Shown here: positions 1 to 64,000 of the stretch, in pieces
Layout of the letters: each line of letters starts with the position of its first letter
Position numbering within the stretch: position 1 is the first letter of the stretch
DNA from: Chloranthus sessilifolius
Taxonomy: Eukaryota; Streptophyta; Magnoliopsida; Chloranthales; Chloranthaceae
DNA length: 64,000 nt
Reading direction: 5' to 3'
NCBI GenBank assembly: GCA_021018995.1
Contig: CM037584.1
Coordinates: forward strand, 151,189,317-151,253,316
Notes under the pieces: generated by a model
What the model was told of the DNA's origin: nothing
What the model saw: the letters and a program-made list of their open reading frames with translations, nothing else
Databases searched by the model: none
Program-made: the position numbers and the translations under genes

Positions 1-35
1 CTGTTGTGGCTGCATAAAATTGTCTTACCTCCACC

Positions 36-1172
36 TCAAATTTGGGTGGTCTCTCCATTGGTAACTAGCATTTTGGTGCTGGTATCCATATGGTTATTTA
101 TTATAGCCACCAGATTGTTGCTACCCAAAAGATTGAGCAGCAGCAACCGTTCCATTACAAACTCAAGGTATTGCCCCGCAGATGGACACTCTTCTACTAT
201 GTGTTGTGGAGATTGGCATATCAGACATGCCTCCATCACTTGTGCAGCCATTCTGGGCTGCACCACAGTCAGAAGTTTATCAAATCTTTCAGTCAGATTG
301 GCCATTTGCATCCTCAGATCATCATTTCCTCTAACTTCATACATTTTTTCTTTAGCAGTCTCAGTAAGTCTCAGCTTAGGAGAAGGTTCTTGAACAGTTC
401 TAGATGAGGACATCTTTTAGAAAGCATTTTCACTTATGACCTCGAACAAGTCCCATGCCTCATCAGCTATTTTATGCATGTACGTTCCACCACAAGAGGC
501 ATCTACCATGTCTCTGCTCTTCTCATCAATCCCATTGTAGAAGCTCTGGACAAGCTGCCAGTCAGGGATCTTGTGGTGGGGACATTGTTTGAGCATCTCT
601 TTAAATCTATCCCAGCATTGGTTAAAATCTTCAGTTGGAGACTGGGCAAAAGAAAGTATGCCTTTCCTCAACTGGCTGGTCTTGGTCTCTGGGAAAAATT
701 TAGACAGAAATCTTGTCTTGAGGTTTTTCCAGAAAGTGATGCTGCTGTTTGGGAGAGTAGACAACCAGGTCATGGCCCTGTCCTTTAGGGAGAAAGGAAA
801 CAGTCTTAACCTAGTGGCTTCTGGTCCTAAACCAGCAATGGAGAATGTCGTACACAGGGCCAAGAACTGGTCAATGTGCTTGTAAGGGTCTTCCTTGCTA
901 AGCCCATGGAAAGAGGGAAGCATTTGGATGATGGAAGTTTTGATTTTGTAGTTTCCTTGAACATCAGGGAATTGGATGCTGAATGGAGAATTGTAATCAT
1001 CTGGAGCATTCAATTCCTTCAATGTTCTAGGTTGTTCTTCACCCATAACTGCTATCTCAATTCCAATAAGGGGCTCAACTGTGGTGTGTCTATGCCTTCT
1101 CGGTCTTCTACCCCTTTCTATCTCAGGGTTAGCAGGCTCTAATGTAGGACTGAGGGATCTCCTTCCTAACAT
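36..1172 (-). pseudogene. Athila-type gag (Retrotrans_gag, zinc knuckle), broken
   Basis: This is a capsid-like Gag polyprotein that would coat element RNA in the cytoplasm. I take the start as the ATG at 1172 (MLGRRSLSP), because the same start is conserved in element D. The Retrotrans_gag core (PF03732-type) is clear: FHGLSKEDPYKHIDQF near residue 85, then LRLFPFSLKDRAMTWL and SFYNGIDEKSRDM. A CCHC knuckle (CLICQSPQHIVEEC, CX2CX4HX4C) follows near 200-250. A TAA stop at 414-416 splits the frame directly after ENAF; the D copy has a Gln codon there. A later frame change separates the knuckle from the Gln-rich tail, which carries RDHPNLRW-like sequence. No pol follows in the window. It is a decayed gene, and the family assignment is firm. 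Confidence 0.85.
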
Positions 1173-1460
1173 GCACACACACCAACAGCAGGGAAGACTA
1201 TTCATTGGCACATTGCACTTAACAACAATTACAATTATCCTAATCAACTGCTATGGAATCTTCAAAGGAGAAATAGACTGAGTTTTGAGGGTTAGAGAAG
1301 TGCAAACAGAGGTAGCTAGACTCCCAGTGCAATTCTACTCTCCTTCTCTCTCTCGGTCGATCTGAAAATTCTAAATGTAATTCAGCAGTATCAATTATTC
1401 ACAAGTACAGCTACCAAACAATACAGAATCAAAAATCTAGAGTCTACTAAAAGATCAATA

Positions 1461-1478
1461 TCCCCGGCAGCGGCGCCA
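1461..1478 (-). other. Primer-binding site, tRNA-Asp type
   Basis: On the minus strand this reads TGGCGCCGCTGCCGGGGA, complementary to the 3' end of plant tRNA-Asp apart from one base. It lies six bases inside the LTR end. Priming by tRNA-Asp is characteristic of Athila-lineage elements. Confidence 0.8.
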
Positions 1479-1484
1479 AAAACT

Positions 1485-3937
1485 TGTTGATGTATTTTAA
1501 GTGCTTGCTACTGACTTTATTGAAGACAGTGATAAGAATGGGATGAATAAAAAGTGAATGAAAGATAGAGTGAGAATTATGGAGCAGCAAGCCTAAAATA
1601 TACACAGTCCTGCAAGGTACAAGGCCTGTTGTAGCAAGTTTTGATAAGTAAGAGTTTGTCCCACAGGGAAGTTGATCTTAAGCTCCAAGGGAGCCATCTT
1701 TAGTAGGCCCTCCAGATCTAACTACAGATCTGGCAATCCTAAATGGAAGGGGATTTAGGGTCACTAAAATCTAAATTCTAAGGTATCCTAATGTCTAGAC
1801 TATAGAAAAGGTTACGATAGAAGATGGAGTGAGAAAATAAATAAAAAGGGTGAGAAGTATGCTATTAGGTTCAGATTTGATGGGTTTCATGACTCAAACT
1901 CAGATCTGCTGCTATAGAAGTCCTGTCCAATGGCTACATTATCACCACTGAGGAGAAAGAATCCAACTCATTTCTGTGCCATGATCCAATCCCTTTATGG
2001 CTATAACCTGTCCACTTAAATGGTCACAGACTATCCAATTGGGGAACCACAGTCCAGATATGGGTCAAAACAAGTTTATCATTGTAGGCACTACTTCATC
2101 TAGGCTACAAGCACAAAAATCCATAGGGAACCTCAACCTCTAAAGTGCTAAGGTTGGGGCTAGGCCTGTATGGGAGCATGTTAGCCCAGACACATAGAAC
2201 CAGCAAGAGTTTGAGTACAGCCTTAGATCTAGCTGTCCACTGCTTTAGAGAGAATACAGTGATCCAGTCGCAAGCCTACAATCTCTATAACCAAACCAGA
2301 TCTGCCATCTGATGGCGGGTCTATACACATACAGGGGAGTTTTCCTCTGCACAATCTCTCACAGGGCTACAAGCACAAGTGCAGAGAAGAACAATCTATC
2401 TTGAGTCTGTGGATTGGCTTCACCCTAAGGCTATAACCTGTCCACTTGAATGGTCACAGACTATCCCAGATGCTATCCTCCTCACAAAGCTCAAGATAGA
2501 ACAAGAAACATTGCTGCCACCACCATGTTCACAAGGCTACAAAAGCACATTGCTCCCATGGGGATTTCAGATCTAGTGGGTCCTGTGGTGGGGCTAGGCC
2601 TGTATGGGAGCATTTTAGCCCAGACACACAGGTCACTTGAATCTGAGTAAACCATAAAATCAGTCCTCCATTTCTTGCAATACATCCTAGCAATGGAGGA
2701 TATCAAGGTAGCAGCCTTGTACAGAACAACTCACAAACAGAAATCCCATAAATGTAAAACACCCTATTATAAAACTCCATTAATCTATTCCAAATAATCA
2801 TACAAAGGCATAGCCAGCAAATGCTGGACTATGGAGAGAAGAAAAAGATAAAAAGAAACTACCTAAACTTACTGGAGATCTACAGCCAATTCTAGAAGAA
2901 GAAAAACTAAGTTCTATTCTCCGAGCGAGACCCCTAAACCTAAACTAGGCTTAGGTTTATATAGTAATTAGTTTGGCAGCACATTAGGGTTAGGAAACCC
3001 TAATTTTAACGATGCCACGTGGCCTAATACTGTTCCTTAGATGCCTCGGGGCGCATGCACAAAAATTGGAGCGTTGGAGTGCGTTCCCCACTTCCTGGAA
3101 GTTCCCAAAATGTCCTCTGTAGAAGTGAGGGAGAGTTAGAGTCCAGGGCCTCGCCAGGTAGCACTGGTTTCCAAGACTGTCGTGTGCTAGCACAGTCTTC
3201 GTGAGATTGGATTAACTTGAAATTCTAGCCATCACAGGGTTGTCTTAGTTTGTAGCTTAAGCAGTCGTGCAATAAAGCATTGAATCCTCGCTGGATTGCT
3301 CTGGTCTTCGCGGGATTGCACTTTCCTTCTGAATGGCGCAGGAATCACGCGAGCAGTTTGTTTCTCAATGGATCTTCGCGAGGATCCTTGCGAGGACGTG
3401 ATGTGCATTGGTCTCTGAACTGTGTGAGAGGTTTTTCTGAAGTTTTGCATCCCACGGCCACTGTGCGAAAACTATGCGCAGAAATACCTGGAGCTCTCTC
3501 TCTTCTCAGCTTATTTGAGTGAACTGCGTAAGGTTTTGAATGCTGCATTCTTGAGCTGCGCGAGCATTTAAGTGCTTGAGCTTCACGAGAGCTGCGCGAG
3601 ACATGATTCTGAAGCCCTTCTGTCACTAAACTATGCAAGAACAGTGTGGTTAATTGGTATGAAGTCTTGGGAAACTCGTGAGGACTGCGCGAGGCTTAAT
3701 TTTTGAGTCCTTTAAAGCTTGTGAAAGTTGCGCAAGGTTTAATTCTTGTCTGGATTCAGCTTTCATCCTTCTGAGGGGCTTCTGGGGCAAAAGTGGGCTC
3801 CTTAATAGGGTTCAGGCTTTATTGTAGTTGTTGTTTATTACCTACAGAAATGACTTAACACACATTTATTAGATGGCTAAGGGTCTAACAGAGGCTAAGT
3901 TAAGGGGTGAAAAGTGGTACTTTTCATGTCTTAACAA
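1485..3937 (-). repeat. 5' LTR of element A (2.45 kb)
   Basis: The LTR has perfect TGTTAAG...CAACA-type ends (plus strand TGTTG at 1485, TTAACA at 3932-3937). On the minus strand, U3 occupies about 3937-2970 and holds many CpG motifs of the GCGCGAG/TCGCGAG type (about 3040-3740). A TATA box lies at 2956-2963. The transcribed leader part (2950-1485) carries repeated blocks shared with D, such as a conserved block around 2003 and 2430, and a palindromic leader element at 1712-1733. Small open frames inside it are chance frames. Confidence 0.85.
2956..2963 (-). promoter_or_regulatory. TATA box of LTR A
   Basis: TATATAAA reads on the minus strand downstream of the CpG-motif array. The same context (GGTTTATATAG on plus) is conserved in both LTRs of D, which supports it as the element's promoter. 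Confidence 0.65.
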
Positions 3938-4723
3938 TTTACCCTTTTTTTTTATCTCCTTTTTTACCCGTGGCGCCCTTTCGGTTTTCACCACATTCAT
4001 GGGCTTAGCTCTCTTACCCCAAGCGCCCTTTCGGGTTTTCACCTGGTCCGTACAAACTCGTTTTTACCCATAGCGCCCTTTCAAGTTTTCACTACGTCCA
4101 TCTTGCTTTGAGCTTGTATTTTTTTTTATTTCTTTCATTTTTTCAAAAGCCACGGCATAGACGTTGATTCCGTCATAGCCGGCTAGATGGGTTTCTAGTG
4201 TCATCTCACAACTCGGCTCATGTTGATTTAACAGATATTATGACTACTTGTGAACCTAAAAAGAGGGCTTTCTTCAGGGTGTAGCTTGGCCATGGGTTAG
4301 GTTAGGATTTGAAGGTATGCTGGGCTAAAAGGGTTTTCTTGATACGGCTTCAGTTTTTTACAACATACTTTCTTCCTTGGGGGATTTTACTGTACACGCC
4401 CCATGATTCTTCTATTTTTTCTTATTTTTCCTTATCTTATTTCAAGCAATCTCTTTTTGAGGTTTTGCTTTTCCAACTTTTTTAGATTTTGATGGTAACT
4501 TTACTTCCTCTCTTTTTTTGTATATGTACACACTTTTTTTTTTTGGGGGGGGGGGAAAGGGGTTCATTGAAAGAAAGGCCTAGGCTCAAAATGGGGTAGC
4601 AAAGGATATCATCTTTTTTTTTAGGGATGTTTTTTTGCTACTGTGCTTGGAATGATGGCCTCTTTTGGTGGTTCTTAAGTAGTTACGTATCTATTTCACC
4701 AATACTTATCTTATCGTGATAGA
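3938..4723 (-). other. 3' untranslated region of the Tat element
   Basis: This non-coding stretch lies between the integrase stop and the LTR A insertion. It contains three 50-bp tandem repeats (3961-4110), several T-rich runs and a T12-G11 homopolymer junction at about 4533-4555. I see no polypurine tract or LTR; those lie beyond element A. Confidence 0.6.
3961..4110. repeat. Three tandem 50-bp repeats
   Basis: The core GCGCCCTTTC recurs at 3973, 4023 and 4073, exactly 50 bp apart, each followed by a TTTTCAC motif. The three units are diverged. Tandem repeats in the 3' untranslated region are known in Tat-lineage elements. Confidence 0.8.
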
Positions 4724-5818
4724 CTAAGCGTAGAACCGTCTGACGTATCCAACATTGATGGGCTCAGGAAGATGATCTCCGTCCATGGTGGCGAGGTGGA
4801 TGGCGTATCTCGGCAGCACTTCTCGGATGACATAAGGCCCTTTCCAATTCGGCCTGAACTTCCCCGTCGGATCGATGTGGAGGGATGGGAAGATTTTCTT
4901 CAGCACAGTGTCTCCTACCTTCAGATATTGACCGTGGACACATTTATTGTAAGCGCGTGCGATTCGCCCCTGGTAAACTTGAGTGTGACACAAGGGTAGG
5001 AGTCTCTTCTCGTCTAATAAGTTTAATTCATCAAAGCGGGATCTCTCTTTCTCTACTTTAAGCAAGCCTAATTCCATGAGGATTCGAAGTGAGGGTACTT
5101 TAACCTCTACCGATAGGGCGGCCTCGATTCCATACAAAAGGGAGAATGGTGTTGCCCCTGTAGCAGTATGGATCGACATTCTATAGGCCCATAATGGAAA
5201 GGATAGCATTTTGCTCTAATCTCGGTAAGTGACGACCATCTTCTCTAGGATGCGGATGACCATTTTGTTCGCAGCTTCGGCAGCTCCATTAGTTTGAGGT
5301 CGATAAGGTGATGAGCGGTGGTGCTTGATCTTGTGTTGCTCACAGAAGGCTTGGATGCGCTTATTTGAAAAGTTTATGCCGTTGTCCGTGATGATATCTT
5401 TGGGTGCTCCAAATCGGTACACGATATTACTCTTTAGAAACTTCTCGATGTGATTGGCCGTGATGTTGGCATATGACGCCGCTTCTACCCACTTGGTGAA
5501 GTATTCAATAGTGACGAGGATGAACCGATGTTCGTTTAATGCTTTTGGATTAATCATTCCGACAACGTCAAGGCCCCAGGTAGCGAATGGCCAAGGAGTG
5601 GTTATGTAGTAAAGATCGATGGCAGGAGCGTGTATCAGACTGGAGTGTTCTTGACACTTGTAGCATTTCTAGACATGTTTGCAACAATTTGATTCCATAG
5701 TGGTTCACAAGTATTCCTGCCGCCGAATTTTCTTAGCAAGCATGCGACCGCTGACATGGGCTCTGCATACTCCCTCGTGGAGCTCCTTCATGATATTGAT
5801 TGCTTCATTTTTTATAAG
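4724..5818 (-). pseudogene. Tat-element integrase (zinc, DDE core, C-terminal), broken
   Basis: This integrase would insert element cDNA in the nucleus. From 5' to 3' on the minus strand: the end of the HHCC zinc module (CYKCQEH, about 5650), then the DDE core with first Asp in TWGLDVVG, second in IITDNG, and Glu in GAAEAANK. The conserved ALWAYR-type region follows (FPLWAYRMS near 5195), and then the C-terminal domain (GKFRPNWKGPY, ending RRFYA at 4724). The catalytic triad is present. Nonsense codons sit at about 5670 (before CYKCQ) and at about 5213-5215 (after VVTYRD). The Glu in TIEYFTKW is not a catalytic position. Confidence 0.85.
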
Positions 5819-6634
5819 TCACCTGAGTAAGATGTTATTATAGGATCGCTTGTAAAGGCACTCCCCGCAAACGACGTAGCCTGTTGCTAAACGTTGAATG
5901 GTTCGCCGGTCCATCTTGGATGTACCCTCAGGGAAAGTTAGTGTCTCGAGGAAATTCTTGGCATCTGAGAACCATGGTGGCTCATCATCAGGCTTTATAG
6001 GTTCCTCAATTTGTAGGCAGAAGGCCGGCTTATTTCTCCGTTCGATCATGATTGGTTTCATCTCAACTCCATATGGGATTTCTACCATTGAAGCCAAGGT
6101 TGCTAATGCATTAGCGAACCGATTCCTTATCTGCGGGACATTAGAGAAAGTGACATCCTCAAAACAAGCTATCAGATCCTCAAGGTGCTCATGGTAGGGG
6201 ATCAGTTTCTCATCTTTCATATTCCAATCTCTGTTCGTCTGGCATATGATTAATTGCAAATCACCAAACACTCGAAGGTGAGTCACTTTTAAGTCCAAAG
6301 CTGCTTGTAGTCTAGCGGCACAAGCTTCACATTCAGCCATGTTGTTAGTGCAAGGAAAGTTGAGCTTGATAAAGACGGGTACGTGGGATCCTTTCGGTGA
6401 AATCAGAATAGCGCCAACTCCCTGACCTTCTACATTTGCTGCCTCGTCAAAGTGCATTACCCATGATTCTTCTGCCTCTTCAGTACCGTCTTCTGTCATG
6501 AACAAGATATCTTCATCTGGGAATTCGGTCCTTAACGGCTCATAGTCAGGTAAAGGATTGTCGGCAAGATGATCGACAAGTGCCTGCCCCTTGATCGACT
6601 TCTGAGTGACGTACGTGATGTCGAACTCAGACAA
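5819..6634 (-). pseudogene. Tat-type RNase H domain (272 codons open)
   Basis: An open frame starts at MSEFDITYV and carries IKGQALVDHLADNP, then the RNase H fold: WVMHFDEAAN (first acidic residue), GVGAILISPKG, NNMAECEACA (Glu) and GDLQLIICQ (Asp), followed by RNRFANALATLAS. This is the extra RNase H characteristic of Tat/Ogre elements. The frame is open for the whole domain, unlike its neighbours, and ends at a stop before the integrase zinc module. It is part of a polyprotein, so its initial Met is not a real start. Confidence 0.8.
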
Positions 6635-7096
6635 TAAAAGCTGCCATCATGCAGTTCATCCAGTGAGAGCCGGCTTCTCAAAAAGGTACTTCAACGGATC
6701 CATGCGGGCTAGGAGTAGCACGACTTAGGATAGCAGGTAGTAGCGGAGCCTCTAAGTAGCCCATACTAGGGCTAGGCATGCTTTCTCCAGATGAAAATAG
6801 CGCGTCTCATAATCAGTAAACTTCTTGCTGAGGTAATAGATGGTCTATTCTTTTCTTCCCATCTCGTCATGTTGCCCTAAGACACGTCCCATCGAAACTT
6901 CCGTCCTGGAGAGATACATCAAGAGTGGTCTCCCTAGCTCAGGTGGCACCAACACAGGTGGGTTAAGGAGGTAGCTTTTGATTTTATTAAATGTTTTCTA
7001 GCAACCGTCATTCCATTTAACGGGCGAGTTCTTCCTTAGAAGCTTGAAGATTGGCGTGCAGATGGGCGTTAGCCGTGTAATGAACCGACTGATATA
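6635..7096 (-). pseudogene. RT thumb / first RNase H remnant, several stops
   Basis: Between the RT palm and the second RNase H, broken frames still read family motifs on the minus strand: SPVKWNDGC near 7020, LLNPPVLVPPELGRPL near 6960, IYYLSKKFTDYETRY near 6830 and DPLKYLFEKPALTG near 6690. At least four stop codons interrupt it. It corresponds to the Ty3-type connection and RNase H region of pol. Confidence 0.7.
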
Positions 7097-7750
7097 TTAT
7101 ATTCTATCCAAGAACCCTCTAACTTTCTTCTCAATAGATGGTGGGGGCATTTCAGTGATAGCTTCGACTTTGACTGGGTTGACCTCAATCCCTCTCCTGC
7201 TGATGATGAATCCCAATAGTTTCTTAGACATAGCGCCAAATGCGCACTTCTGTGGATTCAGACATAACCTGTATTTTCTCAGCTTCTCAAACAATTTCTG
7301 GAGGTTTACCAAGTGATCGCCTCGCTCCAATGACTTGGCTATCATATCATCAACGTATACTTCAATTTCTCAGTGCATCATGTCACGGAATAGTGCCGTC
7401 ATTGCTCTCTGATGCATTGCACCGGTATTCTTCAGCCCAAACGGCATGACTCTATAGCAGAAGGCTCCCCAGGGGATGAGGAACGTTGTCTTCTCTCGAT
7501 CTGCCTCTGCCATCTTTATCTGATTACATTCGGAGAATCCATCCATGAAAGAAAGCATCCCGTTCTTAGCGGTGTTATCGACCAAGATGTCGATGTGCGG
7601 CAATGGGAAATCATCTTTCAGGCTAGCTTTATTCAAATTTTGGAAATCGACGCACATGCGGACCTTTCCATCTTTCTTCAGCACAGGCATGATATTGGCT
7701 AGCCACTATGGGTACTTAGATACCATGAGAAACCCCGTGTTATATTGCTT
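7097..7750 (-). pseudogene. Tat-element reverse transcriptase, broken
   Basis: This is the palm and fingers of a Ty3-type reverse transcriptase: LKKDGKVRMCVDFQNLNKAS at the start, FPLPHID, MPFGLKNTGAMHQ, then YVDDMIAKS (YxDD catalytic motif), LNPQKCAFG and KLLGFIISRRGIE. A TGA at about 7367-7369 interrupts it just before the YVDD strand. A TAG about 40 bp upstream of LKKDGK separates the fingers from PR-RT linker sequence. The catalytic aspartates are intact, but the frame cannot give one protein. Confidence 0.85.
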
Positions 7751-9234
7751 GATGACCTCGTCTTTGACTTTTAACATCCACTCGGGTCGGAGACATCTCA
7801 GCTTCTGCTTAACTGACTTCATATCAGGGTAGAGAGGCAACTCATGCTCGACCAAATCAGTGTCCAGACCAGGCATGTCCTAGTACGACCAAGCAAAAAT
7901 TTCTTGGTATGATCGAAGGAAGTCGATCATGCTTTTTCTTTCCTCAAGAGATAGCGACATTCTGATTTTGGTTTTACGGGGAATCTCCTCAGCCCCTAGA
8001 TTAATGTCCTCAGTTTCCTCAACAATGGGCGTAGGGCCATGCTCAAATTTGGCAAACCGATCGAGGAGTTCCTTGGGGAGCTCCTCCAAAAGGATATTCT
8101 CGTCCAGACTCGTAACACCTACCTCTTCTTGTATTTCTACAAGAAAGGGGTCGATTTTACGTGTGACGGGTATTTCGATTAAGGCATCTTTTTGTGTGAT
8201 TTTATCTGGAATCTTAAAAGACAATATTGTTGGACTTTATATTTTTTCAATGTTTTAGGATTTTATATTTTTTCAATATTTTTGTGATTTTATATGTTTC
8301 CAATGTTTTTGAGATTTTTGTTTTCTTCGGAGACGGACCCTTGGCAAAGCGGGTTGTTATATATACAAGGTATGGCCTGTCAAGGGCTTGTCTCACTTTT
8401 TATAGGTTTCTTTCTTTTGGGAAACAAGTGCCAAATTATAGGCCACTCCGTGCTTCTAGAGTTAGGGGCAAAGATGCCCAATTGCATACCTGAGTTGCTA
8501 CCCCTTTACCTTTTTAGATGTAGGAGGCCGGCGAGTGTGACTCTTCTGGATCGACCTCCATCATATTGATCATAGGTTCGTCTGAGATTTCATTCTCAAA
8601 CATCAACAGAGTCTTGTGGTGGTTTACCACAGTATGAGTTTGTGCATGTATTGAATGTCGCTCATCAAATAAGGATAGGGCAGCTAAATCTATTTCGAGG
8701 TTGGGAAGGAAGATGTGGGGATTGGCAGGATGGACAGGGGCTATGGGCTTGTGTGGGGTCAAATGGGTTACCCCATTTTGATCAATATTTATGACCCCAA
8801 CACTGACAAAGGATTCCCCGATGTGCGGCCTAGGGCGGGATTTCTCTTCTATGTTGATTCCTCGGGCTCTTGCAGTTGCAGCAACCCTGGCTTTCTCTTT
8901 GGCCTCTCGGACCTCTTCCTCTGTGGGCTTATAACCTAACCCGAATCAAACTTTCTGCCCCTTTCCAACAACTGGCTCTCTTCTGCCTTACAGTCTAGGC
9001 TCGAGCCCTCTACCTTTCTTATAGCCCCATTTCTAGAGCATGGCCACCGCTGCTTCCATTCTGCCATCGGTTGTTAACGTGATGTTTCTCGGGGCCTACT
9101 GCCGACACCTCATACTTGAAACTGTAGAGGTCAGTGTCTTCCTCAGTATGTGGCACATCTACTACCTTAGGATTTTCAATGCTGTGGGTGGCCTTGTCTT
9201 TCTCATCGTGCCCTTCACCAATGATGGTGATCAC
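7751..9234 (-). pseudogene. Linker between protease and RT of the Tat element
   Basis: At 7880-8224 an open frame ends in SLSLEERKSMIDFLRSYQEIFAWSY, the stretch normally just before RT, then hits a TAG; the frame resumes with DMPGLDTDLVEHEL. From 8225 to 8500 the sequence is T-rich with short direct repeats of TTTTATATTTTTTCAAT, and I see no coding signal. Frames at 8514-8762 and 9019-9234 (acidic, HTEEDTDLYSFKYE) probably belong to the polyprotein spacer, but I recognise no domain. Confidence 0.5.
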
Positions 9235-9237
9235 CTT

Positions 9238-9640
9238 CTACCCAGATATGAATTTTAACTTTTGATGGAGGGTAGAAGGTATCACCCCGACCTCAAGTAA
9301 CCACAGGCGTCCTATCGGCAAATTAAAATAAGATTTGATATCCATCACTTGAAAAGGTATAGAGAAGGTCATGGGCCTAATTACTAATTCCAGATCGACC
9401 TCTCCCATTATTTCTCTTCTTGTATTATCAAATCTCCAAGCGCTAGTCCTTGTCGGCCTTACCATATAGGGGTCCACGCCGATCTTGGTGGTAGTTTCAT
9501 AATGGGCACACATTCAGAGCTGACCCATTATCAATTAGAACCAAGGGAATTATCATGTTCATGGATTCGACTATAATATTGAGACAATTGGCATGATTGT
9601 TTCCCTCCTCCAGTAGATCTGCGTCTGAAAATGAAATGGC
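9238..9640 (-). pseudogene. Tat-element aspartic protease, frameshifted
   Basis: The active-site strand reads LIDNGSALNVCPL near 9520 (D-N-G-S, retropepsin-like), and the second half reads RREIMGEVDLELVI, PFQVMDIKSYFNL, IGRLWLLEVGVIPSTLHQKL in another frame (9238-9513). The frame changes at about 9505, a few codons after the active site. The usual LLGRPWIH is IGRLWLLEV here. The domain matures the Gag-Pol polyprotein in this family. Confidence 0.75.
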
Positions 9641-10344
9641 ATTGGGCGCCATCATTTGTCCAATTAAGTGGGGATGTCATCAAGAGATCCCAGACAGTGA
9701 TATGGGCTGGCATCCTTCTTAATTGAGTCTCAAGAATGTGCTCCCCGCTCATCTTCTCAAACGGGTGGACTGCACTGTCCTTCTTCCCCTTTGGCCGTGC
9801 TAGTCTTGTTGCTGTTGCTATTACAGTTGCTGCTATTTTTTCCTCGGGCTATTTTGAGATTTTTCTCGATCTTATAACGAAGTCCACTGCCCCCTACCTA
9901 CTACTGCTATCGGCATTAGCATTGGTTTTCTCATAGCTCAACGAGACCTGATGTGGATCATAGGTTGGTCCTGAGAGCTAGAATGGTATTGCTGCCGGTA
10001 CCTGAAGTGCATGTACTGATGGCTCAAGAGGTGTGGGTAATACTTGATTTATTTCAGTGGTAGCTGGTTGGGTGGCAAAATTGGGCCAAATGGGGGTGGT
10101 GAAGCTTGAGGGTGGTGGTACTGGGGGAAAGGGGCCATTGATAGCTGATAGGTGCTGGCGGGGGATCGAGGATTTGATGGGCCATTAGGTAATTAACGAG
10201 GGTGGTGGAGTTTGTAGGTGGTTGAACCGGGGGTAATGGGGTGGGCGCAGGCCATTGGTAGTTTATTGATGGTGGAGGATTGGGGGCCTATTGGTTTATT
10301 GGGTAATTGATGGGGGTGGTGGAATATGGTTGATACGCATTTAT
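9641..10344 (-). other. Pro/Asn-rich spacer between gag tail and protease
   Basis: This holds polyprotein spacer without an open frame. At 9650-9752 it resembles the region upstream of the protease (ILETQLRRMPAHITVWDLL). From 10080 to 10340 it is a GGTGG-rich repeat on plus, which encodes Pro-rich sequence with recurrent INY and PP on minus. Confidence 0.45.
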
Positions 10345-11937
10345 TTAAATGTAGTTAATGGGGGTGGATGGTGGAAAATAGGCCCTAAGATCTAGGGGCT
10401 CAACTGCTGGTGTAGGGATAGGAAAATAATCTACTAGATTCAGGGGCTCAACCACCCTAATAGTTCTTTCTTCTCGGTCTCGCTGCCTTGGGATCACAAA
10501 ATTTTCTCTGTTACTGATGTAATCAAAGGGGTCAAATTCATACTCTTCCTCAATTTCCCCTACCATCCCTATGATGGGTCTTGGACTTGCTATTCCGGTA
10601 GGGTGTGGTGGCAAAGGCACCTGGTAAATATTCGCATGCTGGTTTGCTTGGGTGGGTACAAGGGGAATGATCTTCCCAGTATCGATTAAATCTTGGATCA
10701 CGTGCTTCAATGGGAAGTAGCGATAAGTCGGGTGACCCGAACCCTGGTGGAAATTATAATGAGTATTCGGGTCAAAATTATATGGAATTGGGTTGGGAGG
10801 AGGTCATTGTTGGAGCGCAGTTACTAATCCCTTTTCAATTAATAAAGGTAAAAGTACACTTAAAGATTGCCCCAAGGGCATAAAAATATGATCATAGCGG
10901 GCTATCCTTTCCGGGGTTATTTGTACCCCCTGTCCGTTCCCTGCTCTCTGCACTGGCCCTGGTCTGATGGGAGCTGGTTGCACCGTCTTAAACTGAAAGG
11001 GGACTACATTGTTATTGGGCCTAGTATTGGTCACATTTTGCACCTCTGCCCCTGCTCTCCTGTCGTTTCTCTATTCGGCAAACCTTCTAACTCTGCTAGG
11101 TCCCCCTGAAGCGTTCTTACTGAGCCATCCTTCCCTGATGGCATCCTCAAAGTGGTTGGCATTCCTTACCAAATCAACAAAACTGGACTGCTATTGGTAG
11201 ACAAGAAAATTGGAAATCATTGGCAGAGTATTCTTTGAAATCATCTCTATCTACTCATCGTTTGGTATTCTATTTCTGACTTAAGTTGTCAATGCTCTCC
11301 AACGCTCTAAATAGTCGCTGAAGGTCCTGTTGGGATTCTGTTTCAACCGGGCTAAATCAGACTTTCATGGTTCAATATCAGTATTGTAGACATACTATTC
11401 TTGGAACAAATGCATCAAGTCTTTCCATGTCTTCATCATGGACGGTTCAAGAGACGTGAACCATCTCAGACTTGGGTCAGTTAAACTTTTCTGAAAGACT
11501 TTTATTAGCAGTCTCTCGACCCCCCCGTACTGGCACATATCCCCACAATAAGACTTGAGGTGTGCAATCGGGTTGCCCGTGCCATTGTGCTTGTCGAATA
11601 CTGGCATTTTAAATTTGGAGGGCAGGGGGACCTCGGCAAACAGACACAAATCTATGAAATCTGTGGCATGAATTTCAGCACCAACCATCTTCAACAACTG
11701 TTTCTTGATCTTGTCTAGCTGTTCCCTTAGCTGGTCAGATTCTTTGGACATGGGGGCTACTTTTTCAACAGCTGGTCGGGACTCCCTCGGGGCTATTGGG
11801 GGTGGGGTAGCTAATGGTGGAGGATTAATAGTGGTCACTGCCCCAACATAGGCACCACTATTTCTGATCTCGTCCTCCTCATACTGCTGATCTATGTAAG
11901 GTGCAGTGAGGAAGGGATTCTCAAACGGTTGTTGCAT
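10345..11937 (-). pseudogene. Tat-element gag, broken into several frames
   Basis: This is the Gag of a Tat/Ogre-type element. The core at 11395-11937 has VPLPSKFKMPVFDKHNGTGNP, HLKSYCGDM, LLIKVFQKSLTDPSLRWF and WKDLMHLFQE, followed by a TAG. Remnants continue in other frames through 11394-11100. At 10804-11043 the FMPLGQSLSVLLPLLIEKGL block, and at 10345-10710 the MKHVIQDLIDTGKI block, are both conserved gag-tail motifs of the lineage. The gene is dead, but order and motifs are clear. Confidence 0.8.
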
Positions 11938-13700
11938 GGACTGGATGGGATTGGATTGGATGTGGGTTGGGTGAGCCCCTTGAATGTAAGGGAAGTGTTG
12001 TGGGATGATGGGATGAGTGGTAGCTTGGTTTAGGGGTGGGGCTTGATGGGGCCATTAGGCATGGGGGAAAGTTTGGATATGGCCTTGGGGTGGGGCCATG
12101 GGAAAATTGAATCTGAGGTACGGCATGGGTTTTACCCGATTGTGAAGGTTGGGGGTGAGTGAAGTTTTGGGGGTATTGTGGTGGGTAAGAGGTTTGGGCT
12201 TGGCCTATGGGCCCAGGGTAGGTTTGGGCCACAAGGCCTTGATCAGGTTGGGTTTGGGTAAAGGGCATGGGATTTGGGAGATCTTGGCATATTAGGCCTT
12301 GATGGGCATGGCCCATTGGGCTTTGGAAGGCTTGGGCCATGGGCCATTGGTGGATATGGGATGTGGACCCTTGAGGTATGTGGGCCTGGCCTACTGGGTT
12401 TTGAGGGGTATGGGCCATGGGCCATTGGTGGGTATGGGCCATGGGCCCTAGATGGGTTTAGGCGATGGGCCCTTGAGTATGGGTTTGGGTAATGGGACCT
12501 TGGGGTATGTGGATCTGGCCCACTAGGTTGTGAGGGATATGGGCCATGGGCCATTGGTGGGTTTGGGCCATGGGCCCTTGATTGTTTTGGGCCATGGGCC
12601 TTGATGGGTTTGGGCCATGGGCCCTTGGAATGGATGATGGGGTGTTGGGCCATTGGGCCTTGCAGATCCTGGGTGGTTTGGTTTGGGTCAATGGGCCTTG
12701 GTGAAAGGTGGGGTTTTGGGCCAATGGGCCTTGGGGCATGTGGGAGATGGTTTGGATGGTGTGAATTATTGGGGTTGATGGGGTCCATGGGGGAGTGAAG
12801 CATGGAGGTTGACTAAGGTATGGGATGGGTTCATGGATGTGTGGTGTGGATGAGGGGAGGTATTTTGGGAAACCTTCCATAAGGAGTAGGCTTGAAACAT
12901 CTCCTCCATCATGGTCATGGAAGGAAGATCAGGTGTAGATGATGGATTTAGGGGATGATTGGGTATGGATGGGATGGATGGGGAGGGAACATTGAGCATG
13001 GCTCCGGTATAATTGGGCATGACAATGGCATGTGATGGGATATGGGGTGGATTAGAGAGTTGAGGTGGGGCAAAAGATGGGGAAGGATTAGGGATGTTTA
13101 GGAATGATGATTGGTGGGGTGTGAATGTTTGGGAAAAATCGGGCATGGCCCCAATAAAAGTGGGCATAACTCGGGCAGATGGGGGGACTTGTGGAGGGTC
13201 GGATAGGGTGGAGGTGACATAGGTAAATGAGGGAGGATTGGGCCTATACGGGGAAGGTGGAAAATGGGGCATGGATGTGAATTGGTAAAATGGGGTTGGG
13301 TGTCATGAATGTGGATGGGAAAGGTGTTGGATTTTGAGGGGATGTGGATGGAATGGGTGGTTGGCTTGGCATGGACATGGAGGGAAAGGTGGCTTGGGAA
13401 AAAGATGGGGAATGAGGGGTTGATTTTGGATATTTTGGGAAGTGGTGGTTGGGAAAATGGGGGCGCCAAACGGGCTGGTAATGGTAAAAGAGGATAGGGT
13501 GATGGGGATAGATGTGAAGGCTTCTCCCGAATGGGAGTGGGTTGGAGAATGTGGCGGGGATGAGTCGGGATCGGCGTAAGCTGGGCCCACTACCCACGAC
13601 ATTCTACGGTAACGGGTTGGGTAAGGGTGCCTTGGATAAGGCCTAAAAATCCTCCTCGTTTTTCCCCTAAGGGACGACGGAGGGCAAGATGTTGTCATTG
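11938..13700 (-). repeat. Pro/His-rich coding minisatellite at the gag N-terminus
   Basis: On plus, GGGCCATGGGCC and GGCCATTGGTGGG recur many times between about 12190 and 12760. On minus these give PMAHGP, AHGPYP and HGPNPP peptides. A longer unit of about 129 bp repeats (starts near 12374 and 12503). Overlapping minus-strand frames stay open for 120-190 codons because the repeat avoids stops in all frames, so open length here is no evidence for a protein. 12766-13700 is Pro/Ser/His-rich without clear repeats. The true gag start probably lies near 13698 or 13597 but cannot be fixed. Confidence 0.6.
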
Positions 13701-14803
13701 TACCGGTACCACAAAGATTCTATTTTTAGGTTTTTAATTTTTTAATAATTAATTTTTTTGGAAAGAAAATTTGTAAAAAATAATGGTTCCGAGGCCTCAG
13801 ACTTCCCGTCTCGGGTGGCTTTCGTAGCCTAACATGAGACCCATGGCGACGATTCCGATGCACTTTGAAAGAATCAAAGGAAGACCTTTGATCTATTGAA
13901 GGCACGAAAACCGAGGTAAACAACCCGATCCCCCAAAATGGGCAAAAAAAAGTCACCTTCTTTTGATCGGCGGGGGCGCATTGGGTGTCGAAGATGGCGG
14001 CGCAACTAATACTTGCGCCAGGTCAAAGTGAAGCTCCAGAACTTTTGACAGCAGGGAACAACAGCCTAAAATGGGTCTATTTTTTTTGTTTTTGTGAAAG
14101 CTGGGCTTTCGGGAACTAGCTATTTTTATGATCGGTTCTCTCCTACCGCCCCTAAAGGGTTTGAGTCCGGTATAACTTGCTAGCGCGCTCCCTAAGGGTT
14201 TTAAACTTTGGAATGGGAACCCACCCGATATACCTCCGGCACAAGTGCCTTCTCAGATACTAGCTGGGCTGGGACTTTTCTAAATCATCACCACTAGGGG
14301 ATGCCGCCATACTAAGACCCGAGTGGTTGTATGTGTGCCTAAACCCAACCCTTTTAAAATCTACCCCGTAAAAATAGGTTAATTAAGCTGCCTATTCTTG
14401 GTTTAATTTAAAAAAAATTTTTCAAAGCGTTTTTTTTAATGGAAATTTTCTTTAGTTCAAATACCGGGGGTGATGACCCCGTGCCGCCACTGCGGGCCAG
14501 CATCCACTGGCGGAATATGTTTACACAAGTAGGCCTGCCAATCGGCTAAGGCACTTTAAATGATAGAAAATTAAAGAAATTAAAAGACAATACTCAAGTA
14601 GGTCCACCAATCAGCTAAGGCACTTAAAATGATGGAATTGTAAGGGAAAATAAAGACTATGCGCAAGTAAGCCCGCCGATCGGCTAAGGCATGTAAATGA
14701 TGGAAAAGTACAGGTGAGAAAACCACAAAAATAGTAAAAAAATAGCAAAAAGGTTAGTAAAAATAAAAAGAAATGGTCAAATTTCAAGGAGAAGCTCTAA
14801 AGG
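13701..14803 (-). other. Untranslated leader of the Tat element
   Basis: This non-coding leader lies between the primer site and gag. It includes a 69-bp tandem repeat at 14526-14707 and otherwise no gene signal. Small frames such as 13726-13956 do not resemble anything I know. Confidence 0.55.
14526..14707. repeat. 69-bp tandem repeat, about 2.6 copies
   Basis: CAAGTA starts units at 14526, 14595 and 14664, each followed by a conserved CCRATCRGCTAAGGCA block and AATGATGGAA-like sequence. Confidence 0.8.
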
Positions 14804-14824
14804 CTATCCCCAGCAGAGCCGCCA
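14804..14824 (-). other. Primer-binding site, tRNA-Arg-like
   Basis: On minus it reads TGGCGGCTCTGCTGGGGATA, resembling the tRNA-Arg-complementary site used by Tat/Ogre elements. It sits two bases inside the LTR end. Confidence 0.65.
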
Positions 14825-14826
14825 TC

Positions 14827-16418
14827 TGTGCAACCATGGGATTTGTGACGATCTCGTTGCGACGATGTGCTCGCTAGCAAAAAAAATAGAGTCGCCACCC
14901 AGAGCTTTTGGTGTCCCGGGAAAAATAGTTCATTTTTATGAGCACCAAAGTGCTAAAAATATGACTCTGAATCCTGTCCACACCAAAGGCTCTTGGGTAG
15001 GGGCTTCAGTTATCGATTGAAAAGGTGTTAGGCACCCAATCAACCTACTTAACGTGGTCTCTACTAAAGGCCAAAATAAAATTGATGTAAAAGAAAAGGA
15101 AATGACTTCCTCTTGCTCAAAGGGGTCTTAAATCCTATTTGTTCCCCTCCGTTCCTATAAAAAATTTGATGGCATAACGGCACAAATGGGAGAATAAAAG
15201 AAGAACTAAAAGTGATAGGAGAAGAAAGGGGAGAGCCAGAGCCCTCGGGCCCTTGTTGCACCATTGAGGAGCCTTGTGTTGGCTTGCTTTGATGAGCTTT
15301 TGAAGGCTTGTATGGTATAAATAGGGGTTCTAACCTCTAAGGCTTGCTAGCTAAGAGGTAGAGAGGGAAGGTAAATGGGTAGCACATACCTAAACTAAGG
15401 GATCTAAGGTGAGAAATATCACTCCAAGGAGGTTTTGGATTTCTAAATTTTGTATGGGAATGGTGCACCAAAGGGAGAAAGATCTTCTCACTTTAAGCTC
15501 TTTCTCTCTTATGAAATTTTCTCAACCCCTAAACCAAGGGGAGGGGGACTCTATTTATAGGGAAAGGGTGGATTAGGATAGTGTTTAGATGCTAATTGGG
15601 TTTAGTCATTAGGTAATCAAACATCTAAGGATTCCTAAGATTTTGAGAGCTTAGAGATGTGTGAAATGAGGCTCTAATGGTGGATGATAGGGTAGGGGGG
15701 TTTAAGGCACTTAAGGGCTACAAATAAGCTTTAAAAGGGTGCAACAGTACTATCAAAACACACCCCAAAGACCCAAGTGGTCAACAAGTCAAACCCCAAT
15801 CACGATTTTCGGGACAAAATCAGAGGTTATTGTTCATATGCCTGGCACAACTATTAGTTACGCTAGGCATATGCACAGTAAAACAGTACTGCACAGTGGC
15901 TTGGGGAAGTTGGTTGCCCGTGGGGGGACCAACCTATAACTGGTGCAACCATTAGTTACGCCAAAACCCTAGGGGTTTAGTGTGCTTTTACCTTTTTGCC
16001 CCTACACTTTGGATCGCGATATCTCTTCGCACATAGCTCCGATTGGGGTGATTCCTAGACCGTTAGAAAGCTGAAGACTTCTACTTTTCAATGGTATGAG
16101 ATTTGATCACAGTAGAAGGCTGTAGCTAACCCTGGTGCACCACACCTCATCCACTGACTGAGAAAGCTAGGGTTAGGTTCGGAATGGCTTCTGAGGATGG
16201 GGATTGGTTTCTAAGGGTTCAGGAAGGTTCTTAAGGGATCTAGGATGATTCCTTAGGGATGATTCTTAAGGGATCTAGGGTGATTCCTAAGGTTAGGGAT
16301 GGCTGCTAAGGTTCCGATAACGTTCCTAAGGGTCTCATGCATGCCATCAACAACTCTGAGATGCGCTTCTCTCGAAATGTGTTCCGATCGGGCCTTGGGC
16401 CAAATTCAGGTGTCTACA
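14827..16418 (-). repeat. 5' LTR of the Tat element (about 1.59 kb)
   Basis: On the minus strand the LTR starts TGTAGACACCTGAATTTGG (16418) and ends in TTGCACA at 14827. The start matches the usual Ogre/Tat LTR beginning. U3 (16330-16190) contains repeated TTCTTAAGGGATCTAGG units. A TATA box lies at 15552-15559. A 39-bp inverted repeat with CATATGCC arms lies at 15835-15873. The conserved GAGTCGCCACC block of Ogre LTRs appears at about 14890-14901. The left end is precise to about two bases. Confidence 0.75.
15552..15559 (-). promoter_or_regulatory. TATA box of the Tat LTR
   Basis: TATAAATA reads on minus (CCCTATAAATAGAGTCC context), about 860 bp inside the LTR. This is the most promoter-like TATA in the LTR. 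Confidence 0.55.
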
Positions 16419-18049
16419 GTTTGTATGTCCGCTTATCACATTGGAATGCGTGCGGATCACAACACGAGATTTTAGGCCTTCGAGATAAGGGTTGGATTTT
16501 GGGTCGTGACATAAATGATCTCAGAGCCCAGGCGTTACTTCCTCAAGGACTAAGGGAATTATTGCAAGCATGATCTTTGAGAATGGATAGTCTAAGAATA
16601 GCACTAAGTACGACTTCTTAAAGATTGACAAAGATTGGTGACTAAGTTTATATCTTAAGAATGATTCACTACAGAAGAGAGTCAAGATCGGAAAGGATCG
16701 AAGCTTTTATGAAAGTATTTTGAATAAAAGAGTCGGCATTGGCTTTAGGTTGAGATATTCACAGCCTTAAGAAAAGTCTTATCATACATAATAACAATTT
16801 CGAAATCTATAATCCCTTCGAAAGTAGGTCACCCTAGCCGTAAATATATCAACATAAGTATGTTAATCTGATTATTCAATTATGAATCATAGAATAATTG
16901 TGCATGAATATATATATATATATATATAGATGAAGTAACTTGAAAATTCTGATCATGCTTGATTCGCATATGACCCACTCGATATCTCCCGACTCACGGG
17001 TTACTTTTTGGAATGATATCTAATAGTGACCAAGATTAGTTTGATAGATTAATAGGAGTAAACTAGTAAAAATTAGACCATGATCATGATTTTTGGACGT
17101 AAATTTGAGAGACTATAAGAAAAGATAAATATGTGGACAACTGAGGACTTAAGATTTTTGGACCCCAAGATATCGAGTATAACTTGTCAAGGGAGACTGT
17201 CGTTTTGATAAATTATCGATGAAGGAAGATCTTATTAGAGTTGGAAAGATCATTATAATGAAGATAACAACTCTTCAGCAAATTGATAAGGATCATGATG
17301 TGGCTTATGACAATGGGATAACCTCTAAAGCAAATAATCCTTCCAAATAGGTCATCGAATTGATTTACACTATGGTATGTATTAATTATAAATTGATTTT
17401 TGTGGTCATTGTTATATCTGTTAATATGAATAAATATTTATACAATAGTTAACCTATTGTAAATCTCACAGAGAACTTGGCCCTTTTTCAATCTATAATT
17501 GCTCATTCCGTGAAATTCATGAATCCTCACCTATTCTTAAGCCACATATGTTGGTAATTGAGATAATAAATTGGACAATGAAAATTAGGTTCAACTTCAA
17601 ACAAAAGGACATGAGAACTTATTTTCAGTTTCAATGATGAAAGAGGATCATGAAGAAAAATAAATAAATAAACAAATAATAATCTAGCTTGATCTTTACA
17701 TACATGTCATTTTCGAGGACTAAAATTTTATGAGGGGAGAAGAAATTGACTATTTGACCTTGTGAAGATTTGACTCAACCAACCTTGGGATTCTAAATCC
17801 TATTATCCTTGCAAAGGCTTTAATGCATCTTTTATTAACTCATCGATAGGATTACTAAGATTATAAAGGTGCGCGTGAAAAATAATTTTTTAATCATATA
17901 TAAATTTGGTATGTGTGCTGAAGACACTAGTCAAACTATAAGAGAATAAAAGATTTGTGAAAAGCTCATTTCCTCACAAAATTTATATGTCAACTCATGA
18001 ATTAGATATTAAATATAATTTAAATTCCCATTCTCATCACTAAGCAACG

Positions 18050-18195
18050 TGTGATTCAAATGGTTGTACCATTAATTTTAAACTCTTTGAGGTCTAGGGT
18101 TCAAAACCTACAAGTACCACTTATATTAATTATATTTTATATAACTTAAATTATTTATATATTTAAATAATACGTGTGTCTGTATAATGCACTAA
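18050..18195 (+). repeat. tRNA-like (SINE-like) repeat, copy 1
   Basis: It contains CAAATGGTTGT and a box-B-like GGGTTCAAAACC about 50 bp later, then an AT-rich tail with GTGTCTGTATAATGCACTAAC. A diverged copy lies at 18675-18835. It may be a tRNA-derived SINE or a duplicated LTR segment. Confidence 0.35.
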
Positions 18196-18440
18196 CTTTA
18201 CTTAAAATAATAAAAGAAAAGAAAACTCTTACACATAATTAATAGGAGAAGAGATTCAATACTCTTTATAATCTCATTTACTGAATATACATAATAACCA
18301 TTTAAGTTATAGCTCTTACTCCTTGAGTCATCATAAAAGTTAATAATTCTCCAAGAGATTAAGTATGAATTATCTCTAAAATAGTCAACAGCTCTTTGTT
18401 TTGGGTCAGGTAGGAACTATTATATCTCTTGTTATGAGTT

Positions 18441-18573
18441 CACTACAAAAAATAAGACTATTAGCGGCAACAAAAAACTGCCGCTATTAACAAAAAACTG
18501 TTGCTATTAGTCATGTCGCTACAAAATATTTCCTTAATAGCAAGTGCCACTGAAACACCTTATTTTTGTAGTG
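18441..18573. mobile_element. 133-bp CACTA-type MITE
   Basis: The ends CACTACAAAAAATAAG and CTTATTTTTGTAGTG form terminal inverted repeats. Inside, TATTAGCGGCAA-like subterminal repeats recur in both orientations. Flanks are GTT and GTC, a near-match to the 3-bp duplication expected of CACTA elements. Confidence 0.75.
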
Positions 18574-18674
18574 GTCTAATAACTCTCTATCTCTAAATTT
18601 CCTTAATTGTCAAGAATTCTAAAACTATAAAATTACTTCTCTTTAAGATATACTAAAGTTTAGAATTTCTAATA

Positions 18675-18835
18675 CCAAATGATGTGGTATTCCAATGGTT
18701 GTGGAATGAGTTGCTATTTCTTAGGTCCAAGGTTCAAAACTCATAATCCCTATTATATATTAATATATATTATTTTAGCTATTTATGTTTTTTACAATAT
18801 TTATGTGAATGCATAAAACACACTAGCCTTACTAA
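18675..18835 (+). repeat. tRNA-like (SINE-like) repeat, copy 2
   Basis: This is a diverged copy of 18050-18195: CCAATGGTTGTGG, then AAGGTTCAAAACTC, an AT-rich stretch and GTGAATGCATAAAACACACTAGCC. Both copies lie inside the LTR of element E. Confidence 0.35.
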
Positions 18836-19212
18836 AATGTAAAAAGAATAAAACACACACAGAATTAGTAGGAAATTCTTTTGAAGATTCTAAGTTAATA
18901 AATATCCTTACAGTCTCTCTTTATTCTTTTAATTAGAATATGAATTTTTATCTTTTAAGAATAAATTATTTAAGTAACTTTCTACTTAAATCTCTCTCTT
19001 AATTAAATTAAGTTACTCATGAGTAACTTCCTATTTATTAAACATCTCACTCTTAATTGAAATAAGTTACCTAAGATAAATTTCTACTTAATGGTATACT
19101 TAAATAGAAACTCTCACATTTCTCTATATAAAGGTTTCGAGAGCCTCTTTCCCTTCAACCTTTACACCTCTCAAAATTTTCTTGTATGCCACTGTTAGTT
19201 TTTTATCTTAGG

Positions 19213-19598
19213 TGTTGTTATTTTTTTATTAGAAAACAAAATGGTAAAAATTAATCAAAGTAAAGGGGGATGGAAAGACATGAAAACAACAATCTAAAAC
19301 TACCACAGTCCTCCAAGATCTAGGGCCTGTTGTAGCAAGTTTTAAAAATAAGTAAGAGTTTGTCCCACAGGGAATGATGATTTAGAACCACAAGAGTTAT
19401 TTAGTAGGCCTCCAGATCTGACTACAGATCTGGCAATCCTAAAGAAAGGGAGTTTTTGGGGTTGTCACAACTAAAACTAAAACTAAGAAATAAAATGCAG
19501 TCATATACTATATAAAGGGTTATAAAGAAGGTGCTGGTGGTATGGTAAAATAATGGTAAAATGATGAGAAGTATGCAGCTAAGATTAAGTTAGTTATG
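19213..19598 (-). repeat. 3' LTR of element B, left piece
   Basis: This is the U5 end of a minus-strand Athila-like LTR, starting TGTTGTT on plus. It matches LTR A and the D LTRs (TTTGTCCCACAGGG near 19358, palindromic leader element at 19412-19433). It is interrupted at 19598 by element C and resumes after C's TSD at 44356. Joined length is about 2.49 kb, equal to LTR A and D. Confidence 0.8.
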
Positions 19599-22448
19599 TG
19601 TTAAGCACTATTTTTGCCACTTTCTACACCCTTAAACTTGGCTTTTGATAGGACTTGGAGTATTTAATAATTGTTTTTAGTATTGCGTTGCAGCAAGGAG
19701 TTAATTTCATCCTTAGTGCAGTTTTCAGTTAAAAGGTACCATTTAAAAGAGTTTTAGCACCAGGCAAACAGCAGGGAATGGAATGGTGATGTGGCCAGTT
19801 AATGAGGAAGCAAATTATAGTAGTTCTATGGGAGGAAATGGGTTCAGTCCTATGCGCAATAGAGGCACCTTGAGGTTCACTCTCCAATAGCTGCAAGGTA
19901 CACTTATGAGCAGCAGTTCATTCAATTAAAGGGAAAACAAGCATCAATACCTGAGGAGTGGAAGAGCTGAAACCAGCTTTGGGACACTCGAGCTGCAGAA
20001 TTATAAGGCCAAACATGTATATGTCTGAGGACCAGTTGGCAGCCACTGCGATGAAGGCAGCCAAGCATTGAATGCGCACTCTAGCAGCAACAGAGAATGC
20101 GAGTTGCAATACAAGCATTGCAATTCTTCAAAGTGCAGCAGCTTCTGGAACTTGTCGAAGTCCGACAGCAAAGTAGCTGCACCCATTGGCACAGTAGCCT
20201 ATCGAATGGATGCTCCAATGCACCGCATTCAGCCAACTTGTCGAGGAGTCCTTTGCTGCCTCCAAGCCCATCAACTAAGCTGCAGCTCATCTTCAACCTC
20301 ACTACATGCACCTGCACCAACCAAACTGTCATTGAACCTATCGAATTGCTGAAGTAGCTGAAACAGCAAACATGTTGAGCAGATGAAGAGTGCACATCCA
20401 TCCTATCGAGCAGTGCAGCAAGGTACACATAGATCCTATCGAAACCTTGCAGCAGCCCTCTACAGCTAACCTATCAAAATACTCAGCTGAAACCTTCATC
20501 CTATCGAAACAGCAAGCAGCACCTAGCACCTATCAAAACACCAGCAGCAGCACCACCCTTCATCCTATCGAATTTGTCAAGTGCTGCAGCTGATCCTATC
20601 GAAATGGAGCTCCCTAGCCTTCAACCTATCGAAAGGCTGAAGTAATGGCTTCACCAAACCTCACGACAGCTTCCCTGCATGCAAGGTTCAGCTTCAATCC
20701 AGTCCACAGCACCTGTTGACTGCCTAAATATCTCAATCTGTTGAGAGGCCCAACCTCCGGCCTTCTCCAATCTGTCAATGTGTAGTTAATATCCTATCCA
20801 ACCGTCGATTTCTCAGAAATCCCCTCAAACCTAGCATCTTAAGTGTAGCTGCATTAATATATATGCTCCTTGCTTCAACCTCCCATTAGAACCTATCGAA
20901 GGGTTCATTTGGCTACAGCTAACCTATCGAAATGCTTCAAGCCTATTCTTTCAAGCTGCAGCCATGAGATTTAATATCGGCAGTTTAGTAAAACGGGGCC
21001 CATTTGGGGCTGTTTTGGTGACAAACGGTAGGGGTATTTTGGGGCAGCGAGAATGATTATTTTGTGGGCAATCACTTGAGGTGTGTAACTGGAAAAAGTA
21101 ATGAACAACAGGGGCAACTTGGGTCCATTTTGCCGACAGCAGGTATAAAGATGAGCAAGAGGCATTTTGTGGTTGACAAGGGCAGATTGGGAACTCCAAT
21201 GCACAGGAAACCCTGCAAATGGGTGTGAACTAAGTTTTGACGGGAATGCAACTGAAGCACAATAGAAGGGGATCCATCTGTACTCTCTGATTGGCTGAAA
21301 CCCAAGGCACAAGGATCAATGCAAACATATAAATAGAACTTCTTTCTACTATTTTTCTTTAGCAAGGAAAGTAGGAACAAAGGAATAGCCTGAGTTCTTC
21401 TTAGCTCATTTAGGTTTAGTTTTAGTTTTTTTATTTTTCCTTTTCTCTTCCCCCTTTTCTCTCTCTAATCCAGTCTGTTGGATTAGATCTAGACAGCAGC
21501 TCAGATCTGGTTTGTAATTGTAATTTCGGCATGAAGAAATGTGGATCGATGCACAGACTACAAATCTGGGAACAAGTTTATTTTAAGTTGTTTTGTTTGA
21601 AGCAATAAATTGTTGATTTTAAAGCTTAGTTAAATCTAAAGGTCTTGTGGTCCCATTAGATTCTCGATTGGATTTGTGTAGAGGAGTTTGTTAATCAGCT
21701 CACCCACTTAACTGGTAGATCTCTTGATGACCATCTGATTTCCCTGGGTTTGATATGCCTGTGGGTGCTTGTGCCTGTGGCCTTGCATCCACAACATCTG
21801 TACTGATTATCTTGTTCTGATTGAAGCCATCAGAATGGAGGAAATCTATTGGATCATCTATGACCATTTAAGTGGACAGATCAAAGCCTTAAGATCAATC
21901 CAAACCATCGGAATGGAGGAAATCTATTGGATGATCTGTGACCATTAAAGTGGATAGATCATAGCCTTAAGATCAATCCAAACCACCGGTCTAAATCAGA
22001 TTCTTATACCTTGCATTTGTGCTTGTAGCCAAATGAAGGATGACTGCATATCCTCAGATCTTGATCTATTTTGCAATGAACACCAGGCACTAGCTGTCTA
22101 TTTCTCCCCATTTTATATTTTATTTTGCTATCCATCTTCCTCAATCTTTTAGATTTATTTTTATATTGCAGTTTTGTAGAATTAGATCTAGTGACACCTA
22201 AAAATCTCTCTTTCTTATTAGAATTACCAGATCTGTAGCCAGATCTGGAGGTCTACTACACACCTTCTAGGTTTAGATCACTACTCCCTGTGGGACAAAC
22301 TCCTACTTATTAGAACTTTCTACAAATGGGCCCTGTATCTTGCAGGTCTAGGATATTTTAGATGTGCTGAATCCATCCTCTTTTTTACTTTGATTTTATT
22401 TCCTTTATTTTCATTACACAATAATCAGCACACTGAAATTCCCCAACA
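19599..22448 (+). repeat. 5' LTR of element C (2.85 kb)
   Basis: It starts TGTTAAGCAC and ends CCCCAACA. U3 (about 20190-20945) holds about 13 copies of CCTATCGAA or one-base variants. A TATA box is at 21328-21335, downstream of a GATTGGCTGAAA sequence. The transcribed leader carries two CCATTTAAGTGG-type blocks (about 21865 and 21943) and the palindromic element at 22227-22248. Several frames of 60-115 codons on either strand have no homology I recognise and recur in LTR 2 as part of the repeat. Confidence 0.85.
21328..21335 (+). promoter_or_regulatory. TATA box of element C 5' LTR
   Basis: TATAAATA is conserved at the same place in the 3' LTR (40733-40740), about 1.73 kb from the LTR start and downstream of the CCTATCGAA array. 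Confidence 0.65.
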
Positions 22449-25400
22449 AGTCTTTGGCGCCGCTGCCGGGGAGTTTTGATCTAGATAGTAGATCTGAGTT
22501 TTTCATTTTGTAGATCTGATTTTTTTTTTATTATTATTGTTTTATCTTAGATTTTTATACTGCAGTCCAACTGCTTGATTTAATGTTTGCAGCAGTTTTT
22601 GTATGGAAAAACCAATTTTAAACTGCAGCAATTCTATCATTCTCTGAGTTTTTATTCTTTGCCTTCTAGCTATTTGAATAAATGCTGCTGTGATGCAGTG
22701 GCCTGAGTTTTCTTTTTATTTTTGTCAATATGCTTGAATAAGGTACTGCTGTAATTTTTAAATTTTTTACAGATCTGGAGCAGCTGCCGCACGAGGAGCA
22801 AATGGATTGCAGTAGGAGCAGATTTTCTTGAGTTTGCATCCCCTTCTCCTTTGCATTCATTTCCTATTTTTAAATTCTTGAGAACCAGTTGTTTTGCTGT
22901 GTTTGATGTTTATTTTGATTATAATTTCTATTGTCTTTTTGGCATGCTGATTTTTTTTTTTTACAAAACCAAATATAAAAATAAAAGAAAATGAAAACAC
23001 AAATAGAAAATTTTTGAGTTGTTTCTTATTATTTTTCAGTAGTAGTAAATAAGGGCTCTTGTGGAGCCCAAGCTGATCTAAAACCACATAAAAAAGTCAA
23101 AAATTATAAAAACATAAAAAATTTCTCCAAATGGGCTGTTTTCCCTTGCCTTTATTCATTTTCCCCAATCTGGACCTACTGAGATCATAATTTTAATTTT
23201 GAGGATTCATGAAGGATAATGAACAATGGATCATAATTTGTTTAGAAAATTTAATGGAGCCCATTGATTTTATTTTTCATTCAAGATTTTTCACCATTAA
23301 TATGTCTCAACTGTGTATGAATCTTGTTTTCAATTGTGTGCATCCATGCTGACATTATTTTACAAAATTTTATTAATTCATGCACATCCACAACTAAAAC
23401 ACACAGGCAGGCAAAAGGGGTTTCTTGTGGCACATGTGGATTAGGTTTTGGTCTTAGGATTTTTCTGTTTTAGGAATTTTAGTTTCATTTCTGTATTTCG
23501 ATTGCTGATTTTTCTTTCGTAGGTCTTAACTTTACTAATTTTTTGCATTTTGGTAGTTTAGTACTCAGTTCCTAATTTTCTTTTCCTGTTTTTTGTGTCT
23601 ACAATTTTGAAATTCTGTTTTTGTATCTGCACTTTTCTATTTTTTTGTTATTAGCATTAGTTTCCTTTCATTTTCTTCACAGTTCTTTTATTTTTTCTGT
23701 TCATACATTCAATTTTTCTAGATTTGTTTTGCTATTTTTTCTGTTTTAGCAGTAATTTCCTGCATTTGTATATCATTTTTTCCATTTTCCTGTTCATGTA
23801 TTCAGTTTTGCATTTTTATTTTCTGTTGCATATAGCTGTAATTTTTTTTAGTTTTTCTTTCTTCTTTTACCCTGCTGCCCCTAGTTTTTCATTGTGTAGA
23901 ACATTGAGGACAATGTTCATCTTAGGTTTGGGGGTATGGCAGGTGTGCTAATGAAATGAGTTAATGCTAGTGCAGCTATGTTGAAAAAGTTTTTGGGTAT
24001 AAAATGATTTCCCACCTGATTTTTGGAAAAAGAGGGAATTAAAAACTTTTTAAAACTGAAATGAGCTATAGTTTTAACATTTTTCATGAAGCAAATGTCA
24101 AGAATTTTCAAATTTTGATGTTTAGTAAACCTGAAATGTGAGAAAACTGTAAGGATACAACCCAAAAAATTTGATGGAAGGCCATACCCAGTGAGATTTG
24201 GGCCTGAAAAAAATTTTCTTTGAAGAGTGTCTGTCTTAGCAATTTTTTCTGCTCTAAGGACTAATTGGACCCATTTCTGCTCACTAGAAGTTAGGAAAAT
24301 CCAACTTGAAACAACTTGACAGCATTCATAACATTGAGGACATGAAGTAAGGCCATCCCTTGGATAGTTTGAGCTTAAAATGTCCCACCTTTGAACTGCC
24401 CTTGATACACACCATTTGAGCCATAAAAATCCCAGTTTTCTTTGATGAAAACCAGAAATTTTGAACCCAAAACCTTTTGACCTGTTTCAGTTCACCCTCA
24501 ATCTGAGAAATCAGGAAAAATAAGAAGTGAGGTTAGAAGAGCAAGGTTCGATGATTGATCGAAAAAGAAGGAAGCACATTTGGTGGTATTGTGGCATTCC
24601 TGCCCATAAAAAGAGAAATAGAGAAAAATACAAAAAAAAAAACATACAAAAAAAAGGAAAAATAGAAAAATCAAACAAAAAGAATGAGAAAGATATGTCA
24701 TTTCATTTGATATTTTGAAAAAGAAGATTAGAAACTGATCACTTCAAATCTAAAAATTCAAGAAGCAGATGAAATTGTGCGGAGATGAAGAAGGCTGAGT
24801 TGCAAATCACCTCCTTACCTTTACTGATTTCTCAATTTGAATCCTTTTTACCCCTTTATTCTTTTATAAATTTCACCCATAAGCCACATTACAACCCAAT
24901 AAAAAGACCTTACTGACCTGAAACGGATTGAGCTGTCATGTGGAGATGAGGATTTGTTTGATCTATGGTGCAAAGAATTAGAAAATTTCATAAATTAGAG
25001 CAATGCCTATGCTCATGCTTGCAATCCTATTTGAGGGCTATAATTGCTCTTGAGCTGTGTGAAATGATGCATTCTTCTATTTTTGTTGTGAGTGAACAGC
25101 CCTGAGAAGACTTGGGTCTGAAATCTAAATTGGTTGGGGCATTATAAAGCAGAATTCTTAAATTAAAGGTGAGCTCTGCATTGATTTTCAAACACAAGGC
25201 CTTGACATGAACTAATTGATAATGAAGGAATTATAGCAGAATTTCAGGTTTTTAATACTGATGATTTTTTTGTTGAAAATCCTCTAAAAATGGAATGGTG
25301 TGGAATTTATTTTATTTACTTAAACTCTCTTTTAGTATGTTGCATTAACACTAACTAATTTTATTGGAGAAGTTTGGGGGTACCTTCACTAAAAACCCTC

Positions 25401-25563
25401 AGGAGACTCCACTCCTCCACTAGGGATCACCTAGGGGTTTAAAAGGCTTGGTGCATGTACTAAATGCATCCGTGTTCCCTACGAAAGTGGCATTTAATTT
25501 CTTAGGTTAGTCGCTTTAAATTTCACTTTGCTCGAGGACTAGCAAAGGTTAGGTTTGGGGGTG
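22449..25563 (+). other. Internal region of element C, non-coding
   Basis: After the primer site the 3.1 kb is T-rich with no frame above about 85 codons and no gag or pol motif. From about 23890 it matches the 3' untranslated regions of B and D, including AGGTTTGGGGGTATGGCAGG at 23924-23943. It ends in the polypurine tract AGGTTTGGGGGTG at 25551-25563. Confidence 0.65.
22455..22472 (+). other. Primer-binding site of element C, tRNA-Asp type
   Basis: TGGCGCCGCTGCCGGGGA is identical to the site of element A and lies six bases after the LTR end. Confidence 0.8.
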
Positions 25564-25899
25564 TGTTGGCCACTGATTTTTGCCACTTTCTACACCCTTA
25601 AAGTTGGCTTTTGATAGGACTTGGAGTATTTAATAATTGTTTTTAGTGTTGCTTTGCAGTAAGGAGTTAATTTCATCCTTAGTGCAGTTTTTAGTTAAAA
25701 GGTGCCATTTAAAGGAGTTTTAGCACCAGGCAAACAACAAGGAATGGAATGGTGATGTGGCCAGTTAATGAGGAAGCAAATTACAGCAGTTCTATGGGAG
25801 GAAATGGGTTCAATCCTATGCATAATAGAGGCACCTTGAGGTTCACTCTCCAATAGCTGCAAGGTACACATATGACACTACGTGAAAAAGCCCAAAAAA

Positions 25900-26115
25900 C
25901 CACTGGCTTAAATAGTGGTTTTTTCAAAAAACTACTGTCTTTGACAGTGGTTTTTTTTCAAAAAACCACTGCCCTAAACAATTGTAAAAAAAGGAGTGGT
26001 TTTTTTTTTACCACTATACAAGACAGTGGTTTATGAAGTTTATAAACCACTGTCTTGTATAGTGGTAAAATAAAACCACTCCTTTTTTTACAACTGTTTA
26101 GGGCAGTGGCTTTTT
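25900..26115. repeat. Long inverted repeat in the left subterminal region
   Basis: Arms of about 70 bp (roughly 25966-26033 and 26041-26112) pair around GAAGTT near 26036. They contain ACCACTATACAAGACAGTGG and its complement, with further CAGTGGTTTTTT units outside. It would form a strong hairpin. Confidence 0.75.
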
Positions 26116-26512
26116 TATGCAAAAAAAATTTTTTAAAAAATTACGTCGACAATTTTTTATGCAAATTTTTTTAAAATAATATTTTTTTTATGCTTTTTTT
26201 TAATGCAATATTTTTTATGCTTTTTGTAATACTTTTTTTTAATGTAATTTTTAATGCTTTAAAAAAAATTATATAAAAAAAAAAAGCTATTAATCTCATA
26301 TTCAAGCACATCCATAAATAAAATAGATGCCAAATTCTTTTATTCAAACAAAATATTGCATTTCAACCTATGATCCAACCTTTCAAATCAACCAAATATT
26401 TTATACTTTACATGCTCAATCCTTTTATTCCAAAAAAAAAAAAAAAGAGTTAACAATCTAAGGACCCCATGACCTAGTTTCATAATTTAAAAAAATAAAT
26501 AAATAAATAAAT

Positions 26513-26551
<39 letters not shown>

Positions 26552-26565
26552 TTCGCCTCTCCTGC
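26116..26565. other. AT-rich CACTA interior, no gene
   Basis: T and A runs (26130-26290), then AT-rich sequence and a TA dinucleotide run at about 26516-26549. I see no coding signal. Confidence 0.5.
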
Positions 26566-26628
26566 CAAATATCCCCGTCCCCTAGTGATCCGTTTGAGGT
26601 GAGCTTCAAATCGAAAAGTTTTGCCTGA
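26566..26628 (-). pseudogene. Unassigned exon-like segment
   Basis: On minus, an acceptor-like TTGATTTCAG precedes an open stretch reading AKLFDLKLTSNGSLGDGDIW in one frame; a second frame is also open. GC content rises sharply against the AT-rich flanks. I do not recognise the protein. It may be another captured exon. Confidence 0.3.
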
Positions 26629-26785
26629 AATCAAAAGGAGAACATAATTAAATATTTATGATATTAAGCAATTAAATTGAGATATTGATGACTTCTCATT
26701 ACAAAAAGAGGGACCTACACCACATGCTCTGAAATCTATTTAAAAGCAATCTGTTTAAACAGTAGTTTATTTTATAAAGCTATTT

Positions 26786-26863
26786 GATGACTGCACGACA
26801 ATAACGCTCCCACAACTTTATTGTAACATTTCCTTTAGTTACCTTACGCATATTGAATCCAAC
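26786..26863 (-). pseudogene. Captured exon of an ARL8-type small GTPase
   Basis: ARL8 proteins are Arf-like GTPases of lysosome or vacuole membranes. After an acceptor CTACAG, the minus strand encodes [18 protein letters not shown] followed directly by ERYCRAV. The switch I region (VGFNMRKV) is nearly invariant in ARL8. The family has about eleven residues between LW and ERYC, containing the G3 motif (DLGGQ). They are missing here, as by a deletion between two TGG codons, so the fragment cannot bind GTP. No neighbouring ARL8 exon is visible. Confidence 0.8.
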
Positions 26864-28334
26864 CTGTAGAACACATTACATGCAAAAGCATGGTTGTTCC
26901 TGTTCTGTACGAAACTATACGAAAAATGGCATGGTTGTTCCTATTCTGATATCTAGTGCTAAAACACAAATATCAATATAATTGAAAAGAACACTTACAT
27001 TATCAAAGTCCATTGAGATGTGGGATTACTCACCCATGAACCACACCTAGGCATAACATGAAAATAAACAAATTGCATTAGCAAGATTTTTAAGATGATG
27101 GGGATCATTTTTCGACCCATTCTTTCACTTAACTGATATTTAGATTATGGCTCACCTATCAATAGTACGATGTTGATTTCACATGGCAAACATCTTAAAA
27201 ATCCCGTGATCACAATCATTTATTGGGTGTATCCCACATGGAATCACGGTCTGATTGTTGATAGGTTAGCTGTGATCTAAAGATTTGTTGTATGCAAGAT
27301 TGGGCTGAAAATTAATTTTTATCATCTGATTCAAGACAATTAATTATTTTCATGTGTGAAAATCTTAGTTGGGAAGACCCAATCTTCAATTGCGAAAATC
27401 TGGTACACTTCACTCAAACCTACGCAAATTTTGATTCATTTTGCAACGAACGAGTTTGCAATTTGGTTTGGCCTCAGCGAAATTGTTCATGTTTTCAGTT
27501 AGATCTAATTTGCCTTAATTTTAAACATTTTATTTTAAAAAATATATAAATGTTTGCATGTTTGAACAAAGAATCTAATTAAATTAGATTGCTGATTCGA
27601 CCATTTAAGTGAACATATAAAAATAAGGTATTCCATATTTGGCATGGCGGTGTTATCAGTAGACAATTTTGCTGACTTATGTGGTGCTATGTGATTGGTA
27701 CGCACACATAGTGGGACCCAAGCACTACAGACAGTTATGCATGTCACGCCACATAAGCTGCCTGCACAAATGTTTATAAAAAATGGTCCACCGTTTATAA
27801 TTTTCCTTTATTCAACCCAATAATAATAACTAAGATATCAGAGAATATATTTTATAACTATAGCATTATTTAGTAAATACTAAATTCCACTACCAAAACC
27901 CCATGATTTTCAAACAAAGAGGGCCCCTCGTCACGGTTAGGTTGATCGGAAGTTAGCTGCATTTCCAATTCATCTTATTTACGAAATATATTACTCAAAT
28001 ATCAATAAATAAATATATACTAATAATTCACTTATATAGTAGGCTATAGTTATATATACCATGTATATCCTCTCCTCACACAAGGTAAAGCATAAAATTG
28101 AAGAGTGGGTGTTCAAAAACACGCAATATAGCCTATAGTTACGGACGGTGTTCATTAAAGAGGACTTGGCATTCTATACAACCTTTGCAGAAAAGGCCTA
28201 ATTAGAGTTGGTATATTTAGGATAGTACCCTAGGCATTGCTTGGTAATAATTTTTTTGAAATACTACATTTTAAATGATGTTCGCTCTGCTTTCATTAAG
28301 AAGAGAATACATTTAATTCAGATTTCAAGAGCTC
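26864..28334. other. CACTA interior without recognised gene
   Basis: Contains a foldback MITE-like inverted repeat at about 27093-27328 and otherwise AT-rich unassigned sequence. Frames at 27352-27549 and 27535-27747 show no family motif. Confidence 0.45.
27093..27328. mobile_element. Foldback MITE-like repeat
   Basis: The left side (AGATGATGGGGATCA ... GACCCATTC ... CACCTATCAA) and the complement of the right side (AGATGATAAAAATTA ... GCCCAATCT ... AACCTATCAA) align as diverged arms of about 85 bp. Target duplication is not clear. Confidence 0.5.
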
Positions 28335-28534
28335 TTTACTAATTTTTAAGTTTTTAAATTACTTACTACAATGTTTTAAGGCTTCCCAACTCTAATCTTA
28401 AATACTTGACCCAGCCATATCACTTTCTCATATGTTTACTAATTTTTAAGTTTTTAAATTACTTACTACAATGTTTTAAGGCTTCACAACTCTAATCTTA
28501 AATACTTGACCCAGCCATATCACTTTCTCATATG
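28335..28534. repeat. Perfect-length 100-bp tandem duplication
   Basis: Units 28335-28434 and 28435-28534 differ at one visible base (CTTCCCAAC against CTTCACAAC). It looks like a recent local duplication. Confidence 0.9.
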
Positions 28535-28877
28535 TTTGAGTTTTAAGAAAATGGATAGGTTGGGTTTGGATCAGAGCTCAACGGAAGGTTGAGAATATTG
28601 CAACTTCATGGTTGCGACTTTATCCAGCTTAGCTATAAAAACAAAATATAAGAAATGCCTAAAATGAGATAAGTTTGTAGACTAGTGTCCACGAAGGAAA
28701 TATTAATTTTGGTGAGAGAAAGAAACACATCTGAGAACCAAATAATAATAAACTATGATCATAAACTAGGAAGCCGGCCCATTTTTTACAATCCAAAAAA
28801 TGGGATTTTTTGCTCTTATTTTATTTCCCTTTAACCAAGGTAAAGTTTTCAGAAGTACCTGTAAAAAGATCGATCTT
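28535..28877. other. Intergenic-like CACTA interior
   Basis: No gene, repeat or site is recognisable here between the tandem duplication and the epimerase fragment. Confidence 0.4.
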
Positions 28878-29300
28878 TCACCCTTGGAGAACCCTTTGAG
28901 GATCCAATTCCCCACTACAATAACTAGAAGGAACGACTGAGATCTCCGGTCTTCCTCTCCATTCTTCAGGGTTTCAGAGTGATGGGCTTCAAAACATTGC
29001 AGCTTCCACACATAACATGTGGCTATACTCATCATCCCCAAAATGCATCGCCTTTCCTTCTTATCCCAAGGATTCCATGCCACTTTGTAGAAAGAGCAAA
29101 AAATGCATCGAGTAATATGCCCCTCTTATTGTAAGAGGTTTTTGTTTACCTAGACTAAAATTCCAAAAAATCAAAGAAAACAACTAAATGGGAGCCAAGT
29201 GGACATAGCCAAACTCACCAAAGATCTGGAAGTCCATCTTTCCCAAAACAAATGTCCTCTTCTTTTCATGGTCCAAAATTGCAATTTTGATAGGTGTGTT
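28878..29300 (-). pseudogene. Captured fragment of glucose-6-phosphate 1-epimerase (3' end, two exons)
   Basis: This enzyme (aldose 1-epimerase family) interconverts alpha and beta glucose 6-phosphate. Exon 1 (about 29215-29300, minus) reads TPIKIAILDHEKKRTFVL and, after a one-base frame change, KDGLPDL, then a GTGAGT donor. After an intron of about 125 bp, exon 2 (about 28878-29089) reads AWNPWDKK, then in another frame GDDEYSHMLCVEAA, EEWRGRPEISVVPSSYCSG and LDPQRVLQG. The order is that of the plant protein's C-terminus. Two in-frame stops and at least two frame changes make it non-functional. Retention of the intron shows capture from genomic DNA. Confidence 0.8.
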
Positions 29301-29564
29301 GTGATATAGTTTGTCCATTGTTTACACATAATAGTGTTAGTATCAAATTCATTACTAATATTTAGTAGTGAAGAAAGCACAAAATTCATTACTAATATTT
29401 AGTAAAATTTGGAGTCCTCAAATGATGAACATGAAAATCTATCCTAAAATATATATATTTTAAACAAGGATGCTCTTCATAACCTTCCGATCTCAAACAC
29501 ATTCGCAGACTAAAACCGTACTTGTTTCTTGATGTTTCCACTAAACAAAATAAAAGGCTGATAC

Positions 29565-29977
29565 CTATTTTATTAGAAGCAAAACAAGATGCTTATCGGG
29601 ATCCGCCTTTATCAAAGATCTTTGCAATATCAACACAACGGGTTCCAAGGGGATCCTGTGCATCAAGGACCTCCAAAATGACATTTGAAGCTTCTATGAC
29701 TTTCACCAATTCCTTGTAAAGTCCTTTCAGAGTTATCTATGAGCAATTAAATAAAACTATCAATAATAAAATAGGAGAAGAAATAAATTGAAATTGGAGT
29801 TATCAGCTCTCGGGAACATAAACGAGTTTGCATGCAAATAAATATACCATGACTTTTACTTATTTGGGTATCATCACCGTTGTTTCTCTTTGCAAACTTT
29901 TCTTCCTTAAGAGAAGCTTTATGAGCTAGATTGGATATATCATCTTCCACCAACCCCAACTTCCTCTTTTGAGCCGG
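29565..29977 (-). pseudogene. Captured fragment of nucleostemin-like GTPase (NSN1/GNL3 type, two exons)
   Basis: Nucleostemin-like proteins are nucleolar, circularly permuted GTPases for ribosome assembly. Exon 1 (about 29854-29977, minus) encodes KRKLGLVEDDISNLAHKAS and KRNNGDDTQISKSH, then a GTATAT donor. Exon 2 (29565-29736) follows a CATAG acceptor: DNSERT, then after a one-base change [28 protein letters not shown], and after a second change [10 protein letters not shown] up to AAATAG and a GTATCAG donor. This covers the linker and the start of the GTPase domain. Frame changes make it a pseudogene, but the match to the family is strong. Confidence 0.85.
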
Positions 29978-30814
29978 CAATTACAGAAAATTTCATTCAT
30001 TTTGGCAATTGTACATAATATAGAAGAATACGATGCCTATTTCTGAGTATGCAAAAGGCTGCTAATTATATTGACCTAACAAATAACCGTGCTAATATTA
30101 AATGATGCATCATTAAGCCACATAATTAATGACAATATATAGAGACCGATCGAGAGTAAGACTTACGAAGAGAGCAAAGAAAATGATAAATGCATCAGCC
30201 CATACCTACCACATCAGCTCTCAAATGACAAATCTGGCATCTTAGTGACGGGGTAAGATCATATTTATCAGCATAATGGCTCTTGTCCGACATTTAAACA
30301 CAAAAATGGTGTTTAAATGAACATACACCCTTAAAATAATATATGATAAAAATATGACCAACTTCAAAATCATGATTCCAAAAATCTTATGCAAGAAGAG
30401 TTACCTCGGATCATAAGTCATTGAGATTTTTTGCCTGTAACGATACGAGAAATCAGAGGCCCTCTGAAATCTTCATTGAAGAGAATCCTTGTCGCATTAT
30501 TTGGAATCTCGCATCCACATGGTGCAAAAATGATGATCACTAATATTATAACGCAAACAAAAAGGAACTGAGTCCACATTGTGCAAAAATTACATGGGTG
30601 CTTCAAATTTAAGAAACCACCAACAAGATTAAAGGAAACGAAACAAAAAAACAAAAACAAAAACCACACATAGAAGTAATGGGAAGGGATTGCATAGATT
30701 CAATGAATGACCTATCATCCATGGGAATGCATGAACAAAGTAATATCGATTAGGTTTCAATATGCTTACGCAAGCATATAACATATTCAATGAGCAAAAT
30801 CCTCATATATATAC
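29978..30814. other. CACTA interior, one weak exon-like piece
   Basis: At about 30410-30442 a short segment lies between an AG and GTAAC on minus, but it encodes a stop and matches nothing I know. The frame 30418-30669 (hydrophobic start, then EIPNNATRILFNEDFRGP) is unassigned. Otherwise AT-rich. Confidence 0.4.
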
Positions 30815-30898
30815 CTGCACAAAATCCATGTAATCCATTCGATAAAGATGATGGCCAGATAATATCAGTATATTCTCGATGTTTTTATTTTTGGCATC
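30815..30898 (-). pseudogene. Captured exon of ADP-glucose pyrophosphorylase large subunit
   Basis: This plastid enzyme makes ADP-glucose for starch. The 84-bp exon has an exact acceptor (CTATTTAG) and donor (GTATAT) and encodes 28 open residues: DAKNKNIEN followed by [19 protein letters not shown]. This is the conserved nucleotide-sugar-binding segment of the large subunit; the family's SGDHLYRMDY has His for Asp here. No other exon of the gene is visible nearby, so a single exon with intron flanks was retained or the rest has decayed. Confidence 0.85.
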
Positions 30899-30929
30899 CT
30901 AAATAGATGAAAAGAGCAACATCATAATT

Positions 30930-31450
30930 AAAGACCATGTCTAAAGGCTAAGGCCCCATTGGGGGAGCACCTTAAAATTTTAAAATGGCCTATTAACATT
31001 TATTCAACTTGTGCATTTGGGTAAATGCTGAATTCTGATTTAAGAGTGCACCATTGATGTTTTTACACTAAATGAATTATCCATATGGCTGCAGATTAAA
31101 TAATGACCAAAGCAATAATTCCTTATTGGCAATGATACATGGTGTAAGCGTGAATGAGGAAAGTTGACCCATTCCAAATCTAGATTGGAACATCTCATCC
31201 GTGGCGAGGTGATTTGAGATGTATCAATCAAAGAAATCAAGCTTGAAACGATGAACTCCGAACTCTTCATTTGATCTCCGTCTATAATCTCTTATGGTAG
31301 AAACGGCTATGATCCTCCGATTCGAGAGAACTTGCTACGATCATCGATTTTGGTGATTTCTCTTGTGATGTTCTGAAAAAGCAAAATCCATGCGTTGGGG
31401 TTGATATGCAAAACGGAAATAAGAGTAGCTAGGGTTTTTCGGCTAATTGA
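30930..31450 (-). pseudogene. Unassigned possible 5' exon with telo-box leader
   Basis: On minus, AAAAACCCTAGC at about 31426-31437 (a common plant 5' leader motif) is followed by an open frame at 31270-31040 starting MKSSEFIVSSLISLIDTSQ. Composition is more GC-rich than the surroundings. I do not recognise the product. It may be the first exon of another captured gene or chance. Confidence 0.3.
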
Positions 31451-31810
31451 ATTGATGAAATCGAAGGGTTGATATGCAAAACAAAGATCATAATGTTTCT
31501 TAAAACAAAATAATATCGCCTACTTGGTTTAACTTGAAGTTTAGTCCCACAAATTTGCTCTTTAGATTTTGCTAGCTTATACGCTGACTAATCACGATGA
31601 GATTATCAACTAGATTGTGACTTAAGTAGTCTTCCAAGATGTCCAACATATGTTGAAACTAAGAATATATAAGCACTCTATGCCCTTGTTCTTTAAGCTT
31701 CACCATCATCTTGTCCAACAAGTGCAATTTAAGAATCCAAAAAGTTGTCAAAGAAAAATATAGTAGCAGCAACAATAAAAAGACAATTTATTAGCAACAG
31801 AATTATAGGT

Positions 31811-32080
31811 TGTGTTTGGGATTGCTATTTGTAGCCAAAGAGAAGCCCACTTAAAAGAGCATGTTTAAATTGCTCTTTTAAAGAGAGACAAATTCAGCTC
31901 TTTCACTCTTTGAAAGAGCTAACTACAACCATACACAATCTTATACTAAAGTGCCTGTTTGGGATTGCTACTTGGAGGAAAAGAGCAGCCCACTTAAACA
32001 AGAAGTTTAAATTGTTCTTTTAAAGAGACTCAAATTCAGCTCTTTCACTCTTTGAAAGAGCTAAGAGCACTACAACCATA
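31811..32080. repeat. Two tandem copies of a MITE-like repeat
   Basis: TGTTTGGGATTGCTA begins copies at about 31812 and 31957. Each carries CCCACTTAAA, TTTAAATTG and CAGCTCTTTCACTCTTTGAA, and ends in an ACAACCATACA sequence. Spacing is about 144 bp. Confidence 0.65.
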
Positions 32081-32581
32081 CAGTCCTCTACTACAAATTT
32101 GATCTCATCATGATGCTAGATTCAAAGTGTGATTAAAGCTGTCCTTAATTGCTTAGAAACCCGTGCAACCCCGCATCATGCGACCAATCTCTCCCAGAAG
32201 GCATTAAGCGCCAAGGACATCGACCTAAAAAACAAAGATAAAATTACTAAGTTAATCATGCTTTGAATCTAGCATGACATAATGAGGACCATATTTTATA
32301 GTACATCTTACATTAGCCACATCATTTTGGCTACCATAACGCTGAAAATGCTGATGTGTGCTTCAAAAGAATTTTTTTTCGCTAAAGGGCAATTCCCAAC
32401 CAAGGAAATATAAGAAGCGCCTCAACTAAAGGGCAATTCCCAACTTCAAATTAAGTGGCTAATTAATTAGATTAAAGGTAAACAACCACACTTCAAATAC
32501 CAATTAAAAGGTAATTTATTCATAAATAAAACGTATAATTTATTCAAAAAACAAATGTACCCAAAGCAGAGAACAGCATAC
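32081..32581. other. CACTA interior with one exon-like patch
   Basis: At about 32150-32228 (minus) a GC-richer stretch follows a TTTTTTAG acceptor-like site and is open in two frames. I do not recognise it. The rest is AT-rich without signals. Confidence 0.35.
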
Positions 32582-32651
32582 CTGGCATTGCACATCGATG
32601 CCACCCTTCTTGTACTCAACATAGAGGCATCGTGAAAACTGATCAATGTAC
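32582..32651 (-). pseudogene. Captured exon of beta-ketoacyl reductase (KCR1 type)
   Basis: KCR1 is the endoplasmic-reticulum 3-ketoacyl-CoA reductase of very-long-chain fatty acid elongation. The 70-bp exon is bounded by TATTTTTAG and GTATGCTG on minus and is open: [17 protein letters not shown], then IDVQCQ. The Tyr belongs to the short-chain dehydrogenase C-terminal half just after the catalytic YxxxK. Reading frame and both splice sites are intact. No second KCR exon is visible. Confidence 0.85.
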
Positions 32652-32929
32652 CTAAAAATAAAGAAAATTAACAAGCTGTCATTTGAAACTCTTAAATAAA
32701 ACTAAAACAAATCCCTCCTACTACTAATTTCCTCTAACTAACAATTATGTAACCGTTCTAAAAACACATGAAAATGATAAAAGAAAAAGTAGATCCTTCT
32801 ATATTAAAAAAAGAAACAAAAACTAAAAGTAAAACAAAAAATGGGTTCGAGCACAGCCTGCTAATTTGAATGGGTTCCTAATTTGAACATGCTCTCCTAA
32901 TTTGAATGGGTTCGAGCACAGCCTGCTAG
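32652..32929. other. AT-rich CACTA interior
   Basis: No coding signal. A short direct repeat of TAATTTGAATGGGTTCGAGCACAGCCTGCTA-like sequence occurs twice between about 32840 and 32930. Confidence 0.4.
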
Positions 32930-33110
32930 AAGATTGGCACGAGAATCCGGAAAGCACCAAGTAGTGCCAAATATCTTGGCATATAACACCTATTTTCCAA
33001 GAAGCCGCCTTATCTTTTGATGTGATTTAGTGTGAGAATCTTGTCCCAAGCCATTTTCCAACAAAGAACAAGTACCTTGTTAGAAACTAGAATGTTCCAA
33101 AGGTTTTTTT
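32930..33110 (-). pseudogene. LINE fragment (zf-RVT region)
   Basis: On minus, KVLVLCWKMAWDKILTLNHI is followed by KR, a stop, then LENRCYM. This is the zinc-binding region after reverse transcriptase in plant LINE elements (typical pattern W..GKILTLD.L..RG...NRC..C). It is a small, stop-containing piece of a non-LTR element inside the CACTA transposon. Confidence 0.5.
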
Positions 33111-33140
33111 TCCTGTGAGAGTCAATAAAAGGTTGACAAC

Positions 33141-33168
33141 TAAAGAGAGAGAGAGAGAGAGAGAGAGA
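33141..33168. repeat. GA dinucleotide microsatellite
   Basis: An uninterrupted AG run of about 28 bp. Confidence 0.9.
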
Positions 33169-33792
33169 AAACCCACTTGACTCAAAGATCCACACTCATC
33201 TTTCTTATTTACTAGAACATACACGTCATCTAACTTACACAAATGAAAAGGCAAAGGGGATCCTCACATTCATTTGCCTGGTCTAACAAGCAACTATACT
33301 CCATCAACTATGGCACACATCATAACATATGTGATATTCCATATCTGATGATCAATGAAAAATACCGCACAAAATTAATAGATATAGATATAGATATAGA
33401 TTTCAAAAGTACACATCAGCAAAAGACCTCTACTATTTTCTGAATCATTGTCATTGGTTCAAAAATGAGGGCCAGAAGTGTGACCATTGATGTAACATCT
33501 GATCCTATATATTTATGCATCATTTTCTAGTAATCATCATTTTCAGGTCGAGCCGAGCCGAGTTGTCGAGTTAGCTCGGCTCTGTTGTAGCCCTACTCCT
33601 AGTGAATATGGATTCTTAAATTAGAGTTTAGCATCAAATGTCTCAAAGAGAACTTTGAAATAAGCTAGCAAAATATTGTATTAGATAATCCTATGCAAAG
33701 TTAAGCCTCGTGGAAGTTGTTGCATTAATATATACCTAATTTGATCAAGTAAATTAAAAGGAGCAGATCTTATGACCCAATCGATTCCCTAC
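33169..33792. other. CACTA interior without gene
   Basis: Contains a short GATATA repeat at about 33380-33400 and a TCGAGCCGAGCCGAG / CTCGGCTC inverted pair at 33546-33581. No protein signal. Confidence 0.4.
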
Positions 33793-33898
33793 CTTAGAAG
33801 ATGAGGTATCTGTAGGGCAAGCATCTTCATCATCCAAAAATTTATCAACAGGTGAGGAGGTCCCATCAAAATGCTTAAACAAGAGTCCCTGTTTTCCA
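33793..33898 (-). pseudogene. Unassigned captured exon with intact splice sites
   Basis: The 106-bp segment is bounded by TTTTTTAG and GTAGGG on minus and is open for 35 codons: GKQGLLFKHFDGTSSPVDKF, then acidic LDDEDACPTDTSSSK. Its position 3' of the WD40 fragment on the same strand makes a later exon of that gene possible, but I cannot confirm it. Confidence 0.45.
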
Positions 33899-34540
33899 CT
33901 AAAAAAGTAAGGTGGTCATAGAGCAGAACACATATTACTACAATACTATAAAAAAATGATAGCAGAAAATCCAAACAAAATTAGACCAAAGAGTAGACCT
34001 AGTTTCCTTATTGATACAATTTAACTGTGAAATAAAGAATTGGTACCGACTTTGTAGCTACCCAATTTGCGTTGGACGAACCAGCTCCATAGATATATAA
34101 ATTTTCATACAAGATACATTCACACAATTGTACATGCATATGTGGATGTGCCATACATACATAGACCTATGCACACATACATACATCTATCTGTGTGCAC
34201 AAGGTGCAGCTTAATCTAAATACTCGATCATTAAGTCATCCAATAAACACACCATCTTAGGCTTTCAAGTTTTAATAGATTATCAACCAAGACAGACATT
34301 GATCAGTGCTGGGCATATGCTCGATAACAATGTAAAGTTGATGTTAACAAACAGATTAGCTATTTATCATTACCATTAATCCAAATATTACCATCTAATC
34401 AAACTACAAAATCCTCACTAAAAAAATAAAGAATGGTATCGGCTGTCGACACTAACAAGTGAACATGTTCCATAGTGGTTTGATGTCAGCTAACTAATAC
34501 AAAACATACCTAAATGTATGGCAATCGACTTGCTCGGTGT

Positions 34541-35515
34541 TCAAACAACTACCAAATTGTTGATTTGTGGCGATTCCAATTTGGCGTTTTCCTTTGAATC
34601 GGGTAGAAACCCGATTTCCCACAACCTAATAGTTCCATCAAAAAACATGTTGCAAAAGAAACCCCGCACAACCTCTAGCCACACATCCAAGAGCTGGATC
34701 ATGCATGCTTTTACAAAAATATTTTGACATCCCATATGCATGCACGATGGGAAATGAGTACACAACACCTACTAACGAAAATACCAAAAAATCTGCATCA
34801 AAACCTAATAAGCAATAAGATTTAACCACTCAAGATTTCCGGATTATAAACAAGAAATTCAGCTCCATGAGGAGTTGTGGGGATGGACATCTTTGGATTA
34901 AGCATTAAAATAAAGAAATTATCGGAGGTTGTATACCATATGACCAAGCAAACAAGAAAAAGTGAAAAAAGGAGAATATTGAGGAAAATTCACATGTAAA
35001 GATCACCTTATGAACATCCCATACATATAGATCTGTGATCTTCATAAATACCAGAACAAATATATGATGCTTTAGGATCCATCCATGGAAAGAACGAATT
35101 GTAATACTAACTATGGAGAGAATTTTAATACTCAATTGCTCACCAAGCTTTTCCGAGGTTGAGAATTGGCAAGCAATAACATTGGGGAGAGTGACATAAT
35201 CGAGAATTATTAATGAGGATTTTACATGACTCATATCGACACCTATAGTGTTCATTTGTTTCCAATATTGCAAACTTCGATACTTGAGAGAATCAACAAA
35301 TAAGAGTTGCACAATTCCATTATCGCAGCACAAGCAATAAGCTTGTTGGACATGCATAAAGGCAAAACCCTTGTCAACCCGCAATTTGAGTCCTTAAACC
35401 GTTATAAAAGAAGAACATTCATTGACTTCAACAAATAAAATTTTAGATTGTACCTTTAAATCAGCCCATTTACTAATTGAAAATCCGGGACGATGAGACA
35501 TAAAATGCCACGCAA
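34541..35515 (-). pseudogene. Captured fragment of a WDR62/MABP1-like WD40 protein (several exons)
   Basis: WDR62/MABP1-type proteins are WD40 scaffolds; the plant members are poorly studied. On minus, in gene order: FMSHRPGFSISKWADLK with a GTACA donor (from 35454 up); VDKGFA, CDNGIVQLLFVDSLKY and IACQFSTSEKL (about 35390-35140); YVWDVHK with a GTGATC donor (about 35008-35055); MHDPALGCVARGCAG and, after a one-base loss, FDGTIRLWEIGFLPDSKEN (about 34730-34541). The D-G-T-I-R-L-W strand is a classic WD repeat end. Order and spacing fit one gene with introns retained. Several one-base changes break the frame. Confidence 0.75.
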
Positions 35516-35557
35516 GTTAGGAGTAAATAATTAAACCATTAAAAAGTGCAGAATGCT

Positions 35558-35685
35558 CATGGTATCAAAACTCGGCCGATACTGATACCGCCCCAACACA
35601 GGTATCGGGTGGTATTAGTATCGATATCGGTATCAAACCGATACTATCTCGGTATCAGCCAATACTAACCGATACGACCAATTTT
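35558..35685. repeat. GATAC/GTATC-rich palindromic repeat
   Basis: CCGATAC and GGTATC alternate about a dozen times in 125 bp, including ATCGATATCGGTATC. Similar short repeats occur scattered in plant genomes. Terminal repeats and target duplication are not evident. Confidence 0.55.
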
Positions 35686-36734
35686 TATTGTATAAAGCTG
35701 TAATTAAATTCAGCTTAGAAATTTGGATTGCCTAATTTTCTAAAGCCTAGTAGTAGGCTCGAAATACAGCAAGACCTCACTGAATCAGCCCACAAAAGTT
35801 GAATAGTCTATTTTAGTTAATCTCGCCTAAACCAGCACCTAAAAGATTAAATAGTCCCTGCGTAGGGGCTGCCCTGTTCAATCTAACAACCCTACATGAG
35901 TTCAGCAGGGTGTGGTACTAGTCAAGCACCATTAAGTGATGCAATGAAGTTGATTACCAAAATAGATGAATCACATAACAAGTGTTTTATGCTTGTAGCA
36001 CATGAACAATAATTGTAAACATTTCAGAAATTACTAAATGCAGCTTTTGAAATAGTGATTACACATTTTTGCTGAAATGATTTTATCGTATAAAGAATTG
36101 AAAAGAAAGGTATATACATTCTTATAATCAACATAATGCATGATAAATATTGGTTTTAGCCTGCATATGATTGATAGAGATGATAATATGTAAAGAGTAT
36201 AGAAATGCATAAAACCATGATTAGAAAACCAACGAAATGGTTTTATGATATTTATGACTATCATAGAGAAAAGGTCGTGGTGAATCCACGGATATATGGA
36301 AAGTGTTAGCCAGCCTATGCATACACTTTAGCTTAGGCCTGTGACAGCCCAATCGTTTTAAAGTGGTTAATGGTTTAGTAAAGGAATTACCATAAAGGAC
36401 CAAAAATGTGTTACAAAGAAACGATTTTTATTCAAAATCATAGCATCCTTGTGTTGAAAATACTAAAATAACTCATATGTTTTATTCAAAGCATCACTTT
36501 GAGCTCCAAATCAGTGAGACATCAAAAAACTACTCTTTAGCTGAGTTGTGTGCATATAAATAGTTCGGCAACTCTTGAGGCTAATTAGCCTTGTGTGGTA
36601 CTTGAGTCAGGTACGTAATGCCACACACACACACACACAGACAGACAGACATATATATATATATATATAATTTTATTTTATATTTTTTTACGCGCTTCAT
36701 AAATGATACCAAGTTTGCAGTGCAGATATCTTAC
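35686..36734. other. CACTA interior, AT-rich, with microsatellites
   Basis: No gene is recognised. A compound CA / GACA / TA microsatellite lies at about 36622-36669. Confidence 0.45.
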
Positions 36735-36805
36735 AAAGATATGAGGTTTCGAAGGTTTCCCAGTTCTCTTGGAAGAGGTCCATTCAATGCATTAATACCA
36801 AGGTC
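36735..36805 (-). pseudogene. Captured LRR exon of a receptor-kinase-like gene
   Basis: The segment of about 71 bp between TATTAAG and GTAAGATATC on minus encodes one leucine-rich repeat: LGINALNGPLPRELGNLRNL then ISL. The N.L.GPLP.ELGNL.NL pattern is that of LRR-VIII-type receptor kinases, whose LRRs are encoded by 72-bp exons. It is open and has a good donor. A single repeat cannot identify the gene further. Confidence 0.6.
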
Positions 36806-38062
36806 CTTAATAAGAACAGAGTAACCATTAGAATATGAAAACAAGTGAACAAAGTAACCATAAGAATATGAACACAAGTGAATAAATACATCATTTCTGA
36901 GATACAACTGGCATCGTCCAAATTCTCATTCGCAATGCGACACAAATAAGGACACACTTAATACATGCATACACGCATGTAAGTGAGAAGCCACCTATGT
37001 GACCAATTCAGATAGGTCACAAATTTAAAATGACTCATATTTTCGTGGTCTTATGCGAATGAGGGTCCCTTACCACATCCTCATAAATGAAAAATCTTCC
37101 ATATTTGCTAAGTGAATACTTAAACTTGAATTTTTCAGCGAAATCATTATCTGCAATATATTACTTGAATTTCAACACTGCATTGGTGACTGTAGGTTCC
37201 CTCGTTAGATAAAAACTTTTATAGGTTACTCTGATCATACTCTCAAGGATGGGAATAAATTTTTAAGCGTCTAATTCTAAATTACAAAATTTTAATCACA
37301 AATCATTACTTTCTCATCGGTCCATATTAAAGATTACTTTGAAGTGGGTTGGTATTTAGAAGTACAAACAAGACCACTTTTGTTAGGAATAAATCCAATA
37401 TTCACTCGCCCATTTGTTAATCCAGCCTAGAAATCATGCTTGGGCACAGCCTGTTCATGCATAAACAAGTTGGGCCTAGCAGGCTTTGGCCGAGCTTAAA
37501 TGGGAAATGGTTCTAACTCCCAAAGCACTTCCAATTTATTAATTGATCTAGGATTTCAAGCCCGGAATAATTCATGGTGGTCCAAAAACTTAATCCAGAA
37601 CATTCAGGGTAGGGCAAAATGGTTTATCAATCGAATCTAGAAACAAAGTTCAGATTGAATCTCTTTTTGCTTAGTTGGAAAGGGGCTTGCAGCATGGGTC
37701 AGGTATTAGTGGAAATGGCTTAACACCCAAGCACAACTGATGCAGGACCAAATACTAAAACCTAATTTAATGGCTGAGATTAAAAGTTATATTTATGAAC
37801 AATAAATTATATAAATAGAATGCTGAATTTCAAGGAAAAATTAAAGAAGGGTACCTCTATTCACACCTACACAATAACCGAAAGCGCCTATGTCTGAAAC
37901 CCATTGAATGTTGGAATCAGACTATGGAGATCGTGTTTCACCTGCTTCTTCCACACAACAGATTTGTGACCATGAAGTAGGTCACCAATTCAGATATGTG
38001 ACCTCCACCAGGCTGCAAACATCAAATGCAAGCACAAAATTGGGTTCCTCTGCCCAGCCACT
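36806..38062. other. CACTA interior without recognised gene
   Basis: Low GC, no family motif. A slightly GC-richer stretch at 37880-38060 may continue the unassigned segment split by the hAT MITE. Nothing else stands out. Confidence 0.4.
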
Positions 38063-38070
38063 GATTCAAC

Positions 38071-38287
38071 CAAGGATCAAAATTTCGGCTGAAATGACCG
38101 AAATTTCGGTCCAAATTATCGGTTTTGGTCCTCACCGAAACGATAATTTGGACTGAAATTTCAGTCATATTTTTGTATGGGATTGAAATTATCGGCCAAA
38201 ATTCAAATTTTTGGCCGAAATTTCAGTTCAAATTTTCGGTTTCGGTCCCCTCCGAAACCGAAATGAAACCCAAAATTTTGATCCTTG
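38071..38287. mobile_element. 217-bp hAT-type MITE with 8-bp target duplication
   Basis: Terminal repeats CAAGGATCAAAATTT and AAATTTTGATCCTTG enclose a largely palindromic interior rich in CCGAAATTTCGG. GATTCAAC is duplicated at 38063-38070 and 38288-38295. An 8-bp duplication fits the hAT superfamily. Confidence 0.85.
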
Positions 38288-38295
38288 GATTCAAC

Positions 38296-38405
38296 AACCA
38301 CTTCTTAACAACTTCCAGCCACTCAACACCATCCTTACCATAGATCTCAGTAAATAACCCATTCCGATAATCGAAAAACTTGAAAAATAGCAATGTAAGA
38401 ATCAA
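38296..38405 (-). pseudogene. Unassigned coding-like segment interrupted by the MITE
   Basis: On minus it reads FKFFDYRNGLFTEIYGKDG, then VEWLEVVKKWLLN, open until the MITE target site, and resumes beyond it with QWLGRG near 38060. The composition is protein-like, but I cannot name the family. Confidence 0.35.
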
Positions 38406-38739
38406 ACGGTATAAGGAACCTTTAGAAAACTCATAAAGGAGGAAAAAATCTCACATATCTGAAGAGTGAGGGGCTGATCTATAGTTTTCCATGAGTTCGA
38501 GGATTACAACAAATGGAGGATCGGTGGGTTTCTTAGGTGTTCCAAATGACAATTTGCATTTCACTCGACATCCACGATCTCAGTCACACCAACATAGCAA
38601 GATGGGATTGAGATTCACATGTTTCGAGGCTGGGGTATCCAATCTAAACCCCCTTGAAGTAAGCTGGAGCAGCATCACCTGCTTCTCAAACCAATTGCAA
38701 CGAGAGGTTGGGGAAGATGAGGGTTATTTGATTTCTCTG

Positions 38740-39010
38740 ATCTTGAGCTTCCAATCGAAGATCGGATCAATTTTCCTCATCAACGCTTATCCATTTTTTG
38801 CATACAAGGGGAATCCGATGCAAGTCCCTCTGAATTTTGTGTTGTTTCAGTCGAACCAAGGGGTTTTGGATCCGATCTCAAATCTCCGCTACGACAACAT
38901 GTTATGCAGATCAACGCTTATTTACGTTGGCGGAGCTAGGGTACTCGCACCTACTGGTGCAGAGCTCGGAGACGGGGTGGCCGTCGAAGGGCGACGACGA
39001 GGACGAACTC
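38740..39010 (+). pseudogene. Captured GH17 beta-1,3-glucanase fragment
   Basis: GH17 enzymes hydrolyse beta-1,3-glucan (callose) in the cell wall. The plus strand encodes SKIGSIFLINAYPFFAYKGN, VLFQSNQGVLDP and LRYDNML; after a frame change near 38905 it continues LAELGYSHLLVQ and SSETGWPSKGDDEDE. The Glu of SETGWP is the catalytic nucleophile of the family. The N-terminal third and the C-terminus are missing. It is the only identified captured fragment on the plus strand. The frame runs on into unrelated Arg/Glu-rich sequence that includes CTAGGGTTTG, the reverse of a typical 5' leader. Confidence 0.85.
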
Positions 39011-39129
39011 GTGTGGATTGTCGAGAGAGAGGAAGAGGAGAGAGGCTAGGGTTTGAGAGAGAAAGAAAATAGATGAATGTGGAGACGGCATATTTGTTTG
39101 CATAATAAAGGGGGAAGGTTTAGAAGTAC

Positions 39130-39309
39130 GATCACGATAGATTTGGCACGTGATGGCGGTTAGAGTTGCACATGATAAGGATTAACTAGTTAAACCACTG
39201 TTTTATTATAATAAACCACCGATTTTGGCAATGGATTATTATACTATTGCTTGGGCAGTGGTTCTTTATATATTTGGAGGTGTGGTTTATGTGCCATTTT
39301 CACGTAGTG
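39130..39309. repeat. Right subterminal region of the CACTA transposon
   Basis: AAACCACTG / CAGTGGTT and diverged copies (AAACCACCG, GCAATGG) recur from about 39193, ending in the terminal repeat TTTTCACGTAGTG. They match the motif of the left end. Confidence 0.75.
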
Positions 39310-41656
39310 TGAGCAGCAGTTCATTCAATCAAAGGAAAAACCAGCAGCAATACCTGAGGAGTTGAAGAGCTGAAACCAGCTTTAGGACACTCGAGCTGCA
39401 GAATTATAAGGCCAAGCATGTATATATCTGAGGACCAGTTGATAGCCGCTGCGATGAAGGCAGCCAAGCATTGAATGTGCACTCTAGCAGCAACAAAGAA
39501 TGCGACCTGCAATACAAGCATTGCAACTCTTCAAAGTGCAGCAGCTTCTGCAACTTGTCGAAGTCCGACCGCAAAGTAGTTGCACCCATTGGCACAGCAG
39601 CCTATCGAAAGGATGCTCCAATTCACTGCATTCAGCTAACTTGTCGAGGAGCCCTTTGCTACCTCCAAGCCCATCAACTAAGCTGCAGCTCATCTTCAAC
39701 CTCACTACATGCACCTGCACCAACCAAACTGTCATTGAACCTATCGAATTGCTGAAGTAGCTGAAACAACAAACATGTCAAGCAGATGAAGAGTGAACAT
39801 CCATCCTGTCGAGCAGTGCAGCAAGGTACACATAGATCCTATCGAAACCTTGCAGCAGCCCTCTACAGCTAACCTATCGAAATACTCAGTTGAAACCTTC
39901 ATCTTATCGAAACAGCAAGCAACACCTAGCACCTATCGAAACACCAGCTGCAGCCCCACCCTTCATCCTATCGAATTTGTCAAGTGCTGCAGCTGATCCT
40001 ATCGAAATGGAGCTCCTCAGCCTTCACCGTATCGAAAGGCTGAAGTAACGGCTTCACCAAACCTCACGACAGCTTCCTTGCATGAAAGCTTCAGTTGCAA
40101 TCCAGTTCACAACACCTATTGACCGCCTAAATATCTCAATCCGTTGAGATGCCCAACCGCTGGCATTCTCCAATCTGCGGATGTGCAGTCAAGATCCTAT
40201 CCAACCGTCGATTTCTCAAAAAGCCCTTCAAACCTGGCGTCTTAAGTGCAGCTGCATTTATATATATATGCTCCTTGCTTCAACCTCCCATTAGAGCCTA
40301 TCGAAGGGTTCATTTGGCTGCAGCTAACCTATCGAAATGCTTCAAGCCTATTCTTTCAAGCTGCAGCCATGAGATTTAATATCAGCAGTTTAGTAAAACG
40401 GGGCCCATTTGGGGCTGTTTTGGTGACAAACAGTAGGGGTATTTTGGGGCAGCGAGAATGATTATTTTGTGGGCAATCACTTGAGGTGTGCACTTGGTAA
40501 AAGTAACGGACAGCAGGGGCAGCTTGGGCCCATTTTGCGGACAGCAGGTATAAAGCTGAGCAGGAGGCATTTTGTGGTTGACAAGGGCAGATTGCGAACT
40601 CCAATGCACAGGAAACCCTATACATGGGTGTGAGCTAATTTTTGGCGGGAATGCAACTGAAGCACAACAGAAGGGGATTCATCTCTGCTCTCTGATTGGT
40701 TGAAACCCAAGGCACAAGGATCAATGAAAATGTATAAATAGAACTCCTTTCTGCTATTTTTCTTCAGCAAGAAAAGTAGGAACAAAGGAATAGCCTGAGT
40801 TCTCCTTAGCTCATTTAGGTTTAGTTTTAGTTTTTTTATTTTTCCTTTTCTCTTCCCCCTTCTCTCTCTAATCCAGCCTGTTGGATTAGATCTAGATAGC
40901 AGCTCAGATCTTGTTTGTAATTGTAATTTCGGCATGAAGAAATGTGGATCGATGCACAGACTACAGATCTGGGAACAAGTTTATTGTAAGTTGTTTTGTT
41001 TGAAGTAATAAATTGTTGATTTTAAAGCTTAGTTAAATCTAAAGATCTTGTGGTCCCATTAGATTCTCGATCGGATTTGTGTAGAGGAGTTTGTTAATCA
41101 GCTCACCCACTTAACTAGTAGATCTCTTGATGACCATCTAATTTTCATGGGTTTGATATACCTGTGGGTGCCTGTGCCTGTGGCCTTGCATCCATAGCAC
41201 CTATAGTGATTATCTTATTCTGATTGAAGCCATCAGAATGGAGGAAATCTATTAGATGATCTGTGACCATTTAAGTGGACAGATCATAGCCTTAAGATCG
41301 ATCCAAACCATCGAAATGGAGGAAATCTATTGGATGATCTGTGACCATTAAAGTGGATAGATCATAGCCTTAAGATCAATCCAAACCACCGGTCTAAATT
41401 AGATTCTTATACCTTGCATTTGTGCTTGTAGCCAAATGAAGGATGGCTGCATATCCTCAGATCATAATCTGTTTTGCAATGAACACCAGGCCCTAGCTGT
41501 CTATCTCTCCCCATTTTATATTTTATTTTTCCATCCACCTTTCTCAATCTTTTAGATTTAGTTTTATATTTCAGTTTTGTAGAATTAGATCTAGTGACAC
41601 CCGAAAAGCCCTCTTTCTTAATAGAATTACCAGATCTGGAGGTCTACTACACACCT

Positions 41657-44163
41657 TGTAACAGCCCGGATTTCTGTTTCCAGAAATCCGTGCCGTTAGG
41701 ATCATACTCTGGATGATCCCAGATCGATCACACGTGTCCGCGCATATAGCGGAAGCTAGGTGGACACATCCGAGCAGCGGTAGTCTGAGTCAAACAATTT
41801 CTACGCTAAATACACGTCAATAATATTTAAATATAAGGAAAAACATACACATTCCCAAAAAGGAACCAGGAAGAACCATCGGTGATGGACGTACATCACC
41901 CAAACAATGGTTCCCGATAGTGGTTCCGAAATGGAATGTGGACTAACATAAACTAAATAAACGTAGAATCATATATGTATATACAAGGTGGCCACCAGGC
42001 ACACAATAGTCCAAAAGATCAAAAGCTACGGATAAAACTCGTCTGGGCGTCCGTCTCCTCGTCCTCCGCCGCCTCGGGATCCGGTGATAGTCCGGGTCAC
42101 TCGGCCAACGCTGCGGCCTCGAGAACCTAAAAAAAGATTTGAGAAAGCGTGGTGAGCTACATCATAGCTCAATAGAAAAAACCATCTAAATGAATCGAAT
42201 ATGCAGATCATGCTATCTCATAACAAGACAATTCGGATCATGTACTCAAAACAAATCAGTTAAAAGCTGGGAACTTTATGCAAGATGTCAGATGTCATGC
42301 AGATATATTATCAGAGTACTTAAAGTGTGTCTATTTAACTTAAGAAACTCCCGTGACTGTATAGCACGGAGTAAACAGGAATGACCGATAGGAAACCCCA
42401 ACCAAATCGTCGTTCACATGAACAATTTTGAAAGTGCAACAATGCCTCATCTATGGAGCGCTATTGTGCCGAGGATTTGAAAGCAATTGCACAAGTGTGC
42501 CTGGACTCGGATATACCGGGCGGTGGGGATCATCTGGATTAAATCATTAAATCACATACTTATATACCTCACAGATCAGATAGCAGAAATTCAGAAACAG
42601 ATGTCAGTTATTCAGATCAGAAACAGAAATCAAGATGACGAGATTCATGCTATGCATATATGCTTGGTAAAAAAAACAGAAATCAGGGCATGAACATGAA
42701 ATGAACATAAAATCATACTCAAAAGCAGTTTAAGTTGGTTTTCTCCTACCTCAGATCAGTTTATCTTCTAAGCAAATCCAAAGCTTTTTCGACGTGTCAG
42801 GGTTTATCCTATACCATAGGCACAGTACATTAAGTGTTAGGAGTGTCAGAGAATTACCCGGCACCACATCCGGGGTGTCTACTTTATAAAGCCAAGACAG
42901 ACAAAAACAGGGTAAGTGATCGATCACCAACCTCATTGATCGATCACCACCCACTGTAGATCGATCACCACCTTGGTGATCGATCACCAACCTGCTTATC
43001 TCTCTCTCAACACAGTCAAGGTTGATCGATCACCACCTTGGTGATCGATCACCAACCCTCCTGTAGATCGATCACCACCTTGGTGATCGATCACCAATGC
43101 AATTTCAAAAACTCCCCCTTCTGTCCACATCAATTTCTTATACAGATTGATCGATCACCACCTTGGTGATCGATCCCCAACCTCATTGTAGATCGATCAC
43201 CACCTTGGTGATCGATCACCAACTCCCTTGTAGATCGATCACCACCTTAGTGATCGATCTACAACTCGGGCAAGAACTTCCTAGCTTCTGGGGTCTCTGT
43301 TCCCCATAAGGCTTATACAGATTGATCGATCACGGTCCTTGGTGATCGATCATCAACTTCGTGATCGATCACCACCTATGGTGATCGATCACCAATGAAA
43401 AAGTCATTAATGGAGTTCACCTCCCATCCATTTTTGATCTCCCTCGACTAATGGTTGTTCAATCACCATTAATACTTCATAAATACACCCTCTAAACTAT
43501 CCTTTAACCCTATTTATCATACACAACTCACCTTGTTCGTGGGTTCCTTGAGGTTCAAGCAATGACCCGAAAGAGGGTCTCAAACCTAGATCTGAGCTCC
43601 TCCTCGATCCGGATCCCGAGAAGCTCTTCACTACAGTTCGACAGATCAAGGCCTCTCACACCAATCTCAAACCCCAAATAACTCAATCACCTTGGTCTAG
43701 CTACTTCTAGCTTAGGAATCCCTCATCTTCACTCTTGTTAACCCTTTTCTTCTCTCTCAAAGGATCTCTTTCACACTTTCTTAGCACAATCTCCAACCTA
43801 TGGAGCAATTAGGGCAAGGGGATGAAGGAGAAGAAGAGTGGAAGTCTCTCCTCTCTTGTCTCCCTTCCTTCCTCTATAAGCTACCTCCTCACAGCAGAAT
43901 TTCTGTTTTGCCCTTGGTGCCCGCTCCGGTGTGAAGCATGAACACAGTTGCTTCCGCGCAATGTGTTCCACCTACCCTCTACACATCTAGGATCTAGATG
44001 AAATTGCACACGTGATCTCATCTCATCACGGTGCCACATTATTTAAACTAATATAACCCTAAAGTTTTTGAATCAACCTTGGTTTCCGTGTCGGGCACGC
44101 GGATCACAGCAGTCGGGCTCGTGTTCTAGTTTTCTTTTTTTTTTTTTTTTCGGGGTCGTTACA
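41657..44163 (+). mobile_element. Solo Tekay-like LTR (2.5 kb)
   Basis: It starts TGTAACAGCCCGGATTTC and ends GGGGTCGTTACA, with CACCT duplicated at 41652-41656 and 44164-44168. No internal region is present, so the element was reduced to one LTR by recombination. The ends resemble Tekay/Del LTRs and the E LTR tail (GGGTCGTGACA). A TATA-like CATAAATA lies at about 43473. A hairpin array occupies 42915-43400. Small frames inside have no homology I know. Confidence 0.85.
42915..43400. repeat. Array of GGTGATCGATCACC palindromes
   Basis: About 18 GATCGATC cores occur in under 500 bp. Most are paired as GATCGATCACC, ACCTT, GGTGATCGATC, which is a hairpin with 11-bp arms and a 5-nt loop. Spacers between hairpins are variable. 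Confidence 0.9.
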
Positions 44164-44355
44164 CACCTTCTAGGTTTAGATCACTACTCCCTGTGGGACA
44201 AACTCTTACTTATTAAAACTTGCTACAAATGGACCCTGTATCGTGCAGGTCTAAGATATTTTATATGTGTTGAATCCATCCTCTGTTTTACTTTGATTTT
44301 ATTCCTTTCTTTTCATTACACAATAATCAGCACACTGAAATTCCCCAACATTATG

Positions 44356-46462
44356 CAACTCAGATCTAGAGGTGACTCTGTAGTAATCCTTCATATGGCT
44401 ACAAGCACATCCGCAAGGTAGAGGAATCCAAATCAGCCCCTGTGAATTAGGCGGCTCTTGAAGACTATAATCTGTCCACTTGAATGGTCACAGACTATCC
44501 TAGGGAGATGCCCAATTCACATAGATTAAACTCAAAAAACTAACCTAATCCAAGGGAATGGATTGATCTTAAGGCTATAGACTATCCACTTAAATGGTCA
44601 AAGACTATCCTACAGATTTCCTCCAACCAGTGAATTAAATCAGAGCATGAAAACCATTGCAGACATTATGTTTGTAAGGCTACAAACTCATGCGTTCATA
44701 GGAGCAAACAACCCTTGAAAATCTAGTGGAAATCACGGATAATCAGAAATTGAATGGGGACTTAGACTCAGTTGGTCATTGCTACAAAAGGCCTGCAATG
44801 ACCTAGCTCACAAGTTTACAATCTCTACAGAATATTAGATCTACGAACTAAAAATGGCAATGCAACACAAAGGGGAGTTTGGATCTGCAACTATCTCTCA
44901 CTTGGCTACAAGCTCAAGTGCAGAGAAGAAGAATACATCTCAGATCTGTGATTTAGACCAGCCTTAGGGCTATAGTCTGTCCACTTAAATGGTCAGGTCA
45001 TAGGCTATCCCAGAGTTTATCCTCCTCACAGATGATGAAATAGAATAGGATAAGTGTTGCTGCCACTATATTTGTAAGGCCACAAGTTCATGCATTTATA
45101 GATGCATCAAATCCATAGAAATTCATGTGCAAAACATAGAAAATACACAGATTCAATTAAGCTATAAAAATGGCATTACATTGATAAAAGGGAAACTTAC
45201 AATGTCTGCCCTCAAGGCAACAGCCAGTGCAAAAGCTCAAATTAACCCCCAAGTTCATACAAAATCCATTGCAAACTGAAATAAAACTGGCTACTTATAA
45301 AAGTTCTTAGCCAGAAAATGCTGAGCTAAGGAAGAAGAAATGAATAATGGATGATCCAACCCTAACCCTAATGACCTAAGCACTCTCAATCTCACAGCCA
45401 ATTTAGGTTAAAGATGAGATAGGTTTCTGCTAAAACATTATAGCTTAAATACAAAGTCTCTCACAGCCTTGGCCAATAGGAGCACAGAAGAGAAAAACCC
45501 TAATTGCTGGTTGCAGACATGGCCCAATTGTGACCCTTGGATGCCTCGAGAAGTGGAAAATGGATTAGAGCCTCGAGATGTGTGCCTTAAAAGTAGGGAA
45601 ATCCCCAAAGTGTCCCTAAGGTGGACTGAGAAGCTAGAAGCCCATGCCTTGCGAGGTTGAAGTGCCTATTTTACTGCATCTCGCATGGTTGTCGCATGGT
45701 TGAAAAGCAGCTCACGAGGATCCTTAGGGTGCAAATACTGCAGCTCGGGAAGATGATTTCCAGTGAGTAGTGTAGCTCGCGCAGATGGTCCTCCAGGTGG
45801 CTCAAGTCACAGGGATGTCGCGCAGGTTGATTCCATTGAACACTGTAGCTTGTGAGGATCCTTGTAAGGATGCTTTGGCCTTCTACACAGCTAGTTCTAT
45901 CTCTAATGTGCACGAGATCTGCGCGAGTGCTTCGCAATATTTTCTGAGGCTCTCTCTCCTCTTGGGCTACGTGAGAGGTGTGCGAGCTTTTAGTCTGCTG
46001 CAATGCACTGCGCGAGCTCTTTTACTATTACAGGCTTGAGCTAAGCGAGAGCTGCATGAGTGGGCTTTTCAAAATAAATTGAACTGTGCGAGGGCTTTGC
46101 GAGGTTGATTCTAACTTCACGAAAACTCCTCTCTGCATAGCTGTTGCTATGCACAGACTGCTGCAACAGTCTCCTCTGCATGGGCCCACTCTTCTTTCAT
46201 CTGCTTGACTTCTAGAGCACACTTGGGCTACCAAAATGATCACCAAGGTGTATAACACTATGGTGTATCCTCTATTCTTGCATCTGCTTCAAGGCTTGGC
46301 TTTAAAAATCTATTTTTTAGCGTTCAAATGAGTGGACTATTGTGCTAAGCTGCAAATTTATTCTTAACTAAAAACACACTCAAAAGAGGTTTATTAGATG
46401 GCTCCCAGGTATAGTAAAGGCTAGGTTAAGAGATAAAAAATTGTATTTTTCAGTGCTTAAGA
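44356..46462 (-). repeat. 3' LTR of element B, right piece
   Basis: Continues LTR B from 19598. It shows the same repeated leader blocks (CTGTCCACTTRAATGG) and, at about 45640-46110, the GCGCGAG/CTCGCG motif array of U3 found in A and D. It ends CTTAAGA at 46462, one base off the TTAACA of its relatives, next to the polypurine tract. Confidence 0.8.
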
Positions 46463-48339
46463 CACCTCCAAACCTAATCTTTGCTAGTCCTTGAGCAAAG
46501 AAAAATTAAAACATTTACTCAAAAAATTTAAATGCCACTTTCATAGGGAGCACAGATGCATTTAGCTTATACATCAAGCCTTTTAAACCCCAGGTGATCC
46601 CTAGTGGAGGAGTGAAGTCTCCTGAGGGTTTTCAGTGAAGATACCCACAAACTTCTCAATAAAATAGTTAACACAAGTGCAATCATGTTCAAATCAGTTT
46701 TCAACAAATAGAGTATCAGTCCACTTTTGATCTTTCCAATTTTTGAGGAGTTTCAAGACATTGAATGCCAACAGTTAATACTTAAATCATGCATGTATAC
46801 TCATCAAACCAATCAACTGACATCAAGAAACACAGTGTGCAAGCCAGTACTAAGCTTATAGTGATTCAAAAATTAGGTTCAAACAATGCCCAATAAGTTC
46901 AACCTCAGACCCAATGCTCACCAGGGTTTCCTCTCACAAATGAATTCAAAGGTGTACTTCATTTCTCACAAGCTCAAGAGTAGTTATAGACCCCAAATGG
47001 GTCTGCAAGCAAGAGGATAGGCATTTACTCCTAGTTTCTGGCATCATCTACTTCTTCTCACCATAGATCACACAGCTCCTCATCTCTACATGACAGCTCA
47101 CTTCACTTTGGATCAACAAGGGCTTTTACATGAGTTGTAATGTGACTTATGGTTGAGGTTTATAAAGAATGGAAAGGATGAAGGAGATCCAAAACTGAGA
47201 AAGCAGCAGGTGTAGGAGGTGATTCATGACTTCACCTTCTTGAATTCAGCATACTTCATCTTCATTGATATTTTTCATATTCAAAGTGGCCAGCTTCTCT
47301 TCTTCTTTCTAATTTTCAGATGAAGTTATCCTCTTGACTTCTCTTTCCTTTTTATTGTTGTTTTTATTTTTATTTTTTTTTATGAAATGCCACAACTGTA
47401 CCACTGCTATACTTCTGTTCATATATTGCTTCTCTCCTTCATTCACCAAATGTTAAACTCAACTTGCCCTTCTTCAACTTCTTCTCCTTTACCTTCTGAA
47501 ATCTCAAAGTGAGAGTAGGGTTGAATTAAGTCTACAGGTTGAGGTGCAGGTACTTTGGTGTATCTTGAAGAAAAATTAATTTGAAGGCTTAAAAAGTGTG
47601 TGCAAAAGGGCAGTTTCAATGGGTTGATACTTTTAGGCTCAAACTGTCCAAATGAAGGCCTTGATCATCTCCTTAGTGTTATGCATACTGCCAAAAGTTT
47701 CAACTTTGAGGTGCCTAACTTCTAGTGAAAAGGATTTGAATCAACCAGTCCTTAGAGCAAAAAAGATTTTGCCATATGCACTCTAAAAAAAATTTTGTAG
47801 GCCCAAATCTCACTAGGTATGGTCTTCAGTTGAATTCTTGAGCATGTCCTCACCTTTTCTCTCCTCACTGGTTCACTCGGTACTAAAAAAAAAATTCTTG
47901 ATGTTCACCTCATGGCAGTATTGAAATTTTAATGATTTTATTGTTAACAAGTCTGTACCAGTTTAAGATTCCCCTTTTCAAAATTTCTTAGGTGAACTTC
48001 GCTCTATTTATTTCTTACTCACTTAATATTACTGCACTTAAGTTAACTATCGCATTGGCTTACCCTGCCACACCCCCAAACCTATCAGGAACAGTGTCCT
48101 CACTGTTTCAGAGATATAACATGTAGGAACAACAGGGTAATAAAACAGAGATATAATGCCACTAACAATTAAAAATAGAGAAATAAAGGCAATGTATAGA
48201 GGCACACAAATAGCTAATTTCATTAACTAGAAAAATGTACAAGATACCATACATAGAAAAAACTGAAAGTAGACCCTATATTACAAACAGACCTGGAAAT
48301 TAACATCTAATTACAAACTGACTGAACTACATCTTAGAG
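46463..48339 (-). other. 3' untranslated region of element B
   Basis: Non-coding, homologous to D 51236-53100 and C 23890-25563. The polypurine tract AGGTTTGGAGGTG is at 46463-46475 (minus). A second polypurine sequence, AGGTTTGGGGGTGTGGCAGG, is at 48064-48083. Confidence 0.7.
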
Positions 48340-49256
48340 CTAATCTGAATTTATCTCAAAATCTGAGTCTGACAAGATATCTATGGGCAATTTTGATTTG
48401 GGTCTCCTTTTCTTCACAGGTTCAGTTGTGGCAGCACCAGCCTTTGATTTTATTCTAGCTGGCTTCTGTGGCTTGGTGCTGCCCTTCTGCATGGTAGGCT
48501 CCTTAATGGACACTCCAGCTGATGAGGGTGAGTGCATCACTGAAATGGTTTTTTGGAGTATGTCCACAAGTTTTTCCAACATCTCTAATTTCTGCTTTTG
48601 CTCTTGGTATAACTCTAGGATAAGCATCATTGCTTGCTCTATCTTCCTCTTTTCAACTCTGTGGTCCAGCTGTAGCTGGGAAATCTCAACTAAGAATGGC
48701 TGCTTTATTGTAGTATTGATCTCAGCCATCCCTCTAATGACATCCCTCCTGATGTAAAGGTTTTCATCCATTTCTCTTTTGAGGGTGAAAAATGGGGCAT
48801 TGGATTTGAGGAAGTAGAAATAATGTCCCTTTCAGTAGGGTCCTCAAAACTATAAGAATGAGTGGCTGAGAATGATGGGAAGGATGATGGTGGAAGGGAG
48901 GGTGTCATTTCCTCCTCACAGAGGTCTGTTTGGATAAAGGTAGAGGTGGAAGCAAAGGGTAACAGGAGCAAATCCTCTACCATAGGATCAGTTTATGTGA
49001 ACGTAGAGGTCAAGGTAGGTGGGGTAGGGCTCAACTCCAGAGGCTCAGGGTTTGTCTATGTTGCAGCAGCTACTGTAACCACAGAGGGAAGGGGCTCAAG
49101 TGAAGGAGGGGGAGTGGGTACAGGTGTGGGTATAGATATAGGTGGCTGTGGTGTTGGGATAAAGTTGAGCATTGTGGACTGGATGGATTGTAGGAAAGTT
49201 TGGAGGGTGGACTGTTGTTGGGTATTGGCAAGAAGCAGGGTTTATAGTGAGGTAAG
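48340..49256 (-). pseudogene. Element B second reading frame, C-terminal part
   Basis: On minus, 48771-48340 is open: IRRDVIRGMAEINTTIKQPF, then a predicted coiled coil (QLQLDHRVEKRKIEQ, YQEQKQKLEMLEKLVDILQK) and a basic tail (PVKKRRPKSK) ending in acidic SDSDFEINSD. It is homologous to D 54113-54454 (IKRDVLRGMAQLRQSIEYPL). Upstream Pro/Ser-rich sequence (48772-49256) is frameshifted. The gene is split here by element D at the GTAAG target and continues at 62001. Confidence 0.7.
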
Positions 49257-51235
49257 TGTTGCGATCTCCAGATGTGCTTACTTTATTTGTTAGTGGTAAA
49301 AGCAATTTAAAATCAAAATAAAATAGGGGATGGAATCAACACAACTGAGAAATCTTAGACCTGCAAGATACAGGGTCCATTTGTAGCAAGTTTTGATAAG
49401 TAAGAGTTTGTCCCACAGGGAAAGGTGATCTACAGCTCCAAGGGAGCCATCTCTAGTAGTCCCTCCAGATCTGACTACAGATCTGGCAGTCCTAAAAGGA
49501 GGGGAGTTTAGGGTCACTTATTCTAAGTATCATAAGGTAGCCTAATGAACTAACTACAGAAAAGGGTTAAGAAGATGGATGGAGTGAGGGAAAATAAATA
49601 TAAAAGGGTGAGAAGTATGCTATTGGGTTCAGATCTGCTGGAATTTATGACTCTGATCCAGATTTGCTGGTAAAGAAATCCTGTCCAATGGCTACATTAT
49701 CACCAAAGAGGAGAAAGAATTCAACTCATCCCTGTGCCATGATCCAATCCCTTAAGGTTATAACCTGTCCACTTAAATGGTCACAGACTATCCCAGAGGC
49801 TATCCTCCTCATGGAGCCCAAAACAAAACAAGAATATTGCTGCCACCACCATGGTCACAAGGCTACCAGCTCAGGCTTCCATGGGGATTTTAGATCTAGT
49901 GGGTCCTGTGGTGGGGCTAAGGCTGTATAGGACCATGATAGCTCAGACACACAGGTCACTTGAATCTGAATGGGACCTTAGAATCAGTCCTCCATTGCTT
50001 TGAATCACAGCCAAAGCAATGGCGGATCACAAGGCAGCAGCCTTGCACAGAGCAACTCACAAACACATAAATCCCATAAAAGTATAACACCCGATCACGA
50101 ATTCCATTAATCTAATCTTAATAAGCATACAAAGGCATGGCCAGCAAGTGCTGGGCCATGGAGAGAAGAAGAAGAAAAAGGAAAACTACTTACAGCTATA
50201 GAAAAATAAGACTACAATGCTAAAAATAAAATAGAGCAAAAACTGAACTCTTCCGGCCTCTTCAAACCTAAACCAGGCTTAGGTTTATATAGCAGTGGGT
50301 GTGGCGGCGCATTAGGGTTAGGAAACCCTAATTATAGCGATGCCACGTGGCCTATTAATGATCCTTAGATGCCTCGAGGCACATGCACGGAGATTTGAGC
50401 GTGAGAGTACGTGCCCTAATCCTTGGAAATTCCCAGAACGTCCTCTACAGAATGATGAAAGTTGGAGTTCAGAGGTTCGCCAGGTTACAGTCGATTCCCA
50501 GACTTGTCGCGTGGTAGCTCTATTCTTCGCGTGGTTGAGTTTAACATTAAAACTTTAGACATCGCGAGGTTGCAGCTTTTTAATGCTTTGAGCAGTCGCG
50601 AGGTAGGTAGTTAAGCACTCGCTGGATTGGGCTTCGCGCGGTTGGATTGCTACTTGTGAGCATTCCATTTCACAACTTCTTTTCTTAATAGATCTTTGTG
50701 AGGATCCTCGTGATAGCTTTGAGGCTTCTCTGAACTGTGCGACAAGTTCTCTTGACATTTGCATCCCGCAGCTATTGCGCGAAGAATCTCCTGAAGCTCT
50801 CTCTCCTCAACGGTTTTGAGTGAACTGCGAGAGGTTGATTTTAGGTCTTCTTGTACTACGCGAGATTGCGTGACCATTTACTCTTAAACTTCGCGAGAGC
50901 TGCGCGAGGTTGTGCTTCTGAAGCTCTTCTGTTACTCAACTGTGCGAGCACTTGTTGTGAAGTCTTGGGAAGCTCGCGAGGACTATGCGAAGCATAGTTT
51001 TTTGAATCCTTTGAAGCTTTTTCAGCTGCGCGAGGCATGCTTCAGGTCTGGATTCATGGATCATTCTTCTGAGGGACTTCTGGTGCCAATACAAGCTCCT
51101 TAACATGATTTCTGGCCTTATTGCACTACTATTTATTATCTACAGAAAATACTTAACAAAACTTTATTAGATGGCTAAGGGTCTAATCAAAGGCTAAGTT
51201 AAGGGGTGAAAAGTGGTACTTTTCAGGTCTTAACA
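49257..51235 (-). repeat. 3' LTR of element D, internally deleted
   Basis: It has the same ends as the 5' LTR (TGTTGCGATC ... GTCTTAACA) but is 503 bp shorter. One deletion of about 420 bp removed the sequence between two copies of the CTGTCCACTTAAATGGTC block; another of about 80 bp lies in the U3 motif array near 50660. The TATA box is at 50284-50291. Confidence 0.85.
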
Positions 51236-53470
51236 CACCTCCAAACCTAATCTTTGCTAGTCCCTTAGCAAAGCTATATTAAAATAACTACAGAATTTAA
51301 ATGTCACTTTCGTAGGGAGCACGAATACATTTAGCATATGTACCAAGCCTTTTAAACCCCTAGGTGATCCCTAGTGGAGGAGTGCAGTCTCCTGAGGGTT
51401 TTCAGTGAAGACACCCACAAACTTCTCAGTGAGACAGTTAACAAAAATGCATTATTATCAAGTGAGCAGTCAAGAAACAGAGTTAGTTCACCCTTGAATC
51501 ATTAAAAATATAAGAAATTCAAACACATTGGTTGCACAAAAATTTAAATAGTATAAGCCTCTCATGAAAGCACAGCATTTCCAATCACACATGTGTGTGA
51601 ACATTGAGCTCATCACTGGATCAAAAATTAGGTTGTAGATCATACTTAATGCATTCAATATCAGACCAAAAACTCTCCAGGGCATACTCTTATAAAGAAC
51701 TGTTGAGGGTTTCATTTTCTCTCAAGCTCAAGAGCAGTTACATCCCCCAAATGGGTCTGTAAGCATGAGCATAGGCATAGCTCTGAAGTTCTGGTATCAT
51801 TGACAAATCCTCACCATAGATTGGATAACTTTTTATCTCCACATGACAGCTCACTCAACTTTGGATCACAAGGGCTTTAACTGGGCTATAATGTGGCTTA
51901 TGGAGTGGGGTTAAAAAGAATGGAAGGTTGAAAAGGGGTTCAAAATTGAGAAATCAGTAGGTGAAGGAGGTGATTCATGACTTCACCTTCTTTAATTCAG
52001 CTCTTTTCATCTTCTTTGAGGTTTTCAGATTTCAAGTGATCAGTTTCTCTTCTTGATTTTGATTTTTCCAATGAAATTTCCCTCTTAACTCCTCTCTTAC
52101 TACTCTTCATTATTATTTTTGTTTCTTTTTTATGCATTTTTCTTCTTTTTATTTTATTTTTGCTTTTATGAAATGCCACTATTTTCTCAGTTACCATACT
52201 GCCAGAATTTGAGGTACTTCTTCTTTTATTCACCTAATGTTGACCATAGCTAGTCCATCTTCAACTCTTGTTCCTTTACCTTCTGAATTCTTAGAGTGAG
52301 GGTAAGGTTAAATCAGATACATAGGTTCAGGTGTAAGTACTCAGGTGTATTTTGAAGAAATTTAGGATTTAAGGCTCAAAGGGGGTATGGACAAGGGCAG
52401 TTGCTTAAGGTTTGTCTGTTTAGGCTCAAACTGTCCAAAAGAAGGCCTTGATCCTTTCCTAAGTCTCATGAATGCTGTCAGTAGTTTCAACTTGTAGTTG
52501 CCTAACTTCTAGTGAGCACAGTGATTCAGCCAATCCTTAGAGCTAGAAGAAATTGCCTTAGTCACTCCTCAAAGAAATTTTTTTTGTATAGGCCCAGTTC
52601 TCACTGGTTATGGTCTTCCTTTGAATTCTTAAGTATGTCCTTACCTTTTTCTCTCTCTAATGATTCACTAAGTGCTAATACAAGTGAGTTTCCTTGGTGA
52701 TCTCATCATGGAGATGTGAAATTTTAAAAGTTTATGCTGTCTAAAGTCTGGAAAAAATTTTAAATTTCATTATTTTTCTGATTCTCCAGTGAACATGGTT
52801 CCATTTCCATAGTACTCACATGATTCTGCTGCACTTAGGTTAACTATTCCATTGGCAGGATCTGCCTGCCACACCCCCAAACCTATGAGGAGCAGTGTCC
52901 TCACTGGTTCAAAGGTGGTTGTCCAGCAGATTTATTAATGGCAAAATAAAAGGAAATAACATGGAGCAAAACAAACACAAGACAAAGAAAAATATCAATG
53001 AAAAAAGAAGAAAATCTATTATATAAGAGAGAAATGTACAAAATGAAAAACAACAGGAGAAAAAAAAGAAAAAGCAGAAACAGAAAAATCCTAGGTACAA
53101 GCTAATCGGAGCCTTAATCAAAACCAGGCCCAACCCATCTTCTTGGCTTGCTCTCGAAGGAGAGCCTCTTCCTCTTTTTTCTTTCTTTCCCTCTCTTCCT
53201 TGTTTTGGGCATGGTTGGAGCTTTTGGTGCCCTCACCCTCATTCTGGGGGCCTTTGGTGCAGGAGGGGTCACAGGAGATTTGTCTTTGGTTTGCTCAGGT
53301 GATTTGATAGGACTTTTTCCTTTGGGACTCTTCCCTTTGGGGCCCTTCCCTTTTGAGCCTTGCCCTTGCGTCCTGAGGGGGAATAAGGAGATTTTATTGC
53401 TTTTCTGCCTGTGAAGGACAACCGGGCTCTTACCTTTATCTTTCTGGTTCAGTGGTGGTGCCTCCTCAGA
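51236..53470 (-). other. 3' untranslated region of element D
   Basis: The polypurine tract is at 51236-51248 and a second one at 52865-52884. The rest is AT-rich and matches element B. No frame encodes a recognisable protein; the Lys/Phe-rich frames at 52909-53133 and 51997-52233 reflect low-complexity sequence. Confidence 0.65.
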
Positions 53471-54454
53471 CTAGGCAGATTGTTCTTTTCCAATTTTGAT
53501 AGAGGCAGCCGTGTGAGTAGTCCTCTTAGCTGTAACTTTCCTTCTCTGAGGATAAGTTTGCTCAGTAGGGTCAAAAGAAGGAGGAGCAATAGGGTTTTTA
53601 GGACTTGGATGCACAGGTGGGGCAGAGTCAGAATCAGAATCAGAGGGAAAGAGAACAGTGGGGTCCAATCCAAGGGCTGTAGCAGCCTGTATGCGTTCAT
53701 CTTTTGAAAGCAACCAACCATGGGGGTCATCCTGAGCAGACGCTCTGATGGCCTTTGGGGGTGGGGATGGCGATGCAGGCTTTTTTCCTTTTTGGGCAGC
53801 AGTGGCTCTTTTGGAGGGAGAAGGTTTCTTGGGAGCAGCCCTTTTTCTTTTGGGTGCAGGAGATTTAGCAGGGGGAGGCACTGGAGCAGGAGGTGGTGGA
53901 GGTTCTTGAGTAGGAGGTGGAGGATGAGGGGGAAGGGAAGAAGATGGCAGAGGAGGTGGAGGAGGAGGAGATGTAGATGTAGGAGCAGGGGGAGTGGAAG
54001 AAGATGGCCCAGGGTGTGTGGAAGGTGGGGCCTCAGGGGGTGCTGTAGCAAGAGGGGTGGCTTGAATGGGTTGGCCTGTCAGAGATGCAATCCTTTTTTG
54101 TAAAATTTCAATCTATTTTTTAGCATAAAGGAGTTTGGCATCAAAAAGCCCCTTAGTGAGCCTATGGATCTCCTCAGCATTGTTCAGCCACTTTTCAAAC
54201 ATCCGGGCTCTCTTGTGCTCCAGCTCGGCATTGGCTTTCTCCATCTCCGCCTGCAGTTTATAGTAAGTTGCATCAGCCTTTGTCGCAGTGAGGGTCCCTA
54301 AAATATTCTCCCATCCTTTTGAAATATCTCTCAGCTGCTGTCTGTGAGCAAGCTTCAAGTCACTCAACTTCTGCAGCAACGGGTACTCAATGGATTGTCG
54401 AAGTTGGGCCATTCCCCTGAGAACATCCCTCTTGATGTAGGCATTGTCCCTCAT
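53471..54454 (-). pseudogene. Element D second reading frame, C-terminal part
   Basis: On minus, 54454-54113 reads IKRDVLRGMAQLRQSIEYPL, then a helical Glu/Lys/Leu-rich stretch (MEKANAELEHKRARMFEKWL) likely to be a coiled coil. A TAG at 54110-54112 follows. The same frame continues with IEILQKRIASLTG, a long Pro-rich tract, a Lys/Arg/Pro tail (PAPKRKRAAPKKPSPSKR, probable nuclear localisation), and acidic SDSDSDSAPP, ending about 53471. It lies in a different frame from the core upstream. Together with the core it resembles a nuclear structural or DNA-binding protein; no membrane segment argues against an envelope. Confidence 0.65.
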
Positions 54455-54923
54455 GGCATGGAGGAGGGTGAAGTAAGGAGGGGTGTAGTAGGAATGTCGT
54501 GATAAGATTGGTAGAAATGGAGTGGAAGAAGTAGAAGGTGATTGGTCCTGTGGGGGTAAAGTGGAAGCTGTAGTGATGAAGTCTAGTTAAGGGGGAGGGG
54601 TAGAAGGTTCTGGGTCCGAGTGGTGGTGAATTGAGGAGGGGTAGGATAAGAGGTGGGATGGAAGGCATGGGTGGAAAAGTAAATGAAGGGGGTCACAAGG
54701 TGGGTGGTTCTGGTAAGGGTAAAATGGAATGGTGAAGGGTCCGAATGGTAAGGGTGGGGTTAAAATGTGTGGGGTTAATGGGAAAGGTGGATGGGAAGGG
54801 AATGGGGTGCATTTGGGTTGAGTGGTTGGTAAATTGTGGTGGCGGTAAAATGAGTGGGGGAGGATAGGTGGGGTGGGGAGGGAGTGGTGGGGTATGGTGT
54901 GGAGGATGAGGGTTGTAATTAAG
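54455..54923 (-). pseudogene. Pro/His-rich frameshifted junction of the second reading frame
   Basis: A low-complexity Pro/His/Leu tract is open in several frames (for example 54587-54949), with no fixed frame joining the core to the coiled-coil part. At least one indel lies here. Confidence 0.45.
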
Positions 54924-56573
54924 TCAATGGGGGGAAAATCTGGTTGCACTGTGGAGTCGAGAGGTGGAAGGGACTGGATTTGTGGAGTAGGAGGTGTTTG
55001 TGCGAGAGATGGGTGGTTTTGTCAATGTTTGAAGGGTGGATTTGATGGTGGTGATGTCGAGCATTTGGTCTTGGGTGTGTGTTGTGGTTAATAGTTGGGT
55101 TTGAATGTCATGTATTAAGGAAAGGATATGGGTAAGTGTGTCTAAGTGGGGTTGGGGTGGAGTATGAGAAGAAGAGGGAACTGGTTGGAAAGGGGAAGTA
55201 GGGGCATGATGGAAGGTTGTAGGAGGAGGAGATGGAGGTTCTGGTGAGTGATGTGGGAAAGGAAGTGGGGAATCTGGGAGAGGGATATCATGGGTTGGCA
55301 TGGTGTCAAGCAAGGTAGCCATGAAGGCCTGATATCTAGAAGTAGTGGCGAGGTTAAAGTCAAGATGCAGGAGTGGAGGTGAAGTAGGGATGGTGGGATG
55401 GTGGTGGGTCAATGTGTGGGGTTTTGGGAATGATAGGGGTGGTTGGTGTAGGTAAGGATATGGGGTGGTGAGAGGTTTTCTTTTTAATATAGCTGTGGTT
55501 CGGGGGCCTGATGATGGGGGAATTGGGGGTGTGTACTGAGGTAATGTAGGTGAAGGTAAAGGATTGTCATGGGGGTCAACACTTTCCTCCCATGAACAAA
55601 TCACAGGGAAATCTGGAGTAGGTATGGAAAAGGGAGATAAAAGAGGAAAAGGGAAAGATAGAATAGGCAAAGAAACTGATGGATGGGTAGGGGTGGTGGA
55701 TGGAGGTGTTGCTGCAGAGTCAGTAGTGACAGTAGCTTGCACCACCTTCTTGGGAGCAGGAGCTTTAGCCACCTTTTTGGGAGCAGGGGTGGCCTTTGCA
55801 ACAGCAGTCCCCTCTCCTTTCTCAGAAGTAATCTGAGCCTTCTTTTTCTTATTGGGATCCATCAGACTCCTGCTGATCCCCCATTGTCTCTTTGCGAAAG
55901 TAGTAGGGGGGAGGTCAATAGTTAACTCCCCCACTGGTATCTTGTATCCTCCCCTTAAGAGTAGTCTTGTGATTAGCTTTGCATAGGGGAGAGTGTGGAG
56001 CTTCTTTTTGTGCCCTAGCTTCACCATAATATCCTTCATGGCCTCAAACATCAACCTGGCAGCATAGAAACTGTGGCCTAGAGAAAAGGAATAAACAGCA
56101 TCAGGAATTGGGGTCCACCTCTCCTGCTGATGGCCGATATAATAAATGTTCTTTCGTAGAACTTGATCAATGAACAAAAGTTTAGGGTCCAGGTCTCTTC
56201 TCTTGATGGAATCCCCGATGGCCTTCAATCCTCTGGTAAGAGCCTGTGCAATTGGATCAATGGGGGCACACACAAGGGGGCCATATCCACAATTGGGGTC
56301 AAAGATAGCAGGGATGCCCATCACTTCAGCAATCAGCTCAGGACTCAGTAACATTTCAAAATTGTCAACTAACACAAGGATGCCTGGCTGCCCACGATGG
56401 TCTGGTCTAGCCCTAATGTGCTGGTAAAAGAGTTGCACTAGTCTAGGGTAGGCTAGTGCAGGGATAGCTTGCAGTAGGGGGGTCAAACCAGCTTTGCGCA
56501 GGAACTCAATGGCAGGGGCTGACAGAGGTTCCGTCTCAAAGAAAGATAGGTCAAAAACAGCTTCAGGCTCCAA
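54924..56573 (-). CDS. Element D second reading frame, intact core (549 aa, PF20167-like)
   Basis: The longest intact frame in the window. Residues about 40-230 resemble the putative plant transposon protein domain (PF20167-like): PRLVQLFYQHIRAR, ILVLVDNFEMLLSPELIAEV, a conserved LDPKLLFIDQVLRKNIYYIG and HTLPYAKLITRLLLRGGYKI. A Lys cluster (PNKKKKAQ, about 245) and two KKVAKAPAPKK-like basic segments follow; then comes a Pro/Ser/Thr/His-rich half to the end. The first Met is internal: a one-base change near 56600 separates it from the basic N-terminus (MAPKSAPVKRARDKAP at 56737). Function is unknown. In Athila elements the extra frame after pol is often called env-like, but I see no signal peptide or membrane helix. 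Element B carries a diverged copy. Confidence 0.7.
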   Translation of the reverse strand: MEPEAVFDLSFFETEPLSAPAIEFLRKAGLTPLLQAIPALAYPRLVQLFYQHIRARPDHRGQPGILVLVDNFEMLLSPELIAEVMGIPAIFDPNCGYGPLVCAPIDPIAQALTRGLKAIGDSIKRRDLDPKLLFIDQVLRKNIYYIGHQQERWTPIPDAVYSFSLGHSFYAARLMFEAMKDIMVKLGHKKKLHTLPYAKLITRLLLRGGYKIPVGELTIDLPPTTFAKRQWGISRSLMDPNKKKKAQITSEKGEGTAVAKATPAPKKVAKAPAPKKVVQATVTTDSAATPPSTTPTHPSVSLPILSFPFPLLSPFSIPTPDFPVICSWEESVDPHDNPLPSPTLPQYTPPIPPSSGPRTTAILKRKPLTTPYPYLHQPPLSFPKPHTLTHHHPTIPTSPPLLHLDFNLATTSRYQAFMATLLDTMPTHDIPLPDSPLPFPHHSPEPPSPPPTTFHHAPTSPFQPVPSSSHTPPQPHLDTLTHILSLIHDIQTQLLTTTHTQDQMLDITTIKSTLQTLTKPPISRTNTSYSTNPVPSTSRLHSATRFSPH

Positions 56574-56584
56574 GGGAAGGAGAG

Positions 56585-56737
56585 TCAGGAGCTCAGAGGG
56601 TGTAAAGTAACAGGTGTTAGTTCGGCCCCTTTCTGAACCACTTCTTTCCCTTTTTGCGGTGCCGTTGAGGACTTGGCCTTCTTGGGAGTGGGCTCCATGG
56701 GGGCCTTATCCCTTGCTCTTTTCACAGGTGCGCTCTT
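56585..56737 (-). pseudogene. Basic N-terminus of the element D second frame
   Basis: Starts MAPKSAPVKRARDKAP at 56737 and continues with PTPKKAKSS and KGKEVVQKGAELTP, a likely nuclear localisation region. The matching part of element B (KKRARAINASLKKAKKQK, about 63700) is also basic. The frame is lost near 56600, 10-15 codons before the conserved core. Confidence 0.6.
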
Positions 56738-56878
56738 AGGGGCCATGGAACTTCTCCTCTGTGAATGTGTAGTTTGAAAAATGAAAAGCAAAGGTTGAGA
56801 GCTGAGTCTTACCCTAAAACTTAGGGTTCTATTCAATCGAATACACGAAAAATCGCGAGAGCTCCAATCAGAGGGCAA

Positions 56879-57739
56879 CTGGTGGAGGAGGTTTTAGGAG
56901 CAAATCCCCAGAATTTGAAGGTGAATGATGGACTGTAGAAAGGATGCTGGAGGAGAGAGATTAATGGGAGTCAGAGCTAGGGTTTCGCTGGCTGGAGAAG
57001 AAAGAGAAAACAGAAAGGAAAGCAGCGCGGGGTTGGATTATATAAATCGCGAGGCTCGGCGCGCTTTGAAAATGTCAGCTCGCTGGATAGAAATGAGTGG
57101 CTCGCAAGATTGGACTTTCATTTGGATTGCGCGAGAGAGTCTACACAATTGTATTGAATCTCGCGACAGCTTAGCAGGCTAACATCTTATGAACTGCGCG
57201 AGAAGAAACCACGCCTATTTTTCAGAACCTCATGACAGTAGCAGTGACAAGGATCACACACCCATTAGTCTATCATTTTCCTTTGTTTTGTGGGTGGATT
57301 CTCTCACATTCTCTGTTCCAGAGACACCCACAGTCATTCTAAAAAGGGATTCCCTCATGCGTTCCCCACATTTAAGCATGCAATTACTCAAAAGCATTTA
57401 ACCAAAATATCATATTCAAACAGCATTCTCATTATCAAAACAGTGCAATCATCATTCATTTACTCAAAATCATCAATTCAAAGGGAATGAGAACCAAAGC
57501 AGGCAGAATAATTCTCAGGTCATATACATTCAGACTCCGACGAGATCACTAGAAATTCCTATAAACAAAAAAAAAAAAAAAAAAAAAAAACGAACCATAC
57601 TAAAATACATAACATACACAATGGCACAATTCTGTGAATCAAGTCAATGAAAGATCCCCTTGCCCCTCAAGGTTTGAGGATCCTTCACCAATCAAAAATT
57701 GGCCCTTGGGATTAACCACTGGTTGACAACCTCCCCTCC
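56879..57739 (-). other. Spacer between gag and the second frame of element D
   Basis: Contains, on minus, a CpG-motif cluster and TATA box (57038-57230), then AAACCCTAGC at about 56976-56985 and a purine-poor leader to the ATG at 56737. Upstream, 57240-57739 is unassigned AT-rich sequence with a run of 24 A (plus) at about 57569-57592. In an autonomous Athila element, pol would occupy this place. Confidence 0.55.
57038..57230 (-). promoter_or_regulatory. Internal U3-like promoter candidate
   Basis: On minus, TATATAA lies at 57038-57044. Upstream of it (57045-57230) are about six CpG motifs of the GCGCGAG / CTCGCGA type plus CTCGCTGGAT, the motifs that fill the U3 of LTRs A, B and D. A telo-box-like AAACCCTA lies about 60 bp downstream. 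Confidence 0.45.
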
Positions 57740-59161
57740 TCACTTTTAGCTAAGGCATTCGCTAGTTGGCCAATCTGCTCTTCCATCTTCTTTATGCTCT
57801 GACCATGAGAATTCACAGTCTGAGCCATGGACCCCAGGTTTTACAGTGAGGCTTGACCTGGTCCTCAAAAGAAGTATTTTTGGGTTGAGATGGGGGTAAG
57901 ACCAATTGATTTTGTTGCTGATGGGGCTGCTGCTGCTGTTGAAAATTAGACCTAGGGGCATATCCCTGATTGAACTGCTGCTGAGGCCTTTGGGGTAAAG
58001 CCAATATTTGCTGGGGCTGCATATAATTGTCTTGCCTCCACCTCAGATTTGGGTGGTCTCTCCATTGGTAACCAGCATTTTGGTGTTGGTATCTATATGC
58101 TGTCTGTTGTAGCCGCCAGATTATTGCTGGCCAAAAGATTGTGCAGCAGCAGCATGTTCCAATACCAATTCAGGATATTGCCCTGTAAATGGACATTCCT
58201 CTACTGTGTGCTGACATGCCTCCACCATTTGAGCAGCCCTTCTGGGTTGCATCACAGTCAGAAATTTGTCAAACTTCAAAGAGAGGTTTGCCATCTGCAG
58301 CTACAGGTCATTGTTCCCAAACACCTCATAAACTTTTCCTCTTGACGATGCGGCAGGCTCCACTTTTGACACAGACTCCTGACTAGTTCTTGCCAGGGAT
58401 AGCTTTTGAAAAGCATTTTCACTGATTACTTCAAACAATTCCCATGCCTCATTAGCAGTCTTGTGCATGTAGGCTCCACCACAAGAGGTATCAAGCATAT
58501 CTCTATTTTTTTCATCAATCCCATTGTAGAAGCTTTGTACAAGCTGCCAGTCTGGGATCTTGTGGTGGGGGCATTGTTTGAACATTTTCTTAAACCTATC
58601 CCAGGCTTGATTAAAATCCTCAGTTGGGGATTGGGCGAAAGCAAGAATTTCTTTCCTCAACTGGCTCGTTTTGGTCTCAGGGAAGAACTTTGTCAGGAAC
58701 TTGGTCTGTAGGTCTTTCCAAGATGCAATGCTATTGTTGGGAAGAGTGGCCAACCAGGTACTAGCCCTATCCTTCAAAGAGAAGGGAAAGAGCTTGAGCC
58801 TAGTAGCCTCAGGTCCCAAACCAGCGATATTGAATGTGGTGCACAAGGCCAAAAATTGGTCAATATGCTTGTAAGGGTCCTCCTTGCTAAGCCCATGGAA
58901 AGAGGGCAGCATCTAGATGATGGAAGTTTTAATTTCATAATTCCCCTAAACATCAGGAAATTGAATGCTAAATGGAGAGTTATAGTCATCCGGAGCATTC
59001 AACTCCTTGAGAGTTCTGGGTTGTTCTTCACCCATGAGTACTGTCTCAGATTCAATTGGGGGATCTACTATGGTGTGCCTGTTCCTTCTAAGTCTTCTAC
59101 CCCTTTCTAGCTCTGGGTTGAAAGGCTCTAAAGTAGGACTAAGAGATCTCCTACCTAGCAT
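57740..59161 (-). pseudogene. Athila-type gag of element D, broken
   Basis: The start at 59161 (MLGRRSLSP) is shared with element A. The core is well preserved at 58912-58301: FHGLSKEDPYKHIDQF, LKLFPFSLKDRASTWL, SFYNGIDEKNRDM. Two TAG stops interrupt it before the core (after PDV and after TSII; A has Gln codons at both), and a third lies after GNNDL. The zinc knuckle has lost seven codons: A has CLICQSPQHIVEEC where D has only CQHTVEEC, so the CX2C half is gone. A Gln-rich tail (RPQQQFNQGYAPRSNFQQQQ) is open in another frame at 57813-58022, and IGQLANALAKSEEG near 57760 marks the normal end region of Athila Gag. Confidence 0.85.
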
Positions 59162-59493
59162 ACAAACACACCACCAGCAGGGACAACTCCTTGCAGGCAC
59201 ATTGTACTTGACTCAAAGAATTTATCTAACAAATTCACAGCTATTTTACGAAAACATAAATTTACAACTATCCTTAATACTGCTATAGATATTGTAAGAG
59301 AAATAGACAGAGTTTTAAAGGTTTAGAGAATTTGCAAACAGAGGTAGCTAATCTCCAAATGCAGTCCACTGTTCTTCTCTGTTGCTGTCTAGATCTGCAA
59401 GAAAGATTTAAAATTACATCAGCAGTATCAATTATTCAAAGCTACAAAGAACACTAAAAATACAAAAACTAAGGGTCTACTAATAGATCATCT

Positions 59494-59511
59494 TTCCCTG
59501 GCAGTGATGCC
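59494..59511 (-). other. Decayed primer-binding site of element D
   Basis: On minus it reads TGGCATCACTGCCAGGGA, differing from the sites of A and C by four transitions, three at CpG and one in a CCG context. It probably no longer pairs well with tRNA-Asp. Confidence 0.75.
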
Positions 59512-59518
59512 AAAAACT

Positions 59519-62000
59519 TGTTGCGATCTCCAGATGTGCTTACTTTATTTGTTGGTGGTAAAAGCAATTTAAAATCAAAGTAAAATAGGGGATGGAATCA
59601 GCACAACTGAGAAATCTTAGACCTGCAAGATACAGGGTCCATTTGTAGCAAGTTTTGATTAGTAAGAGTTTGTCCCACAAGGAAAGGTGATCTACAGCTC
59701 CAAGAGAGCCATCTCTAGTAGTCCCTCCAGATCTGACTACAGATCTGGCAGTCCTAAAAGGAGGGGAGTTTAGGGTCACTTATTCTAAGTATCCTAAGGT
59801 AGCCTACTAACTACAGAAAAGGGTTGAGAAGATGGATGGAGTGAGGGAAAATAAATATAAAAGGGTGAGAAGTATGCTGTTGCGTTCAGATCTGTTGGAA
59901 TTTATGACTCAGATCCAGATCTGCTGGTATAGAAATCCTGTCCAATGGCTACATTATCACCAAAGAGGAGAAAGAATTCAGCTCATCCCTGTGCCATGAT
60001 CCAATCCCTTAAGGTTATAACCTGTCCACTTAAATGGTCCCAGACTATCCCATAAGGGAACCACACTCCAGAGATGGGTCAAAATAAGTTAATCATTGTA
60101 GGCACTACTTCATCCAGGCTACAAGCTCAGGAATCCATAGGGAACCTCAACCTCTAAAGCTCTATGTGTGGGGCTAAGGCTGTATAGGACCATGATAGCC
60201 CAGACACATAGAACCAGTAAGAGATTGAGTACCACCTTAGATCTAGCTGTCCATTGCTTGAGTGGGCCTACAATGGTCCAGTCACAAGCCTACAATCTCC
60301 ATACCCAGATCAGATCTGCCATCTGATGGCGGGTCTATACTAATATGGGGGAGTCTGCCTCTGTACAATCTCCTACCAGGCTACAAGCTCAGGCTTGGAG
60401 AAGAAGGATCCATTTTGGATCGGCGGATTGGATTCAACCTAAGGCTATAACCTGTCCACTTAAATGGTCACAGACTATCCCAGAGGCTATCCTCCTCACA
60501 GAGCCCAAAACAAAACAAGAATATTGCTGCCACCACCATGGTCACAAGGCTACCAGCTCAGGCTTCCATGGGGATTTCAGATCTAGTGGGTCCTATGGTG
60601 GGGCTAAGGCTGTATAGGACCATGATAGCCTAGACACACAGGTCACTTGGATCTGAATGGGACCTTAGAATCAGTCCTCCATTGGTTTGAATCACAGCCA
60701 AAGAAATGGCGGATCACAAGGCAGCAGCCTTGCACAGAGCAACTCATAAACACATAAATCCCATAAAAGTACAATACCCAATCACAAATTCCATTAATCT
60801 AATCTTAATAAGCATATAAAGGCATGGCCAGCAAGTGTTGGGCCATGGAGAGAAGAAGAAGAAAAAGGAAAACTACTTACGGCTACAGAAAAACAAGACT
60901 ACAATGCTAAAAATAAAACATAGCAAAAACTGAACTCTTCCGGCCTCTTCAAACCTAAACCAGGCTTAGGTTTATATAGCAGTGGGTGTGGCGGCGCATT
61001 AGGGTTAGGAAACCCTAATTTTAGCAATGCCACATGGCCTATTAATGATCCTTGGATGCCTCGGGGCGCGTGCACAGAGATTTGAGCATGGGAGTGCGTG
61101 CCCTAATCCTTGGAAATTCCTAGAAAGTCCTCTGTAGAATGATGGAAGTTAGAGTTCAGAGGTTCGCCGGGTTACAGTCGATTCCCAGACTTGTCGCGTG
61201 GTAGCTCTATTCTTCGCGTGGTTGAGTTTAATATTAAAACTTCAGACGTCGCGGGGTTGCAGCTTCTTAATGCTTTGAGCAGTCGTGAGGTAGGTAGTTA
61301 AGCTCTCGCTGGATTGGGCTTCGCGCGATTGGATTGCTACTTGTGAATAGCGTGAGAACTGCGCAAGCATTCCATTTCACAATAGATTTTCGCGAGGCTA
61401 ACTTCTGACTTCGTGAAGCTACTTTCTTCCTGAACCGCGCGACAGCTTCTTTTCTTGATAGATCTTCGTGAGGATCCTCACGATAGCTTTGAGGCTTCTC
61501 TGAACTACGCGACAGGTTCTCTTGACATTTGCATCCAGCCTCTTCGCGTGACAGTGAAGAATCTCTGGCTCTCTCTCTCCTCGGTGATTCTCGAGTGAAC
61601 TACGCGAGGTTGATTTTAGGTCTTCTTGAACTGCCCGACCATTTACTCCTGAACTTTGCGAGAGCTGTGTGAGGTTGTGCTTCTGAAGCTCTTCTGTTAC
61701 TCAACTACGCGAGCACTTGTTGTGAAGTCTTGGGAAGCTCGTGAGGACTGCGTGAAGCATAGTTTTCTAAATCCTTTGAAGCTTTGTCAGCTGCGCGAGG
61801 CTTGCTTCAGGTCTGGATTCATGGCTCATTCTTCTGAGGGACTTCTGGTGCCAATACAGGCTCCTTAACATGATTTTTGGCCTTATTGCACTGCTGTTTA
61901 TTATCTACAGAAAACACTTAACAAAACTTTATTAGATGGCTAAGGGTCTAATCAAAGGCTAAGTTAAGGGGTGAAAAGTAGTACTTTTCAGGTCTTAACA
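59519..62000 (-). repeat. 5' LTR of element D (2.48 kb)
   Basis: Full-length LTR with TGTTGCG and TTAACA ends. The U3 motif array lies at about 61140-61810, the TATA box at 60971-60978 (minus TATATAAA), two leader blocks with CTGTCCACTTAAATGG near 60020 and 60452, and the palindromic leader element at 59727-59748. Confidence 0.85.
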
Positions 62001-63870
62001 GTAAGTAGGAAAAGTATCAGGAGCAAGGGGTCTGGAATGATGGGGATTATGGGTGGGATGGTTAGGATGGGTTGGAAAGGTGAGGTTGGGGCATGGGTGA
62101 ATTGGGTTGGTGGTGGAGAAGGTGGGTCAGGGGTGAAATGGGTTGGCTGTGGTGAATCAGGTAGAGGTATAAAATCATGGTTGATGTCCTCCATAATGGA
62201 GTCCAACATGGTTGAGAACCCCTCAGTGGCATATGGGTCTAGGTCATAGAAAGGGAAAAATGAATGGAATAGGGAGGGAATCAGTAGTGATGAGTTGCTC
62301 CATGGGTTCAAAGGGTGGTAAAGGGTCAGTGGTTGTGGCTTGGTCAATGTCAGTAGGCATGGTCTAATTGTCATCCACTATGAAAGGTGAAGGTGGGGTT
62401 GGTTGGGTGCTAGGTATACCACTGGTTTGGGGGACTGAGATGGGATGGGTTGATGGGATGGCCTTTAGACTTGGTGTAGGTTGTGGTATGAGGTCTGGTG
62501 TGTATGTGATTGCTTTGATTTGTGTGGAGGATTTTTTTTTGTGTATTTTCTGGTAATGGTGGGAGTGGGTAAAGTGAAAGGAAATGTGGGTTGACTGGGG
62601 TCTGGCACAGGGATAGGGGTGGTTGTTTTAGATGGGGATGATGGAGAAATGGCAAATATGGGGATTGTGGAAGATGTAGGGGGTGGAATGGTGGATGTAG
62701 GAGGAACTGGCATTATGCTGGTGGTGATGATGGAAGGTTGAGTGGTGGTGTATGGGATGGCTGAGCTAGCAGCAGCAGGAGTATCTGGTGTAGCAACAGT
62801 TGCTGCTGCTACTTGTGCTTCTTGGATGGTGGGGGCTACCTCAGCCATCTGATCTTTCTTCTTCTTCACCATTATCAGACTAATCTCCCAAACTTCTTTC
62901 CAAACTGAATAGGTGGCAGTGTCTCTGTATCCTCCCCCGTCTGAAACTGGTAACCCCCTCTTTTAGCAGTGCTATAATCAGCTTGCTATATGGCAGTGCA
63001 TGGGACTTTTGCTTCTTTTGCACCTTCAGATGGATGTCCATATCATCAAAGATCAGCTGGGCAGTATCAAAGTAATTCCCCTGAGAGAAGTTATAGATGG
63101 AATCAGCTATGGGGTGCCCTTCTCTCATGCTGGTGCCCAATCACATATATGTTCCTCCTCAGAATATGATCCATGAACAACAGACTGGGCTCCAAATCTC
63201 TCCTCCTGATGGAGTCTCCTGAGGCATGTATTCCTCTTGTAATCTTCTCAGCTATCTCAGAAATGGGAGCAATCAGAGGTGCCCCTAAGGCACACTCTAG
63301 GTTGTATGCAACTGGCATCCCTAAAGCTAAGGCAATCTCAACTGGATTTATCAACATTTCCAAGTCATCTACTAAAACCAGCAACACAGGGTTTCTAGCA
63401 TTATCTTTCTTGACTCTGATGTTCTGATAAAATAGCTAGACTAACCTAGGAAAAGGTAACTCCAATGGAGGCCTGAGTAGAGATGCCAACGAGGCCTTGA
63501 TCAGAAATTCTATAGATTAGGTAGACAAGGACTCCTTCTCAAACAATGCCTTAGCAAAGGCAGTCTCAGGCTCTAATTTAATGACAGCCATGAACTCACT
63601 GGGAGTTGTCAGTGGATTACCTTCAGGGACAACCTCCTTGCCATTTTTTTGTTTCTTGGCCTTTTTAAGGCTAGCATTAATAGCCCTAGCCCTCTTTTTT
63701 GGTGCATTTTTCTTTCTGGGGTTCTCAGGTTGGGGAACTAGGGCATCAATGCCCTCCCTAGTGGATGTCTCAGCAATCCTTACTGATTTTTCTTGTTGTT
63801 GTGGGGATGTCTATTTGAGGGGGGTCAAGGTTCTCCACAAAGGGGCTTTTGTCAGCCATTTCACTAAATC
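62001..63870 (-). pseudogene. Element B second reading frame, N-terminal and core part
   Basis: On minus it starts MADKSPFVENLDPPQ at 63870, then after a frame change a basic region (KKRARAINASLKKAKKQK). The PF20167-like core follows: LLVLVDDLEMLINPVEIALA, RRDLEPSLLFMDHILRRNIY (63387-63103), FSQGNYFDTAQLIFDDMD and HALPYSKLIIALLKEG (63140-62880). After another break come Ala/Thr/Pro-rich sequence (62872-62465) and DFIPLPDSPQPTHFTPDPPS (to about 62030). At 62001 it is cut by element D and resumes at 49256. It is more broken than the D copy. The PLPDSP and PPSPPPT motifs are shared by both. Confidence 0.7.
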
Positions 63871-64000
63871 CTAAGGTTCTAGGGTTGGAAAAACAATCCC
63901 TAGGTACCAACAACTCCATTGAGGTGTCTCCACACAAAATCAAATAGCAGACCAGAGGAAATACAAATTAAACTCACAACTTGAGAAAATAAAGCACTTA
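63871..64000 (-). other. Upstream flank of the element B second frame
   Basis: Non-coding sequence at the window edge. I see no CpG-motif cluster or TATA box comparable to the one in D within these 130 bp. The rest of B, including its 5' LTR, lies outside. Confidence 0.4.

Follow-up and report, generated by a model that had tools for sequence, protein, structure and literature searches.

A non-autonomous Pack-CACTA transposon of Chloranthus sessilifolius carries pieces of nine host genes and retains scars that hint at how they were joined

The present study analyzes a window of 64,000 nucleotides from Chloranthus sessilifolius, in which pieces of nine host genes lie between the ends of one 13,434-bp transposable element (25876..39309). 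The element is almost certainly a non-autonomous Pack-CACTA transposon, and its cargo consists of exon-intron pieces of the nine genes that were copied at the level of genomic DNA, most of them now decayed. The gene pieces were probably patched in by error-prone DNA repair, and scars within the element suggest how. The best explanation of the data overall, and one we consider likely, is a non-autonomous Pack-CACTA that gained its cargo by template-switching break repair and carries it passively.

The element begins and ends with the 13-bp inverted repeat CACTACGTGAAAA, starting with CACTA and exact in both copies (25876..25888 on the plus strand, 39297..39309 on the minus strand). A scan of the window allowing up to two mismatches found this end solely at the two element termini; at least two such matches occurred in 41 of 100 shuffles (mean 1.39), and the scan by itself is within chance expectation. 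The element is accepted as real because of a TGA target site duplication (25873..25875 and 39310..39312), an uninterrupted LTR across the insertion point, and 959 exact 20-base family ends in the 2.17-Gb host assembly versus none for a reversed control pattern. The insertion lies in one LTR of a retroelement, now split into a left (25562..25875) and a right piece (39310..41660), while the other LTR (19597..22269) provides the intact empty site; the LTR-based K2P was 0.067. The CACTA element, inverted ends and TGA duplication proposed in the first-pass annotation are thus borne out. Subterminal tandem and hairpin repeats occupy about 25893..26127 at the left end, where single-stranded DNA would fold into very strong hairpins (z -18.4), and the inverted arm of this hairpin was present in all 40 of the scored genomic left ends. 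CCACTG/CAGTGG occurs at both ends, as three and three copies on the left and one and one on the right. CACTA inverted ends, a 3-bp duplication and subterminal direct and inverted repeats place the element among CACTA (En/Spm) transposons, and CACTA ends around host coding DNA in a multi-copy, transposed element place it within Pack-CACTA. No TNP2-type transposase (Transposase_21) was found in 20 fragments and seven stitched peptides of the element, covering part of its frames, and the element is non-autonomous as far as seen. Rfam at gathering thresholds gave no match in 25000-40000.

All eight gene fragments named from the sequence alone were located in the order given, through PDB, Pfam and matching genes; an exon of a CHD3-type chromatin remodeller had been missed and brings the total to nine. 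An ARL8 exon with its splice acceptor (26783..26890, minus strand; PDB E 1.2e-9) lacks 12 codons between two TGGGA repeats. The last exons of glucose-6-phosphate 1-epimerase (28072..29349, minus) contain several frameshifts, and their Pfam Aldose_epim match (2e-9) rests on a peptide stitched across these; the unstitched pieces had no match in Pfam or PDB. Exons and introns of a nucleostemin-like GTPase (NSN1/GNL3) follow at 29360..30180 (minus; match 3.6e-9). The AGPase large subunit piece at 30662..31038 (minus; 2.4e-9) comprises one exon (30806-30898) together with its splice sites and adjoining sequence. The CHD3/PICKLE-like SNF2 ATPase exon (31615..31808, minus) has an in-frame TAG and matched PDB at 0.006 unstitched and at 1.4e-7 when stitched with X placed at the stop. 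The KCR1 fragment (32399..32843, minus) includes an exon at 32582-32650 whose AG and GT borders are both intact; this exon itself had no match in PDB or Pfam and is identified because the adjoining exon of the matching gene is adh_short (7e-18). Identity of the MABP1/WDR62 module (34060..35688, minus; gene homology 34510-35352) similarly comes from the matching gene, which carries PF24782 (6e-43); the fragment alone matched weakly when stitched (0.019 and 0.054) and unstitched had only irrelevant matches in PDB. A leucine-rich repeat of a receptor-kinase-like gene (36734..36811, minus) reached only 15.7 bits for its best single repeat, and a glycosyl hydrolase family 17 (GH17) fragment lies at 38773..39010 on the plus strand (9e-5 unstitched, 1.3e-10 stitched). 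Relevant Pfam matches were obtained for 2 of 20 unstitched exon pieces, and NCBIfam on five peptides returned relevant matches for SNF2 and GlgC only. Further exon-like pieces occur at 30421-30492, 33757-33915 and 38226-38450, and nested mobile elements seem to be present at 27093-27641 and 38071-38287.

Eight of the nine fragments, all except GH17, are on the minus strand, and the earlier count of seven of the eight named fragments in one orientation was correct. The sign test on this bias (two-sided, p about 0.04) presupposes nine independent captures, which they are not, and the bias was therefore dropped as evidence. Nor does the cargo represent eight separate captures by this element, as first read, because the ARL8 and GH17 pieces are components of the family's common ends (GH17 of the right end), found at dozens of places, and NSN1-AGPase is present elsewhere in the genome as a single block. 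The window element is itself a chimera of two family types, A (left half) and B (right half), joined at 32843-32885. The family is multi-copy, with left flanks that differ at 20 loci, and the other copies that had been anticipated in the same genome have their own 3-bp duplications. Matching duplications were found in six of the 11 elements where both ends were looked for (TGA in the window, ACT at C2:58.94M, GAT on C6, ACA on C14, ACA at C5:76.15M and TCA at C5:154.95M); in the other five (C15:11.72M, C2:161.57M, C2:22.85M, C3:128.90M and C13:41.43M) the right end was absent from the stretch read. Transposase_21 is abundant in the genome, with 1763 candidates, and by-eye comparison of the 150 that were scored with the family ends listed, out of 959, yielded no pair. 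A 10.2-kb relative (L044) was rejected as the autonomous element, having four stop-to-stop frames of at least 100 aa and only its ends in common with the window element.

Absence of donor genes elsewhere had been set as a test that could refute the proposal. A search with eight of the nine fragments, all but the leucine-rich repeat, gave matching genes for six; for the other two, ARL8 and the epimerase, it gave longer relatives. The matching genes are on separate contigs (AGPase on C1, MABP1/WDR62 on C2, NSN1 on C8, KCR1 on C9, CHD3 on C14), and the candidate for GH17, with an open frame of 425 aa (91%), is on C3. One locus (L034) was rejected as the epimerase gene; it is possibly a mosaic too, because an AUX/LAX-like piece lies alongside the epimerase there.

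Eight borders were read, a set outside which the NSN1|AGPase, leucine-rich repeat and GH17 borders fall, and filler copied from adjacent sequence was present at four of them. These are the ARL8 edge (26888..26942; 14-bp local direct repeat, compared on the gene side only), epimerase|NSN1 (29345..29404; 23-bp local direct repeat), CHD3|KCR1 (32382..32444; 19-bp local direct repeat) and type A|type B (32840..32928; 24- and 17-bp local repeats in about 41 bp of filler). At the last three the filler is missing from relatives of both sides, these relatives being present-day loci 83–99% alike and not the actual templates. No filler was present at AGPase|CHD3, at either WDR62 border or at the epimerase edge at 28072, where again the comparison covered just the gene side. 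With low complexity filtered out, the 12.1-kb interior contained seven local repeats of at least 14 bp, five of them at the four mapped borders and two (28387 and 31398) at none, versus zero in a single control flank of equal length from the same window. The WDR62 piece took the place of an older segment of about 1.07 kb, retained in relatives, two of which have the flanks of the WDR62 module around this different segment. A locus at C2:148.98M matches the inserted 1.63 kb alone, at 95% and with other flanks, and ends at both module borders, with a 5-bp match at the right one; it could be a sink instead of the source of the module. The borders were shared by differing numbers of elements (ARL8 six, epimerase|NSN1 seven, AGPase|CHD3 four, CHD3|KCR1 six, A|B three, WDR62 left four), and no locus was found spanning the WDR62 right border. 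The three elements with the A|B border are all among the six with CHD3|KCR1. A clean stepwise order of capture was rejected; the sets of copies found for the individual borders do not nest neatly inside one another, and their counts suffer from deletions and from uneven coverage.

Template-switching break repair is on balance favored as the main capture route because of the locally copied fillers and the replacement of a segment by WDR62. A CACTA transposase supplied in trans would move the element via its ends, and breaks inside family members may be repaired by copying unlinked templates, so that the interior grows. The polymerase would switch template at short matches, leaving small locally copied fillers, and the finished mosaic would later be multiplied through transposition. 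Published work on Pack-CACTA in Arabidopsis (PMC13317346, PMC8903248) instead models capture as fusion, in which two nearby CACTA insertions lose their inner ends and move as one with the intervening DNA, and the joining of two family types in the window element is consistent with this. However, matching genes on different contigs would need one fusion per gene, the WDR62 module was swapped in for a segment in place, the fillers are local copies, and the 13-bp end occurs only at the two termini, so that fusion is unlikely to be the main explanation. An alternative could be that the cargo is retained for chimeric proteins or for small RNAs regulating the donor genes. Chimeric splicing is documented for Tgm-Express1 in the account of PMC1947982, siRNAs to donor genes from other maize elements are described in PMC13317346, and splice borders are retained on the KCR1 and AGPase exons. 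Against this, the CHD3 in-frame TAG is common to eight places, the AGPase D-to-H change to four and the 36-bp ARL8 deletion to seven; the pieces were therefore altered before amplification, and we regard retention for such roles as improbable. Judged from these shared changes in three fragments, coding function, including functional chimeric proteins, appears unlikely; the cargo is seen as passive, with transcription or small RNAs possible. More doubtful still is a reading in which the element was passive and received each fragment independently, as a nested transposon or as a segmental insertion. The apparent nested mobile elements would accord with this, but no inverted ends or target duplications were noticed in a non-systematic reading of the gene-module borders, and WDR62 replaced resident sequence without splitting it. 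A Helitron or Pack-MULE, which also carry gene pieces (as described in PMC2773423), is refuted by CACTA inverted ends and 3-bp duplications in all six elements with two ends found.

The element belongs to a known kind, Pack-CACTA, and capture of gene pieces is also known for Tgm-Express1 and Tpn1. Tgm-Express1, a 5.7-kb soybean CACTA, is described as carrying exon and intron pieces of five unrelated genes (PMC1947982), and the nine here, compared by description and not by sequence, agree with the earlier view of an unusually rich shuttle of host gene pieces; that element sits in a gene intron, whereas the present one sits in an LTR. The Tpn1 family of Japanese morning glory is reported to comprise hundreds of non-autonomous copies in which the ends are conserved and host sequence has taken the place of the interior (PMC5105172), a likeness drawn from description and not from end sequence, while here the common ends themselves hold gene pieces. 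In Pack-CACTA of Arabidopsis and maize, coding DNA of several loci is likewise enclosed by CACTA ends, with more loci in longer elements according to PMC8903248, but capture is proposed there through fusion of neighboring insertions and the border scars here point to template switching. Short matches at breakpoints and fillers on capture are also described for Pack-TIRs, with gap-filling and FoSTeST models (PMC8277862), although those are animal and not plant elements.

Gene-carrying elements were already known; this one retains scars that hint at how its gene pieces were joined. Pickup of unlinked gene pieces by plant DNA transposons is described as possibly occurring through an undiscovered mechanism (PMC13317346), and gap filling for plant Pack-MULEs is left open in the account of the animal Pack-TIR authors (PMC8277862). 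For annotation there is a warning, in that the nine gene pieces in the element are not genes. With about even confidence, the family may be read as a fossil record of capture, comprising template-switch repair, fillers at seams, one segment swap, and before and after forms still extant, with the hairpin possibly causing the breaks. At the seams described here, a single assembly contains the joined product as well as relatives of either side, and the question of capture is therefore testable by counting across the 959 ends.

The interior of the element (25876-39309), examined by six-frame translation with pieces tested singly or joined, contains nine gene pieces in the order ARL8, glucose-6-phosphate 1-epimerase (G6PE), nucleostemin (NSN1/GNL3), AGPase large subunit, CHD3-type SNF2 ATPase, KCR1, MABP1/WDR62, leucine-rich repeat and GH17, the last on the opposite strand. 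The first-pass annotation had named eight of these, all of which were recognised in the order it gave with GH17 alone reversed, but its list was incomplete in missing the CHD3 piece. ARL8 (E 1.2e-9), NSN1 (3.6e-9) and AGPase (2.4e-9) were clear unjoined and GH17 improved from 9.1e-5 to 1.3e-10 on joining, while epimerase (2e-9) and CHD3 (1.4e-7) were obtained after joining pieces across frameshifts or a stop. The WDR62 and KCR1 fragments were insufficient in themselves and could be identified only through a matching gene, and the leucine-rich repeat match, right in kind, is based on one repeat. Exon-like minus-strand pieces at 30421-30492, 33757-33915 and 38226-38450 could be assigned to no gene.

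The inverted ends and TGA duplication described from the sequence alone were borne out by the ends in the window and by an unbroken copy of the target. CACTACGTGAAAA occurs at 25876 (+) and 39309 (-), with TGA adjoining each end. A 13-base end match could be chance in 64 kb, at least two matches arising in 41 of 100 shuffles when up to two mismatches were allowed. Insertion inside the window is proven because 19597-22269 is an unbroken copy of the sequence that the element interrupts, leaving 25562-25875 and 39310-41660 as pieces that overlap by TGA; one member of a pair of LTR-like copies thus holds the element. We read this layout as the LTRs of one retroelement, and the divergence between the copies (K2P 0.067 over 2,659 aligned bases) sets an upper limit to how old the insertion is. 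Nested in the element is a 217-bp hAT-like MITE (38071-38287) with ends, identified by eye, of CAAGGATCAAAATTT and an 8-bp duplication GATTCAAC at 38063-38070 and 38288-38295. A 548-bp self-inverted repeat unit at 27093-27641, which stands alone at C3:173.81M (97%), is probably also a nested mobile element. Downstream, 42916-43395 holds arrays of 19-42-bp repeats based on GATCGATCACCACC.

Other copies, expected by the first-pass annotation, were found in the same assembly (2.17 Gb, 32 contigs) with their own flanks and 3-bp duplications. A first look with the left 225 bases gave 1,629 candidates; the 40 matches that were scored are 98-100% identical, and all 40 also match the inverted hairpin arm. 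A 20-base pattern for both ends had 959 exact genome matches versus 0 for a reversed control. Left flanks differed among 20 loci fetched for their left ends. Matching duplications were present in 6 of 11 elements where both ends were sought: TGA in the window, ACT at C2:58.94M, GAT at C6:14.86M, ACA at both C14:31.79M and C5:76.15M, and TCA at C5:154.95M; in the other five (C15:11.72M, C2:161.57M, C2:22.85M, C3:128.90M, C13:41.43M) the right end was absent from the stretch read. Two family members, C14:31794686-31805592 and C5:76150016 to about 76158690, differ in their right end, CACTACGTCAAAA, and have right halves of their own. Transposase_21 is abundant genome-wide, and none was tied to the family's ends among 150 places scored of 1,763 candidates. 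The element is a non-autonomous Pack-CACTA, which would be moved by a CACTA transposase acting in trans.

Comparison with these relatives does not sustain the view of eight separate captures; rather, the element is a mosaic. A 526-base left module with ARL8 was the sole match in 25 loci, ARL8 itself turning up at 91 places (97 scored), and the final 512 bases of the 36680-39240 query, GH17 included, were the sole matched part in 28 loci (40 candidates scored), 27 of which recurred among the 60 places in 77 scored by GH17 protein search. ARL8 and GH17, matching so widely on their own, are therefore components of the ends that the family shares. The NSN1-AGPase stretch (29360-31166) is a single block at C1:48.66M, with extra sequence at each side. 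The window element is itself a chimera of two halves (types A and B, joined at about 32840-32928): the left half continues differently past 32843 in C15, C5 and C14 members, and three others have different sequence ahead of the right half. The AGPase piece carrying a D-to-H change was identical in 4 places (26 matches), the TAG inside the CHD3 match occurred, assuming the same position, in 8 full-query-length places (27 matches), and a 36-bp ARL8 deletion was common to 7 of 91 places; these changes preceded the spread of copies. Because AG and GT borders are intact on the KCR1 and AGPase exons, those pieces derive from genomic DNA rather than mRNA. At two further places, C13:31499900-31508546 and C3:105629239-105636800, KCR1-like and CHD3-like matches are separated by 7-8 kb; these are perhaps more composite loci.

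Donor genes had been anticipated elsewhere in the genome, and matching genes were found for AGPase (C1:73.52M, 97% over 29 residues, AGPase exons on both sides), MABP1/WDR62 (C2:10.478M, DNA 84-91% identical, a WD40 domain of that family next at 6e-43), KCR1 (C9:114.95M, 96% over 23 residues, neighbouring exon adh_short 7e-18), CHD3 (C14:14.23M, 94%, next exon Helicase_C 4e-12, with a glutamine codon at the site of the element's TAG) and NSN1 (C8:64.85M, DNA identity 84%), with a candidate for GH17 (C3:144.72M, 91%, 425-aa open frame). Past the captured border at C8:64.85M lies what we take, from a sequence motif, to be the next NSN1 exon, on which Pfam was silent. ARL8 and epimerase yielded longer relatives only. 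Three exons that we take to be ARL8 lie near a family left-end sequence at one fetched locus (L071), one with an Arf match (2.6e-11) and another without a Pfam match; the locus looks like a family relative carrying a longer ARL8 piece. Presumably, again by sequence motif, an upstream epimerase exon lies past the captured border at three loci (C2, C3, C10), where Pfam scores were weak (0.083 and 0.24). One of these, C2:26.34M, has an AUX/LAX-like transporter piece (Pfam Aa_trans 6e-7), at 3126-3509 of the fetched locus (L034), near the epimerase exons, and is perhaps another gene-piece mosaic.

Two loci, C7:126.65M and C5:155.58M, carry between the WDR62 flanks a different segment of about 1.07 kb, the two versions being 91.6% alike. 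The window has lost this segment and has 1.63 kb there instead, a stretch that C2:148.98M matches by itself at 95%, unrelated sequence flanking it on both sides. Because both a closer relative (flanks 97.5 and 91%) and a more distant one (90 and 85%) retain the segment, the derived state is that of the window. Among loci compared, the ARL8 edge was shared by six elements, G6PE-NSN1 by seven, AGPase-CHD3 by four, CHD3-KCR1 by six, the join of the halves by three, the left WDR62 border by four and the right, for which there was no spanning locus, by none. All three elements with the joined halves are among the six with CHD3-KCR1, and that joining was therefore later; the remaining borders do not nest cleanly because of deletions and uneven coverage.

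Eight borders were compared with relatives, six on both sides and the ARL8 (26890) and epimerase (28072) edges on the gene side only. Four contained filler that repeats sequence lying no more than 70 bases away, namely the ARL8 edge (14 bp), G6PE-NSN1 (23 bp), CHD3-KCR1 (19 bp) and the join of the halves (24 and 17 bp). There was no filler at the 28072 edge, AGPase-CHD3 or the left WDR62 border (about one shared base), nor at the right WDR62 border, where TTTAT is shared. When the 12.1-kb interior was scanned, with low complexity filtered out, for direct repeats of 14 bp or more whose starts lie within 120 bp, there were seven (five at the four filler borders, one a nearly perfect 100-bp tandem duplication at 28335-28537, one unexplained) and none in one flank of equal length. 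At each of two borders the observed match was reached in 0 of 5000 simple base shuffles of neighbouring sequence, and of 336 positions tried along the element four reached 21 bp, three within the tandem duplication and the fourth at G6PE-NSN1. The unexplained repeat of the scan, a 17-bp local direct repeat at 31398-31482, like the border scars and away from mapped borders, is perhaps an older seam. Fusion of neighbouring insertions is a published rival as the route of capture; template switching during break repair is the best-supported, and the left hairpin (z -18.4) might, as a guess, cause the breaks. Such repair is plausible in plants given that in rice foreign segments served as filler in 58 of 94 inferred transposon excisions (PMC4423477).

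Multi-gene CACTA shuttles are already known, and the window element is one more. Among the published cases compared, Tgm-Express1 is likewise a shuttle, with five genes versus nine pieces here, Tpn1 has hundreds of copies with substituted interiors, and maize Pack-CACTA draws on several loci per element; 5 CACTA elements with gene pieces are given for 22 Mb of maize (PMC2773423) and single-gene cases for Chenopodium (PMC8978399). Nine is a high number among these cases. The value of the window element is in its seams.
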